Part shown: positions 1 to 64,000 of the stretch, in pieces
How the letters are laid out: the number at the start of each line of letters is the position of its first letter
Numbering within the stretch: the first letter of the stretch is position 1
From: Paramacrobiotus metropolitanus
Taxonomy: Eukaryota > Tardigrada > Eutardigrada > Parachela > Macrobiotidae
Assembly (NCBI RefSeq): GCF_019649055.1
Contig: NW_026570280.1
Span: forward strand, 372,001 to 436,000
Length of the DNA stretch: 64,000 bases
Direction: 5' to 3'
The notes under the pieces: generated by a model
What the model was told of the DNA's origin: nothing
The model's input: the letters and a program-made list of their open reading frames with translations, nothing else
Databases searched by the model: none
Program-made: the position numbers and the translations under genes

Positions 1-1073
1 CGGCTGCCGTCGATACCCGTTCCGTCATCCTTCTTGGCCGTGCTACCGCCCCGCATATCCTGGAGCTGCTTGTTGAGGGCAACGAGACCAGCCAGTAGGG
101 CGTCGTATGTCGCATCCCTGTCCTTGCCGGTGTACCCTCCGAAACGCGGACCATAACCGCCGCTGGGAGAGCGCATAGCCGGCTGCTGCAAGGTGCGCTC
201 GATGTTCTCCGCGGTGAAGCGGTTCTCGGCATATCCCATGGCTTGCCGCAGGATCTCCAACTCCCCATCGAAGTCCTTCCATTTGTTTGTCGGCAACAGG
301 TTCGCGAACCGGTCCACGGCTCTTTCAGCGGCCGACGGACCGTCGCGACACAAATAGCACAGCACCGCCCGGAAGTGACCTTTCCGCATTGTCCCCACGT
401 CGCCGTTCCACCCCAGATGGACGACCTCATCGCCCGCGTTGAATTTCGGGGCGTTACGGTGGACCAGCCATTCGAAATGATTAATCGCGGCGGTATAGTC
501 ATACTTCTGCGCCAACAATTCGCCCACCGTCAGCCACGCGGTGTTGGCGTAGTACTTCGTGCTGCCGACGACATCGTGCAGTCGCGCCGATTTTTCGTAA
601 TACCCGATCGCTGCGTCGACGTCCCGCGGCGCCACCATCTTCCCCATGGAGGAGTAACAATTCGCGGCTGTGAGTAAATCCCCGGCTTCCGTCAGCACTT
701 CAGCCGCCAAATGCAAACAGGCCACCGCCCCGCGGGTGTTGCCCGCTTTGACGAAACAACTGCTGGCTTCCTTCAGTAAACCAGCGGCCGTGTCGCTGGG
801 CGTAGCGTCTTCCTTTCCGTATGGTAAGTTGCCGGTATCGTACGGGTCATTGTGGTTGTCGGCCGCCTCGAGCGGCGCTTTCAGCTCCCCGGCGTCTTGA
901 TAGGCGGCGCCGGCCCACTGCCAACAGCCGTCCAATTTGAAGTGGTCGCCGGCATTGCGAAAGAGATTGCTGGCAGCCAACGGGTCGCCCTTCGCGGCCG
1001 CTGCGCGGGCGGCGGCCAGCAGGGTGCCGGCGCAGTGTTCCTCCGCGGTCATGGGGTGGCGAGCGCTGTTCAT
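1..1073 (-). CDS. alpha-SNAP-like protein, copy A (3' end outside window)
   Basis: An uninterrupted minus-strand frame begins at the ATG at 1073-1071 and stays open to the window edge (357 codons visible). Alpha-SNAPs are helical-repeat adaptors that bind SNARE complexes and recruit and stimulate the NSF ATPase in membrane fusion. The order matches that family: N-terminal block (LFRNAGDHFKLDGCWQWAG, about residues 38-56), a central AAGLLKEASSCF/YYEKSARLHD repeat region, then FRAVLCYLCRDG and a RFTAENIERTL helix. The last visible residues are Gly/Lys/Asp-rich and form a linker longer than in any other copy here; the expected C-terminal helix lies beyond the edge. The start is chosen because TAG+G precedes the ATG, as in all other copies. 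One AAAGGTCA octamer falls in the coding sequence (376-383). The family call is strong; whether it still acts with NSF is inference. Confidence 0.8.
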   Translation of the reverse strand, partial: MNSARHPMTAEEHCAGTLLAAARAAAAKGDPLAASNLFRNAGDHFKLDGCWQWAGAAYQDAGELKAPLEAADNHNDPYDTGNLPYGKEDATPSDTAAGLLKEASSCFVKAGNTRGAVACLHLAAEVLTEAGDLLTAANCYSSMGKMVAPRDVDAAIGYYEKSARLHDVVGSTKYYANTAWLTVGELLAQKYDYTAAINHFEWLVHRNAPKFNAGDEVVHLGWNGDVGTMRKGHFRAVLCYLCRDGPSAAERAVDRFANLLPTNKWKDFDGELEILRQAMGYAENRFTAENIERTLQQPAMRSPSGGYGPRFGGYTGKDRDATYDALLAGLVALNKQLQDMRGGSTAKKDDGTGIDGS

Positions 1074-1369
1074 CCTACACATTTGGTATTCATGATTAAA
1101 ATCGTATCTTAATTTTCTTGATGATATCAAATAAAATTTTTTTCTCAACGAAAATATTAACTTGAAGGTTCCTAAATAGCTGTAACTCCAGGTTTCCTAA
1201 ATCGGCGATCGCTCTTCAAAAGTTGATCGATCGCAATCAGGGGCGAATTTAGGGAGGGGGCACGGGGGCACGTGTCCCCTCCGGAAGTTTTGGAAAAATG
1301 GGTACTTCAAAAAAGTAAAGGGGAGTACTGCTTGAAAAATTTACCGGATTTGCAAAAAACTGCAGAAAC

Positions 1370-1905
1370 TGCTATTTTTTATTGAATTTCTAGCGATTTT
1401 TTCAGTCAAACCTGTTTATTAGCTTTGCGCTCCGCGCGAAAGTGCCTGTACAGTTCACGGTCTTCCACGAAGCACACATTATCAGAGGATACATCCTAAT
1501 CTTTTGTTAATAGACCATGTTCCTAAAGGAGTTTTATCACAAACTCGTAATATTCTACTATTTTTTATCGAATTTCTAGCAGTTCCAGGTGTAAAAGCGT
1601 GCATCGGCTTCGCAGAAAAATTTCAGTCACGTATCCGTAGTTAACTTATTTTTACTAATTTTTATACAATTTCTAGCAATTTCTACGATGAAATCGTGCG
1701 CCGTCTTCGCGCTTCGCGCGAAAGTTCACTGGTTTTCTGAACTCTGTACATAAAATATCGCCTTTTTACACCCATTGAACAATTGTTCAAATTATTTCTG
1801 GTATTTTTTACTGAATTTCTAATAATTTCTGTAGTGAAAACGTTCGTCGGCTTCGCGCTTCGCGCGAAAATGCTCCTGGCTCCATTTATCATGTACTGTT
1901 GACAT
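1370..1905. repeat. Four diverged tandem units of about 110-155 bp
   Basis: The phrase TTTTTTA..GAATTTCTAG recurs near 1376, 1558, 1644-1670 and 1803. Three of the units are followed by a GC-rich palindromic block (CTTCGCGC...GCGCGAAA), near 1430, 1705 and 1855. The units differ by many substitutions, so the array is old. No coding potential is seen. The 1074-1369 flank between this array and SNAP copy A holds nothing I recognise. Confidence 0.6.
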
Positions 1906-2781
1906 CTGGCTTTACCAACAATTTTCGTTCAATTCCTACTTTATACAAAATTTTTTATACGTTTTGTAGTAAATTATCTTGCTGTCTTTGGGGTTCTTGG
2001 GTTCTCAGTGCCCCTCCCGCCCAAGCGAGTTAAATTCGCCTATGATCGCAATATACTCGTAGTGAGTAAGTACAAATTTCCGGCGATTTATGAGAGAATC
2101 ATCGTTTTACCTGTATTGAGACATATCGCAAAATCGCTTCCGAATAGAGCAGAAACGCAGGTTGTGGAGGGTGGATTAGGACCAAAATCAAGCTCTAAAG
2201 ATTTGCAATTTCGATGGTCAACTCAAATTCTTTTTCAAAAGCACCTTTACGTGTTTGGATGGCAGTGATATCGAGAAATGAAACAAATTCGGCCAAAGAA
2301 TTTTAAGCGACTTGTATCGGCTGCTGAGAATGACATTCGGGCAATTTTTAATCCTAATTTCCAGATCTGTACAAGCGTGGTAGCGTAATGGCAAGGCGCA
2401 TGCGGGCAAGCCACCAGCTTCTTCTCTGGCTGGATCAATAATTATCATTAGCGGATGCAAGGCCAGAGAGTAGCGCCAAGCACCCGACTGCGGCAGCTGG
2501 ACTAATTTCTTTGTCTGCTCTCCCTTGCCCCAAATTTCCATATTATCATAATTGGACACTGGCTAGTAGCTGAGCCTGATACAATCACAGGGACGATTCA
2601 GTAGGCAAAGTTCGGTAATCCATTCAAGCAGCCATCTGCTTCGTTAGTCGAAGACTCCGACAGAGCACACACATTAAATGCATTTATGGCTGCCACCGGT
2701 TGTACGTGTTTTGCAATAATCCTCTAAACTATGTATAAATTCGTAATAGTTTTTATTACAGGTTGAGGTAATATACAGTTT
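1906..2781. other. Intergenic, no recognised feature
   Basis: I see AT-rich DNA with only short open frames. A stretch near 2376-2400 resembles a tRNA A-box but lacks a B-box and a foldable cloverleaf, so no tRNA is called. Confidence 0.5.
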
Positions 2782-2868
2782 CGAATGTTATATCGAATGT
2801 TATATCGAATGATATATCTTTTTAATCGAATGTTATACCTTTTTCGAATGTTATATCTTTTTAATCGA
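2782..2868. repeat. Short tandem repeat, TCGAATGTTATAT-type
   Basis: TCGAATG(T/A)TATA recurs five times with spacers containing CTTTTTAA. It is an imperfect minisatellite that ends shortly before the non-LTR fragment. Confidence 0.7.
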
Positions 2869-2916
2869 ATACAAAGACAAGATTACAATTCACAAAAGAA
2901 ACATCACATCGTAATA

Positions 2917-3395
2917 TTAACAAACAGCAGAAACATGCGGCCGAATTACAGAGAACATTTGATCTAAATTAGCCGAGGCCGGTGCCGTTCCCAGGATGGA
3001 TGCCGCGTTTCCACGTTGAATTTCGATGCTGAACCTCTGGCGCAAAAACTCCGTTGCACGTTTCTCGCCTGTTTCCTGCCAAATCATCTTGCCCACTTCG
3101 CTAACCAGCCGGGAGGCTTCCGGTCCGAGTGGCCCACTGTCTCCACGCCAACCGCAAGGAACAGGTAATCATGCGTGATGTCCTGGTGCTTCTCGGTACT
3201 TTTTCGTTCGGCCTGAGCCGCTGCGGCGCCGGCTTGTGTGGATGCTCCAGCGATATGGGAAAGAGTCATCGTACACACGCATGTCACATCCCATGTTAAC
3301 ATTTTGCCTCGCTCCCACGGTACTAAGGTGACACCGTCAGGGCGTAGGCCGTTGGTTCGCGATATTCCCAAAGGCTCGAGTTCAGTCTCAATGGT
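2917..3395 (-). pseudogene. Non-LTR retrotransposon C-terminal fragment (restriction-like endonuclease), subfamily 2
   Basis: Minus-strand translation gives the PD-(D/E)XK-like core: NGLRPDG, then W..GK.LTWDVTC, then AGAAAAQAERKS and a VGVETVG block. A frame change near 3110 leads to the C-terminal helix region (ETGEKRATEFLRQRFSIEI, then RGNAASILGT) and a stop near 2917. The restriction-like endonuclease nicks target DNA to start reverse transcription in R2/NeSL-type elements. The same domain order is present in the better copy at 39741-41053, but this fragment is clearly diverged from it, so it is a second subfamily. It is 5'-truncated and frameshifted. Confidence 0.75.
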
Positions 3396-3654
3396 GGCTG
3401 AGGCGAAATATACAGTTGTACACTGTACGAGTACGAAAAATTACCGAGAAAAATTTCGATGAAACGACAATCTGTCTTGTCTTGCACGGCAGTACAGTTT
3501 TGGCCAATTAAATTCGCCTTGTCTAATAACGGGACGCAGCGCCGTAATATACAAATCATGGTGCCATTAAACGATACAAAAATGTCTTCGTGTACGTATT
3601 TATAAAAATGTAATTTATTTTTTCAATATGTACAAAGCCAGCTACGCTCAACAA

Positions 3655-3829
3655 TAACAATCAAATGAAGAATTTGTCCCAATTAACATAAGAAGGGACT
3701 GTGCATAGTACACTCATAGCATTACCACGCATAATCTCCAAACTTAAACGCTGAAACAAAAAACAAGTAGAGCGACTCTCGCCCGTCCTTAAAAACAACT
3801 TCTTACCAATCTCCCTTATAAAGTAACAA
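3655..3829 (-). pseudogene. Non-LTR retrotransposon extreme 3' end, subfamily 1
   Basis: The minus strand reads EIGKKLF.RTGESRSTCF, then SLEIMRGNAMS, and ends VNWDKFFI before a stop. This is nearly identical in DNA to 39741-39900. The 3' tail also matches (TTTCAATATGTAC near 3624 and 39702). It is a severely 5'-truncated copy of the element at 39741-41053, which is typical of target-primed insertion. The segment 3396-3654 between the two fragments has no recognised feature. Confidence 0.8.
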
Positions 3830-4188
3830 TGCCAGTCTCACACCAACAATGCCATTGCCAGTAACAATGCCAGTATTTATTGTCAAACAGCGAAACGACC
3901 AAACAAAGCGGTAGCAGGACCATTAATGGCCGGTAACGCGTGCGCCAGAGCAGATACAGAGGTCAACTGAGCCACGGACAAGCAACGTCTCAATGCAGCT
4001 GTTGTGATGCGAAAAAGGTCATGCTTGATAAAATATAATAGACCTTTATGCAAGATGTCAAGAGCAAGGCGACCTCTGACGCATACATAGTACTACTCGT
4101 ATATCAGGTACAATAACAACAGATGTGGCGGAAATAACAAAGATATGACCATGAGTAACCAACAAACGGTATGCCTGATTCCGTTTAT
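3830..4188. other. Intergenic
   Basis: A short direct repeat of CAACAATGCCA/GTAACAATGCCAGT occurs at 3827-3875 and one AAAGGTCA at about 4014. Nothing else is recognised. AATAAA on the minus strand (4183-4188) abuts the stop of SNAP copy B and could be its poly(A) signal. Confidence 0.45.
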
Positions 4189-5180
4189 TCAGCGCTGCCT
4201 GCCCATTTCCTCGGCGTTTCGCAGCAGCTGCCACGCCCGTTCCAGCATTATCCTGGTCCACGTGTCCATACGCCCGTCGGCGCTGCTATCCGGCGTCTGC
4301 AGCGTCCGCGCGATACTGCGGGCGGTGAAGCAGCGCCCGGCGCCGCCCATGGCTTCTACAATCGCACGTCGGATCCGATCATTCCGTGCGTCGCGTCCGC
4401 TCGGCGGTAGGCGCTCCTCGCAGCGCTCCAGAGCCTTCTTGGCGGCCTCCGGCCCATCACGGCACAAATAACACAGCACCGCCCGCAACTGACATGCCCG
4501 CGCCGCCGATATATTGCTGTTCGGGCTGCAGAAGAAATACCCGTTGCCGGTACTGCCCCTGCGTGGGCGCCGTTGCGTTACGGTGGGCGAGCCACTCGAA
4601 GCGGTCGATCGCGGCGGTGTAGTCGCCCTTACGAGCCAGCCACTCACCCGCCGCCATCCACGCGTTGCTGGCCAAAAACGTCCAATGCCGGTCGTCGGCC
4701 TCGTGGAGTCGGGCGGCCGTTTCCCAATAGCGGATCTTGGTGTCAGCGTCCTGCGGCGCCACCATCCCCACCAGGGAATTGTAGTGCCAGGCGGCCGGGC
4801 GAAACTCCCCGGCGTCCGCCAGGATTTCGGCCGCAGTTTCCAGGCAGACCACCGCCTCGTGGGAGTTGTCGGCTTTGATGTAGCAGTCGCTTGCTTCTTT
4901 ATACAGTCCAGCGGCCGAACTTCGGGGCGGCGTTTCGGACTGATCGTAGGGGGTTGGTGGGGGCGTGCGCCTCGAGCGGGGCTTTCAGTTCTCCGGCTTC
5001 TTGAAAAGCGACACCGGCCCACTGCCAACGGTGGTCCAGTTTGAAGAAGTTGCCGGCTTTGCGGAATAGATGGCTGGCGGCCAGATGGTCGCCATGGACC
5101 ACCGCCGTGCGGGCGTCGGCCACGAGGGTGCGGGCGCGACGCTCCTCCGGCGTCATGGTGTGGTAGCGCTCCTCAGACAT
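4189..5180 (-). pseudogene. alpha-SNAP-like protein, copy B, two frameshifts
   Basis: The minus-strand start is the ATG at 5180-5178, preceded by CCTAG+A as in the other copies, and is followed by EERYHTMTPEERRAR. The frame is lost at a run of five C (about 4940-4950 on the plus strand as GGGGG). One extra base there sends translation to a TAA after KFGRWTV. The homologous reading continues in a second frame (LYKEASDCYIKAD through EWLARKGDYTAAIDRFEWL), then shifts again around 4500-4600 into a third frame carrying LRAVLCYLCRDGPEAA and the C-terminal MDTWTRIMLERAWQLLRNAE. The final stop is TGA. The linker before the C-terminal helix is the shortest of the family. The two lesions make a functional product unlikely unless introns or assembly errors explain them. 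Confidence 0.8.
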
Positions 5181-6246
5181 TCTAGGCATCATACACACAT
5201 CCAATATCTTGACTCTCTTACATTTTAATTCGCTATTTTTTAACAATTAAGTTGAGATACCTACCTTAGCAAATGTTCTGCAAAAATATGGTCATCTTTC
5301 CTTATGATTCCGTAAAAATCACGTTACCTGTATAAAGCGTGTCAGCAGAATCAGTTACCGAAAGGAAGAGAAAAACGTTCTTTCGAAAATGATTTGGATT
5401 AGCAACAGCCAACAAATACAGTGGTTTGCTTAATTTCTGCGCGGCTAGTTAAATAATATTAATGTGCAGTGCAAAAGATAGCTTTCACGAATCATGTGAG
5501 AAAGGAACAACGCTAGCCCGTTTTGAACGGAGAGAGAATGCAGGCACAGGCGAAGCAGAGAAGCTGCCTGGCCGGGGACGAGTTGGTTCAATTGGGTAGA
5601 CCGTAGTCTAGCTGAATAGAGGATAGAGAGCTCTGTCTGTTCAGCTAGACTACGGCTGGACTGAAGGGAGCAGCAGTCGGCGCTGGACGCTATGCCTCTT
5701 CTGGTCAAGTAAGGAGAGGCAGCTAATACAGCTTTTGAATATGCGATCTCTCTATGCGATGCATGCGTGCGTGCTCTTTCCCGTTTTTGGAACATAGCTG
5801 TCCTAGACACAATGCAATTGCAAAGTGCGGCTGCACTTTCCCAAGAGCTGCTTTTGACTGCCCTCTTTTCCTCTCCCTGTCAACATAGTGCAAAAGATTC
5901 GACGTTTTCTGGTTTTTCGTTAACACGTCGTATCATTTTTTCATACGCTGCTGAGTGCTGAGCAGCGTAATAGCAGAATAAGACTGCAATTATCCAAAGT
6001 TAATTACTGTTTCTTTTGACATTACTAAAGTTTATGTAGCGGTATTATTACCCTATGTGCGGATTCTGCTGGACCAGTGGCGGGGTCCGCTAGTGCATCA
6101 GGTATCAGGTTTCTGCCTACAAAATGAACAGCATTGTTATTATAAATAAGTGACAATACTTTACATTTTTATGCTTGAAAATGGGACCATTAGTTGTTGT
6201 CCGTGGCAGGGCATGCCTGTGGGGACGCGGAACCGGTAACAGTGTA
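5181..6246. other. Intergenic; one short hairpin and a diverged duplicate
   Basis: A perfect 16-bp inverted repeat (5601-5616 and 5640-5655, CCGTAGTCTAGCTGAA and its complement) has a 23-base loop. The stretch about 5890-6080 is a diverged relative of about 19030-19220: both carry TTTTCGTTAACACGT/TTCGTCAACACGT, then GCGTAAT.GCAGAAT, then GTGCGGATTCTGCTG. No gene is seen. Confidence 0.5.
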
Positions 6247-7867
6247 TGGCCGTTTAAGTGAAACACTATGATGAGTGAATGGGCGATGGTCGTTTAAGTG
6301 AAACACCCGAAATAACGTTTTCCACAAACCGATTTTCGTTTGGATTTTTTTCTCATGCGATTGAACAGAATGTACCCTTTACAGAGTACTTGAAATTTTT
6401 TAAAAAAGCATGAACCGTTTTCTTGCAAATGTCTCGTAAAGAAATCAGTGACGAAAGCGTTTTAGCCACGCCACGACTGCCACTGCACTACGCTCAAATA
6501 TTTGCAATCACCGCCATACAAGGGTGGCTGTACCATCGCCGTGTAAGAAGTTTATTTAAACCAAAATAAATTTAGTTTGAAGACACCAGCTTCAAAGAAC
6601 GAAAAAAAATTCCGTTGAACATAAATTTACCTGAATTGAATTAACAGCCGCAAATGCGGTGATGGTACAGCCACCCTTGTATGGCGGTGATTGCAAATAT
6701 TTGAGCGTAGTGCAGTGGCAGTCGTGGCGTGGCTAAAACGCTTTTTTCACTGATTTCTTTACGAGACATTTGCAAGAAAACGGTTCAAGCTTTTTTTAAA
6801 AATTTCAAGTACTCTGTAAAGGGTACATCTTGTTTAATCGATTTTCGACCTCTTTTGACTGTTCTCGCTGGCGCAATGCGTGTCCTTGTGCTGCATGATA
6901 ACTATGCATTGCACCCAACACTATGATATTTTCACTACATATATTAGAAGTCTAAACTCGGTTTGGTTATTTTAAAGTGTAAAAGTTACTGATTTAAGGT
7001 CGTTATTTTGCGGACGCAATAACAATTCAAGCAGATTTTTTAAATTTTTCATTCAAGAACAGCAGTGTGTTCTGTTAGAATGACTAAAGTATTGGGGAGC
7101 GATTTTTCAAAAAAACCCACCCGGTATTGAAAAAAACAAACTTTTTTACACCCAAAGTTACTTTATTTTATTTTCTAAAGAGTACATAAACATTTTCCAC
7201 AAAAACGCTTCACAATTCTTTTTGAAAATGATTTTTCTTTAGTCTGATCAAAGTGTGAAATTTTCTGAAACCGATGCGAATTGTTATTGATTTTAGAAGT
7301 TGTTTTTCAAAAATTGTTCAGGATGGGACGAAGAACCTTCTTTTGTACTGCGCTTTCCTTTGGTCTTACCGATTCTGCGCTTGCAGTGCCGCCACACTGA
7401 TTGTGTGCACACCGAAGAGTGGACTTTGGCCACTCTTTCATGTGCACTCACAGGACAGCGCTGTGTCTTTCCATTCTCTAGCGCCTTTGCCATGCTTTCT
7501 GTGTCATCAATGTGCAAACATGAGTCTTGTCTGTTTCTGTCACACTTGCAATCTGGCATGGTGCATAACAACCACAAGGCATCTTCTCGAAGCAATCTTT
7601 CTTTCACTGGTTTTGACCACAGATGGCAGTAGTGTAGAAAAATACCCCAGCCCGCCAAATTGCTCCTGATCGCCAACCAAAAAACTTTGATAACTTTTTT
7701 CGTTGCAAGCTAATTTTACTTAACTTCCGCCCAGTAATAGATATAACCCTTCTTATTACAACTGTAGAATTTCGAAAATCTCGTTTTCCATCTTGCGACC
7801 ATAGTACAAATTCTCCTTAAACGACCATCGGCCATTCACTTATCATAGTGTTTCACTTAAGCGACCA
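6247..7867. mobile_element. Inverted-repeat DNA element, about 1.6 kb, no transposase recognised
   Basis: The ends are inverted repeats of about 50 bp (left 6247-6298, right 7816-7867) sharing TTTAAGTGAAACACTATGAT and a following block. The left end also repeats GGTCGTTTAAGTGAAACAC in direct orientation about 40 bp further in. The interior contains a second, larger palindrome (6358-6840) and an open frame of about 130 codons on each strand near 7280-7676 that resembles no transposase I know. I see no target duplication. The best reading is a non-autonomous DNA transposon or fold-back element. Confidence 0.6.
6358..6840. repeat. Large internal palindrome, 184-bp arms
   Basis: Arms at 6358-6541 and 6657-6840 are inverted copies with only a handful of mismatches across 184 bp (roughly 95 percent identical by eye). 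They are separated by a 115-base AT-rich loop. A transcript would form a long near-perfect hairpin. It sits off-centre inside the larger inverted-repeat element. Confidence 0.85.
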
Positions 7868-7902
7868 AACGGGTAGATAAAACTCATCTTCAACATTGTA
7901 CG

Positions 7903-8610
7903 TTAAGGGAAATGGCCCAGTACATGGTGTCCAAAATGGTATACACTATACTGTCTATACACACTTACATTAAAACTTTCGCTTTCGCGCACTCCGAATC
8001 ACTTTTTTGGAATATTTTATGTCATACTAAAGCTAAATGATTTGTATACATTGTTCTGAAAACTGTTTGCGCGCGCAACATCCGGTTGCCGAGATATGGC
8101 GAACCAAAATGGGCGAAAAGCCTAAATGCGTTGGTGTGTACCAAAGTCTCGTTATTACCCGCTCTTCTTGAAACTTTGATGTAAAAGACACGTGGCCATG
8201 AAGTGGAAAGTGAACCAATTCCCGGTTCATAGCATTTTCCCATAATTTTAAAATAAATGTTAAAATTTTGGAAATTCATTTCAAAATCGAAAAAAATGCT
8301 GTGTATGATATTGGTTTACTTTCGACTTTATGGCCATGTGTCTTTTACAGCAAAGTTTCAAACAGATCGGATAATAATCAGACTTTTGATACACAACAAT
8401 CCACTTGAACTTTTCGCCCTTTATTTCGCCAGATCTCGGCAACCGGATGTTGCGCGCAGACGGCTTTCAGAACAATTTTACCTATACAAATTATTTAGCT
8501 TCAGATTGACATAAAGTATTCCAAAAAAAATGATTCGGAGTGCGCGAAAGCGAAAGTTTTAGCGTATGTATCCCATTTTTGACGCTATATGCCGGGCCAT
8601 TTTCCTTAAG
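7903..8610. mobile_element. Fold-back element 1, about 320-340-bp inverted arms
   Basis: The element starts TTAAGGGAAATGGCCC and ends with the complement (GGGCCATTTTCCTTAA). The left arm, about 7903-8250, and right arm, about 8288-8610, share long inverted blocks. One carries CTTTCGCTTTCGCGCACTCC; another carries GCGCGCAACATCCGGTTGCC. It is related to 38609-38902 and to the half-copy at 18365-18640. No protein is encoded. Confidence 0.75.
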
Positions 8611-9545
8611 GAAAATGTCTGTTATGTCTGGGGAATGTCTGGAAAATGTCCGACATGAAATAACACACGGCGTATACCGTATGCGCATTGTTTTACTTCG
8701 TGACAGACAAAGTCCTCGGTTTAATACCACAGGAATTGGCGCTTCTCAATGCGCACTTTGCTCGCCTTCGGGCACAGAACGAAAAAGCATTAAAAGAAAT
8801 TGCCAAAAAACGGGCCGCTATGGAACGCCGTAACCGCTGGTGTCTCGGCTGTACCATTCTGTAACGATGGATGTGTGACATGACAGCTTTCAAGGTTTTC
8901 TTAGTGTTCTGATTAGCAGATACAGCTTAAGACAAAATGGTCGCGTACCCAACATCTCCACATTCAGTACGAATGCAGTGTAGTACCCTGTACGGCTAAG
9001 TTCAAAATATGCGGTTCGTACAAGTGCACTGCACCGCATGCGTATAGAATGCTGGGTATGGGGCTATGCGACCATTTCGTCCTACATTATTGTATGTTTG
9101 CTTTAACGAATGTTGACAAGAACAGACACTCTAACAACCGGAAGCCGTGCTGTTATGTTACTACTCAGTTGTGTTTAGGCTTTTACCGTTTATACAATAT
9201 GCCTGTATGCAAAAACTTTTTTGAGTCGTAAAAGAACTAACCTATCTAATTATGAATGTTAAAAATGTGTCTCTTAGGTTTTTTTGAAGAACTAAGCCGC
9301 TGTTTATTTCGCAGAACACGTCGTCGCGAAAGGCCAAAGATTATTAATTATCAGAAGGTTAGAACATCTTTTAATTAGTGTCCAATGCAGAGGTGTAGTT
9401 TATTTTTGCGAACTGGTTTTCGTCGAGAAAAACACACATGTATTGATGTATATATACCTGAATGCAACACTAATTATTATAATTATAGACTATATTTACA
9501 CGAACGCAGAACGGCAGAACAGAAAATCGAATTTCCGTGCGGTGG
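8611..9545. other. Intergenic, no recognised feature
   Basis: Only short open frames without resemblance to known proteins. I call nothing here. Confidence 0.5.
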
Positions 9546-9573
9546 TCACGAGCGTTCCTAGGAACGCTCGTGA
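9546..9573. repeat. Perfect 28-bp palindrome
   Basis: Each 14-base half reads TCACGAGCGTTCCT followed by its exact complement with no loop, centred on CCTAGG. It lies at the left edge of dispersed-repeat copy 1. Confidence 0.85.
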
Positions 9574-12300
9574 ATGATTGGAATGAATGATTGGAAAACT
9601 CGTTCACAAACTTCGAAGCATAGAAGTAGACATCAAAAACATAAATTTCCATAAAAAGCAAAATAATTAGCAGGAACTGGAGCGGGTGTGATGAACAGAA
9701 CCGGTCACGACGTGCACAAATTTTATTAATTTCGATTTATTTTGATCATACAGAGCAGCAAGAAACCAAAGAAAAAGCAAGTCGGGCGATCAGCAGTTAT
9801 TCAAGTAGCGTACGACCTGGGGGCTGGAAAAAAGCAGAAATAAGCAAAAGCGCAAACATAAATCTGACAGGCAGTTAATACGCATTTTAATTAGCAACTA
9901 GTTGATGTTCAGCGCATGTAGACTTAAAGGTTAATGCGTGGTTATTTTCTTCTCGCCCAACATGTATTGGTACAGTACGTGTGGTCGCCGTGTACTGTCC
10001 AGTGTCAATGTTCAGTGCAAATAAACATAGTCGGGGATAATTCACTTTTCCAAAGGAAGAAATAGTCACTTTTTGCGGTGATCCGCACTGGCATGGAGCG
10101 CAGTTCTGGAGGTGGGTGCATGGATGCCAGGCGCGGGTGGTGGGGATTCGGTTCTGCGCGCTGTCGACGAATTGCCGGATCCAGATCACCGGATCCTGGT
10201 ATAACGAGCACCATCTGTTCCGCATTGCGTCCCACCCCATCTGTGTATAGATGGGGCCAGACGAGCTGCATAACGCAAGGTGCTCTGTATGTAGATACAT
10301 ATTCCGCTGTAGTCCCTGCACTGCCTCAGGATCCGGGCAGCAGCTGGAGCGAAGTTCAGACCCTAGTATTTAACGAGGATTTCGCTGATGGAATACCGCC
10401 GTTAAAGACCAGAGTCTGCACCATTGCTCAACAAAAAACAGTACATGCATATGACAACTGTTATTTCGCTGTTTTTTTTCTTCTTTGCACTGTATAAATA
10501 ATTATTTAAATGTTTTTAAATTGTTAACAATATTTTTAATGTTTAAAAAACAGTCAGTTGGACAATTAAATAAAACTTGTTATTAAAAGTGCACAATTAC
10601 CGCTGTTGCATACTGAGGATAATTTTCATGTGCACTTGTTAACAAAAACCAAGTTTGTAATGGTTATTAAGAAACAGGGTATGACTGCGTACAACCTGTT
10701 TAGAATAATAAATCCATTAATTTTCATTTATGAAACGTTAATGCATTTTCATGCAATATATTATATGTATGCATAATATCATATCATTTAATATTAATTT
10801 TACTGATATTGAATGTACTTATTATTATATATACGAGTATAAATGTATTGATATACAAATGTGTATAACAAATTTGTACTTTGAATATTGTTGTATGTAC
10901 AGAGTATATATGTACTGTATTGACAATGACAATACTCGTATTATACAAATATGTATATGTATCCTTTGAATATTTTCTTGCCAGTTATGTGCGAATATTC
11001 GTACTTAATTGTACGCGATATAATTATGTGCCAAACGCAACTAACCTAAGTCTCGCTCTGCTGTTGAAATTTTATCGATATAATTTCTTTATTAATGGCA
11101 GATTAGTTTTATTTACTGGCGGCTTCGTCATTTATAGAAAAAAAAACTACCGTTAACATGATTATAGAAACAGAATTATCGAAGTGAATTTATAGAAATC
11201 TCAGTTACTGTACCTTTCTAATTTAATTACGCATGCATCGGCAAAAAGATTTCTGTTGGCCAAGAATGCCGCGGATGGACATCATACTTGAAAACATCCA
11301 TTAATAAGGCATCTTCTTCATTGTGATCGAATGTATCCGGCGCCCCAACCAGAAATCTTGTAATCAAGCGATGTAATACAATCATAACTGCGCTGCGGCA
11401 CGCTGTTTCTGGCAGAATTATGTGTATCACACACGAAAATAACGTTAATGCAAATAACGGTATAAACTGCTGACCGATAGCATAACGTGGACTCGGAGTA
11501 TCGATAAAAATGCACTAGCGGTTGACGTGGACTGTTCTCATAACTGCCAGCGAAATGTAGCACAAACCATACTGTCGTTCATCAAGCAGAAACAGCCACC
11601 GACTTGGTGAAGATAAATCACGTGCAGAATACTACCGGAAGCGCGATGTGGTAGCTGTGATAAATTGATAAGAAAAACGCTATGACCTTGGTGCCTGTTT
11701 CCGGCAAACGCGCCGTACTTCGCTGTAGAAACCGATGATTGTGTGTCCAGACACGGCTACCGGTGCTTGTCCTAGCTGTGCATCAACTACAATCTCCCTC
11801 GGTATATTGTAATGCCTTGGCAAAACCCTGGTTAAGTTGGCGGTTATCGAGGGAACGTTGCACAACTTTCCCAGACTTTACTTTATAGAACTGGGACAAA
11901 TTGCGTACGCCCGATTCAACGTGCCGGTGATGCCATTGTCGACTAGTAATTTAAGTACGTAGCTAATGTAATTAACTGCCAGGTTTCGTATAACAGTCAG
12001 CTCGAATTAGGCGCCGACATGCAGAAACGATGATCAAAAGTACAATATTCCCGGCATTTCCTAAAATTAGGAGCCCAGAAAAACTCAATTAATAAAAATT
12101 AATTACTCAATTAATAAAAATTAAATTACTAATTAAAAATAACTAATTAAAAATTAAATTACTCACTTAATAAATTAATAAATTAAATTACTCAATTAAT
12201 AAAAATAACTATGAGTAATTATCAAAAGCAAAAGCAATTAAACTACAGTAACGTTGTACGAATAAATAAATTTAATTACATCTACGGTAAATGCAATTCT
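9574..12300. repeat. Dispersed repeat family R, copy 1
   Basis: The order of landmarks shared with the other copies is: AGGAACTGGAGCGGG near 9671; GATCCGCACTGGCATGG near 10079; GATCACCGGATCCTGG near 10182; CCCCATCTGTGTATAGATGG near 10229 (itself an inverted repeat); an AT-rich block; GATTTCTGTTGGCCAAGAAT near 11249; CGCTATGACCTTGGTGCC near 11679; GTGCATCAACT near 11778; and AACTGCCAGGTTTCGTA near 11973. A local AT expansion, TTAATAAAAATTAA, fills 12078-12217. No conserved reading frame survives between copies, so it appears non-coding. Confidence 0.7.
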
Positions 12301-12384
12301 TAGTTTGCATTCTTTGTCGTGTTTTAAAGCAGCCGTATTATCTGTCTGTTTGCTGTAAATTACGCAGCAATTTAGAGAAAACAA

Positions 12385-14310
12385 ATGAAACTTTCACCTA
12401 CAGCCACAATTTGTACATGGTTTATATCTCGACAAATTCGGTGGCTGTTTCGGCTTGACGGACGACATTATGAGCGCTCTCGACACATTGCCGTGTCCAT
12501 CCTGGTCACCGGATCCTGGTTCCGCGAGCCCCGGTGCCGGTACTCGGGACCGCATAGCACATGGTTGGCACACACGGATGGGGTGAGATAGACTGTGGCC
12601 GGAATAGTCGGCTGTTCCACAATCCGTCTCACCCCATCCGTTTGCGGCCCATTCCGCTAATCCCTGCGCTTTATCAGGATCCGGGAAGCAGTTATGGAGC
12701 CAGTATCGCTGTAAAAGACAAGAGCTAGTCTGTTCAATAAAAAATAGCACATTCTGTCACATGAAAAGTACATATTACTGAGCTATTTTGTTTGCAGTGT
12801 ATGAAAAATTATTTAAATATATTTCAGCTAATAATTTCTGTTTGAAAAATATTCATGTCAATGCAGTTAGACCTGTCAATAAAACTTATTATTGGAAGTG
12901 TATAATTATATATCACCATTGCTTACTGGGGACTAGTTTTGTTACAAAAACGTATATGATCGATTACAAGCTGTTTAAAATATGGAATCCATTAATGTAG
13001 ATTTATGACGCATTAATACATTTATATCCAACACAATAATAAATATATCAATACACAATTATTTTTTTAAAACAAATTTATACTATGAATGTTTTCTAGA
13101 AATTTATGCATTTACTGTACCCTTTGCAATTAAATTGCGCATCCAACGGCAGAAGGATTTCTGTTGGCTGAGAACGCAGGATGGACGTCATACTTGGAAA
13201 CATCCACGAGTATTGCAGATTCTTCCTTCGGATCCGACGTTCCCCACGCCCCGAGCAGCACTACAGAGTATTACTCGGCGCGTGGGATACGTGGGATACC
13301 TACCAGCGTTCTGCAGTGCACAGCGCTGGATAGGAGCGTGGGATTTCGAATTTCCAGCAGTCGATGTAAAATAACTGTGCTGTGGCACCTTGCTTCCGAC
13401 AGGAATATATGTATGTGCTGCGTACATGTTTCCAGCGTCAGTATAATTCACCACGGTCAGAGCAAATAACGGCATAAAATTTTTAGTATATAACTTCATT
13501 AACTTAAACTTGAGGTATCGACATAGAACGGGCGACTGACGTGGACTGCTCTCACAAGCAGTACTTCTATAGAAATTCAGCATAAATCATAATCTCGTCC
13601 ATCAAGCAGCAAGAAGCCACCGAATTGGTCGAGATAAATCAAGTACAGAGTACCTCACTTGTTATTAACAATGTGCGGAAGTGCGATGTACAAACCTGTC
13701 GACAAACTGAGCATTCGTAAAATACAGCGAACATTTGAAATTGGCGGGTAACGCTTAAATCCGTACTACGGCGCGCCACGCCATACTGTTTAAAGACGTA
13801 ACATGCGTTTGGCTGACCATGGTGGCTTGGTGCACGCCAGATATTTTAATGAGAATAACTGTAGTAGCCTGGCGGAATGTGACCAGAAAACGGTCGGTGC
13901 AGTAAGGGATTGACCATGTATGCCGATGATATCGCGTACAGCCACCGCTGCCGGTCCTTGTCTTCGCTGTGCATCAACTGCAAGTGGAACTGGTTTATTT
14001 TCGCAAACGGTTTATTGTACTGCCTTCGAAAACCCTGTCGGGCGGTTATGGCGCATATTGTACGAGTACATACATCGCAACACTGTCTCCGAGTTTATTA
14101 GTTTTGATCGTGGCGCTATATGCTTGATGACTTGATTAATTTGTGCTTGAATGCTCACGCTGATTCATCAAGTGCCAATGATGTTATCGTTAACTAGTTA
14201 TTATTTATGTAACTAATTATATATATATATATATATATAATGCAAGTAACTGCCGGGGTTCGTACAACAGTCAGCTCGTACGTAGTCAGCTAAAATTAGT
14301 TAGGCGTAGA
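12385..14310. repeat. Dispersed repeat family R, copy 2, with TA microsatellite
   Basis: It carries diverged landmarks: CACCGGATCCTGGTTCC near 12508, CACCCCATCCG near 12630, GGATTTCTGTTGGC near 13155, GTCCTTGTCTTCGCTGTGCA near 13955 and AACTGCCGGGGTTCGTA near 14249. A TA tract lies at about 14218-14239. The repeat ends where SNAP fragment C begins. Confidence 0.65.
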
Positions 14311-14364
14311 AGTGAGTGCAGCGTACAAAAAGGGCGATCAAAAGTACAAACAATATCCCAGGCT

Positions 14365-14681
14365 TGGAGGAGGCCGTCACTGGCTTCCTTCGGCAGACCG
14401 CCGGCCGTATTGCGGGGCACCCGTTCCGCGGTTTCGAAGGGTTGGGCGTGTCGCGCGCCTCCAGCAGCGCTCGCAACTGGCGCTCGCAACTCCCCGCTTT
14501 CTTGGTAGGCGGTGCCGACCCACTGCCAACGGTGGTCCAGTTTGAAGAAGCAGCCGGCACGACGGTAAAGATTGCTGGCGGCCAGGGTGTCGCCCTAGGC
14601 GACCGCCGTGCGGGCGGCGTTCACAAGGGTCCAAGCGCGGTGCTCCTCCGACGTCATGGAGAAGTAGCGGTCCTCGGCCAC
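14365..14681 (-). pseudogene. alpha-SNAP-like protein, copy C, N-terminal fragment
   Basis: On the minus strand the region after TTCTTAGA carries GTG where the other copies have ATG, then AEDRYFSMTSEEHRAWTL. An in-frame TAG interrupts the first block (VNAARTAVA then stop, where the relatives read HGDQL or ARGDT). SNLYRRAGCFFKLDHRWQWV and AGGLPKEASDG follow, after which homology ends. Only about one third of the family length is present. The lost start, in-frame stop and truncation make it a dead fragment. Confidence 0.8.
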
Positions 14682-15329
14682 TCTAAGAATAAGAACATGC
14701 AACACGCCTAACCATGCTCCGCTTTTATTTTCGGGTATTTGAAGTGAAAGAAAATATCTTCATTGTCGAGATTGAAGGAGTATTAGTTATAGGAAGAGGG
14801 AAAAAAGTCGTCTACAAAGAGACAACATCATTACCTGTCGAAAATGTGTCGAACGGAATCGATAAAAAAAGACGTCTACTGAGCAAAAGCTTCACCGTTT
14901 GAACAATCGTTAGCTTAATTTGCAAATATAGGAGAAACTGTCCCCAATGGGTTTCGAATTTTGCCAGCGATATTCCCAGGCAAAAATTATTGTACGCATA
15001 ACGTTTGTGAAGCATGCTACTGCACACGTGTAGAAAAATGACTGCACGTGTGCAGCTTGCAGTACGGGGCGGTATGCGGTACACAACTGGTTCGTTCGGA
15101 GAAGGACAGAACTAGGAGCGAACAGAAAATGTTAAAACTCAGCTAATAATTTCATTAGCGTGCGCTCCGATGAGGTTTACAGCCAAGATCGAAATTCGCT
15201 TCGCCTTCGCTAAATCGCCACGCCTGTTCGCAAAATCGCTACGCCTTTATTCGGAAACAATTAACTCTTAATTTAAGATTCAGCTTCTGCAGCGATTGCC
15301 ATTTTAAAAAGTAATTAGTGACCCTTGAC
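14682..15329. other. Intergenic, no recognised feature
   Basis: A 62-codon plus-strand frame at 14714-14902 (FYFRVFEVKENIFIVEIEGV) resembles nothing I know. The inverted pair CTGCACACGTGTAG/CTGCACGTGTGCAG sits near 15020-15055. Confidence 0.45.
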
Positions 15330-16290
15330 CTGGCAACCAAAGACTTTTTAGTTTTTTATGTATTTGGAGGCCTTACCCTGCTAGAAACAGTCCAAGGTTG
15401 AATGGGTACCGGATGGAGTGGTACAAATGAAAGACGACCCAGGATCACCGTTACACGGTGCGGTTCCGAAGGGGAACGTCCCCGTTTGGTGCCGGTCCGT
15501 AAAACGGCCATGTTTCACGGCCTAACCCGGGACTGAAGAAATAGTCACTTTTCCATGTGGTAATCCGCACCGGCATGGTGTGCAATTCTGGGGACGGGTG
15601 CATGGATGCCAGGCGGGTTGTGGGGATTTGGTTCTGCGCGCTCTCAACGAACTGCCGTACCCAGATCACCGTATCGTTGTATAACGAGCACCGGTTGTTT
15701 TGCATTGCGTCTCACCCCATCTCTGTACAGATGGGGCCAGACGAAATGTTCAACGCCAGGTGGTCTGTATGTGCATACATTCCGCTGTAATCCCTGCGTT
15801 TCTCTAGAATCTCGGGAGCGAAGTTCAGACCCTCACCTTCAATGACGACGTTTGCTCGGCGAACGTCGCTATTTAAGACGACAGTCTGCTCAATGAAAAA
15901 TAAAACATTCACGTGAAAGCTGTAATTTAGCTATTTTTCTTGTTTACAATGCATAAAATAATAATAAATTAAACATTTCGCAATTTGTAATTACAGTACT
16001 GTTGAAAAAACAGCAATTGAACAAGCCAATACAAGTTGTTATTAAAGTATTAAAGGATATTCTCATAAACAGCATAGTTATTGCATTGCTATAGAGAAAA
16101 TCCTGTCGGAAGTTATCGCTCGTGCATCGCAAAACTGTCTCAGACTCTATTTTATTTAACTAGGGATGAAATGCTTACTGTGATTCACAGCGCCGGTAAG
16201 GTCATAGTTGACAGGTTGTAATTGTGGTTTACGATCAAAAGTACCATTCCTGGGGCTGAAAAACCGTGTTGTGTTAATGCGGGGTATTGC
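15330..16290. repeat. Dispersed repeat family R, copy 3 (5' half)
   Basis: It starts with GGAGGCCTTACCCTG (about 15367), shared with copy 6. It continues with CAGTCCAAGGTTGAATGG, GTAATCCGCACCGGCATGG, GATCACCGTATCG and CCCCATCTCTGTACAGATGG near 15715. The later landmarks of the family (GGATTTCTGTTGGCC and beyond) are missing, so it is truncated. Confidence 0.65.
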
Positions 16291-16905
16291 TGCTTGTGTT
16301 CAGGAAACGTTGTGTATCGGTAGGAGACTGGATGAAGTGTTATCATGATTATGTGCTGAAATGATGTAACGCGCGCTTTTCGGTTGTAGTTGTACCAGTG
16401 TTATGTACTTCGAATAACCCAATAAAATCCCGTAGAAAATACAACACATCACGGTATTTGTTACATATGAGCGCAGAACCACTCAAGTACGTAATTAATA
16501 GCAGAAATAATTATAATATTGTTCTGCAGATAATCAATTTCTATTATAAATTCGATGCAGTATGGCATTGGAGTTATCACAAAATAAGGTTAGGCAGGCC
16601 GTTGATAAGGTGTTGTGCCCTTCGCTTCCTACAATATATGCGCCGTGGATTCATATGAAACAAAGTATAACTAAATATATGTACTTAATGTGTTTAGAAA
16701 AATAGAAAAAGCCAATACGAAAATTACAGATAACTTATTCGAAAATAGCTAAAAATGCACTGTGTCTGTTAGCATTTTCGTGCGTTCTGTTCGGTGAACG
16801 AGATGGCTTGGTAAGGAGAATGACGTTATTACTTTGTATTATTATTATTATTCACCTTAAGCAAGTAACCCATTTCCGGCTAGCGTGACAACCAAAAACA
16901 TCAAT
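16291..16905. other. Intergenic upstream of short LTR element
   Basis: AT-rich, with a short TTA run near 16843. I see no gene. Confidence 0.5.
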
Positions 16906-16909
16906 ATAT

Positions 16910-17152
16910 TATAACGCGGGGCCGTATGGGCGCCACGCGTATCCTCGACAGCGAACAGCGTGAACCCGGATGAGGCTTTATTGCCGAATCTAATGCGCAC
17001 CGTGGCGCAGCAACACCAGACTAAAGAGGAAGGATTCTGCAGCCAGTGCAACTGTGCTGCAGATCCGTCAAAACAGCGCAGCAATGTGCGGGGTGGAAAT
17101 CCCCAGAAACAGCGAATAGCTACTCAGGAGGGCGGGGCGTCCCGCCCTTACA
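16910..17152. repeat. Left long terminal repeat of short LTR element
   Basis: The 243-bp direct repeat begins TATAACGCGGGGCCGTATGG and ends GGCGTCCCGCCCTTACA. It contains a short inverted GGCGGG/CCCGCC pair at its 3' edge. Confidence 0.8.
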
Positions 17153-17934
17153 CCCCTTTTGCAGGCATCGCTACGTCCTCGGAGCGAAATCTCCCAGGAT
17201 TCGGAGGATCCGCACCCCACGCCGGTTCGGCTTGGGTTCCGGGTCAGTTCGGTCCGGTCGGCTCGAATCCGGTTCGGCTCAGGTTGGGTTCCGGGTCAGG
17301 TCGGCTCCGGTTCGGTCCGAGTCAACCGTCTGGGTCAACGCACTGTCGCGCCAGATCCAGGGTCCAACCCGGAAACGGGTAAATTCCGTGGTTTCTTCAG
17401 CACGGGAAAGGTCACGTTCTGGGGAAATTTGGGCAGGGGTTTGGGGTCTATGTGGCCCGTGACCCCTGCAAAAAAAACAAAGCACGCAAATCCGCAGTGA
17501 AATCCACTGCTCCGTCCGGGGGGGAGGTCGCCGTCCCAGGAAGTTCGGGCAGTGTTTTGGTGGGGGAATTCTTCGGCGTGGTGCTGGTGGTCGATCCGTG
17601 CCGTTGGGATCGGAGTTGGTGCTGCTGGCGGTGTATCCGTTCTGGTTTCCGCTGGTCCGGGTCGCGTTCGCCGTCGGCATCGCAGGAGGCAATTCTCGCT
17701 CCACGGCATCGCAGGAGGCGTTTCTGCCCGCGGCATCTCCGTCCAGTTTGGGAGGCATCCGTCGCGGGGAGGCGTCCGTCTCCGTCAGTTGGGAGAGGAA
17801 TCCATCACATTCCGCGGGAATGGGGGGGGGCATTTGTAGCTCCACACGTGGGGGTTAAATTGGCTCAAATAATCAGAGGAGCCGTGCGCGCGGGCAGCGC
17901 GCACGGCCTGGCTCGCAACCATGATCTGCGACCA

Positions 17935-18177
17935 TATAACGCGGGGCCGTATGGGCGCCACGCGTATCCTCGACAGCGAACAGCGTGAACCCGGATGAGG
18001 CTTTATTGCCGAATCTAATGCGCACCGTGGCGCAGCAACACCAGACTAAAGAGGAAGGATTCTGCAGCCAGTGCAACTGTGCTGCAGATCCGTCAAAACA
18101 GCGCAGCAATGTGCGGGGTGGAAATCCCCAGAAACAGCGAATAGCTACTCAGGAGGGCGGGGCGTCCCGCCCTTACA
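17935..18177. repeat. Right long terminal repeat of short LTR element
   Basis: It is an apparently exact copy of 16910-17152 and is followed by ATAT, matching the bases just left of the first repeat. Confidence 0.8.
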
Positions 18178-18181
18178 ATAT

Positions 18182-19199
18182 CACATTTTTAATATTACTC
18201 GTAGTCGTATTATATTTTCTGTACAATTGAGTAGCATGCACAACCTGCATGCAGCTTTGCACAACGATATCTGACCGGCAACACGTATGCCATCAACAGT
18301 CATGTTATATTTTATGTACAGTACACGTACCCTTGCAGTTTCAAAAATTATTAATTCCTGCGGTTAAGGGACGTGGCCCGGTAACTTGTACATCCATAAA
18401 CATTTTCGCGCAATCACAAACACTTTTTTCCTTTGTTTTATGACAGCCTGTAGCCAGATGATTTGTAATACAGGCGTGAAACCGTTTGTCCGCGCAACAT
18501 CTGGCTCGGGAGTTTTGGTCGGAAACAAAACCAAAAACCTAAAAGGTCTTTTGGTGTACCAAAAGTCTCATTATGAACCGATCTTCGTAAATTTTCATTT
18601 AGACGCACATAACCATGAAGATCGTTTTTACACCGAAGTTATTATTATAACACTCATTGAAAAGCCATCTGTTTGGTAGTTTCTAGGTACAAGATAGGAT
18701 TCAAGATATATGTATATCGTTAATCATATATCCGGTAGTTTCGGAGTATATATACCTTGGCGCTTAGGTGGTCACTTGTACCGCAGTGTGGTCACTGTGG
18801 TTGCCCGCGCTGTACATTTTATATGCATTTAGTGCTGTAACTACGCTGGACATTTTATATTGCATTGAACAAATATGTAACGTAAAAATTCTGAAGCTCA
18901 CACTTCGTAGCTCACAAAATCATGACTAATTATTTTGCTAGAACGCGCTCCACAATTCCATAACCATAACTCCACAAAAATTTTGACAAATCCAGATGCA
19001 TGCAGCGTCATTTAACTGCTTTGAGGCGATTCAGCGTTTTCTTATTCTTCGTCAACACGTATCTTCTTTGTATCACGCGCTGCAGAACGGCGTAATCGCA
19101 GAATTGATACGACTGTAGTTATCTCACGTCCATTCTTGTTGCTTTGACAGCACTACAGTTTGTGTGTTACGTGTTACAACGTTGCAGAATTATAGAGGT
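18182..19199. other. Intergenic with half copy of fold-back element
   Basis: 18365-18640 starts TTAAGGGACGTGGCCCGG and carries GCGCAACATCTGGCTCGG, matching one arm of 7903-8610. The partner arm is not found. The rest has no recognised feature apart from the diverged duplicate of 5890-6080 beginning near 19030. Confidence 0.5.
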
Positions 19200-21640
19200 G
19201 CGGATTCTGCTGTAACCATAGCTGGTCATCAAAAACACTGATGTCCATAATAAAAAGCAAAATGGTTAACAGGAACTCGACCGGGCGAGATGCATAGAAA
19301 CGGCCATCTGCGTACCCAACGTCAATCATCTACGTTAGCAGTTACATTTTGAACGGGTTCAGTGCAAAAACTGTCCACAAAACAATAAATTCCGCTTGGA
19401 AAACCCAAAATACCGATCTCAGCTGACAGGAATTTGTCGGCGACTGAGCATTTTTTTAATCATTACACCTATTATTACGTAGATTACGAAAAGCTATGTT
19501 TTTCCTTAACATTAGAAAGGTCATGCTTATTAATCAAGTAATATTGCTTATGCCGCTGAAGCGCATATGGAGCTGTACATGAAATTATTACTGAAAATTG
19601 AATTTGAAGAATATGTCTTGCCCTGCACAGATATTCGAATCGCGTTCCGATTTTCGATATGTGCCAATTTTTATCAGTGTTGCTCTGCGAGCAACTGACC
19701 TTAATTGCTGCCTGGATGAGCGCTGACTGACTTACAGGGGGATGCGCGGTTTTTTTATTCTCGCACCAACGTGTATTTGTACCAATGGGTGGTAGTCACT
19801 GGTAGACATTGTCAGTCACCTCAATGTTCACCAGCCATTCGCACAAATAAACGCGTAGCCGGGATGACTCGCCGGGGTACGTGGTGGGTGAATTTGCACA
19901 ACTGCAAAACAGAGGCACACCATACATAATTATACCGCTATACGTACTCGTACTCGTAAATGAAAACCTTCATAAAATAAATTCGGATTGACTGCTACGT
20001 ACAAGCTTGTGCGGTAATTTCCTACGTAAAGGTACAGCTAGCGCGAAGTTTGCGCATATAACGATGGCCACTTCACTACGTTTATCAAAATCTCTACAAT
20101 ATTTAATGCTCTCACCAGTTAGATTGTCGCTTACTGGACCGACCATTTTCTAGCCACCTTCCGCCAGGCAGTTACTATTATTCTCATAAAATTATATGGC
20201 GTGTACCGTACGCAGCCACCCCCAGCAAAATGAAAGTTACGTGTTTAATCCTGTGGCGTGGCGCGCCGTAGTGTGAAGTTTGGCGTAGCACGCAAATTTG
20301 TGTAAATCGCTGTATGGATTCGTAAGAAATTACCGGACAAGCTTGTACATACATATCTGTAGGTGCATATTAAAAACGATCTGCGCCCGTTATAAAGTCG
20401 CTCGACAACGAATTGTCGGATCCACGGTCCCCGGATTCTGGTAATGTGCCACTTACGGGTGGGGACAGACTAAATGTTGAACAGCGTCTCGCCCTTCCGG
20501 ACGTGGCACATAGTCCGCTAATCTCTGGACTTCATCAGGTTTATCGAGAAGCAGATGCAGCCAGCATTACTGTCGTCACCGGACAAAAGAGCCTATTTCA
20601 GAAAAAATTCATATAAAAGCTATTATGCTATTTCATCTTATTTGCAATGAGAAATAATTATTTAAATATTAATTTTATCAATATTCATAATTACTGTTTA
20701 AAAATTATTGTTTTGGGAGAGTCAGTAAAATTTGTTATTTAAAAGCTCAGAATTATCACCACTGCTGATTTAGGAGATCGCGTGTAAATATTACAAACGC
20801 GAGTTTGTCTTGGTTATTAAGAAACCATGTATGATTGACTGCAACCTGTTTAAAAATATTTACTCCATTAATACTGATTTGCGAAGCATTAATACATTAA
20901 TACATATCATACATAATATCGTATATTATTCATAATCAATTTATTCGTTATTATAATATGTACAACTATTTATTGTCAACTAAGCAATGCTCATTTACTT
21001 GCGCTTTCGTCGGTTATAGAAACAAAAATTGCAGGTGCTCTTCTAATTTAACTGCGCATGAATCGGCAGAAGGATTTCCATTTACCAAGACATCCGAATC
21101 TCGTCCAACAGAAATCCATTTGCCCGTGTGGCAGTTCCTTCATCTTGATCCGACGTAATTTCCAGCAATCGTTGTAATAAAAATTGTGCTGCGGTTCACT
21201 TCTTCACACAGGAATAATACTATGTAGTATGTACTTACATGCCCACGCATCCGGCGTCATTATATGTTACAGTTATCAGCGCAGTTTAAGCTGCTAAAAT
21301 TTAAACCGGAAGTATCGATGAAAATGTAATGGCGGTTGACGTGGATCAGTTCTCACAAAATTTAACAGCATCAAAATTTAGCGCAAATTGTCGTCCATCA
21401 CGGCAGAAACAGACATTTGAATTTGTCAAGATAAATCCAGTACAGAGTAACTCACTTGTTATTAATAATACGGAAGTGCGATGCAATAGCTGTGGTTATT
21501 GATAGAGAAAACGCTATGACCTTTGTGCCTCCATGCTTGCGGCCACAGCGTCGGCGCGGCCTTGACGTCCACATATGCCGATGATATCGCGTCCAGACAC
21601 GGCTGCCGGTCCTTATCTTCGCTGTGCATCAGCTGCAAGG
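19200..21640. repeat. Dispersed repeat family R, copy 4
   Basis: It contains the block TCAGCTGACAGGAATTTGTC (19418), shared with copy 5, then CAACGTGTATTTGTACCA (19769), GAATTGTCGGATCC (20410), GGCAGAAGGATTTCC (21064), CGCTATGACCTTTGTGCC (21503) and GACACGGCTGCCGGTCCTTA (21595). It ends in the poly-C tract. A 67-codon frame at 20413-20616 is not conserved in sister copies and is left uncalled. Confidence 0.65.
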
Positions 21641-21930
21641 GAAATTTGGCTTACCGCAATTATCGAATTTGCACCCCCCCCCCCCCTTCATGAGGTCCCC
21701 CCTCCGTAATAAGCCCCCCTCCCATAACCCGTTTGAAAAATACTGCCTCCCCCCGAATTTGCCGCCATCCACCAGTTTGCCGCAGCGCGTCGACCTTTCT
21801 GCCGAATCATTGTCAGCGTTAATTGATCAGTGATCTAACACTGAAACCGCTGAGTGCATTTCCGAACAAGATGGATAATCTCCACAGCTAATGAGTAGTC
21901 AAAAACTAGTTTACGAATAGTTAAAAAAAA
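21641..21930. repeat. Poly-C tract and C-rich pyrimidine stretch
   Basis: Thirteen C in a row at 21674-21686 are followed by repeated CCCCCCTC-type runs to about 21770. It may be a site of slippage or G-quadruplex on the minus strand. No gene. Confidence 0.6.
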
Positions 21931-24900
21931 GTCAAATGAATAGTTTAATAACTCGCTCATGAACGCTCGAAGTATAAACTGGCAGCACATTAATTTCCAT
22001 GAAAAGCAAATGAATATTAGCAACTGGAGCGGGTGGGATGCACAGACTTAACCGGTCATCAACGTGCACAAATTCGAACAGTTTCGATTTTTTATTTCAA
22101 TAATACAGATTACAGAGCAGCAAAAAATCAAACAAAAAGCAAGTCGGGCGATCAGGATACATTCGAGTAGTCTGCCACGTGGGGGCCGGCGAAGAGCAAA
22201 AAAATAGTCAATAAAGCGCACACATATAAATCTGATAGGCAGTTACTATTTTAATCATCACTTTTCTAGAGTCATGCTGACCTGTTAATAACATTTCGGT
22301 AGAACGCGAGGTTTGTATGCTTTCCTTGAGTGGCTTACAGAAAAGCACCGTATGATGTAGAAAAGTGCATGACTGCTCTTGGAAATGACTTTCGGCGCGG
22401 ACTGATAAAAACGTCTGAGTAGTTACATTTTAGCGGGTTCAGTGCAAAAATTGTCCGCAATTTATAAAATTTTGCTTGGAAAATACAGAATACCGGTCTC
22501 AGCTGACAGGAATTTGTCGGCGACTGAGCTTCTTTTTTTAATCATTACACCTATTAAAAAGCGATGATGTATGTTTTTCCTTTACGTTAGAAAGGTCATA
22601 CTTCAATCAAATAATTAATGTCAATGCTGCGAATGTGCATACGGAGCTGTACATTAATTACTGAAAACTCAATTCGAAGAATCTGTCGTGCGTGCCTTGC
22701 ACCGATTCGAACCGTATTCCGATGTCCGGTCAGTGTTAATTTTTACCAGTGTTGTTCTGCGAGCAACTGACCCCTCGCTAACGGGAAGCGCTTATGAACT
22801 TACAGGGCAATGCGTAGTTTCTTTTTCTTCTCGCACCAACGTGTATTTGTACCAGTGGTTGCTGGACCTTGACAGTCAGCTCAATGTTCACCGACACCAA
22901 CCATTCGTACAAATACATACATACATGTAGTCGGGATAATTCGCCGGCACACCTGTGTCGTGGGGATTTGCACAACCTGCAGAATAAAGCCGTAACATAC
23001 ACATACAGATATATCGTACGAGAAACGAGAATAAAAATAAATAAACAGGAAATAACAAAATCAGCCAATAAGAAAAACTTTTACCAGTTAATTACTTGGA
23101 GTCTACGCTGCTGAAAACAGTCCAAGGGTGAAGATATGTATCGGATTGAATGGTGCATATTAAAGATGACCTTTCGCCGCCGCTACACGGTCTGGTGTCG
23201 GACGGGGAACGTCGGTCGGTAGTTCGTCGCGGGAAACCACACTCGAATCCCAACGGAAAGGAATGTCGAGCTTCGGCTGTGAGCGCTGTCGACGAACCAG
23301 ATCCAGATCAGACGGCGCTCGCGACGGATCCAGGTCACCGGCGCGGGTTCTGGTTAATGAGCACCGCGGCTGTTCCGCATGGCGTCTCACCCCATCTGTG
23401 TATAGATGGGGGCAGACCAGCTGCACAACGCAATGTGGTCTGTGTGTGGATACGTATTCCGCTATAATCCCTACACTGCATCAGGATCCGGGAAGCAGCG
23501 AGTTCAGCCTCTCATTTTCAACGATGATGTTCGCTGATGTACAACCGTCGTTAAAAATGAGAGTCTGCTCATTGCTCAATAAAAACATAATACATTCTGA
23601 TGGGCTTGATAAAACTTATTATGGATTCATATATTATTACTTTCATTAAACTTTTTCTTTTATCATTTTCTTGCCATTTATGTATATATTTAATTTTAGG
23701 TGACATGTATGCTGAACGCAACAACCACAGGTCTCATTAAATTTTTGATTTTGAAATTTTATCGAAATAATTTGTGTGTATGTAAATGAAAGATTTTGTT
23801 GTTATTTACTTGCGGTTTTATCAGTTACCGCAAGAAGAGTTTTAGCTACGGCACCTTTTCGAATTTAATTGCGCATGCATCGACGGATGGATTTCTCTTG
23901 GCCAAGAATGCCGGATGAACATCATACTTGGAAACATCCACTAATAACTTATTAGTGGAAGGATACAAGTGAAGAGAATGCGTGATTAGTATCTGTAATA
24001 AGGCATTTTCTTCATTTGGATCCAATGTATCCCATGACAGCACTGCAGCACTTTGCGCCACGAATTTTCAAGCAATCGATGTGAGAAAACTATACGCGGC
24101 AGCACACTGCTTCCGGCAGGAATAAATGGATTACGCACACGGCGTCAGCATAATCCACAGTGGTCAGTGCAAAAGTAAATAACGGTATAAACTGCTCAGC
24201 GTAGCTGAACGCGAAGTTTCGACATTAATCTAGTGGCGATTGACGTGGACTGCGATCACAAACAGCATCGAAATTTAACACAAACCACACTCGTGTCCAT
24301 CAAGCAGAAATAGAAGCCGAATGTGTGGAGATGAATCAAGTGCAGAGTGCCTCACTTGTAATTAACAATGTGGTCCGGAAGCGCCATGCAGTAGCTGTGA
24401 CCTTTGTGCCTGCTTCCGGCAAAAACTCCGCTACGGCTTACGGCGTCCAGACACGGCTGCCGGTCCTTGTCTAAGCTGTGCATCAACTCCAGGTGCAAAT
24501 GATCTATTATCGCCAACGGTGCACAGCCCTGGAAAACCCTTGCCAAGTTGGTAGTTTTCGAAAAACTTACTTCGCAGAACTTTCCCACGCTTCACTGTAT
24601 TTAATTAGGGAGGAATTGCTAATGCTGGCTCAAAGTGCGAGTGATGTCATTGATGACCGGTAATTTATGTGGCTAATGTAAAATAGCTGCCGGGTTTTGT
24701 GAAACAGTCAGCTCACATTAGGCGCAGACATACGAAAACGACGATCCAAAGTACAATATCCCGGCATTTGCTATAATTATATGAGCCCAAACCCAAAAAA
24801 AGTCATGTACGTAACGACTGCAAATATAAACAATTATGAGTAATTACTAAAAGCAAAAATAATTAATATGCAGTAACGGTGTACAAATAAATGAATTTTG

Positions 24901-24937
24901 ATTGCATTTACTGTAAATGTAATACAGATAGACATTG
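21931..24937. repeat. Dispersed repeat family R, copy 5
   Basis: This is the longest copy. Landmarks are GGAGCGGGTGGGATGCACAG (22027), TCAGCTGACAGGAATTTGTC (22498), CAACGTGTATTTGTACCAG (22838), CAGTCCAAGGGTGAAG (23118), CACCCCATCTGTGTATAGAT (23389), GGATTTCTCTTGGCCAAGAA (23887), GTGACCTTTGTGCCTGCTTC (24398) and CTGCCGGTCCTTGTC (24459). The segment 24200-24870 is nearly identical to 27570-28400, so copies 5 and 6 share a recent common source. A transposon relic begins at its right edge. Confidence 0.7.
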
Positions 24938-24939
24938 TA

Positions 24940-26078
24940 CAGCCCTGGGCAGCCAAGTTCGGGCAGTTTTTACAAAAAAATTACCATAGGCCAGCCATCA
25001 ACAAATAAATATTTTTTTTTTGAATTGTACATGTTTGTCGTATGTGTCCAGCATCTATTACACTTGGGCTCCCTACGTTGGGATCGTGTTTCGATGCACA
25101 AAATTTCGGTCAAAATTAAGGCACACCGGATTCAAAATGCACTCCGACCCATCACCGTAGAACGTTTTCTCCCGCTTAAAATCCTATAAAAAATTTCGCT
25201 GATGTTCCAACCCAAAAGTGACAAACCTACTTCGTGTGCCAAATAATCCTGCTACGAAATACACCTGACACCATTCTATTCCCCCCAAGCATGCGTGACC
25301 TTTGCAGTTCAAAGTGAGGCACTGTCGAAGTGGAGGGTGACCTTCTTTGCACGCCCGCCGAGCAACGACAAAGTATTATAAATTGCCTTACTGATAAAAT
25401 CTCGTGTGAAAGGTACATAGCGTCAATTCTAGCTAATTCATCCGCAGAACAAACCCCGGACTTTGCTTTCCGGCTAACCTTGAAAGCAAGCATAACCTTT
25501 TCTGGCCACCGCTTCGTAAGTTTTTCCTTCTGTTTGTCCAGCACTCCCATCTTCCTCAGTATGTGTTAGATATTCCTGTTCATAATAAATTTCCCTAATG
25601 CAAACCATGTCTATTTCAGGGAGCATATCAGTACGTTGTTACAGCTAAATACCGTAGATCTGTGCGCTAGGCAATCACATTCTTCGTTGAGCACTTTATA
25701 ACATACAAGTCTATGGGAGACAAACATAGTTTCGCGGGTACCTCAACTTCAAGCACTGATCGCGCAAAAAGTTTTTGCTATCCCATAACATATGCGTTCC
25801 GGCTCACTCAACAGTTTCCAGAGACGGCCTCTTGAAGATGTCGGCTGCTGAATATTCTATAGAAGGGCGGTTATATGCACTGAAAAAATGACTACCACCC
25901 CAAAACCTTGATCCTTGCTGGGCTCGTTACTGACTCATCAAAATGTGCCGGTTTTTATACTGCTGGATTTGCAATAAAACACTACACTGGAAAACAGCAC
26001 AATGACGAAGAAAACGGCTAGGAACAATATTTTGGAATTTAATTAAAACAACTGCCCGAGCTTGGCTGGCCAGGGCTG
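24940..26078. mobile_element. TA-flanked inverted-repeat transposon relic (Tc1/mariner-like ends), 1139 bp
   Basis: The ends are inverted repeats of about 33 bp. The left starts CAGCCCTGGGCAGCCAAG (24940) and the right is its near complement ending CCAGGGCTG (26078). Both sides are flanked by TA (24938-24939 and 26079-26080), the hallmark duplication of the Tc1/mariner superfamily. The related repeat end at 28431-28444 shows the uninterrupted flank GCAGATAGACATTGTA. A 107-codon minus frame (25227-25550) has no visible DDE/DDD motifs, so the element is non-autonomous or its transposase has decayed. Confidence 0.75.
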
Positions 26079-26080
26079 TA

Positions 26081-26961
26081 CGATGATGAGATACGACAAC
26101 CTTCAAAAATCAAATTGCAAAAAAAGCAAAATCAGGCAACTAAAGACTTTCGGTAATTATGTGTTGGGAGGCCTTATCCTGTGCTGGGAGCAGTCCAAAG
26201 GTGAAGGGGTACCGGATTGATTGGTACATTTTAAAAACAAGCTAGCGTCGCCGTTGTACGTCCCCGTTCGGCGCCGGGCCGAAAAACGGCCATGTTCCAC
26301 TGTTTTGCCCGGGGCTGAAGAAATAGTCACTTTCCCACGCGGTAGTCCGCACCGGCATGGTGCGCAATTCTGGAGATAGTACATCTGTACATGGCTGCGA
26401 GGAGGGGTTGTGGGGATTCGGTTCCTGTGCGATCAGTTGATGAACTGCCGGATCCAGACCACCGCATCCTGGTATAACGAGCACCGGGTGTCGCGCAAAT
26501 TGCGTCCCACCCCATCGGTGTATAGATGGGGCCAGACGAGCTGCACAACGCAGGGTGGTCGGTACGTGGATACATATTCCGCTGTAATCCCTGTATTTCA
26601 TCAGGACGGCCGGGAAGCAGACGGAGCAAAGTTCACACTCTGGTGTTCAACGAGGATGTTCGCTGATGAACAACCGCCGTTATAGACGAGAGTCTGCTCA
26701 TTGCACAATAAAAAATCATACATTCCTTTGCACAAGTTCATAAAATTTGTTATTAAAGTGCATAATTGTCACCGTTGTTTACGGAGGATTAATTTCCTGT
26801 GTACTCGTAAACAGAAACAAACGTTTTTTTTTATAATTATTAAAAAACCGCGTATGATTGAGCTCGAGCTGCTTAAAATATTAAATCAATTACTGTTGAT
26901 TTATGAAGCATTAATACATTAATGCACAACATATTATAATCTCATATATTATGTACACTGA

Positions 26962-27006
<45 letters not shown>

Positions 27007-28440
27007 AATATGTATAAAACATTTGTCCTTTGAATATTTTCTTGCCGTTTATGTATAGATTTAATTTTACATGACATGTATGCTGAACGCAACTAACCAT
27101 AAGTCTCAGTCTGATTTTGAAAATTTAATCGAAATAAGTAATTTGCTTATAAATGGAAGGTTTCTTATTATTTACCTGCGGTTCCATCAGTTACAGAAAG
27201 AGAAATTTTACGCAGTTACTGTACGTATACGTACCTTCTCGAATTTAACTGCGCATTCATCGACAGATGGATTTCTATATTGCCAAGAATGCCGGATGGA
27301 CATTATCATACTGGGAAACATCCACTAGTAACTTGTTAGTGGATGGACATTGGACACAAACGAAGAACACGCTGTTTAGTAATAAGGCATTTTCTTCATT
27401 TGCATCCAATGTATTATATCCCCCGCCGCACCTGCAGCACTCTGCACCCCGAATTTTCAAGCAGTCGATGTAACAAAACTGTACAGATACGTCAGCACAT
27501 TGCTTCGGGCAGGAATATATGGATTACGCTCACGGCGTCAACATTATCCACAGTGGGCATGGCAAAAGTAAATAACGGTTCAAATTGCTCAGCGTAGCTG
27601 AACGCGAAGTTTCGACATTAATCTAGTGGCGATTGACGTGGACTGCGATCACAAACAGCATCGAAATTTAACACAAACCACACTCTTGTCCATCAAGCAG
27701 AAACAGCCGCCAAATTTGTGGAGATAAATCAAGTGCAGAGTACCTCACTTATATTTAACAGTGTGGTCCGGAAGCGCGATGCAGTAGCTGTGATAAATTG
27801 ATAAAAACGCTATGACCTTTGGGCCTGCTTCCGGAAAACACTCCGCTACGGCTTACGGCGTCCAGACACGGCTGCCGGTCCTTGTCTAAGCTGTGCATCA
27901 ACTCCAGGTGCAAATGATCTATTATCGCCAACGGTGCACAGCCCTGGAAAACCCTTGCCAAGTTGGTAGTTTTCGAAAAACTTACTTCGCAGAACTTTCC
28001 CACGCTTTACTGTATTTAATTAGGGAGGAATTGCTAATTCTAATCCAAAGTGCAAGTGATGTCATTGTTGACCGGTAATATATGTGACTAATGTAAATAA
28101 CTGCCAGGTTTCGTGATAAACAGTCTGCTTAAATTAGGCGCTGACATATACAATGGACTTCATAAAAGTGATAACACAAAGCCACCCGTATGCATAGCGC
28201 TATCGGCTGTAAGTGTAACCACATTTATGAAGTCCATTGTACGAAAACGACGATCCCAAGTGTAATGTCCCGGCATTTGCTATAATTATATGAGCCCAAA
28301 AAGAGCCATGTACGTAACGATTGAAAATATAAACAATTATGAGTAATTACTACAAGCAAAAATAATTAATATGAAGTAACGATGTACAAATAAATGAATT
28401 TTGATTGCATTTACTGTAAAATATGTAATGCAGATAGACA
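26081..28440. repeat. Dispersed repeat family R, copy 6, with TA microsatellites
   Basis: Landmarks are GGAGGCCTTATCCTG (26170), GTAGTCCGCACCGGCATGG (26342), CACCCCATCGGTGTATAGAT (26509), GGATTTCTATATTGCCAAGA (27268), CGCTATGACCTTTGGGCC (27810), CTGCCGGTCCTTGTC (27871) and GGCATTTGCTATAATTATAT (28271). A TA run fills 26965-27004 and another begins at 28444. An 89-bp mini-element is inserted at 28151. No conserved frame is seen. Confidence 0.7.
28151..28239. mobile_element. 89-bp TA-flanked mini-element (MITE)
   Basis: The 16-bp terminal inverted repeats are CAATGGACTTCATAAA (28151-28166) and its exact complement (28224-28239). TA flanks both sides (28149-28150 and 28240-28241). The sister repeat reads GACATACGAAAACG with a single TA at 24731-24732, so the pre-insertion site is directly visible. 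TA duplication points to Tc1/mariner machinery. Confidence 0.9.
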
Positions 28441-28442
28441 TT

Positions 28443-28468
<26 letters not shown>

Positions 28469-28474
<6 letters not shown>

Positions 28475-28841
28475 TTATATATAATTTACTACCTATATTA
28501 TATGTATACAAGAAACAGCCTCGGCTTCGCCTCCGCGTTTCTTGGGTTCTAAACTCCTTGGCCGGTTTACGGATTGTGTTTTATTTTTATAAAAAAAAAT
28601 TTTATAAAAAAATGGATGTTTTGGCTTCGTGCAGTCGAACGCAATTACTTTGACTTTACAGATCATTTTTTGTTAAATTTTCTTAGCGAAAAACCATCCG
28701 AATCTAATCATCCACGAGAGTATCACATTACAAACTAAAAGGACGCTAAGACTGGACAGTGGTGCTAGATAGGTCACCCATTAAGAACTTAGCAGGCCCT
28801 GCTCTACTTTGCACAGTAATATTGCAGTTTGGTCATACGTT
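28469..28841. other. Intergenic
   Basis: A TA run ends at about 28468. The remainder to the minisatellite has no recognised gene. Confidence 0.5.
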
Positions 28842-29044
28842 CACCTAACGGGCTCTGTGCACTGGATAGCTTTGGTAGCTCGGTCACCCACCTACCTAAC
28901 GGGATCTATGCAAAGGACAGTAGTGGTAGCTCGGTCACTAGATCACTTAACGGAGTTTGTGCACTGGACAGTAGTGGTATATCAGTACTCTTTCACCTAA
29001 CGGGTTCTGGGCACTGGACAGTGGTGATAGCTCGGTCACGTACT
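28842..29044. repeat. 51-bp minisatellite, four units
   Basis: Units start at about 28842, 28893, 28944 and 28994, each with the pattern CACCTAACGGG.TCTG.GCA followed by CTGGACAGT..TGGTAGCTCG. The 50-51-bp spacing equals 17 codons, and one plus frame reads repeated HLTGSVHWTVVVARS-like peptides, but no start or gene context supports a protein. A fifth, partial unit begins at 29045. Confidence 0.75.
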
Positions 29045-30118
<1,074 letters not shown>

Positions 30119-30642
30119 AATCATTATGTGACACTTCTCTCCGTGTGAAAGGACTGTCCGCAGTCCATAACTAGACAAGAAAAGCAGAAAAGCTAGTCAA
30201 CCAGCAATACGATAAAGCAGCTATTTTTGCGTTTTGAAATTTTCAAAACACATCCAAGAAACAACACGTATTATTATGCAATAATATTTATAATTGATAC
30301 GGTTATAAGAAATATAGGTAATACAGCGGAATAATTTTTTGTATTTTTATTTTCGTAACGCTTTTAGGGAAAACCCGGGTTAAACCAAATTTTCATTTTA
30401 TAAATGTTTTTGGATTTAGATTCCCTGACTCATTGCGGTGCTTACGATGATGTCATTTGGTCGCACTTGAACTTGAACTTTGATCCGCGGTCAACAATAC
30501 ACCAAAACCACAACACCACACCGTATTCACGAAATTAAACAGAAAATCCTATTCTCTGAGGCAAGGTCTGTACGAAAAATTCATTTGCTCATTTCCAAGA
30601 TCTTATTTCGCTGGTTTCAAACACCGTTTGTTCGCCTGTCTA
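30119..30642. other. Intergenic, no recognised feature
   Basis: AT-rich DNA; only short frames. Confidence 0.5.
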
Positions 30643-30882
30643 TAACACGCGCTTAGCGTCCACTTCTTCTCCCCATGTTGCAATTTTTCGTACACTTGTA
30701 CAGACGAGTTCATTGTTAATTTGTCTGAGTAGATTAGTACCATGTCTTGCGGTCAAGTCGCGTAACACGCGCTTAGCGTCCACTTCTTCTCCCCATGTTG
30801 CAATTTTTCGTACACTTGTACAGACGAGTTCATTGTTAATTTGTCTGAGTAGATTAGTACCATGTCTTGCGGTCAAGTCGCG
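30643..30882 (-). repeat. Perfect 120-bp tandem duplication, in frame on minus strand
   Basis: 30643-30762 is repeated exactly at 30763-30882. Since 120 is 40 codons, one minus-strand frame runs through both copies with the peptide TARHGTNLLRQINNEL, then VCTSVRKIATWGEEVDAKRV, repeated. A stop follows the second copy (TAG near 30639-30641). Upstream on the minus strand a GTAAGT donor-like hexamer sits near 30888-30893. I do not recognise the peptide. It may be a decayed exon with a very recent duplication, or chance. Confidence 0.6.
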
Positions 30883-33869
30883 TACTTACGGCTCAACACC
30901 TCGTTAACCAGTGATGCGCCCAAAGCTAGAGTTGTTACGCGGCGGCTCTGTATCGACGTCATCGCCCATGACCGAAGTTTTGCTGCAGCGACGGGATTGC
31001 TGATCAGACACTTTTATTTTATTAAGAACCTTGTTGTTGTTTTTTTTGAAGATTTTTAGCGATCACACTCACCTCGACATTTAGCAAACAAACTGCTGCA
31101 CCAGCATCGTCGTAGGGGATTTTAATTAATAAATTTCAAATCTTGACCCAGAAAACAGATCTCCAGCTAATCACGAAAATACAATGCGTTAACCATGACC
31201 ATAATGCAGGCCACCTAATACGATCACTCACTGATCATTGCAAGGCGGTAATGACTGATAAAAATCGGCGACCTAAAGCTTCAGGTAGCGAACCTAATAT
31301 AACTGGGTTCCCAGGGATAAAACCGGGTCTATCTTCACGAACCAAAATTTTTTTTAAATTTCGAATTTAAATCTGACAATTAACGAACGAAATTTTTGGA
31401 CCAATATTTGTGATAAATTTTCTCCGAAAAGTATTGCGATCGTTATTATTGAAATATTTGAGGGCTTAATCCTGACCATTCTAAATCTGACTAATTACAA
31501 GCTAGAGCTTGACATAATTTAATTATGTAAGCAAAATATAGGAATAGACAAAATAAAATACAATATTTTGAAATTTTGCAATATATGTTTTTGGAAATTT
31601 TAACTTATTTGCTGGCTGACTTTACATAAGCGATAAAACAAGGCTAATGCCAAGTGATTATACTGAGCTGTTGGTTAATGGTCCTCCGTTATCAAAGGAG
31701 CCAGCGTCCATAGCAATACGGAAACGACGTAAAGAGACGAAATGGTCAGGGAACACAGGTGGAATCCAAACGGTATCCGTCCATCCACAGTAATTGGTCC
31801 AACGCGAGAAATGATTCGGTCAGCTGTAAGGAGTTCACGGGTGTGTCCGCGCAGGAAATAGTGTGTTGATCCAAGCCTAATTGAGCCGGTCGGCTTACAT
31901 TAGGCTTGTGGATTACAAGGTGGTGCAGGCCCAAAGGAGGCTGAACACAGAACGCATTTGCCTGGAATGACACTTACAAGCGCTAACTAAAAAGACAAAT
32001 TCACGGCGCAACTTTGCTTCCGTAAATGGAATGCAGTTCTCATTTTTACGGCCTCTTGTATAATTTTCACAATTGCCGGTAGAGCGTTACACTTTCGGCA
32101 ATTTTTGATAGCTGTTATGATTCGCAATAAAATTTTCAATGGCAAAATATATTCAGTCATAAATGAAAAGTTTGAAATAAACTTGTTTTTGTTTGAAATC
32201 AATGTAAATCCCAGTCTGCGCAGTCCTAAAATTTACAAAGAGCCGTTTGAAGAGAAATGAAACTCAATTTAGCACGTTGCAAGTAAATAAATGCATCTGG
32301 CACAATCCGCCGTTATGATCATGCAAATTTTTTTTAAATTTCCAACAGGAGTCATTCTTTGAACAACTTCATTCGCTAACACATTTCTCTCGAGCGTATA
32401 ACTTTTATATCAACGTATAATAACGGGCCTATGAGGGTTCAGATCTGCGAGCGCGTTGCAGTAAATGCGGAGGCTTTTCAAAATCATCGCGTTTCGCGGA
32501 ACACCAATGCTGCAGAAAACACTTACGAACATATACAAATACCATCCTGGAATTAAAATAACCATTCGAAAGAGTACAAATAAAAGCAATAAAATGTAGT
32601 TTTTCAAACACGCAATTATCAGGAGTATCGAACAATCAAAGACGCATTACTCATTGAGTTCCAAGATTAGAATCCTTTTTTTGGCTCTTTCAACCTTACA
32701 TAAACCAATCTGAGTTTAAGAAAACTCTTCAGTTTCGGGCACTCAAAATTCCAAATTAAACACAATATGCGTAGACGCTACTCGCACTTTATCACTACAC
32801 AGGGGATTCATTAAGATTCTGCCAACTTTTACTGCGGTCCATGGTATAGCTTCGCCGGTCTGAGTATACTCTTTTCAACTAAACGAACATTAACTTGACT
32901 CCGAGGCTTTTGCCTTTGATTAAACGCTACAATTCATTATTTTACCGGCTGGGTCTCCGGACGAGTCTGTAGTTCTTCCCCAAGGTGATACTAAAGTTTT
33001 AAAAGGAACGTGCACTTTCTTTTTAAACACTAAGTCAACATTTTTGTTAACCACGTATTCACCTGATTATTCGCTGCTATACGTCACCTACAGCGCAACG
33101 GTCTAAAGCTTTTAATTAATGTTTATTTAAATCAATGCAAATTTTAGTCTGCAGTTCTAGAGATAACAATGATTTATTTTGTTGCATATCAGAAACGTTA
33201 ATCCAGACTCGCACTCTGGTAGTTTTCAGCTATGCGAATAAAGTATGTACATTGGGCACAACGTTCGTCAAATCTGTCACCTTGACCTACTAGTTGTGTC
33301 TATCCAGTACCGTCGCTTTGCGGAGTCATTTATTCTCTGGCCAGTTCAACAATAAAAATTCCAAAAACACAAAAACAAACACGTGCATTTTCTCAAAATA
33401 AAATATCAAAAACAAAGAAAGCACACGTGCATTGCTTCAGATAATTCATTAGCCGATGTGCTTCTTCCTGGATAGATAATTATTGCAGAATCTATTACGT
33501 CGCTTTTATTCCTTCCCCTCTTTGACGAAAAACTTCATACAGTAAGTTTAAAAACCAGTTGTACGTTAGGTCGGATGCGTCAATGATTTGAGCCAGACAT
33601 TTTATGAAAGCAAATTATAAGTGAACAAAAGTAGATAAAAGCTTGGAAAGTTAAAAGGCTGAAACAAAACGGTTATTTTTTACTACATTTTAGACGGTCA
33701 TAACATTCCTACAAAACGATGCACTAAACGCATATTCACATGCAGTATTAAGGCAGGACAGTAATATTTTGAAAACGGAAAAGTCTCATAAACATTTTTT
33801 TAGTGTTTCATGAATAATCCAATACAACTTGGCATATATACAAGCATATATACAACAGCCTCATCAATA
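30883..33869. other. Three kilobases without recognised genes
   Basis: Only short frames occur. A weak duplicated block joins about 32185-32330 and 33115-33270 (shared AAATCAATG.AAAT..AGTCTGC, then GGCACAA). A 75-codon minus frame near 31746-31973 was considered and not recognised. Confidence 0.5.
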
Positions 33870-34380
33870 TCAGTGTGGCTGTCCCGGTGCACTTGCCGAA
33901 CGGGAAGGTGATCTGGCTTGCGTGGCCGAATGCTCACCGCTTGCCGAATGTTGACGTGCACCACCAATGTCAGTAGTGTTACGTTTACCCTTTTCAACAG
34001 GCCTGTAATTACGGCTATTTGGGTTTAAGTAACACACGGAATAAAGGTGACCAACCTTGTGGCAGTAGTTACAAGCACGGCTTTCGCGTTTACGTTTGGG
34101 CTTGGACGGCGCATTAAGCTGATTTAAAAGAGAACTGAACTCATTCAAAAGTTTGTTAACTTTGGCAACCATTGATAACAAAGCCGGAGTTTTAATAACT
34201 GTTACAGGCCCTAGTACATCGACGACCGGGCTACACGGAACCGAGTCCTTGAGGAGTTCGTGCTTCATGACTGCAACTGAATGCCGACGTGTACAAAGGT
34301 TTTCAGAAGATTTCATGGCCAACAAAAATGACTCAACCAAGATTTGACCTGCTTCTCCTGACTGGACAGTGGGAGGGTGG
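33870..34380 (-). pseudogene. Gag-like zinc-knuckle fragment of a retroelement
   Basis: The minus-strand frame, open from about 34380 to the stop at 33870, contains a basic patch (SKPKRKRES), a CCHC knuckle CNYCHKVGHLYSVC (C-x2-C-x4-H-x4-C, the retroviral nucleocapsid spacing) and a Ser/Arg-rich tail. The N-terminal half (GQILVESFLLAMKSSENL; PALLSMVAKVNKLLNEFSSL) is helical and resembles capsid-linker sequence, but I cannot place it in a family. It is not close to the Gag at 46546-47418. No pol, protease or LTR is visible nearby, so it is probably an isolated remnant; a domesticated gene is possible but unsupported. Confidence 0.6.
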
Positions 34381-35925
34381 TTGCCAGTTCTTTGGGCTAA
34401 TTAATTTCAGTAAAGCTGCAGATTTAACAACCAAGAAAAAAAAACGTTGAGTAATAAGGTTCGGCAAGTCTGATTAATGAGACAGATTGGAGATTATTTT
34501 AGGAACGGCCAGGAACGTTGAACCAGGTTCGGTTAGGGATTGGTCACAGAAGAACGGTATTATTCAAAAAAGAATGCGATTATCGAATCGGTAATCAGTA
34601 AACAAGCCCAGTAATCTCTAAAATTTTCCAACAATGAGAGAAAGTGTACTGGGTTTGGCCGTTCCCGATTTTGGGTAGGGCACACAAACATTTACTGACT
34701 CAGCGAGAGCAAGTCGGATACGATCAAGGCAAAAACCGATAACAAGAATAGTGAACCATATTAGTTCCCGAAGACAAAGGTCACCGAAAACTTCAAAAAC
34801 GATTTGTGCACTCGATTAACAGCTTTTTCGTTTTTAAGAACACAAAATTGATAGTTTGATTGTCCGACAGAAATATTGTAACCGACACATGCTGCCAAGT
34901 AAAGATTATTAAAATATCGAGCTATCGCTTTTTGAAAGCACTGTTGTGGCATCGACGTAAATTTAACCCAATCAGCGTTTATCAGAAAATTCGAAATGTG
35001 GAAATGTTTTCAACAACAAATCAGCAAAGCGACAGTAGAAACGGGTACACATAATCTTTCAGGTTACAGAACAAAATCAGTAAACAGTGTTCTTAATATC
35101 GAAAATAGTACGGTCCAGCAAATTCAGAAAACGTACGATAATTCAAAAGCAACAAAAACATTTTTGATTCCACTCTTTCGCGACAGCAGAGTACGCCAGA
35201 AATTTTATGGAATTATCAGAAGAGCAATTTAACGGAAGCAATGCAAATTTTTTATGAAGATAAATCGATACGAACAGAATCCGCAGTTGATGCAAAAATA
35301 TCATACGCCATATAGCCGTTTTCGAAAGACATTTTATTTAAGACTCGAGCGTTGACGTAAGAACAAATTCATCGGTATTATTGCACTCGGTTTATCGTTA
35401 TTACATTTATAAAATAGCAATTTGCAAGGATACTAACGACGGCACATGGTTAACTGGTATTACAAATGATTAAAGCGGAAAGCGCGTGTGAGCGCAGCTT
35501 CTGGTTACGACTTGCCGGTGCTTGGAAACCGCACTGCTCGGAAGTATCGCAGTTGATAGTAGTAACGGCAGCGGCAGCGGCACCCGCTGTGAATGGATGA
35601 TGGTATCGCCGAATTAAAGCATAGCACATTAAGAAAAGAAAACAATAATACAAATAACTGACGGCTGAAGTAACCGACAGGTACTTCTCAGTCGACACGG
35701 ACCAGTTTGTTACATAATTTATGTGGCAGAGCAAAGTAATTAAAGGTCACGGCACGGCTAAACCGGCCGGTATGCTAATATATGATAATATGCATTAACG
35801 GTAACGGAAATGCAATGCGAGGCAGGGAATTGTTATTAAGAAAGAAATCAGGCAGAAGTACAAAGTGTACTGTCGGAGGTGGTACTGAATGCAGAATGAG
35901 AACAAGAATGTCTATCAGAAGTAAA
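34381..35925. other. Intergenic, no recognised feature
   Basis: Two AAAGGTCA octamers lie near 34780 and 35742. Only short open frames are seen. Confidence 0.5.
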
Positions 35926-36086
35926 GAACAGCCGTATATGTAGGTAAACAACCAGCAAGTAAAGAAGGAGGAAATCAGATAACATATGCGGGCATATCGC
36001 CTTAATGAATCAGTAAACAGCAAGCGTATTGTGTATGAATCAGAGCACCACTGCTTAATTATCTATTTAAAAATCATTATGTGACA
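35926..36086. repeat. Duplicated segment S, copy 2
   Basis: It matches 29965-30118. Similarity ends at GTGACA, immediately followed by the long hairpin element. Confidence 0.75.
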
Positions 36087-36090
36087 GTAT

Positions 36091-36293
36091 ATATAGGGGG
36101 AAAAGTTAAACGTGTTCCACCGTTCCCCTGTACTGCTGCCGTCACCCTGCTGGAGTGTGACGTTATGGCTGAACATGGCGTTTACGTATCGCGCCAGATT
36201 TAACCATATGTACTGCCGTAACGTCACACTCCAGGCGGGTGACGGCAGCAGTACAGGGGAGCGGTGGAACGCGTTTACGTTCGCCCCTTATAT
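36091..36293. mobile_element. 203-bp hairpin element (MITE-like), 75-bp arms
   Basis: The arms 36091-36165 and 36219-36293 are inverted copies, about 88 percent identical, including a long exact core of CCCCTGTACTGCTGCCGTCA and its complement. The loop is 53 bases. Ends read ATATAGGGGG/CCCCTTATAT. It sits exactly where segment S similarity stops, which suggests an insertion. A transcript would fold into a long hairpin, so a small-RNA precursor is the alternative. Confidence 0.8.
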
Positions 36294-36867
36294 GTGCTAC
36301 CTATATGGGTATGTAGTACAAAAAGGTTAGACAGCCCGTTGGTCCGGTGTTGCGCCCATTTAGTGCGGTAAAGGTCACCGCCTCCTTTCCGTCCATCACC
36401 TTCCCCGGAAGCCTGTACTGCATGCACGCACTACCGTTGATTACCTAACGAAACTTACTGAAGCTAATAAACGTTATCTGTACAAATCTTATAGAACTTA
36501 ACGGCTGGATCCGCACGTCGCAGTGCAAAAACTAATTAATTAAAAAGGTCACAACGTTTTTTTTATTCGTGTCCAAACAGTCCAGTACGCGAAGTGATTT
36601 CTGTGCCCTACGAATTATGTCAAAGAAGCACGTAAATACAGCCGAAGAAAATGATACGTGCATTGACAAAAAATCCTATACAGCGCAGGCCAATAGAAAG
36701 TTGAGAAATCAACCTATTACAGTGCAGACAAAAACAGTGTGTAATCTTGGACCTAAAGAAAAGCAAGTGCTTCACTTTCAAGCCGTTTGCGTATTGGAAA
36801 CAGCAATTCGTGTTGAAGTTTCGTAACATCATAAATCCAGCAGTTAGGCAAGTCCTGACAGGTCTTA
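36294..36867. other. Intergenic 3' of SNAP copy D
   Basis: Two AAAGGTCA octamers occur (about 36370 and 36546). An 85-codon plus frame at 36569-36826 has no recognised domain. Confidence 0.45.
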
Positions 36868-37962
36868 TCAGCGCGGTCCTTCGTACTCGGCATCGCGCAG
36901 CATCTGCAGCGCACGTCCCAGCATCATTCGGGTCCACTCGTCCAAACGAAGCGACTGCACGCTCAATGGCAGCCCGGAGTCGTCGACCCACTCTGGCTTG
37001 CCCATATACGCTAGCCCGGCGCCCCCGAAGACGGGAACGGCATCCTTCGACGTTTTCAGGACGTGAACGATGTTGCGGACGGTGAAGCGGTTCTCCGCGC
37101 CGCCCAACGCCTGTCGCAGGATCTCCCGCTCCTGATCGTTCGGGTACCCTACCGCCGGGAGACGATCGTCCCAGCGCAAGACGGCCGCCTAGGCAGCGGA
37201 CGGCCCATCTCGGCACAAGTAGCAGAGGACCGCCCGGAAGGAGCACTTGCGCAACGGACCCGAAGCGCCGAACGCGTACGTCAAGTGATGGGCGGTGCCG
37301 TAATCCGCGGCGCAGGGTTCCCGGGTGCGGCGGCGGGCCAGTCCCTCGAAGAGGTCAATGGCGGCGGTCTAGGCACCCTTCCGGGCCAGCAATTCGCCCA
37401 CCGTCAGCCACGCGGTGTCGGCCACGTTCGGCCCGAACACATTAGGAGCGACTTCGTGCACGCGTGCAGCTTTTTCGTAGTAATAGATCCCGGCGTCGAC
37501 GTCCCGCGGCGCCAGCATCCAGCCCAGGGTCGTGTAGTGCCCGGCGGCCGTTGCAAAGTCCCCGTCGGCCGTCAGGAGGTCCGCCGCCGTCAACAGACAG
37601 TCCACCACCGCGCGGGTGTCGTCCGCTTTGATGAAACAGTCGCTGGCCGTCTTTAGAAGACCGGCGGCCGTTGTCTGCCGCGGTGCCGTGTACGGTAATG
37701 GCTTGTACGGATACGAATACGGCTCGGGGTTGGCGTCCCCCTCGAGTGGCGCTTTCAGCTCCGCGGCGGCTTGGAAGGCGGCGCCGGCCGCGTGCCAACG
37801 CCGGTCCAGCTGGAAGAAGTTGCCGGCGCGGCGGAACAGCGTGCTGGCTTCCAGCGTGTCGCCACGGGCGTTCGCCGTGCGGGCGGCGGTCAACAGGGCG
37901 CGGGCGCGACGCTCTTCCGGCGTCATGGCGTAATCGCGATCTTGGACGGCTGGTGCGGTCAT
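36868..37962 (-). pseudogene. alpha-SNAP-like protein, copy D, open except for two in-frame TAG codons
   Basis: The minus-strand start is the ATG at 37962-37960 (TTTTAG+A before it), and 365 codons run to TGA at 36870-36868. All family blocks are in one frame: MTPEERRARALLTAARTA, LFRRAGNFFQLDRRWHAAG, AAGLLKTASDCFIKADDTRA, AGIYYYEKAARVHEV, FRAVLCYLCRDGPSAA and C-terminal LRLDEWTRMMLGRALQMLRD. Two TAG codons interrupt it, at 37371-37369 (after LLARKGA; copy F has TAC) and 37191-37189 (after GPSAA; copy F has CAG). There are no frameshifts. The linker before the last helix is about 20 residues longer than in F. A young pseudogene is most likely; TAG readthrough is a remote alternative. Confidence 0.8.
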
Positions 37963-38608
37963 TCTAAAAGTAATAATCATCATCAAATTACTCAGTTGTT
38001 TCCCGCAAAATTTCTGTCTAAGACAAGGTTGCTTGAAATTTAATGGATGATATTCCCGTATTTAACTGCGCGACTGCTCTTATCTTGACGAACAAATGCT
38101 CCTAAAAATGCACTATTCTGGCGATTACACACTTCTTGTAAAAACTTTCGATCAAAATTCCACGTCAATGGAATACAGCCACAGCAGTATGGGGCAACAG
38201 TGACCTTTGAGCAGTAAAATTAAGCACAGAATTCAGTTTAGCGCAGTGCACCGCGTTATATTGAACAGTGGAGAATGACTTCGACTCGTTAGCTACAGAA
38301 TAATAATCTCCTGTAATCCCGAAATCGACTGTGCTTAAAACCAGCCACACTGTGATAATGAAACTTGGAAGAGGCGACTGCGAGCGCTCCAGCACTGGTC
38401 TGCTATAAAGCGCAACGGACAAAGCTTGTTGTCTGGTTGTGTCTGCTACTCCTTCATTCCCAGAACAGCTTATATGACCCACATTTCCTTCGTCTTTAGT
38501 GCTTACTGACCAACTAATGAGACTAGCAACACAATGCTGAGGCCGGTAGCAAGGATTTTTTAACAGGTAGACAAGACAAATTACTTACTGGCTTTGTTGT
38601 TGGTTCCG
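37963..38608. other. Intergenic upstream of SNAP copy D
   Basis: The minus-strand flank before the start carries ATTATTACTTTTAG, an acceptor-like sequence. An octamer TGACCTTT is at about 38200. No gene is seen. Confidence 0.45.
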
Positions 38609-38902
38609 TTAAGGAAAATCGCCCGGTACATAGCGTCGAAAATGGCATGCATACACTAAAACTTTCGCTGTCGCGCACTATGCAATACTTTTTTGTAATA
38701 CTTTTCACCCATTTTTGTACGGCATATCTCGGCAACCGGATGTTGCGCGCGCAAACGTTTTTTGATACAATGTATACAAATCATATAACTTTAGAATGGC
38801 ATAACATAAAGTATTACAAAAAAGTGATTTAGAATGTGCGAAGCGAGAGTTTTAATGTATGTATCCCATTTTTGACACCATGTACCGGGTCATTTCCCTT
38901 AA
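38609..38902. mobile_element. Fold-back element 2, 294 bp
   Basis: The ends are TTAAGGAAAATCGCCCGGTA and the complement of TTAAGGGAAATGACCCGGTA. Inverted blocks with AAAACTTTCGCTGTCGCGCA and TACTTTTTTGTAATACTTT are shared by both arms. It is a short relative of 7903-8610. Confidence 0.75.
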
Positions 38903-39690
38903 GTCTCGGCGCCTCTGCACGGTACACACTACACAGTGCACACACATGGACTATCACAACAAATTATTATATGGATATATGCACTTTACGTATGAATTCT
39001 TTGCAGACTTATGTTTGTTGTGCAGACGTTGCATTCTTTAGTCCTTAGTTGTATTTTGTAAGCAAAGCACAATCAAAATATGTTAAAATTAGAGTGATTT
39101 AAATTTTACTGGCAATAACTATTACATAGTAAGTGGTTTGTTTTATTATCGACGCATTTTAATGTATCTACATATTTACCATTTACTATTTACAGTACCA
39201 TCTATTTACCGTGAGATTAGCATTTGTTATACATAGCTTTATTAGAAAATTCAGCAGGCTTTACTACGAGACTGCGCAACATTTCCAATGTTGGCTACTT
39301 GATACAAACCAATGTAGGCCAGCAGACAACCAGACTAGACGGCGGTTTTGTTCAACATAAGAATGGCACGACATTTTCTCCGCATTGCCCATCTGCTCGT
39401 TGCCAGCGAAGATGGCATACTACGTGCGCGTGATACGTGCCAGCTTCCCGGCTTTGATTTGTCCCATAGCAGACAACCGCTGTTCGGTATTCTCACTTCG
39501 ATCATTTTCTTTGTCCAGTCTTCTGGCACAGCGATAAAATTTTGCCCGTGGTTTAGTCACTGCTAAATTTCGCACACGACATAATATCGCTGCTTTACGA
39601 AAGGTCACCATCCGATCACATCTCGCCTCCTGCAACTCTCTTCCTGCCGAACTTTGTTGCCACCTTCAGTTATCAAGTAATTTAATACTT
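38903..39690. other. Intergenic, no confident gene
   Basis: Overlapping frames of 60-72 codons lie at 39224-39635 on both strands. None has a recognised motif, and I cannot choose between them. One octamer is at about 39602. Confidence 0.4.
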
Positions 39691-39740
39691 CTTTTATTTC
39701 TCAATATGTACAGCAACGAGCACCACTCAGTATAATACAA

Positions 39741-41053
39741 TCAAATGAAGAACTTGTCCCAGTTAACATGAGAAGGGACTGTGCATAATATGCTCATAGC
39801 GTTACCTCGCATAATCTCCAAACTTAAACGTTGAAACAAAAAACAGGTGGAACGACTCTCGCCTGTTCTCATAAACAGTTTCTTACCGATCTCTTTCAAC
39901 AAAACAATTGTGCTATTACAGTAGGTGCCAAATGTCTCGCACGTAATGGGAACAAAATGACAACGATCAGTAAGCGACTTGTACTTCCCCATCTTGACAG
40001 TGAATGCCAGTTCGGCGGCGGCGCCCGCACACTTCGAGGTTGCGTCAATATACGAATCCGCCATCGTGTCTCTGCATGTCACGTCCCAGACCAGCGGTTG
40101 TCCACGGTACCACTTCCATCGCGTAGCCCCATCCGGCCGCTTTCCGTTTTCACGCAAAAATCCAACAGGCTCAGGGTACGATTCAATGCCGGCATTGCAC
40201 AAAGTTCGCAAAATAATATCGTTAATACTGTTATGCCGTTCCCTCCTACCAACACCCTTTTGGCAGGCTAGTCCGTGGTATCCATTTTCCGTTACGTCTT
40301 TTCCACATCTGACGCAGGAGTGAGGCTCTACGATCTTAGCACCAAGCCACAATCCAACAGAAATACGGAAAGTCTGGTCATCCAGGAAGTTACCGAATAC
40401 CTTTGCAGGAAGAGCGTTAAGCCAGGCCCCAGCATATTTAGTGCTGACTGCTCTCAGACGTGCTTCAGTTCGCTTATCGTCTCCAACATTATTCCACAAA
40501 ATGTCAACATCCTTTTGTATCACAGCATTATCCCATACGCACTGGTGAACACGTGCCAGATCCAACGGTAAATCATCACAAGCGGACTCCTGTTTCCAGC
40601 ATTCGCACGCATCACTGACCAACGTCTCACTACCGCCACTGTAGATCCGTGATGTTAGCTGACGGGTCGAAAACATGGAGGCCAAAAAGGCCGAGGGAGC
40701 CAATGCTTTCGCTCGTCGCACACCCAAACCTCCTTTGGCAACAGGGAGCATTGCCTGCGTGTATACAGGTCCGTCCAATTTGGTATTGGTGATTTCCTCT
40801 AACGTTTCTTTGATGTTCTGTCAAACTCATCCAACAGTTCCGGTACTTTCCTACACGGACTACACCGCAGTGTATACATCAGCTTCGGGATGGACAGGCA
40901 GTTCCGCAAGAGGTAAAATCCATGATGGGCATTCAGTAATTTCAAGCGTTCTGCAAATAGTTTCAGCGAAGCAATTTTCTGTTGCAATGAATGAGATATT
41001 GCTTCATCAGTTAAGGGTGCACCAAGAAACGTTACCGTTTCAGGCTGCAACAC
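39741..41053 (-). pseudogene. 5'-truncated non-LTR retrotransposon: RT-linker, CCHC and restriction-like endonuclease
   Basis: The minus-strand frame starts inside the post-RT region (VTFLGAPLTDEAISHSLQQK; HHGFYLLRNCLSIPKLMYTL) and is broken by a one-base frameshift near 40815. It continues as AMLPVAKGGLGVRRAKALAP. The zinc motif HSCVRCGKDVTENGYHGLAC (C-x2-C-x8-H-x3-C) is followed by RHN, RPDG and LVWDVTC, the catalytic PD...D-x-T core of the restriction-like endonuclease of R2/NeSL-class elements. The end is VNWDKFFI and a stop at 39741. No RT palm is present, so this is a dead 5'-truncated insertion. A small inverted repeat (41056-41100) marks its broken edge. A shorter copy of the same subfamily is at 3655-3829. 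Confidence 0.85.
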
Positions 41054-41171
41054 AATCGATTTGTAAATGTGTTAACAGTAATTTAATACATTTACAAATC
41101 AATACATTGTAGTTTATACCAAATGAGTAAATTGACCAAGTCCAGACAAAATCTGAAGTTGTATTTTTAGA

Positions 41172-41712
41172 ATGACTGTCGCCCAGACTCACGATTACGA
41201 CATGACGCCGGAGGAGAGTCGCGCCCGCACCCTGGTGACCACTGCTCGCACGGCGGTGGCCCATGGCGACCAGTTGTTAGGCAGCCATCTGTACCGCCGC
41301 GCCGCGAACCTCTTCAAACTAGACCGCCGCTGGCAGTGGGCCGGCCTCGCTTACCAAGAAGCCGGAGAGCGGAAGGCGCCTTCGAGTCGACGCCCGCCCG
41401 ACCCGTCTGACCAGCAGTCTCGGCGCGGCGGGCGACGGTGCGATGGACGGCGGACTGCTGGGACCAGACGGCGCCGCTGGACGTCGACGCCGGGATTCGT
41501 TTCAACCGTTCGCCTGCACGACCGGCTGGTACGGACGGTTATGCGCCCGGCCGGCGTTGCTGGGAATCAGGAACTGCAGCACGGCGGCTTGAAGCTGCTC
41601 GAGGACGGCGGGGGACGACCAGCGGTCCTGCTGGGGGTACTTCCTGGGGCTGATGGTCGCGCAGCCGCTGGACGCCACGTCGACGCCGGTATCGTTTCTA
41701 CGAAAAAGTACG
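41172..41712 (+). pseudogene. alpha-SNAP-like protein, copy E, rearranged
   Basis: It begins ATTTTTAG+A then ATG (41172), as in the other copies. The first 68 codons are good family sequence: YDMTPEESRARTLVTTART, HLYRRAANLFKLDRRWQWAG, EAGERKAP. After that the frame is scrambled. Blocks matching copy G (DVDAGIRF, GWYGRLCARPALLGI at DNA level) appear in other frames near 41480-41570, and a second DVDAG-like block appears near 41670. It has an internal deletion plus a partial duplication and is clearly non-functional. Confidence 0.75.
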
Positions 41713-42795
41713 ATCGCTCATGCTTATGTATGCGACAACCAATTTGCAAAATTTGCCGACGCACACATAAGCATGAACAATTTTACAATAGTCATCCACG
41801 CCAAGCCCGGTAATTGCGGACCATCTCCGGCATCTTACGGGCCATTCCGGGTATCTTGCGGTTTAACAGCGGGAGCAGGTCGACGCTGAGCATATAGGCT
41901 TGGATCCACTTTAAAGTACAATAAGCTTTCTAAAATTGCTTACGGTATGAAAGAAAATGCACGGAGCGGTGAACTGCTGTTAACAGAGTGAGTCAGCGGT
42001 GGGCCACTACGAATTAACACTTACCAGTCCCACAGTGGTTGGCAGGTTGGGAGATCATCACGATATGCGTAATATGGGAATCCGGTAACAGTTTTCTTCG
42101 TAAAAGGCTTGGTCTGTTCACAAGCTCGGAAGGAAGGTACGCTGCTATTTCCCTGTATCAACAAGCATCCAGTGTAAACACAGTCATGTTTGTATGCATG
42201 TAAGGTGCACTTGACAGTTGAAGTCAATGGATTCCGGGAAGCAATGGCTTCGTCAGCTAATCGGGAAACAACACTAATGTGTATCCGATAGACAGCTACA
42301 AGCGCCTACTGCGTTTGTTGAGAAAAAGAAGCCGTCTGTTTGATCAGCATCAGTGTTAACTAATACGCGGCATGATGTGCACCAAAGGCCACGGCGAAAC
42401 GGTTATGGACACAGACGCGCTAAAGCGAAAAATCAATAAGCATTTTGAGAATCTTCCACGAAAACTGGCTAAACTGAGGACATAATGGCGAAAATGTTGT
42501 TAAAACAACAAAAATCAAAACGTTGATTAACGGATCCACAATTTGTATTTTCACAGTAATTTGTGATCAAAAATTTTTTGGTTGTCGTATGTAATACATA
42601 CCGTGTGTTACTGGCAGTGACAGTCCTCATCATGGAAGTGCCAAAATTTAACAATACCTGCCCAACCTTAAACATTACAGTTAGAGTTTCCTTTAAATTC
42701 GTTTTCTTTGCTTTATTTACCAGTACAATTCTTCCCCAACCGCAAATGTTCGTATTATACTGTATTTCAGCGCTCAGTGAATTTTTATAAACGGG
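41713..42795. other. Intergenic before LTR retrotransposon
   Basis: GCATGAACAATTTT-type AT-rich DNA. Several 60-110-codon frames near 42469-42813 lack recognised motifs. Confidence 0.45.
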
Positions 42796-43025
42796 TGTGA
42801 GACGAGGGCTCACTAGCGTTCACGCTCGTAGCGCTAGGCGCTACGCCTTTGGATTATGGTCTGTGTTGTGTCTCGCTCTGATTGGCTTGTGTTTTGTTAG
42901 TGGGCGCGGCTTAGCACGCGCTGCACAGTGATGCACAGTGTGGAATTGGCTCCACGTTTTACGATCGAGCTGCGCCGATCAGTGTTGATTTTCTGTTATG
43001 CAGACTTGTCAATATTATTAAAGTT
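42796..43025 (+). repeat. 5' LTR
   Basis: It begins TGTGAGACGAGGGCTCACTA and contains the hairpin GTAGCGCTAGGCGCTAC (7-bp stem) near 42830. It ends ATTATTAAAGTT. I see no canonical AATAAA or TATA box in it. Confidence 0.9.
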
Positions 43026-43029
43026 TAGA

Positions 43030-43040
43030 TGGTAGCAGAG
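43030..43040 (+). promoter_or_regulatory. Primer binding site, initiator tRNA-Met type
   Basis: TGGTAGCAGAG lies four bases after the LTR and is complementary to the 3' end (CTCTGCTACCA) of animal initiator tRNA-Met over 11 bases. The match stops there. Confidence 0.75.
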
Positions 43041-43706
43041 CCGACAGCGGTTCTCTGAATTGATTTGATTTGATTTGCGTCAGGCATACTTGGCCTGTTA
43101 TCGGACGTGTTTCTGTGACCAGTAAGGCACAGGTCGGTGTGACAGCAAAGCGCACACCACAAGCGGTGAAATCTCCTCCATCAGACGTGGATTTCCAGCT
43201 TTGGTTTTCGGTACAGTGTCTTCAGCGAAGACCTGTGCTGTTTCCTAGCTGTGCAAGAGTTCAAGAGTTTCAGTTGGCAGTGTTCCTCGGTACGGAGTCT
43301 TCAGCGAAGACCCGTGCTGGTGTCACTGTTACTCGGCAAGGCTTCAGCGAAGCCTAAGCCGTGGGCCACAAGCGGCGAAGCGCCAAAGGGGCGCACGGGA
43401 CAAGATCAGCTCAGACTCCACCAAACTGGAGTAGAGCATTACTGTTGCTACGGCACAGCCGGCACAGTATCAGACTAATAGCGCGAGGCACGCTACGGAA
43501 CAGCGGCGACGCGCGAACGGATTTGGAGAAGAATTGGATAATCTGGATCATTTTGCCCGCGGAACGGACGGTGAACAGGTAGAAAAACGTTATTAATTAC
43601 GGGATTGGTTAGACGGTAAAATCGTCAATTTTCATTGGTCCGTACTGAGCTGAGCATAGACGTAGGCGGAGTTTTGCACACGGTGCGCATGTCTGGTCGT
43701 TGACCG

Positions 43707-43727
43707 TGACGTCAGGCAGATATAAAA
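43707..43727 (+). promoter_or_regulatory. CRE plus TATA box in the leader (candidate internal promoter)
   Basis: The perfect palindrome TGACGTCA (43707-43714) is followed six bases later by TATAAAA (43721-43727). The pair lies 700 bp inside the element and ahead of the octamer array and first ORF. CREB/ATF-family factors bind this palindrome. Promoter use is inference from arrangement. Confidence 0.5.
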
Positions 43728-43904
43728 TCTAAGTGGACTAACGCTATTGGTCAGTTATCTGAGCTGTGATTGGTTGAAATTTGAACCGAGTAAATTGAGC
43801 TAGCGGACCAATCAGAACGAAGTAAACAACCCGAATGGGGATTTTCCGTTGAACTTGAGTCGTTATTGGAAAATTTGATTGAGATGAGATAATTGAGCGG
43901 AAAG

Positions 43905-44375
43905 TGACCTTTAACTTAAAATTTAGTTGAGAAGCGACCTTTTGAGTTAAAACAAAGGAAAAATGACCTTTGATTGAATTGAGCTCGAAAGTGACTTTTA
44001 ACTTGAAATCGAATTGGAAAGTGACCTTTAAGTTGAAATTGAGCTGGAAAGTGACCTTTTAAAAGCAGAATGAGTTCGAAAGTGACCTTTTAACAGAAGT
44101 TGAGCTGGAAAGTTACCTTTTGAGCTGAGTTGAGTTTGAAAGTGACCTTTAAGATCTACAAGTGACCAACAGTGACCTTTATCGAAGCGAAATTGAATTG
44201 CGTAATAGTACAGCGATATCAGCAGCTGTAGGAAATTGTCCGTAAACGTTGTAAAAGCGGTTTTGAAGTTTTGTCTGGAAAAGTGACCTTTAGGGCAAAT
44301 CTCTCGAACTTTTTATCGAAAAAGTGACCTTTAACAGGGCCTTAGAAAGATTTTCGAAAACACAAAGTGACCTTT
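43905..44375 (+). promoter_or_regulatory. Leader array of TGACCTTT octamers
   Basis: Ten exact TGACCTTT octamers lie near 43907, 43964, 44022, 44052, 44083, 44143, 44173, 44284, 44324 and 44369, all in the same orientation. One-base variants (CGACCTTT, TGACTTTT, TTACCTTT) lie between them. Many sit in a longer phrase, GAAAGTGACCTTTAA, with spacings of about 30-60 bp. The complement AAAGGTCA is the NBRE half-site of NR4A nuclear receptors. No ORF covers this stretch. Confidence 0.7.
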
Positions 44376-44450
44376 AGGTCAACTAAATAAACCATACAAT
44401 AACGTGTGTGTGAGAACATTTGGCAGGAGCGTCCAAGTTATCCGATCAAC

Positions 44451-45172
44451 ATGGATAAAAATAAGGAACAACCGACGTCTACTGGCAGCCAGGGAAGCAC
44501 AAGCTCCCGTAGCTCACAGCAAGGCGCACCAAATCCGTACAAAAAAGACCTGCACACATACTCACGTCCAGTCGGACATGAGCGGAACACTCGAGCGCCC
44601 AAAGCATTCGAGAAGAAAGATTCGCGAGGCTCTGATAGCACTTATCAGAAGGCGCTCGAGGCGGTCGCTAACCAGGAAGGTTCCAGTGACGACCAGAAGC
44701 ACACTCCCGCGTCTGCGGCGGGAAGTGAACCGATGAACCAGACAAAGGTCACTGGGGAGGATCGATCCACAGAAAAAGGAGCGGAAGCAGTCGGAACATC
44801 ACAGTTGGATGTTACCGCTGCCAGAAACGATGAGCAGGATAAAGATGTGAACCTGGCTCAAACAGATATTAGAAACACAAAGGTCACCGCAGAAGAACTG
44901 GCTGAATTGGGACTGGATGACCTTTCATTGAACGATAAGACTGCAGGCGATGACCTTTGGGCAACTCAATGGTCTCGGATGAATCAAATGAATCATACTT
45001 CACGGATGATGAAGCGACGATGAATATGTCCTTCCAGACTGCGATGAAAGAAGCTGACCGTGCTGAAGGTATGACACCATTCAAAGACATACCGGAACAC
45101 CTTATCGAACGGACACAAACGGGAAAGGCCATCAATGTACGACCGCCGTCACCGAGCAGTCCCACGTCAACC
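44451..45172 (+). pseudogene. Retrotransposon ORF1, low-complexity N-terminal region
   Basis: It begins with ATG at 44451 (MDKNKEQPTSTGSQGSTSSR). The composition is polar, rich in Ser, Thr, Gln, Lys and Glu, without recognised domains. It contains octamer-encoded peptides (TKVTGE, DDLSLN, DDLWAT). A frame change around 44950-44960 moves from the ATG frame to the frame that continues as SDESNESYFTDDEA up to a TAG at 45173-45175. The second frame is the one that runs on into the coiled-coil region, so this is probably the N-terminus of one long precursor. It is likely disordered; its function is unknown. Confidence 0.55.
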
Positions 45173-45175
45173 TAG

Positions 45176-46549
45176 AAGAAACGTGTCAGTGAATTGGAAA
45201 ATGAACTTGAAACTAACGAACGTCAGGCGGACAAGCGGAAACAGGAATACCGAGAAAGACTGACGGCACTTGAGACACGTCTCTTCGATCTGGAACAGCA
45301 ACAGGATGACCTTCAAAGTGCTGCAGACGGTTGGAAAGTCAAATATGAAAGACAGAAAGAATTGGCAGATGAATATCTGAAAATGGTAGATGACAGAGAA
45401 ATGGAAGGTCATCTTGCGGTCAGTGACCTTAACGAAAGCATGTCCGAAGAAACCGCCGAAAGGTCACGGCACTTGGCAGAATTGAAAGACGAATGTGACT
45501 TACTGAAACGAAAGGTCACCGAAGCGGAAGCCAAAAGAGATGAATATGCGACTAAGCTCACCGATGCCACCCAGCGGTTACTAACGAATACCAATGAAGT
45601 ATTCAAGCTCAGGAACGACCTGAAACTACGAGATGAGAATATCGGAATTCTTCAAAAGGAATCGAAAGGTCATCAGAGAAGAGCTGATGAAGCCGTTCAG
45701 GCGGCTAAAGATCTGAGGGACCTTACAGCCACCGAATGCGCGAGGCTGAAGAACGAAATAAGACAAGTGATGGAAGAAAACAAGATGCTGAAAGATGATA
45801 TCGGAAAGGTCACCGAGGAACATAAAGAGTTGAAAGAAACCGCCAAGATCATGACCGAACGAGGTTTGAATTGGGAGCGGGAAGCACGCCGATTGGACGT
45901 GCTGGTCACAGCGCTCGAAAGGAAAGATAAAGAATGGCAACAAGCAGTTCATCAGAAGACACAGGAGATTATCAAGCTCAACACGGAGCTGATTGATATG
46001 ACCCAAACAGTGATGACAAGAGAAGACGAGGTTACCCAAACGAAAGACCAGCTAAAAGCGGCAGCTGAAGAATACATGAAGCTGGAAAGAGATGTTACCC
46101 AGTTGGCGGAACATATCAAAAAGGTGAAGAACAATACCGATAAGGTCATCCAAGAGAAAACGTTCCAACTCCACCAGCACATGTTACAGGTCAAGGAGGA
46201 GAATTAGAATTTGAAGACGGAAAAAGAGGAATACCAGTTGAAAGTCCGACGCTTTGAAGATGAGAATAGGGCGCTTAATATGTCTAATAAGCACAAAGAC
46301 GAACAGCTTCTGCAATACGGAGCCAAGACAGCAACGGTGGAATCGCCCCCGCCCAGTTACAGTAACGCACAGGAAACGGGCACGGGCAAAAGCTTCCACT
46401 TCGAAATGCCACTACGAACTGGCACCGGCAGAGGAAATGTCAAAACGGAGCAGGACGGTGAAAAGGTCAAAGACGAAAGAAACCACCATCAGGTTATTCA
46501 CACTCGAGCCGAGGTGAACCTTCACAATTTCCCTCACACATTAAAGTGA
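45176..46549 (+). pseudogene. Retrotransposon coiled-coil region upstream of Gag
   Basis: About 450 codons in one frame are interrupted by TAG at 46205-46207 (after QVKEEN). The sequence is a near-continuous predicted coiled coil: VSELENELETNERQADKRKQ, LETRLFDLEQQQDDLQSA, then repeated charged heptads (ERSRHLAELKDECDLLKRKV and onward). The last part turns Ser/Pro/Gly-rich and ends with TGA at 46547-46549. The Gag frame starts one base out of phase there. A coiled coil this long before Gag is unusual for gypsy elements; self-assembly of particles is a plausible role. Coding octamers are read here as ERS, KVT and KGH in different places. Confidence 0.7.
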
Positions 46550-47418
46550 ACGCGTTCATCGACGAAGGGCGACAGGACAGACCTCCCAGTCGGCAGGAAC
46601 GCCCAAGGAAGTCCCGCTACGCTAAGCCGAGACGAAACCAAAACGATGACGACAGTAATGAAGAGGAAGAGGATCCGAGAGGAGGATTCACACTGGCAAA
46701 AGCACTTAACTCCATGGCTCGGAAAACGCCACTCGTGACCTTTGACGGCAGCCGTGACACCGTCAATGGTTGGACAAGATTGGTGAAAGAAACCCAGGAT
46801 ACCTACCAGCTTACTGATAAGCAAGTAATGATTGAAATAGCCAGCGCAGTGAAAGGGCCGGCCAAAGGCTGGTTTGAAGGAGAAAAAGATATAGCAGCAG
46901 AGGACGGAATCGAATACACGGTAAAAGAATGGATGGATAAATTCAAAGACGAATATGGTGACCGAGATGAAGAAGTCTTAGGCTTACGTGAGGCCTATGC
47001 AAGGAAATTCGAACTTGGAAAAGAATCGCTCGACCAGTATTACCAGGCAATGATGCGGTTCAAAGCAATGGCGGCTCAAGCGAGACCAGCACCCCAGAAT
47101 GTAGCCCCACCGAATATGGGAGCACCACAACAGCCAGTTAACTTCGGCGGAAATGGAAATTGGAATGGAGGTCAAGGAAACTTCCAGAATCAAGGACAAG
47201 GTCAAGGTCAAGGCAACTTTCAGCCAAATAGAGGAAACCAGAACTTCCAGCAGAATCGAGGGTCACGAACAGAATTCAAGTTTCAAATGATCGACGGATG
47301 GGTGGCGAATAACGTGCAGATGTGCCAATACTGTATGTATGGCAATCACCAGACACAGGGGTGTAAGTTCGCCAACACACCTCCGGAACAGAATCCGAAC
47401 CTGTTTGCCTTCAGAGAA
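46546..47418 (+). pseudogene. gag: Gag: capsid-like domain and CCHC zinc knuckle
   Basis: The capsid-like part holds LVTFDGSRDTVNGWTRLVKE, then VKGPAKGWFEGE, VKEWMDKFKDEYGD and LGKESLDQYYQAMMRFKAMA. This is the retrotransposon Gag pattern of helices with a conserved W and YY/F. It is followed by a Pro/Gly/Asn/Gln linker and one knuckle, CQYCMYGNHQTQGC (C-x2-C-x4-H-x4-C), which binds element RNA. The frame ends at TAG 47419-47421, and the same frame resumes into the RGG tail. No ATG sits at its 5' edge, which fits translation as part of a longer precursor with the coiled-coil region after frame repair or frameshifting. Confidence 0.85.
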
Positions 47419-47421
47419 TAG

Positions 47422-47847
47422 CAACGATTGCGCGGCCTGGGCGGCTGGCGCCAAGCGGTGGCAAACGGATACGACCTAATTGCCCAATGGTATCAAGCGA
47501 AAGCCAATTTCCAAAACCAGCAAGGCAATGGAAACGGAAATAACGGGAATGGAAATGGCGGTGGCCAAAATGGCGGCTTCGGCCGTGGTGGCTACGGCCG
47601 CGGCGGTTTCAGAGGAAGAGGCAGAGGCTACGGCCGCGGAAATTGGAATGGTGGCAACCGAGGCGGTGGAAATGGAGGCGGCCAAGGAAACTACCAACAG
47701 GGTGGTGGCCAATATAATAACGGCGGCGGACAACAACAAGGCAACGTTCAAGGAAATGCAAATGGACAACAACAAGGCAACGTTCAAGACAATGTGCAAG
47801 GCGCGCAACAAGGTGGGGTGCCGGTTCAGGGAAACGGGCAAGATCAG
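47422..47847 (+). pseudogene. Gag C-terminal RGG and Gly/Asn/Gln-rich tail
   Basis: It is in the same frame as Gag beyond the TAG at 47419. It reads LRGLGGWRQAVANGYDLIAQ, then a pure Gly/Asn stretch, then RGG boxes (GRGGYGRGGFRGRGRGYGRG) and Gln/Gly/Asn repeats (GQQQGNVQ). RGG boxes bind RNA and G-quadruplexes and promote condensation in other proteins. Such a long prion-like tail on an LTR-element Gag is uncommon. It ends at TAG 47848-47850. Confidence 0.7.
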
Positions 47848-47859
47848 TAGGCGCCGGTG

Positions 47860-49400
47860 AGCCTACTGATCGCCCCGACCCTAAACCACCGGATAAAAGG
47901 GGAACGGAAAGGTCACCACCGCAGAATGGTACTGCAGTGAAAGTGACCAATGCAACGGCTATAAGGATGCCGTCAGCGCAAAAAGGAAATGGACCGGCTA
48001 TACGGATGCCGCAACCACAGGAAACGGCTATATGAATGCCGTCACAGCAAGATGAGATGACTATATGGATGTCATCATTGCGAAAGGAAATTGAAGCGGC
48101 TATAAGGATGCCGTCACAACAGCAGAATCAAAGGTCACCGCAGAATGGTACTGCGAGTGGAAATTGTCAGCAAACAAAGTGTAATTGCGCACCAGAAGAA
48201 GTGGACGATGAGCAACATGCGAAATTCCGAAAATATTTGGCAGAGAAGGAGCCACGTTGCAACTGTCGCGTAACGGAGACAGGATATACGGAAACAGACA
48301 TCCGACCCAGATTCTGCGGTTGCTCGGAAGATAAAGACTTAAAGCAGAATACCACTGATGACAGTAAAGACGAAAGGTCACCTTCCGTAGGAGAAGTCCA
48401 AGTGAAAGGTCAAGGAGCGAGTGCGAACGCTAAAGGTTATGGTGGAAGCACCGTGTTTAAAGGTCAAGAAATAAACTAGACACTACGAACAGCGCAGCAA
48501 AGGAATAGCGAAATGGCACAAAACTCCGATGACTCACTTGTGGATGCATTAACGCTGCAACGGAAGGAAATATGGCGAAAAATGGCCTACAGACCGAATG
48601 GGAATCACGGGATGTGGATACCCGTGACACCGAAAGCGAAACAAAAAGGTGAAATGTCACAAGAAGATTACTGGGACATGCAACAGTTACGCACACAAAG
48701 CGAAAGGAAAAGATGAGAAGAGTTGGTTACCGGGAAACCAGCAGTATTCAACGCAACCGAATACAAGAATGCGCAGGCTGACCTTAATAACCCGCGAAAT
48801 GCACCGCCAAAGGACAAACCGCTAAATTATGGTGAAAAAGTTCCCATACAAAAGTCGACAAATGGCGGATTTGTCATCAAGCGCAATGAAAGGTCACAGG
48901 ACTTAGCGCAAAATGAACAAAAAGGATGGTCAAAAGAGACAGCACAAACGCAACAGTGCAGTAGTGCAGTTGAAAGGTCATGGGACTTATCACAAGCACT
49001 GCACAGAGATGCCAGTAATAAGTCACCAGCCCGAACAGACGGAATGTCTTCGCAAACTGATCCGATGAAAACGAACAATGAAGTGTCAGCAAAAGTGATT
49101 GAATGGATGACCCAAAAGGGATATGACATGGTCACATATGAAAGGTCACCGGACAGCGAAGAAGATGATCTGAAGAAAGCTGACCAGATAACAAGTGAAG
49201 TCATTGGGAAGTTGCGAGACAAAAGGAAAGATGAACACAAAGAAGAAGCGCTGTACCAGACGATAACTGAAGTGACTAAAGGTCATATGACCAGCACAAA
49301 AGCAAATGAGCAAGTGCAGAATGCTGGAAAGGTCACAAGTGGTAAAAGGGCTACAGAGAAGCAACTAGACCGGCAAAAGCCACGGGAATTTTACGATGTT
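47860..49400 (+). pseudogene. Linker region between Gag and protease, Cys-containing
   Basis: A third frame carries a repeated AI(R/W)MPS peptide (ATAIRMPSAQ; AAIRMPSQQ) and then a small Cys cluster (QTKCNCAPEE, PRCNCRV, RFCGCSED). Long acidic low-complexity sequence rich in octamer-derived ERSQDL, ERSWDL, ERSPDS, TKGHMTS and GKVTSG follows. In-frame stops are TGA 48033-48035, TAG 48477-48479, TGA 48714-48716 and TGA 49401-49403. The frame is otherwise continuous into the protease. Each stop can be reached from CGA or CAG by one C-to-T change. No enzymatic domain is recognised. Confidence 0.55.
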
Positions 49401-49403
49401 TGA

Positions 49404-51030
49404 ACCGATGTGCCACACAGGATTGATAAGTTGAGCGAAATACTAAAAGGTCATAGTACTTCAACAAAAGGACAAATGCTTCCCGATACGGATCCGGGGC
49501 CAGTATCGCTCATCCCTGTGAAATGTAAGGTTCATACACTGAAGATTCAAAACGGAAAATTGCCCAAACGAATTGAAGCGTACACTCACGAAGTGAAGGT
49601 GGGAGATATAAAGGTCAACGCGATGCTGGATACCAGCGCCGAGACGTCGCTGATCAGCAAACCGTTCTGTGAGAAAAATGGAATTCATATGCTCCCATTG
49701 CCACCAGACAGACTGGTGAGGATAAATGGAATTAGCGGAACGTCGGGATTTATGGTGACACACTACTGTGTGGCACCAGTAACCTTGAGGGAAAAGACTA
49801 GCGAACATTCCTTCTACGTCCGACCGAAGTGTGACGACGTACAGGTCTTACTGGGATTCGACTTCTTAGAGAAGAAGTTCGTACTGATGGATAACGAAGG
49901 CGAAGAAGAGACAGAGGATGACCCGAAACCAGTTGCTAAAGTACAAGTCGGAAAGGTCACCGCACGTGTAAAACAAACGGGGAATGTTCAAACGGACAAT
50001 GAAACGCTAATCCCAGTACCAGAGGCACAGGAAAAAGAAAAGGAAAAAGCATTGTCAACATCGGAACAGTTGAAAGCGATTCAGCAGGAGATTGAAAACA
50101 TGTTAAATCGAACACTGCTGACACAAAAGGGAAGAGAAAAGGTCATCCTAGTACCAGAGGCACCGGGAATGACAAAAGTGCAGCAGAATGTGAAAGTGCA
50201 GCAGCAAGCAATTATCCAAGTACCAGAGGCACTGGAAACGAAAAATGAAAATGGAAATGTTGAAAAAGTTATCCCAGTACCAGAGGCACTGGGCAAAGAA
50301 AATGAAAGGTCACCAATGACAGACACTGTGAACTTAGTACCAGAGCCGGATCCGAAAAACGCCAATATGACCTTTTTCGAACCACGCCCTGCTACGATAA
50401 ATAAAAGGGAAATAAAGAGAAAGTTATCCCAGTACCAGAGGCACTGGAAAAGGAAATTCAAAGGTCAACGGTACCAGAGCGCACTTCGAATCTTTTCGAA
50501 CTACGATCTGCTACCCAAAACGAAAGGTCAACGGATAAAACCAAAGACGACGCAACAGAACGTGATTCTAAAAAGGAACCCTTTTTCGAACCACACTCTG
50601 CTATCAACGAAGAAAGGTCACCAACGCTTCAAGAGATAGCTGCCACACAGAAAGAAGCGACAGCTGCAGCGAAACAATCGCTCGTGCCTGGCTTGGAGTG
50701 GGCAAAGCCTATCCCAGTACCAGAGGCACTGGGAATAAAGACGGCTAAAGTGTGGAAGGATAAAAAGAGTGAAAGGTTACGAATATTGAAACGGATAACC
50801 GAAGAAGAACAGATGTTTACGAGCGAGATCCGCAACAAGGCGCTCGAGCAGTTAAAAGGTCACAAGACAGGCAAACAACCAGAGGTCATCGAAATATCCT
50901 CTGAGGACAAGAGCGTGACCCCAATCGAATACGAACAGGATGTTACAGCACAGGAGGACGTCAATCCGCAAATGAGTCGAGAGACATTAACTCCAGAAGA
51001 ACGAGCTGGGAGTTGTCACCTACGGTTACT
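49404..51030 (+). pseudogene. pol: Aspartic protease domain plus VPEALG repeat region
   Basis: The protease core holds VNAMLDTSAETSLISK (active-site loop) and VLLGFDFLEKKFVLMD (the ILG-type second motif), as in retropepsins that cut Gag-Pol. The usual D-T/S-G-A is D-T-S-A here, with Gly replaced by Ser through a single base (GGC to AGC), so activity is doubtful. Downstream are six to eight VPEAL(G/E) peptides from the DNA word GTACCAGAGGCACTGG (near 50011, 50153, 50218, 50278, 50337, 50430, 50712) and three FFEPR-type words (near 50373, 50486, 50582). A frameshift lies at about 50395-50425. Coding resumes in another frame to about 51000. Confidence 0.75.
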
Positions 51031-53190
51031 ATGAGTATCCGTGTAGGATACAACCTCAAAGAGAATGTGCTGAATGCCGCGAGAATGCATCTCAAGATGA
51101 CCTTTCGGAATGGCCGAAATGTAACGCCGCAATAGCGGACCTCAAAGGTCACGTTCAAAAGGAAGTTAAAAGTATTATACGGACAAATGAAATGTGGAAA
51201 CCACACATCGAACGATATCATTGTAACAGATATCGGACCTGGTTGTCATGCGTCAAAAACTTCATCATTGGAAGAGGAAGATGGCTAAACCATTGGCTAC
51301 ATCGGGTTGAAAACGGAATCCAAGATCCTCTTGATCCAGTATTAACTGAACGAAGATTTGAAAGAGAGATAGAGGAGATGAACGAAGAAGGAGAACTCTG
51401 GGAGGAAGCAAGAGTTGACCTTTTCTGGGATTTCCGTGTGAATCACATGTATAAAGGTCAAGGGAAAACGATTATTTTCCTAGCAGGACTTGGCACGCCA
51501 GTATACGAATCACTCCAAGTGTATTACGACGCACTAAAGAGGGAAACGAAAAAGCATTCGAAAAATACTGGAAGAAATTTGAAGAAGAAATTCCCAGATT
51601 TGATGTAAACGAGATGAGGGAATTGCAAGTAACCCGGAAAAGAAGATTACCGGGATTGACGGAAAAGAAAAAGGTGACCTTTGCACCAGACCCTGATGGA
51701 GTGGACTACCCAGAACGAGGTGGCGACACGTGGTGCATGTATGAGACTAAGCCAGGTGATGACTGGGTCACCGAAGAATTAATGGCAAATTGCGTCTTCG
51801 TTGGTCCCAAACGACCCAAAGGTTACGAAACGGTCCAACAGAACGAAGCTGATAAAGAGACGGTAAAAGCAGCAGAAAAAGAGGAAACGGCTAAGGATAC
51901 AGTTGAAGGAGGATCGAATGAGACAGAAGAATCACATACGTCTGCTTTTAACATCGCAAAGATGTTAACAGATAGAGGCGAAATGTGGAGAAAATTTAAA
52001 GAGGAAGTGGAAAGAATATCGAATGAGCAGCAAATCCCAGTAACTGAGACAAAAAACGGGGAAAGGTCACTCGATAACGGTGAGGAATGTCCGCCGGTCG
52101 AGTTGACCGAAAAGCCATTAATGAGCCTTGAAGAAATTGATGAACAGGAAAAGTCAAATCAAGAGGAGCAGAGGTCAAACTCTGATCAGTCGGAAAGGTC
52201 ATCAACAAGAATACAAGTAGCAAGGAGCCACCCGAGAATCGCGGCACGAAATGGAAGAAAAGCAAAGGAAGCGGACAAACCTCTGCTCAAAAATTTAAAA
52301 GCGAAAAAACTCAGCGATTCACGGGAAAATGAAAGTGACCTTTCATCAGAAGATGAAGGAGTTGACGAACGCCCACTTGAAAAAGCTGACAAAGGTCGAG
52401 CTACTGCACAAGAATACGAGAGTAGTGATTCGGACTCGGAATGGACGAGCTCAAGTGATAATTCAACGACTTCTGAAGATTCAGGCGTAAGTGACCTTTC
52501 AAAGCAAGAGGACTTACTGGACCTGGATGAAGATGACGAAGTGGACGAAGAAAAAGAAAAAGAGATAAAAGTCAGAAGATTGAAAGTAGAAAAAGCTAGA
52601 CTTTCGAAAGATGTGATTAAAGTCTACCGTGATCAACGAATCAAATTGAAACCGTCAAATTGCACACGCGTAAAGGTCAAGATGGGAAAATATGCACCGA
52701 CTCAAAACAAGTTGATGTTCACACCGGTCCCACAAATCGAAACCGACGTGCAACCGTTAGCAGGAGTGACGGACCACAGAGGAAAATACTTCGAAATCGT
52801 CATTGCGAATCACAGCAGCAAATACCGAATTGTAAAGAAAAATCAGCTCCTCGGATACGTTGAACCGTACGAACATATGGAAAATGTAAAGGTCAACGCT
52901 GGGACAGTAAAAAATGTAGTTGAAGACCCAGAGGTGGATGATACAACGAAAGCTGAAAAGACAAAGATAATTGGGAATTTGAAACTAGGACCTGACCTAA
53001 CTGAAGAACAGAAAAATGACGTGTATAACGCGTTTTGGGAATTCTGGAAGGTCCTACCGACATCAAAGAAACCGTATGGAGATGTGAAAGAAGTTACTCA
53101 CGTGATCGATACGGGAGACGCGAAACCAGTTAAATGTAACCCGGCCAGAACGAGTTGGACAGGCCGCGAGTTTATAACAAAGCATATCTG
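51031..53190 (+). pseudogene. Pre-RT region: Cys motif, charged linker, start of RT
   Basis: After a frame change near 51000 the sequence reads GVVTYGYYEYPCRIQPQREC with further Cys residues (AECRENAS, WPKCNAA). A basic/aromatic block follows (WLSCVKNFIIGRGRWLNHWL). Another shift near 51545 leads to a 500-codon Glu/Ser/Lys-rich linker. At the end comes a beta-rich block (KYFEIVIANHSSKYRIVKKN, QLLGYVEP), typical of the segment between protease and RT in gypsy elements. The frame ends with VTHVIDTGDAKPVKCNPART, the beginning of RT, before a frameshift near 53184. Confidence 0.65.
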
Positions 53191-54420
53191 GCACAAGATG
53201 TAATTGAGCCGTCAGACGCCGAATGGAGTTTCCCAGTTGTGTTAGATATGAAAAAAAATGGCGATGGGACAATGGGAACGAGATTTTGTGTCAATTACAT
53301 CATGCTGAATAAGCTAACGAGAAAAAACAATTACCCGCTACCGAATCCAGATGAGTTGCTCGACGCGTGCGCAGGCAACAAATATTATGGAAAAATGGAT
53401 CTACAAAGTGGATTCTGGCAGATTCCAATGGACCCGGCGTCAATCAATAAGACGACCTTTGTAACGCTAGATGGAATGTACCGGTTCAAAAGAATGCCAT
53501 TTGGAGTTTGCAACGGACCAGCAACATTTCAATTATGCATGGATAAAGTATTGTCGAAAGCGAAAAGAAAAGGTTGTGTTTTCGGGTACATTGACGACGT
53601 TATCTTCGCTGGAAAAACGTGGGCGATCTTCATGCAGAATTTGAGAAACGTTCTAATGAGCCTCGTTGAAGCGGGATTTAGAATAAAGCCAACGAAATGC
53701 GAATTCGGAATGAGACAAATGGGATTCCTCGGTCACATACTCAGTGAAGACGGAATCAGAATGGATCCGGAAAAGGTCACCGCGGTCTCAGAATTCAAAC
53801 GGCCTCAAACAGAAAGGCAGTTAAGGTCATTCCTTGGACTGGCGAATTATTATCGCAAGTTCATTATGGGATATGCTCAGAAAACGTGTCATTTGTACGA
53901 GCTGTTGAGACAGGATAAACAAGTAAAGAAAGACTGGACAAAAGTATATGAGGACAAATTCAACAGTCTGAAACAATTGTTATGCGAAGGCCCGGTATTG
54001 GCGAAATTTGACCCGACAAAACCGACCGTAATTGAATGTGACGCGAGTAAAGAGGGAATCGGAGCTGTCTTATCACAAGAAGGTCATCCGATCGCGTACG
54101 CCAGTCGCGTCTTACATGGAGCAGAAAGAAATTACGGCGTAACGGAATGTGAATGTCTTGCAGTGGTGTTCGCTGTCAGAAAATTCAAGCCATTCATCGA
54201 TTATGCGGAATTTACCGTACGAACGGATCATAGGCACTGACCAACTTGTTAAGGTCAGAGACGAATAAAGTCGGCATGAACCCGCGCTTGACAAGATGGG
54301 CGATGGCACTGCAAGGTCACCAGTTTAAAATTGAATACAAACCGGGAAAGTATTGTGACAACGCAGATGCACTATCAAGAGCACAAATTGAAGGTCCAAC
54401 ATGTCAAGAAGAAGAATTTG
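53191..54420 (+). pseudogene. pol: Reverse transcriptase and RNase H
   Basis: The RT blocks are in order: AQDVIEPSDAEWSFPVV, RFCVNYIMLNKLT, KMDLQSGFWQIPM (first catalytic Asp), FKRMPFGVCNGPATFQ, GYIDDVIFA (YIDD catalytic pair), GFLGHILSEDGI and RSFLGLANYYRKFI. RNase H follows with IECDASKEGIGAVLSQ (Asp), TECECLAVVFAVRKF (Glu) and VRTDHR (Asp). A one-base loss near 54236 stops the frame at 54238-54240. The remainder (RLTRWAMALQGHQFKIEY, NADALSRA) follows in the next frame. The motifs place it in the Ty3/gypsy group. Catalytic residues are intact, but the frameshift would prevent a complete polyprotein. Confidence 0.92.
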
Positions 54421-56470
54421 ACGAGATTCCGAATTTCGAGGATTATAAGAAAGAATTTGATACAAAAGAACCGGCAATTAAAATTGGACAGCTGTTCCTA
54501 CAGATGGTGGAACAACGCGAAAAACGTCTAAAGGTCACCTCAGCTACGGCGAAAGAGTCGGCTGAATCAGAAGTGAAGGTGAACCGTGTAAAAAGTTGGC
54601 TGCCCGCCGTTAGTGACCTGAAGGTCACCGGACTTGAAGCGGGATCTGAAATTCAAAACGGAAAGGTCACCGGACTCGATGAAGCAGTGGAAAATAAAGA
54701 TGACCTTTGGGAAACGGACAAAGTAGCACAAGCACTGAACGAGTGTCCTATAAAGCTGTTGCGATTCCCGAAACAGATGAAAAGAAGTACAAACCGCTAC
54801 CACGCTGTAAGGTCATTAAAGATTGGAACGAACTCAGTACGGCGACAGTCCGCATTGTCAACCTGCAAGGGGTTGAAGAAGACGAAGACGACACAAACTT
54901 GCAGTTGCGAAATAAACAATTGAAGGATCCCCATTTGGCAATGATAATCGACGAATTGGAACACCTACCAGATGCGGAAACGAGATCGAAATTTGAAGTT
55001 CATTACCAGTTGTGGAATGGCATATTATACCGAGTAAAGGATAAAAACGGGAGACTTGAAAGGTCATATGTGGTACCGTTGTCAATGCAAAGAGCGATAA
55101 TCCACGCATTGCACGACGAGAAAGCGGCAGGCCATTTGAGATTTGAAAAGACTCTGTCAGCAATAAGACTTCGTTACTATTGGGACAGAATGAGTACTGA
55201 TGTGAAGAATTACATACTCGCTTGCCAAGGATGCCAATTTTAAAAGATACCGAGAAAATGCCCACCCGGAAAACTGCAAGAGATAAAAGTCGGACCTCCA
55301 TTCTTCCGGGTCTACGCGGACTTGAAAAGACCGCTGTTGCCAACGAAGAAACGCGGATATAAGTACATAGCAGTATTCATCGATCAGCTGACCAAATATG
55401 TGATAGCAGTACCGATGAAGACGGCAACAGCTAAAGAGTTCGCGAAAGTGTTCGTAAAGCACGTGATATTGGTACACGGAGCACCGCACATTCTACATAC
55501 TGATCGCGGACGACACTTTACAGCTGAAGTATTGGCAAAGGTCACCAACGTGTTCAAGATTAAACACACGTTTGGAACGGCATATCACCCAGAAGGTCAA
55601 GGCCAAGTTGAGAGACAGATGCAAACGATCGCAGATGGCTTGGCGCAGTATCTGAAAGCGGGAAATGAAAGGAAGTTCAGCAAATATCTCCCATATGTTA
55701 TTTCAGCCATGAACCGAGTCGTACACGCTACAACCGGATACTCAGCATATTATATGTTGCACGGCAGAGAAATGACAATGCCGGAAGATGTGGTCACAAA
55801 AACTAATATACCCGACGACTATGGGTCCCCAGATGAATGGGTAGAGACCATGAAAAAGAATTTGACCTTTGCAGAAGAAGTGGCCAAATGCAATATAAAA
55901 GATGCTTACAAAAAGAATGCGGAGATTTATAATAAGAGGAAGTCGGAACCGAACTTTAAAGTGGGCGACTTTGTACTGATACGTCTACCAAAGGATACGA
56001 AACAAGGAAAGAAAGAAAATCAGTCGGACTTCAAGTCGAAATACGATAAAGTATGGAAGATTCTCAGTTTCCCGCGAGCAAACGAAGCAGAGGTCATTGA
56101 GCAGAACCCAAAGAAAGAAGCGGATTTGAAAGTGGTCTCGATTGATCGCGTGAAACCATGGCACCCTCCGTTGCCGGATGAGAAGAAGGAAACAGTAGAC
56201 AGAGTAACAGAGCGTACTCAAAAAGATTCGGATAAATCTTTTTTCGAACCACGCTCTCTGCTGCCCGACACAAGTGGAGATAAACCTAAGAAGAAGAGAG
56301 GAAGACCAAGGAAAGAGGATAAAGACTTTGAAACTGCAGTAACCAAAAGGTCGAACGCAGAAGCCGGAAATCTGGCAGAAAAGTCATTGGAACAAGATAT
56401 AGAAGCACCAGAGCGTAATTCCAAAAAGGACTTGCAACAACCTTTTTTGAACCACGCACTGCTACTGGAC
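54421..56470 (+). pseudogene. pol: Linker and integrase
   Basis: An acidic linker with two near-identical KVTGLEAGSE/KVTGLDEAVE octamer-coded peptides precedes a frameshift near 54735. The integrase zinc domain has HALHDEKAAGHLRFEKTL, then RYYWDRMSTDV and CQGCQF (HHCC). An in-frame TAA at 55241-55243 follows; the same frame continues through the DDE core: VYADL and FIDQLTKY, then HTDRGRHFT, then HPEGQGQVERQ. A C-terminal GPY/F-like module follows (GDFVLIRLPKD; YDKVWKIL; DRVKPWHPPL). TAA could come from CAA by one C-to-T change. Further on are basic KKKRGRPRKE (an AT-hook-like GRPRK) and FFEPR words near 56240 and 56441. Confidence 0.88.
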
Positions 56471-56484
56471 AAACTGATGACCTT

Positions 56485-57963
56485 TTGAAACAGCGGACCG
56501 GCGCTGAGATAACAGAGCGCGATTCTAGTTTTTTCGAACCACGCACTGCTACGATGAATGAGAGTGACCTCATACAAAAGAGAAAGGAGGAAATAGAAGC
56601 GGTCAAATCGAAAGCTGAACAGTTGGGCCGCGACATAGCGAAAGCAATAGATGAACAAAAGGTCAAACAGAAGAAAAAGAAACCAACTCCTACAGAGTTG
56701 TTGACTCAGGAAGGTGAAGATGAAGATGCTGCCGACAAAGAACTTCCTGATCGGATAACTAAAGGACGCAGAGATATTAATCCGAAAAATTAGATTAAGG
56801 GAGGATTAAGGGAGTTTACGATATTGGAAAAGAAGTGGAAAGGTCACCAAACTGAAAACTGTCGAGTCAAAAGGTCATCGAAACGGACGTCAAAAGGTCA
56901 TCATAGATGAAAACTCAACAGAAAGGTCATCCTGTCAAAAGGTCATCAGACTCGGACTGAATCATACGAGAGAAGCGAAAGGTTATCGAAAGGTCGAGAT
57001 ACTCCGACCGAAATTCAAATGGAACAACGAAAAGGTCACGAAAGTCCGGAATCTTCAGAAATTGTCGACCAGTCGAAAGGTCATCGGACTCTGACTGAAG
57101 TACAAAATGAAGTGCAAACGTCGATCGAAGTAAAAGCGGAAGAAGTGAAAGAGGACAATCGAAAGGGTAAGAGACTCCGGCAAAAATCCAAATGGAACAG
57201 CCAAAAGGTCACGAAAGATCTGGATCAGCAAAAATGGAAGGTCATCAGACGAGGTTGGGAAGCCGGATCACCGAAAACCATAAGGTCAAGCGACTCATTA
57301 ACCAATGGTTAAGCGCAAATGAACTTAAAGGTCAAATGTCAGATGAACCAAGTGTCAAGTGAAAGGTCAAACGACAGACCGACTGAAGGTCACGGGACTT
57401 TCACACAAAAGACGAACAGCCTAAAGGGCTAGAGACGTCTCGAACCGTGGAGAAGAAAGCGCAACCTAAAGGTCAAGAGAGTTCCGTGTCTACGGAACAA
57501 CCGAAAGGTCACGAAACTTTGTAAGAAGGTGGGAAAAAAAAGGTCATGCTTCCCATGGAAAAAGCGGCAGTAGATGCAGAAGCGGACTCCGCGCGACAGG
57601 TGGTTCAAAAATCGTTGTTTACACTGTTGAAAGAGACTTCAGCGACGGAGAAACCGAAAGGTCGAGAGATTCCACTGACGACCGAGAAATCAAAAGGTCA
57701 CGAGACTAAGCCGCAAAAAGAGAAGAGTGACGAACCGAAATCGACTCAGTCTTCGTCCGGATCATTGGCGAGATAGACAATCGATGAGAAACAGAGTCTG
57801 GAAACCGAACTAACGGACTCGGCATTCCCCCAGAAACCGGATACGTGCGGTACACCAGCGAAATGAAAAATGCTGCCAGAGCACAACAAAATGCGTGGAG
57901 AATGGTCATAACTGATGCGACATTGGATAATATGTCGAACAAATGGAACGACATGACCTTTTG
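56485..57963 (+). pseudogene. 3' low-complexity coding tail, octamer-dense
   Basis: Lys/Glu-rich short frames (SSFFEPRTATMNESDLIQKR; EQRKGHESPESSEIV; ERSHE-type words) are separated by stops. A one-base loss in the FFEPR word near 56442 caused the preceding frameshift: that copy reads TTTTTTGAACCACG where the others have TTTTTTCGAACCACG. Within 56838-57700 exact AAAGGTCA octamers occur every 20-60 bp, about fourteen of them, all in this orientation. The last frame ends LGIPPETGYVRYTSEMKNAA and later NKWNDMTF at 57963. No domain is recognised. Confidence 0.55.
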
Positions 57964-59348
57964 AGAAGCAAAGCTTTCAACTTCGAACTGGAAGAACTTT
58001 GTACTCGAATAATGGCGAACAGATCAGAAACAGTTGAATGTTAATTGGTTATCGCTGGAGAACTGGTGTAAACGTCAAAAACGTGAAAGGTCACCATGTG
58101 AGAACGAGCTTAATAATGCAACGTGAATGGTCATCACGTTAAAGTACTAAAAAGGTCATTAGAAGTTACTATGAGGGTTAAGTATACAGGTCACGTAACA
58201 TATCATTGAAACTGTATGCGTGTATTTATTGTTTTCAGCGTTTATAGAACAGAATCAGAAAGGATAAAAAAATCATGTGGAGCATCTATTGGGGTTAAAA
58301 TTGATTCGGTCTACAAAGCCGGCCAAAAGGGAGTAGTTACGGCAGTTAGCCGGCTCTCATGCTTAAGCGACTCACTGTTACAAATCGGCAAGAGAAATAA
58401 CGGTAATCAAGCCGGATCTCTCGTACGGAAGCTGGGCCACAAGCGGCGAAGAAGAGTAAAAGATTTAATGTGGAAGCGTTATGGGGTAAATTTAATGCGG
58501 TAGCTAGCCGGCCCCATCAGACATGTTACGGTAAACTCAGCCGGCACTCTGGCCGCTCGAGGCATATTGAAGTTGGATGTGCGACGGAAAGGTCAACTTG
58601 AAAGTTTACTAGGGAGGCAAGCGAAGAAGTGCTTGAAAGTCGGCAAAAATCGGCTAAGTTCCTCCATGACCTTTAGTGGAAATTTGAAGTGAAGATGGAT
58701 GACCTTTGGAATCACTATTACCCAACAGAGTCATCATATTGGACTTCAAGTCGCATGACCTTTCGGGACCATTAACCCAAAACGAGTCGCACATCTCAAC
58801 GGATCATCTCAACAAAGGATGACCTTTATCAGGGAGGAAGCGAACTACGCTTGTCTACATGATGTCCCTCCATGACCTTAATTGGATCTCATTTTGAAGT
58901 CGTACAATTGATACGCACCATATTCCAAAGATTAAAGCAGTATTCCTAAGTCGTTCTTGATACGCACCTGATTCTCAAAGCGGATTGTGATGAAAAGTCG
59001 CATTACGGATGCGCGGACTTGCTCAACAGAGCGGAATGGGCCAAAGAGCGGAAAACGGTGGACGGGACCTGTGACCTTTACGAGTCAGAAATGGAGGATC
59101 CTAGTCTACATTTGATTATAACTTTTGTTGATCTGTTTAACTGTTGATCTGTTTTTGTATTACAAGTGATATGGAATAGTATTTTGATACAGATCTCTTT
59201 ATTTCACATTGTGCATTTGGATTTATGTGATAAAATGGAATAAGAGAATTTGATGTTTTGAGCACACACAGACACCGGCGACCGTCGTCTTTTCGTGGAT
59301 TCGGGAGCGTGTCCAGCCTCAACGGAGCTCGGCATCCCCCCAGAGGCA
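57964..59348 (+). other. 3' untranslated region of the retrotransposon
   Basis: The orientation of the octamer switches here. AAAGGTCA lies near 58086, 58152 and 58587. TGACCTTT lies near 58668, 58700, 58756, 58820 and 59071, several inside a TCCATGACCTT or GGATGACCTTT phrase. GCCGGC-rich short repeats fill 58310-58560. The 18-base word GGGCCACAAGCGGCGAAG is shared exactly with the leader (43363-43380 and 58436-58453). ELGIPPEA-coding DNA just before the 3' LTR echoes 57819-57840. No clear polypurine tract abuts the LTR. Confidence 0.6.
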
Positions 59349-59576
59349 TGTGAGACGAGGGCTCACTAGCGTTCACGCTCGTAGCGCTAGGCGTTACGCC
59401 TTTGGATTATGGTCTGTGTTGTGTCTCGCTCTGATTGGCTTGTTTTGTTAGTGAGCGCGGCTTAGCACGCGCTGCACAGTGATGCACAGTGTGGAATTGG
59501 CTCGACGTTTTACGATCGAGCTGCGCCGATCAGTGTTGATTTTCTGTTATGCAGACTTGTCAATATTATTAAAGTT
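59349..59576 (+). repeat. 3' LTR
   Basis: 228 bp. It differs from the 5' LTR by C to T in GGCG(C/T)TACG, loss of GT in GGCTTGTGTTTTG, G to A in TTAGTG(G/A)GCG and C to G in GGCTC(C/G)ACG. That is about 1.3 percent substitution, so the insertion is relatively young. Confidence 0.9.
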
Positions 59577-60997
59577 AGCAATTAGCGGTGCGACGTTTTG
59601 TGTTTCCGCATAGATCGCAATCCAGATCGCATTGCTCGCTCCACAGGATTCATCCCGTTTGAGTCTCTGTCTCTGGATCCATTCTGGATCTAGCTTTAGA
59701 CGGGGATCTAAACGGGGACTTTTTTCCAATTTGTAATAAATACTGTACGTATTCACTTTACTGTAAATAAATATTAAATTTATTATGATTTGGCGTTAAA
59801 AGAAAACCAACGACTGAAAATAAGCAGCGTACTCCGAGACAGTGATAGAATCCTATGCAGCAAACAAATCTGGAATTAATAAGAAGAATGGCTTTCGTGG
59901 ATAAAGTTTAGAGGCGCCGAGACGTCACGTTAACTGCACAGACAAATAGCTGTGTAATCAGCAAGACGAATCTCGCCATCCGTCTTGTTGTAAGAAATCT
60001 CTGTTAATTTGTCGCATCAGTTTGCTGCTCGTCTGATTAATCGGTCGTGAGCACGGGGGAAATGTAGGTCATCTACAGCTGTCCAGCGGAGGATCCAGTG
60101 GCGAGGGAGAACCAGAACAGCATTAATTGTTCGCTTTGCTGTAGAACAGACACACGCTGGCCTGCTCGCCTCTGCTTTTAACACATTAGTGTGACCATAG
60201 TGTGTGACTTCGGCGCACGCGAGATTTCTGTCTTTTGAGGCAATGAGCTGAAATCACTTTACAATAGCGAATTTTAGATTTCACAAAACAAGTTACGTGC
60301 AGTTCGACGTTCGGATAGAAGTTGGCGTTACGGGTTGATTTACGTCCGTTCGCGACGTAAGGCGCCGTAACCCAACGTCGTTGGCTGACGCGTAAAAACT
60401 ATCTGCCTTACGTGGACCTGTGCAACGGCTCAGCCATAAGGCTGAGCAATAAGCCAGCGTATGCTGCCTGTGGATCTTTTTTGTGTGCTCTAACCGCCTC
60501 CCCGAGAGCAGGTTGGTCACGCTCTCGGCACTCTCGATTCGATTTATTTTTTAGCTGCACGTCACTGCAAGTGTGCATCCGTACAAGCATTTTAAACGAT
60601 TTTCAGTCTGCTAACGTACTGTTTATGTGACGCGGTAGTTTCTAGTGGACGGAGCCTAAACCATGTGAAATCTAAAATTCCCTAATGTTTTAACTAATAC
60701 GTACATTATCGCTGCTCAAAGGTCGCTGTTAATATTTCCATATCGCGCTGGCAGTATTCTCTTGAGACCGGATTTTCGCCGACACATTATCAAGTAAGAC
60801 TGATGATTCTGGTCGCAAATTGCCGGAACAGAGTATTTTTTAGGGACATTAATTTTATTCGTCAAAATACAACCTCTCCCACATTTACATGTAAAAACTG
60901 ACAGTCAACATTAATGCGCTCAATTTTAACAAACTCTTTCTTGTCGGAATTTTGGGGGAACAATCTTGGCGGTTTTATCATGTTCGCTACGTTTAGG
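59577..60997. other. Intergenic upstream of SNAP copy F
   Basis: I see no conserved gene. A 72-codon plus frame and overlapping minus frames at 60293-60630 are unrecognised. The sequence just before copy F carries TTCGCTACGTTTAG, an acceptor-like end, right before G+ATG. Confidence 0.45.
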
Positions 60998-61996
60998 ATG
61001 AGCGCACCAGTCGACCCGACGCCGGACGAGGTTCGCGCCCGCGCCCTGCTGACCGCCGCCCGGATGGCGGACGCCTGTGGCGACCAGCTGGAAGCCAGTC
61101 GCCTGTTTCGCCGCGCCGGCAACTTTTTCAAACTGGACCAGCAATGGCACGCGGCCGGCGCCGCCTTCCAAACCGCCGCTGGGCTGAAACTGCCGTTCGA
61201 GGTGGAAGCCAACACCGACCCGTATCTGACCACCGGAGCGCGGCAGATTACGGCCGCCGATCTGCTGAAGACGGCCAGCGACTGCTTCGTCAAAGCCAAG
61301 GACACCGGCGCGGCGGTGACCTGTCTGCAGACGGCCGCGGACCTCCTGACCGAAGACGGGGACTTCACCACGGCCGCCGGGTACTGCACGGAAGTGGGGA
61401 ACATGCTGGCGCCGCGGGACGCCGACGCCGGGATTCGTTACTACGAGAAAGCCGCTCGCCTGCGCGAGGCCGCGGCGGACGTGTTCGGACGGAAGGCTGC
61501 CGACACCGCGTGGATGACGGTGGGAGAGTGGCTGGCCCGGAAGGGTGCCTACATCGCCGCCATCGACCTTTTCGAAGGACTCGCGGACCGCATCATCCGG
61601 GAACCCAGCGCGGAGGATTACGCCAGCAAGCACGGCATCTACGTGGAGGGCGCCACGAAGCCGGAGCGCCAGTGCGTCTTCCGGGCGGTCCTCTGCTACT
61701 TATGCCGCGATGGGCCGTCGGCTGCCCAGGCGGCCGTGGCGCGCTGGGACGCCAAGCTGCCATCGTCGGGATCATTCGATCAGGAACGGAACGTCTTGCG
61801 GCAGGCGATGGGCGGCGCCGAGAACCGCTTCACCGCCGACAGCATTGCCAAGATCTTGCAGGCGCCGGAGAATACCACCGACAGCTACCCGGGTTCATTC
61901 GGTCCCCCGGCGCATCGTTTGGACGAGTGGACCAGAATGATGCTGGGCCGTGCGCTGCAGATGCTGCGTGATGCCGAATACCAGGCGCAGCGCTGA
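60998..61996 (+). CDS. alpha-SNAP-like protein, copy F (complete)
   Basis: The only full-length open copy: 332 codons from ATG 60998 to TGA 61994-61996. Alpha-SNAP lines the SNARE bundle and presents it to NSF for ATP-driven disassembly. Blocks are RARALLTAARMADACGDQLE and LFRRAGNFFKLDQQWHAAG (residues about 13-52), AADLLKTASDCFVKAKDTGA (about 85-105), AGIRYYEKAARLREA (about 145-160), FRAVLCYLCRDGPSAA (228-243) and C-terminal LDEWTRMMLGRALQMLRDAE (308-327), matching the LDQWLTTML-type last helix of alpha-SNAP. It is about 35 residues longer than typical alpha-SNAP. The tail EYQAQR lacks the Asp-Leu-Arg ending, whose Leu is needed to stimulate NSF, so NSF activation may be lost. In-frame ATGs also lie at 60914 and 60980; 60998 is chosen because paralogues share TAG+R before this ATG. 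Confidence 0.85.
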   Translation: MSAPVDPTPDEVRARALLTAARMADACGDQLEASRLFRRAGNFFKLDQQWHAAGAAFQTAAGLKLPFEVEANTDPYLTTGARQITAADLLKTASDCFVKAKDTGAAVTCLQTAADLLTEDGDFTTAAGYCTEVGNMLAPRDADAGIRYYEKAARLREAAADVFGRKAADTAWMTVGEWLARKGAYIAAIDLFEGLADRIIREPSAEDYASKHGIYVEGATKPERQCVFRAVLCYLCRDGPSAAQAAVARWDAKLPSSGSFDQERNVLRQAMGGAENRFTADSIAKILQAPENTTDSYPGSFGPPAHRLDEWTRMMLGRALQMLRDAEYQAQR

Positions 61997-63321
61997 TTAG
62001 ATACAAGTTACGCCGAGTGCGCCCACAAACTCTTTGGCCGGCTTCAGCTTAACTGCATCGGAATGATGGATGTCCGCATACTGTGTTTTCGTCATGTTGT
62101 GCGTATGTGCGAAAGGTCACCACGAGTGGTTATTGTCCACGTTTGTTTGTATTACTTCTTTACTGGCATTCAAATAAGTATTTAACCCGTGACGTTTAAT
62201 TTTCTTTCAAAGCTCTCTGCATTTAATTATTTTATACCTGCACAAGTTACACTTTATTATCTCTCTGCGCGCACTGGCTTATTAATAATTGCGATCTTTC
62301 TTTTGGCTGATGCCGTCTATTATACGATGAACCGGATATAAGACCTATTCATATGTGATTTTAACAAGCAGTAGCCATACACTAGACAGTTAAATCTGAA
62401 CATTAACAAAATACCCACAATCTGTATTCTCCCACGATTGCGTCAAATCGAAAAACATTCCTCAAATTCGTGATACATTGATTTTTCTGCTCGGACCGAC
62501 CAGAAACCCTAATTTGCACCGCGGAAGAACTGCATAATGTATATTCCTTAAGTATGAAAATATTATCCCGTTGCAATTTCAAAAGACAAACTAATAAATA
62601 AAAAAAAGTCATTTCCCCACGAACGGGTGAATCTCTTGTCCACGTTCGAAGTCCGCTCAATGGTAAATACTAAATAAGAATGTGTTGCGGTGGCGAGGGA
62701 GATATTTCACTAACGAATAGTTAAAACGCATTTTGGATTGCTTGTGCCGTCATCCAGCAGGCTAAGCCGGGTGATAGCCGGCTTGATGAAGTAAGCCGGA
62801 AGTCTGGAGCCTTAATTCTTCCGGGCACAGGTCTTCCCAGCGCTGCGTAACAGAACAAGAGGAAATTTGTTGAGATTTGGGTACTTCTATGCTCGTTCCT
62901 ATGATTCTCGCATTCTCCATGCGCATCCAGTCCTGTTTAGACTGTGAAGTTTATTTCGTCAAGTATCAAATACCAAAGAAAACTATAGGAAAACAGACAG
63001 TGATTTTAGCACTAACAGTCATAACGACTCATACGTACAGAACTATACTAAATTAATAATGTAATTAATAAAGCGCTTAGCAGTAAGTTATTACCACGCT
63101 GTCGCGTTTGGAAAAAGGTCATACTTGCTACAGGACACCAAGTTCATAAACGTGTAAATTGTTATACAAGTATACGAGTACTTGTGCACGACTGCTTCTG
63201 TTATGTGACAAACCAAAAAGAAAACATAAAAAAGAATTAAAAAATCCTAAGAAACGGACGATTGTGGAAGTTACGCAAAAAAGAGAATAAAACGGCACGA
63301 TGACCGCCACAGCTTCACGCT
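61997..63321. other. Intergenic between SNAP copies F and G
   Basis: AT-rich, with two octamers (62112-62119 and near 63116). A GCCGG-rich stretch with AAGCCGG words lies at 62760-62815. No gene is recognised and no AATAAA lies close behind copy F. Confidence 0.5.
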
Positions 63322-64000
63322 TCAGCGATGCCCTTCGTCTTCAACATCACGCAGCAGTCGCAACGCCCGCTCCAGCATCATTCTGGCCCATGGCTCCAGA
63401 CGGGGGTAGACGCCCCGGAGGTCCGCAAATTCGTAGTTGTCCAAAGGATTCGCCAGCATTTGCCCGAAACCTGCGGCATAATGAACGCTGCTCGAGCCGC
63501 TACTCGCCGGCCGGAGGACCCGCGCGACGTTGGCCGCGGTGAAGCGGTTCTCCGCGGTGCCCATGGCGTGTCGCATAATGTGGCGCTCCGGATTGTACGC
63601 GGTGCCGGCCGGCGGCAGCGTGGCGTCCCACTGCTGCACGGCCTCCTGCGCGGCCACCGGTCCGTCCCGGCACAGATAGCACAGCACCGCCCGGAAGTAG
63701 GCGGCACTCACCGTCAGGGCGGCACCGCTCCCGGAGTACCCGCTGCCGATCTCCGACCCGGGAATCTCTTTGGCGTGATGCTTAATCAACCCTTCGAAGT
63801 GGTTGATCGCGGCGGTGTAGTCCCCTTTCTGGGCCAACAGCTCCCCGATTCCCAGCAACGCCGGCCGCGCGCATAACCGCCCGTACCAGCCGGTCGCGGC
63901 TTCGTGCAGGCGAACGGCTTTTTCGTAGAACCGAATCCCGGCGTCGACGTGCAGCGGCGCCACCATTAGCCCCAGCGCCGTGAAGTACCCAGCGGACGTG
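63322..64000 (-). CDS. alpha-SNAP-like protein, copy G (5' end outside window)
   Basis: The minus-strand frame is open from the window edge to TGA at 63324-63322 (225 codons visible). It starts inside the central repeats (TSAGYFTALGLMVAPLHVDA) and includes AGIRFYEKAVRLHEAATGWY, GELLAQKGDYTAAINHFEGL, FRAVLCYLCRDGPVAAQEAV and RFTAANVARVLRPAS. A linker of about 40 residues rich in Ser, Gly and Tyr follows, then the C-terminal helix LEPWARMMLERALRLLRDVE and the tail DEGHR. Compared with copy F the linker is longer and the body about 45-50 percent identical by eye. No lesion is visible. SNAP function is inferred from family membership only. Confidence 0.8.
   Translation of the reverse strand, partial: TSAGYFTALGLMVAPLHVDAGIRFYEKAVRLHEAATGWYGRLCARPALLGIGELLAQKGDYTAAINHFEGLIKHHAKEIPGSEIGSGYSGSGAALTVSAAYFRAVLCYLCRDGPVAAQEAVQQWDATLPPAGTAYNPERHIMRHAMGTAENRFTAANVARVLRPASSGSSSVHYAAGFGQMLANPLDNYEFADLRGVYPRLEPWARMMLERALRLLRDVEDEGHR

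What the first reader, a model, noticed from the sequence alone, without database searches (positions are those of the whole stretch)
43905..59080. LTR retrotransposon saturated with the octamer AAAGGTCA/TGACCTTT
By hand I count about 80 exact octamers (both strands) in about 15.2 kb. Chance under equal base use would give about 0.5 (2 x 15200 / 65536). They fill the leader, all ORFs and the trailer. AAAGGTCA is the known NBRE site bound by NR4A-type orphan nuclear receptors as monomers, and its core is the half-site of ROR, ERR and FTZ-F1 types. The element may have turned itself into one long receptor- or insulator-binding array, comparable in principle to the Su(Hw) array in Drosophila gypsy but spread over the whole element. 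An RNA packaging tag or a host-silencing target are alternatives.
Basis: partly seen in the sequence, partly recalled or inferred. Interest (0 to 1): 0.88.

Follow-up and report, generated by a model that had tools for sequence, protein, structure and literature searches.

The report
Tardigrade retrotransposon filled with receptor-type sites
A virus-like jumping gene in a water bear carries more than eighty copies of one eight-letter DNA word, spread over its genes and non-coding parts alike, and related copies keep those words almost unchanged while the letters around them drift, which points to the word being a working binding site for a host protein that the jumping gene uses throughout its body.

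Summary
A Ty3/gypsy element (42796-59703) of the tardigrade Paramacrobiotus metropolitanus holds 83 exact AAAGGTCA octamers (55 +, 28 -). About 1-2 are expected from base composition. Codon-preserving shuffles of its coding segments give about 4 where 51 are seen, and the octamers fall in all three codon frames. In 28 other copies, 12 window octamers are kept in 93% of cells against 32% for other 8-mers. Third codon positions inside octamers are 99% identical, against 70% outside.

The octamer is also the most over-represented non-simple 8-mer in 83 kb of host sequence outside the element, with a similar following-base rule (C, T or A, rarely G). Part of that excess sits in other repeats. So the element has multiplied a site that the host genome also carries widely. 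Enrichment on both strands favours a double-stranded DNA site over an RNA tag. The site equals the NR4A/HR38 NBRE, and the host has an HR38/NR4A-type domain. TCAAGGTCA (FTZ-F1/ERR type) is not enriched. Binding and function are unproven. A leader array resembles gypsy's Su(Hw) array, but extending it through all ORFs appears new. One related clade has far fewer sites.

The parts
42796..43029 (+). 5' LTR, shorter than the 3' LTR by about 120 bp near its 3' end; no octamer
   Evidence: repeat with 59349-59576, 97.8%; other copies have a ~355 bp LTR matching 59349-59703
43030..43041 (+). primer-binding-site-like sequence directly after the LTR; likeness to the initiator-Met tRNA 3' end is recalled, not tested
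   Evidence: sequence; LTR end by comparison with other copies
43905..44375 (-). leader array: 10 octamers, all TGACCTTT on +, successive spacings 59, 58, 30, 31, 60, 30, 111, 41, 43; the array is present with variable unit number in the 7 other leaders examined
44403..48479 (+). gag-side region of several stop-to-stop segments (this copy is broken by stops and frameshifts); 15 octamers, 12 on + and 3 on -
   Evidence: conservation of 7 octamers in 7 copies
49404..50639 (+). segment with gag-type aspartyl protease; 9 octamers, 8 on + and 1 on -
   Evidence: Pfam PF13975 E 1.2e-7
51614..53203 (+). coding segment before RT, 7 octamers, 4 on + and 3 on -
53140..54240 (+). reverse transcriptase and RNase H segment
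   Evidence: PF00078, PF17919, PF17917; best solved match Ty3 RT 4ol8, E 7.8e-55
54704..55243 (+). integrase zinc-binding (H2C2) segment
   Evidence: PF17921 E 3e-18
55244..56488 (+). integrase core segment
   Evidence: PF00665 E 2e-12
56839..57700 (+). dense downstream cluster: 14 octamers, all on +
58667..59079 (-). trailer cluster: 5 octamers, all TGACCTTT on +
59349..59703 (+). 3' LTR, flanked on the right by CGGG, which also precedes the 5' LTR (candidate 4-bp target duplication); no octamer

Best explanation
The octamers are binding sites, in double-stranded DNA, for a host protein that recognises AAAGGTCA followed by C, T or A. The host genome carries tens of thousands of copies of this word, and this Ty3/gypsy lineage has collected them over its whole internal body. 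Shown: the excess, a conservation peak over the 8 bases, selection against change in coding sequence in several codon frames and both orientations, and the same motif enriched in the host genome outside the element. Its recruitment along leader and body keeps the provirus transcribable (a distributed enhancer and anti-silencing array), so that copies with more sites leave more progeny. Rough weights: dsDNA-binding site under selection 0.85; reader is HR38/NR4A 0.45; effect is activating or chromatin-opening 0.45.
For: Counts and nulls. Conservation: 12 window octamers in 51.65-55.7 kb kept in 93.4% of cells of 28 other copies, against 32.2% for 3,763 control 8-mers; best of 20,000 random sets 69%; third codon positions 0.987 (34 positions) against 0.704 (1,275). 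Gag side: 41 of 49 cells against 1,911 of 8,170 for controls. Column identity is highest at the 8 bases (0.968-0.995; flanking columns 0.777-0.957; all columns 0.885). Base after the octamer: 0 G of 83 in the window element; 2 G of 400 cells; 0 G of 39 sites outside the window element. Host motif: 26 in 82.8 kb against a mean of 2.9 for 840 same-composition octamers, next highest 15; 42,562 genome-wide against 15,522 for the reversed word. HR38/NR4A domain exons with P-box CEGCKG at C45:296815-297648. FTZ-F1/ERR-type TCAAGGTCA not enriched. Enrichment on both strands argues for duplex DNA.
Against: No binding, expression or chromatin data. A related clade that includes copies with long open frames (up to 2,828 aa) has few octamers (0-1.0 per kb in eight 3-kb-class loci), so the dense array is not needed for the family to persist; it is still enriched there (23 against 1.6 expected in 38.7 kb pooled). 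The LTRs, where the promoter should be, have none. Part of the host excess lies in other repeats, and G still follows 4,042 of 42,562 octamers genome-wide. I made no search for the NR4A base preference after the octamer, so the no-G rule neither confirms nor excludes HR38. The host has 42 reported zf-C4 proteins (PMC12941274, passages), and other readers of AAAGGTCA are possible.
Confidence: 0.5

Rival explanations
1. Insulator or architectural array: the sites bind a host boundary protein, shielding the provirus from surrounding heterochromatin or tethering it in the nucleus, as the Su(Hw) array of Drosophila gypsy does, but extended over the whole element.
For: Leader array with steps of about 30 bp, like gypsy's 12 sites in 340 bp of 5' UTR, and host sites mostly single, the same contrast as for Su(Hw) (PMC2374998, passages). 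Genome-wide host enrichment suits an architectural protein.
Against: No assay. That 19 of 20 host sites had no other octamer within the 800-bp stretch rests on sites that I picked outside visible clusters. Sites in every ORF are not needed for a boundary. No Su(Hw)-consensus site is in the window.
Confidence: 0.25
2. RNA-level signal: AAAGGUCA (or UGACCUUU) in the genomic RNA is bound by Gag or a host RNA-binding protein for packaging, export or stability.
For: Sites lie all along the internal body and not in the LTRs; + orientation is commoner (55 against 28).
Against: Both orientations are enriched (about 80-fold on +, 155-fold on -, against first-order Markov), and - sites are conserved too (52336 in 29, 52492 in 28, 54701 in 25 of 29 copies). 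The + bias (2:1) is less than base composition alone would give (3.8:1). The same motif is enriched in host DNA.
Confidence: 0.1
3. A mutational or copying process (for example short duplications, or repair that favours the word) creates octamers without selection.
For: The leader array looks grown by duplication of about 30-bp units. Two other repeat families in the window also carry the octamer in each copy compared.
Against: Octamer flanks in the element show no common unit outside the leader (base counts). At 15 sites common to most copies, 30 of 34 non-carrier cells show a single-base change, 2 a double change and 2 gaps. Third positions are nearly frozen only inside octamers.
Confidence: 0.05
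4. Host-silencing target: the host uses the word to recognise and repress the element.
For: A related clade has few sites, as an escape would look.
Against: The octamer-rich clades are numerous, with long open frames, and keep the sites against drift; a target for repression should be lost.
Confidence: 0.05
5. Protein-level cause: the octamer encodes a favoured short peptide.
For: Some frames repeat KVT, KGH or RS.
Against: All + frames and both strands are used; codon shuffles that keep the protein lose the octamers; leader and trailer hold them too.
Confidence: 0.01

Closest known systems
Drosophila gypsy retrotransposon with its Su(Hw) insulator
   Same: Ty3/gypsy-type element with an array of host-factor sites in the leader; host genome carries the same site mostly singly (PMC2374998, passages)
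   Different: Here the word also fills the coding regions and the trailer (83 in all), and it is a nuclear-receptor-type half-site; no Su(Hw)-consensus match in the window; insulator action untested
NBRE (AAAGGTCA), monomer site of NR4A receptors (Nur77, Nurr1, HR38)
   Same: Identical octamer (PMC4777543, passages); host has an NR4A-type domain
   Different: No binding test; a strong rule against G after the octamer, whose presence in NR4A sites I did not look up
Ty3 of yeast and metazoan Ty3/gypsy elements
   Same: Protease, RT, RNase H, H2C2 and integrase core in that order; RT matches Ty3 RT 4ol8
   Different: About 16.9 kb long; other copies have open frames up to 3,124 aa around RT; the best 120 of 2,592 protein matches are 37-47% identical over the RT segment (which sees only proteins of 0.55 to 1.75 times the query length, so not whole polyproteins)
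PATC sequences of C. elegans (recalled, no call)
   Same: A dispersed DNA signal that marks sequence for expression
   Different: PATCs are A/T phasing in non-coding DNA; here it is one exact octamer, also in coding DNA

Membership tests
Ty3/gypsy LTR retrotransposon (Metaviridae) | Long terminal repeats with a short target duplication | tested here: met
   LTRs 42796-43029 and 59349-59703, about 98% identical over the shared part; CGGG on both sides
Ty3/gypsy LTR retrotransposon (Metaviridae) | Domain order protease, RT, RNase H, integrase | tested here: met
   Pfam matches in that order; RT best match Ty3
Ty3/gypsy LTR retrotransposon (Metaviridae) | tRNA primer binding site next to the 5' LTR | tested here: inconclusive
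   TGGTAGCAGAGC at 43030; tRNA match recalled only
NR4A/HR38 response element (NBRE) array | Exact AAAGGTCA | tested here: met
   83 exact copies, conservation peak over the 8 bases
NR4A/HR38 response element (NBRE) array | Host encodes an NR4A receptor | tested here: met
   Two exons of an NR4A-type DNA-binding domain; the rest of the gene was not looked at
NR4A/HR38 response element (NBRE) array | Receptor binds the sites in the host | not testable with these tools
   needs DAP-seq, CUT&RUN or EMSA
gypsy-type insulator | Tight cluster of host-factor sites in the 5' leader | tested here: met
   10 octamers in 43905-44375; arrays also in 7 of 7 other leaders examined; that the word is a host-factor site is inferred
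gypsy-type insulator | Su(Hw) consensus sites | tested here: not met
   YRYTGCATAYYY, the gypsy consensus quoted in PMC2374998: 0 exact matches in the window
gypsy-type insulator | Enhancer blocking | not testable with these tools
   needs reporter assays

The most novel reading that the evidence does not exclude
AAAGGTCAH is a genome-wide 'self' or licensing mark of this tardigrade, read by a host DNA-binding protein to keep chromatin expressible. A retrotransposon lineage passes as self by writing the mark into all of its internal sequence, coding regions included, under selection in every reading frame, while a related clade took another route and let most marks decay.
Probability: 0.15. 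Interest if true: 0.92.

Novelty: new variant of a known kind. Interest (0 to 1): 0.78.

Why it matters
Mobile elements that borrow host factor sites are known, but (recalled) usually in an LTR or leader. Here selection holds one 8-bp DNA word against drift inside the genes of an element, overriding codon choice in all frames, in a large family of copies. That gives a natural, well-replicated experiment on what a dense array of one site does for an element: rich and poor clades can be compared in one genome. It also exposes a strong, apparently undescribed genome-wide motif in a tardigrade (no paper in the held library pairs 'tardigrade' with AAAGGTCA), which could name a major regulator in an animal phylum with little regulatory knowledge.

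Tried and rejected
Chance and base composition, codon use and a peptide signal were tested and rejected. Duplication of one unit fits the leader array but not the coding octamers, whose flanks differ.

FTZ-F1/ERR sites: TCAAGGTCA is not enriched genome-wide. Su(Hw) consensus: absent from the window. Helical phasing of octamer spacing: no clear period near 10.5 bp. A replacement motif in octamer-poor clades: none comparable; AAAGATCA at one site in 7 of 8 poor loci looks like a decayed octamer.

Of two small pieces fetched, the one from a different gypsy family had 0 octamers in 1.0 kb; the other belonged to the second rich clade. Rfam found nothing in the window at its gathering scores. Papers: searches found no report of such an element; only listings were seen for them. 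(listings) showed nothing on it either.
Full report
WHAT AND WHERE. The window is G000:C60:372001-436000 of a 169.8 Mb, 533-contig genome. A SNAP-family protein at 60914-61996 finds 7 proteins, all on a contig of 930,367 bases, the length of C60; 4 of the 7 carry the name Paramacrobiotus metropolitanus. That tardigrade's published genome is given as 170 Mbp with a longest scaffold of 4.48 M (PMC11191345, passages), and C1 here has 4,484,719 bases. The host is therefore this species. The finding is a Ty3/gypsy element. LTRs lie at 42796-43029 and 59349-59703; the 5' one lacks about 120 bp that other copies have; CGGG flanks both sides. Protease, RT, RNase H and integrase domains come in the usual order, and the RT is closest to Ty3 RT among solved structures. 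This copy is broken by stops and frameshifts. Other copies show open frames up to 3,124 aa around RT.

THE OBSERVATION. AAAGGTCA occurs 83 times in the element, 55 on + and 28 on -. First-order Markov expectation is 0.69 and 0.18, second-order 1.76 in all. In 14 coding segments (kept or trimmed from 20 to avoid overlaps), 51 are seen against about 4 in codon-preserving shuffles, at most 11 in any of 1000. All three + frames are used about equally, and on - only the frame that would create a TGA stop is avoided. The 8-mer stands far above every other; the ten highest all contain or overlap it. One-mismatch neighbours are rare, at most 8 each on both strands together. No octamer lies in either LTR. 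The leader holds 10, all in one orientation, as a degenerate array with steps of about 30 or 60 bp in its first part; the seven other leaders examined, of 40 scored, have the same array with differing unit numbers.

CONSERVATION. The RT protein gave 113 scored matches in the genome (a lower bound; 1,621 first-look candidates). I used the window copy and 28 of the 30 best copies cut as loci (the window itself is one of the 30, and L038 was dropped because its match was broken up). These copies are 84-89% identical to the window over about 4 kb. Twelve window octamers are kept in 93.4% of cells against 32.2% for 3,763 other 8-mers; no random set of 12 in 20,000 draws passed 69.4%. Two more window octamers, at 51675 and 55863, lie at the edges of the fetched stretches with too few aligned copies and were not scored. 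Third codon positions are 98.7% identical inside octamers and 70.4% outside; first and second positions are also higher inside. On the gag side, with 7 other copies, 41 of 49 octamer cells are kept against 1,911 of 8,170 (23%) for controls; one window octamer there could not be scored. Taking 15 sites present in at least 20 of 29 copies, which is a biased choice, identity peaks at the 8 bases (0.968-0.995) against 0.777-0.957 in the flanking columns shown. The following base is C 226, A 103, T 69, G 2; and 30 of 34 non-carrier cells differ by one base. Conservation was not scored for about 45.9-51.6 kb and beyond 55.7 kb.

CLADES. A second clade (85% identical RT protein; L047, L049, L092, and L096) is also rich, 2.9-3.3 per kb in its three RT loci, against 3.0-4.0 per kb in the window clade's 4-kb loci. 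It shares several positions with the window clade (53772, 54620, 54662, 55537, 55863) and has its own (54782, 54981), while 54530 and 55059 are missing there. A third group has few: 0 to 1.0 per kb in L048, L050, L088-L091, L093, L094, and 0 to 1.4 per kb in four upstream pieces. In the span homologous to 53.2-56.2 kb it has 0-1 octamers per locus (8 loci) where four window-clade copies have 6-7. Even so, 38.7 kb of it pooled hold 23 against 1.6 expected. L095 is intermediate (2.33 per kb). Since the two rich clades share positions, the common ancestor most simply had them and the poor clade lost most; in the poor clade one shared site reads AAAGATCA in 7 of 8 loci. The tree is midpoint-rooted and from RT alone. 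The poor clade speaks against a dense array being essential.

THE HOST CARRIES THE SAME MOTIF. In 82.8 kb outside the element (window flanks, eight receptor-gene loci, two arbitrary 5-kb pieces) the octamer occurs 26 times against a mean of 2.9 for its 840 same-composition permutations; the next has 15. By departure from a second-order Markov expectation it is the top 8-mer there apart from TA repeats. Most of these (19 of 26) come from the window itself; the receptor loci and arbitrary pieces hold 7 in 35.6 kb. Part of the excess is repeat-borne: of the 19 window sites, 19516 and 22591 lie in one repeat, and 21517, 24398 and 27813 in another. Genome-wide there are 42,562 against 15,522 for the reversed word. 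I fetched 20 sites from the first 100 listed, avoiding visible clusters. Of these, L073 lies in a relative of the element, L072 and L075 in one repeat, and L086 in a repeat shared with window site 17407; 19 of 20 have no further octamer in 800 bp, and L080 has four. With the window's 19, the following base is C 22, T 11, A 6, G 0 of 39, not all independent, and no other flank position stands out. Genome-wide the rule is weaker: G follows in 4,042 of 42,562 (9.5%), against 2,427 of 15,522 (15.6%) with G before the reversed word. So element and host share one extended motif, AAAGGTCAH. My rough estimate, not a count (about 80 sites in each of some 60 to 80 rich copies), is that the family explains well under half of the genome's octamers.

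READER. AAAGGTCA is the NBRE of NR4A receptors (PMC4777543, passages). The genome has 63 zf-C4 matches, exon by exon; 42 zf-C4 proteins are reported for this species (PMC12941274, passages). Translated loci include domains that I recognise from memory as FTZ-F1 (L053) and ERR (L055, L058), and an NR4A/HR38 domain in two exons with P-box CEGCKG. The FTZ-F1/ERR-type word TCAAGGTCA is not enriched (1,777 against 1,953). HR38 is therefore the leading candidate, not a proven reader.

HOW IT WORKS, MOST LIKELY. Shown: a nucleotide-level constraint on a duplex-type motif in the coding parts compared (gag side, and the stretch before RT to integrase), a leader array kept in all eight leaders seen, and the same motif in the host. 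Inferred: binding by a host factor, most likely HR38/NR4A, along leader and body, which keeps the provirus open and transcribed. The leader array parallels gypsy's 12 Su(Hw) sites in 340 bp, where endogenous sites are single (PMC2374998, passages); the Su(Hw) consensus itself is absent. An insulating role is the main rival. Both-strand enrichment and conservation, and the host motif, weigh against an RNA tag. Conservation weighs against a silencing target.

NOVELTY. Host-factor arrays in a retrotransposon leader are known. A single octamer kept under selection inside coding sequence, in all frames and both strands, is a new variant of that kind as far as searches show (listings only, open-access library).

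Noticed in passing
window 1-42795 and 59704-64000; whole genome: AAAGGTCAH is strongly enriched in the host genome outside the element, in the sample mostly as single sites, with G rarely the next base; a genome-wide tardigrade motif of unknown reader.
   Followed up: partly
window 19516 with 22591; 21517 with 24398 and 27813; 17407 with L086: Other repeats, unlike the element, keep the octamer in each copy compared although the copies are only 70-88% alike.
   Followed up: partly
window 41172-41813 and 60914-61996: A SNAP domain open frame (60914, Pfam) and a similar-looking one by eye (41172) flank the element; a protein search found further SNAP proteins on the same contig, so the element seems to sit in a cluster of SNAP paralogues.
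   Followed up: no
G000:C1:2537724-2538368: Eight AAAGGTCAG words at a regular spacing of 90-91 bp, a tandem array carrying the otherwise rare G.
   Followed up: no
window 49987-50478: Three diverged repeats coding 'VPEA'; words from the same repeat (CCCAGTACCAGAGGCAC) are also among the enriched words in octamer-poor clades.
   Followed up: no
window 39741-40778, minus strand: 345-aa open frame that looks to me like the C-terminal part of a non-LTR retrotransposon reverse transcriptase (impression only); no Pfam match.
   Followed up: no
genome, PF00078 search: Other RT matches in this genome lie in open frames of up to 3,610 aa; very long polyproteins seem common in its elements.
   Followed up: no
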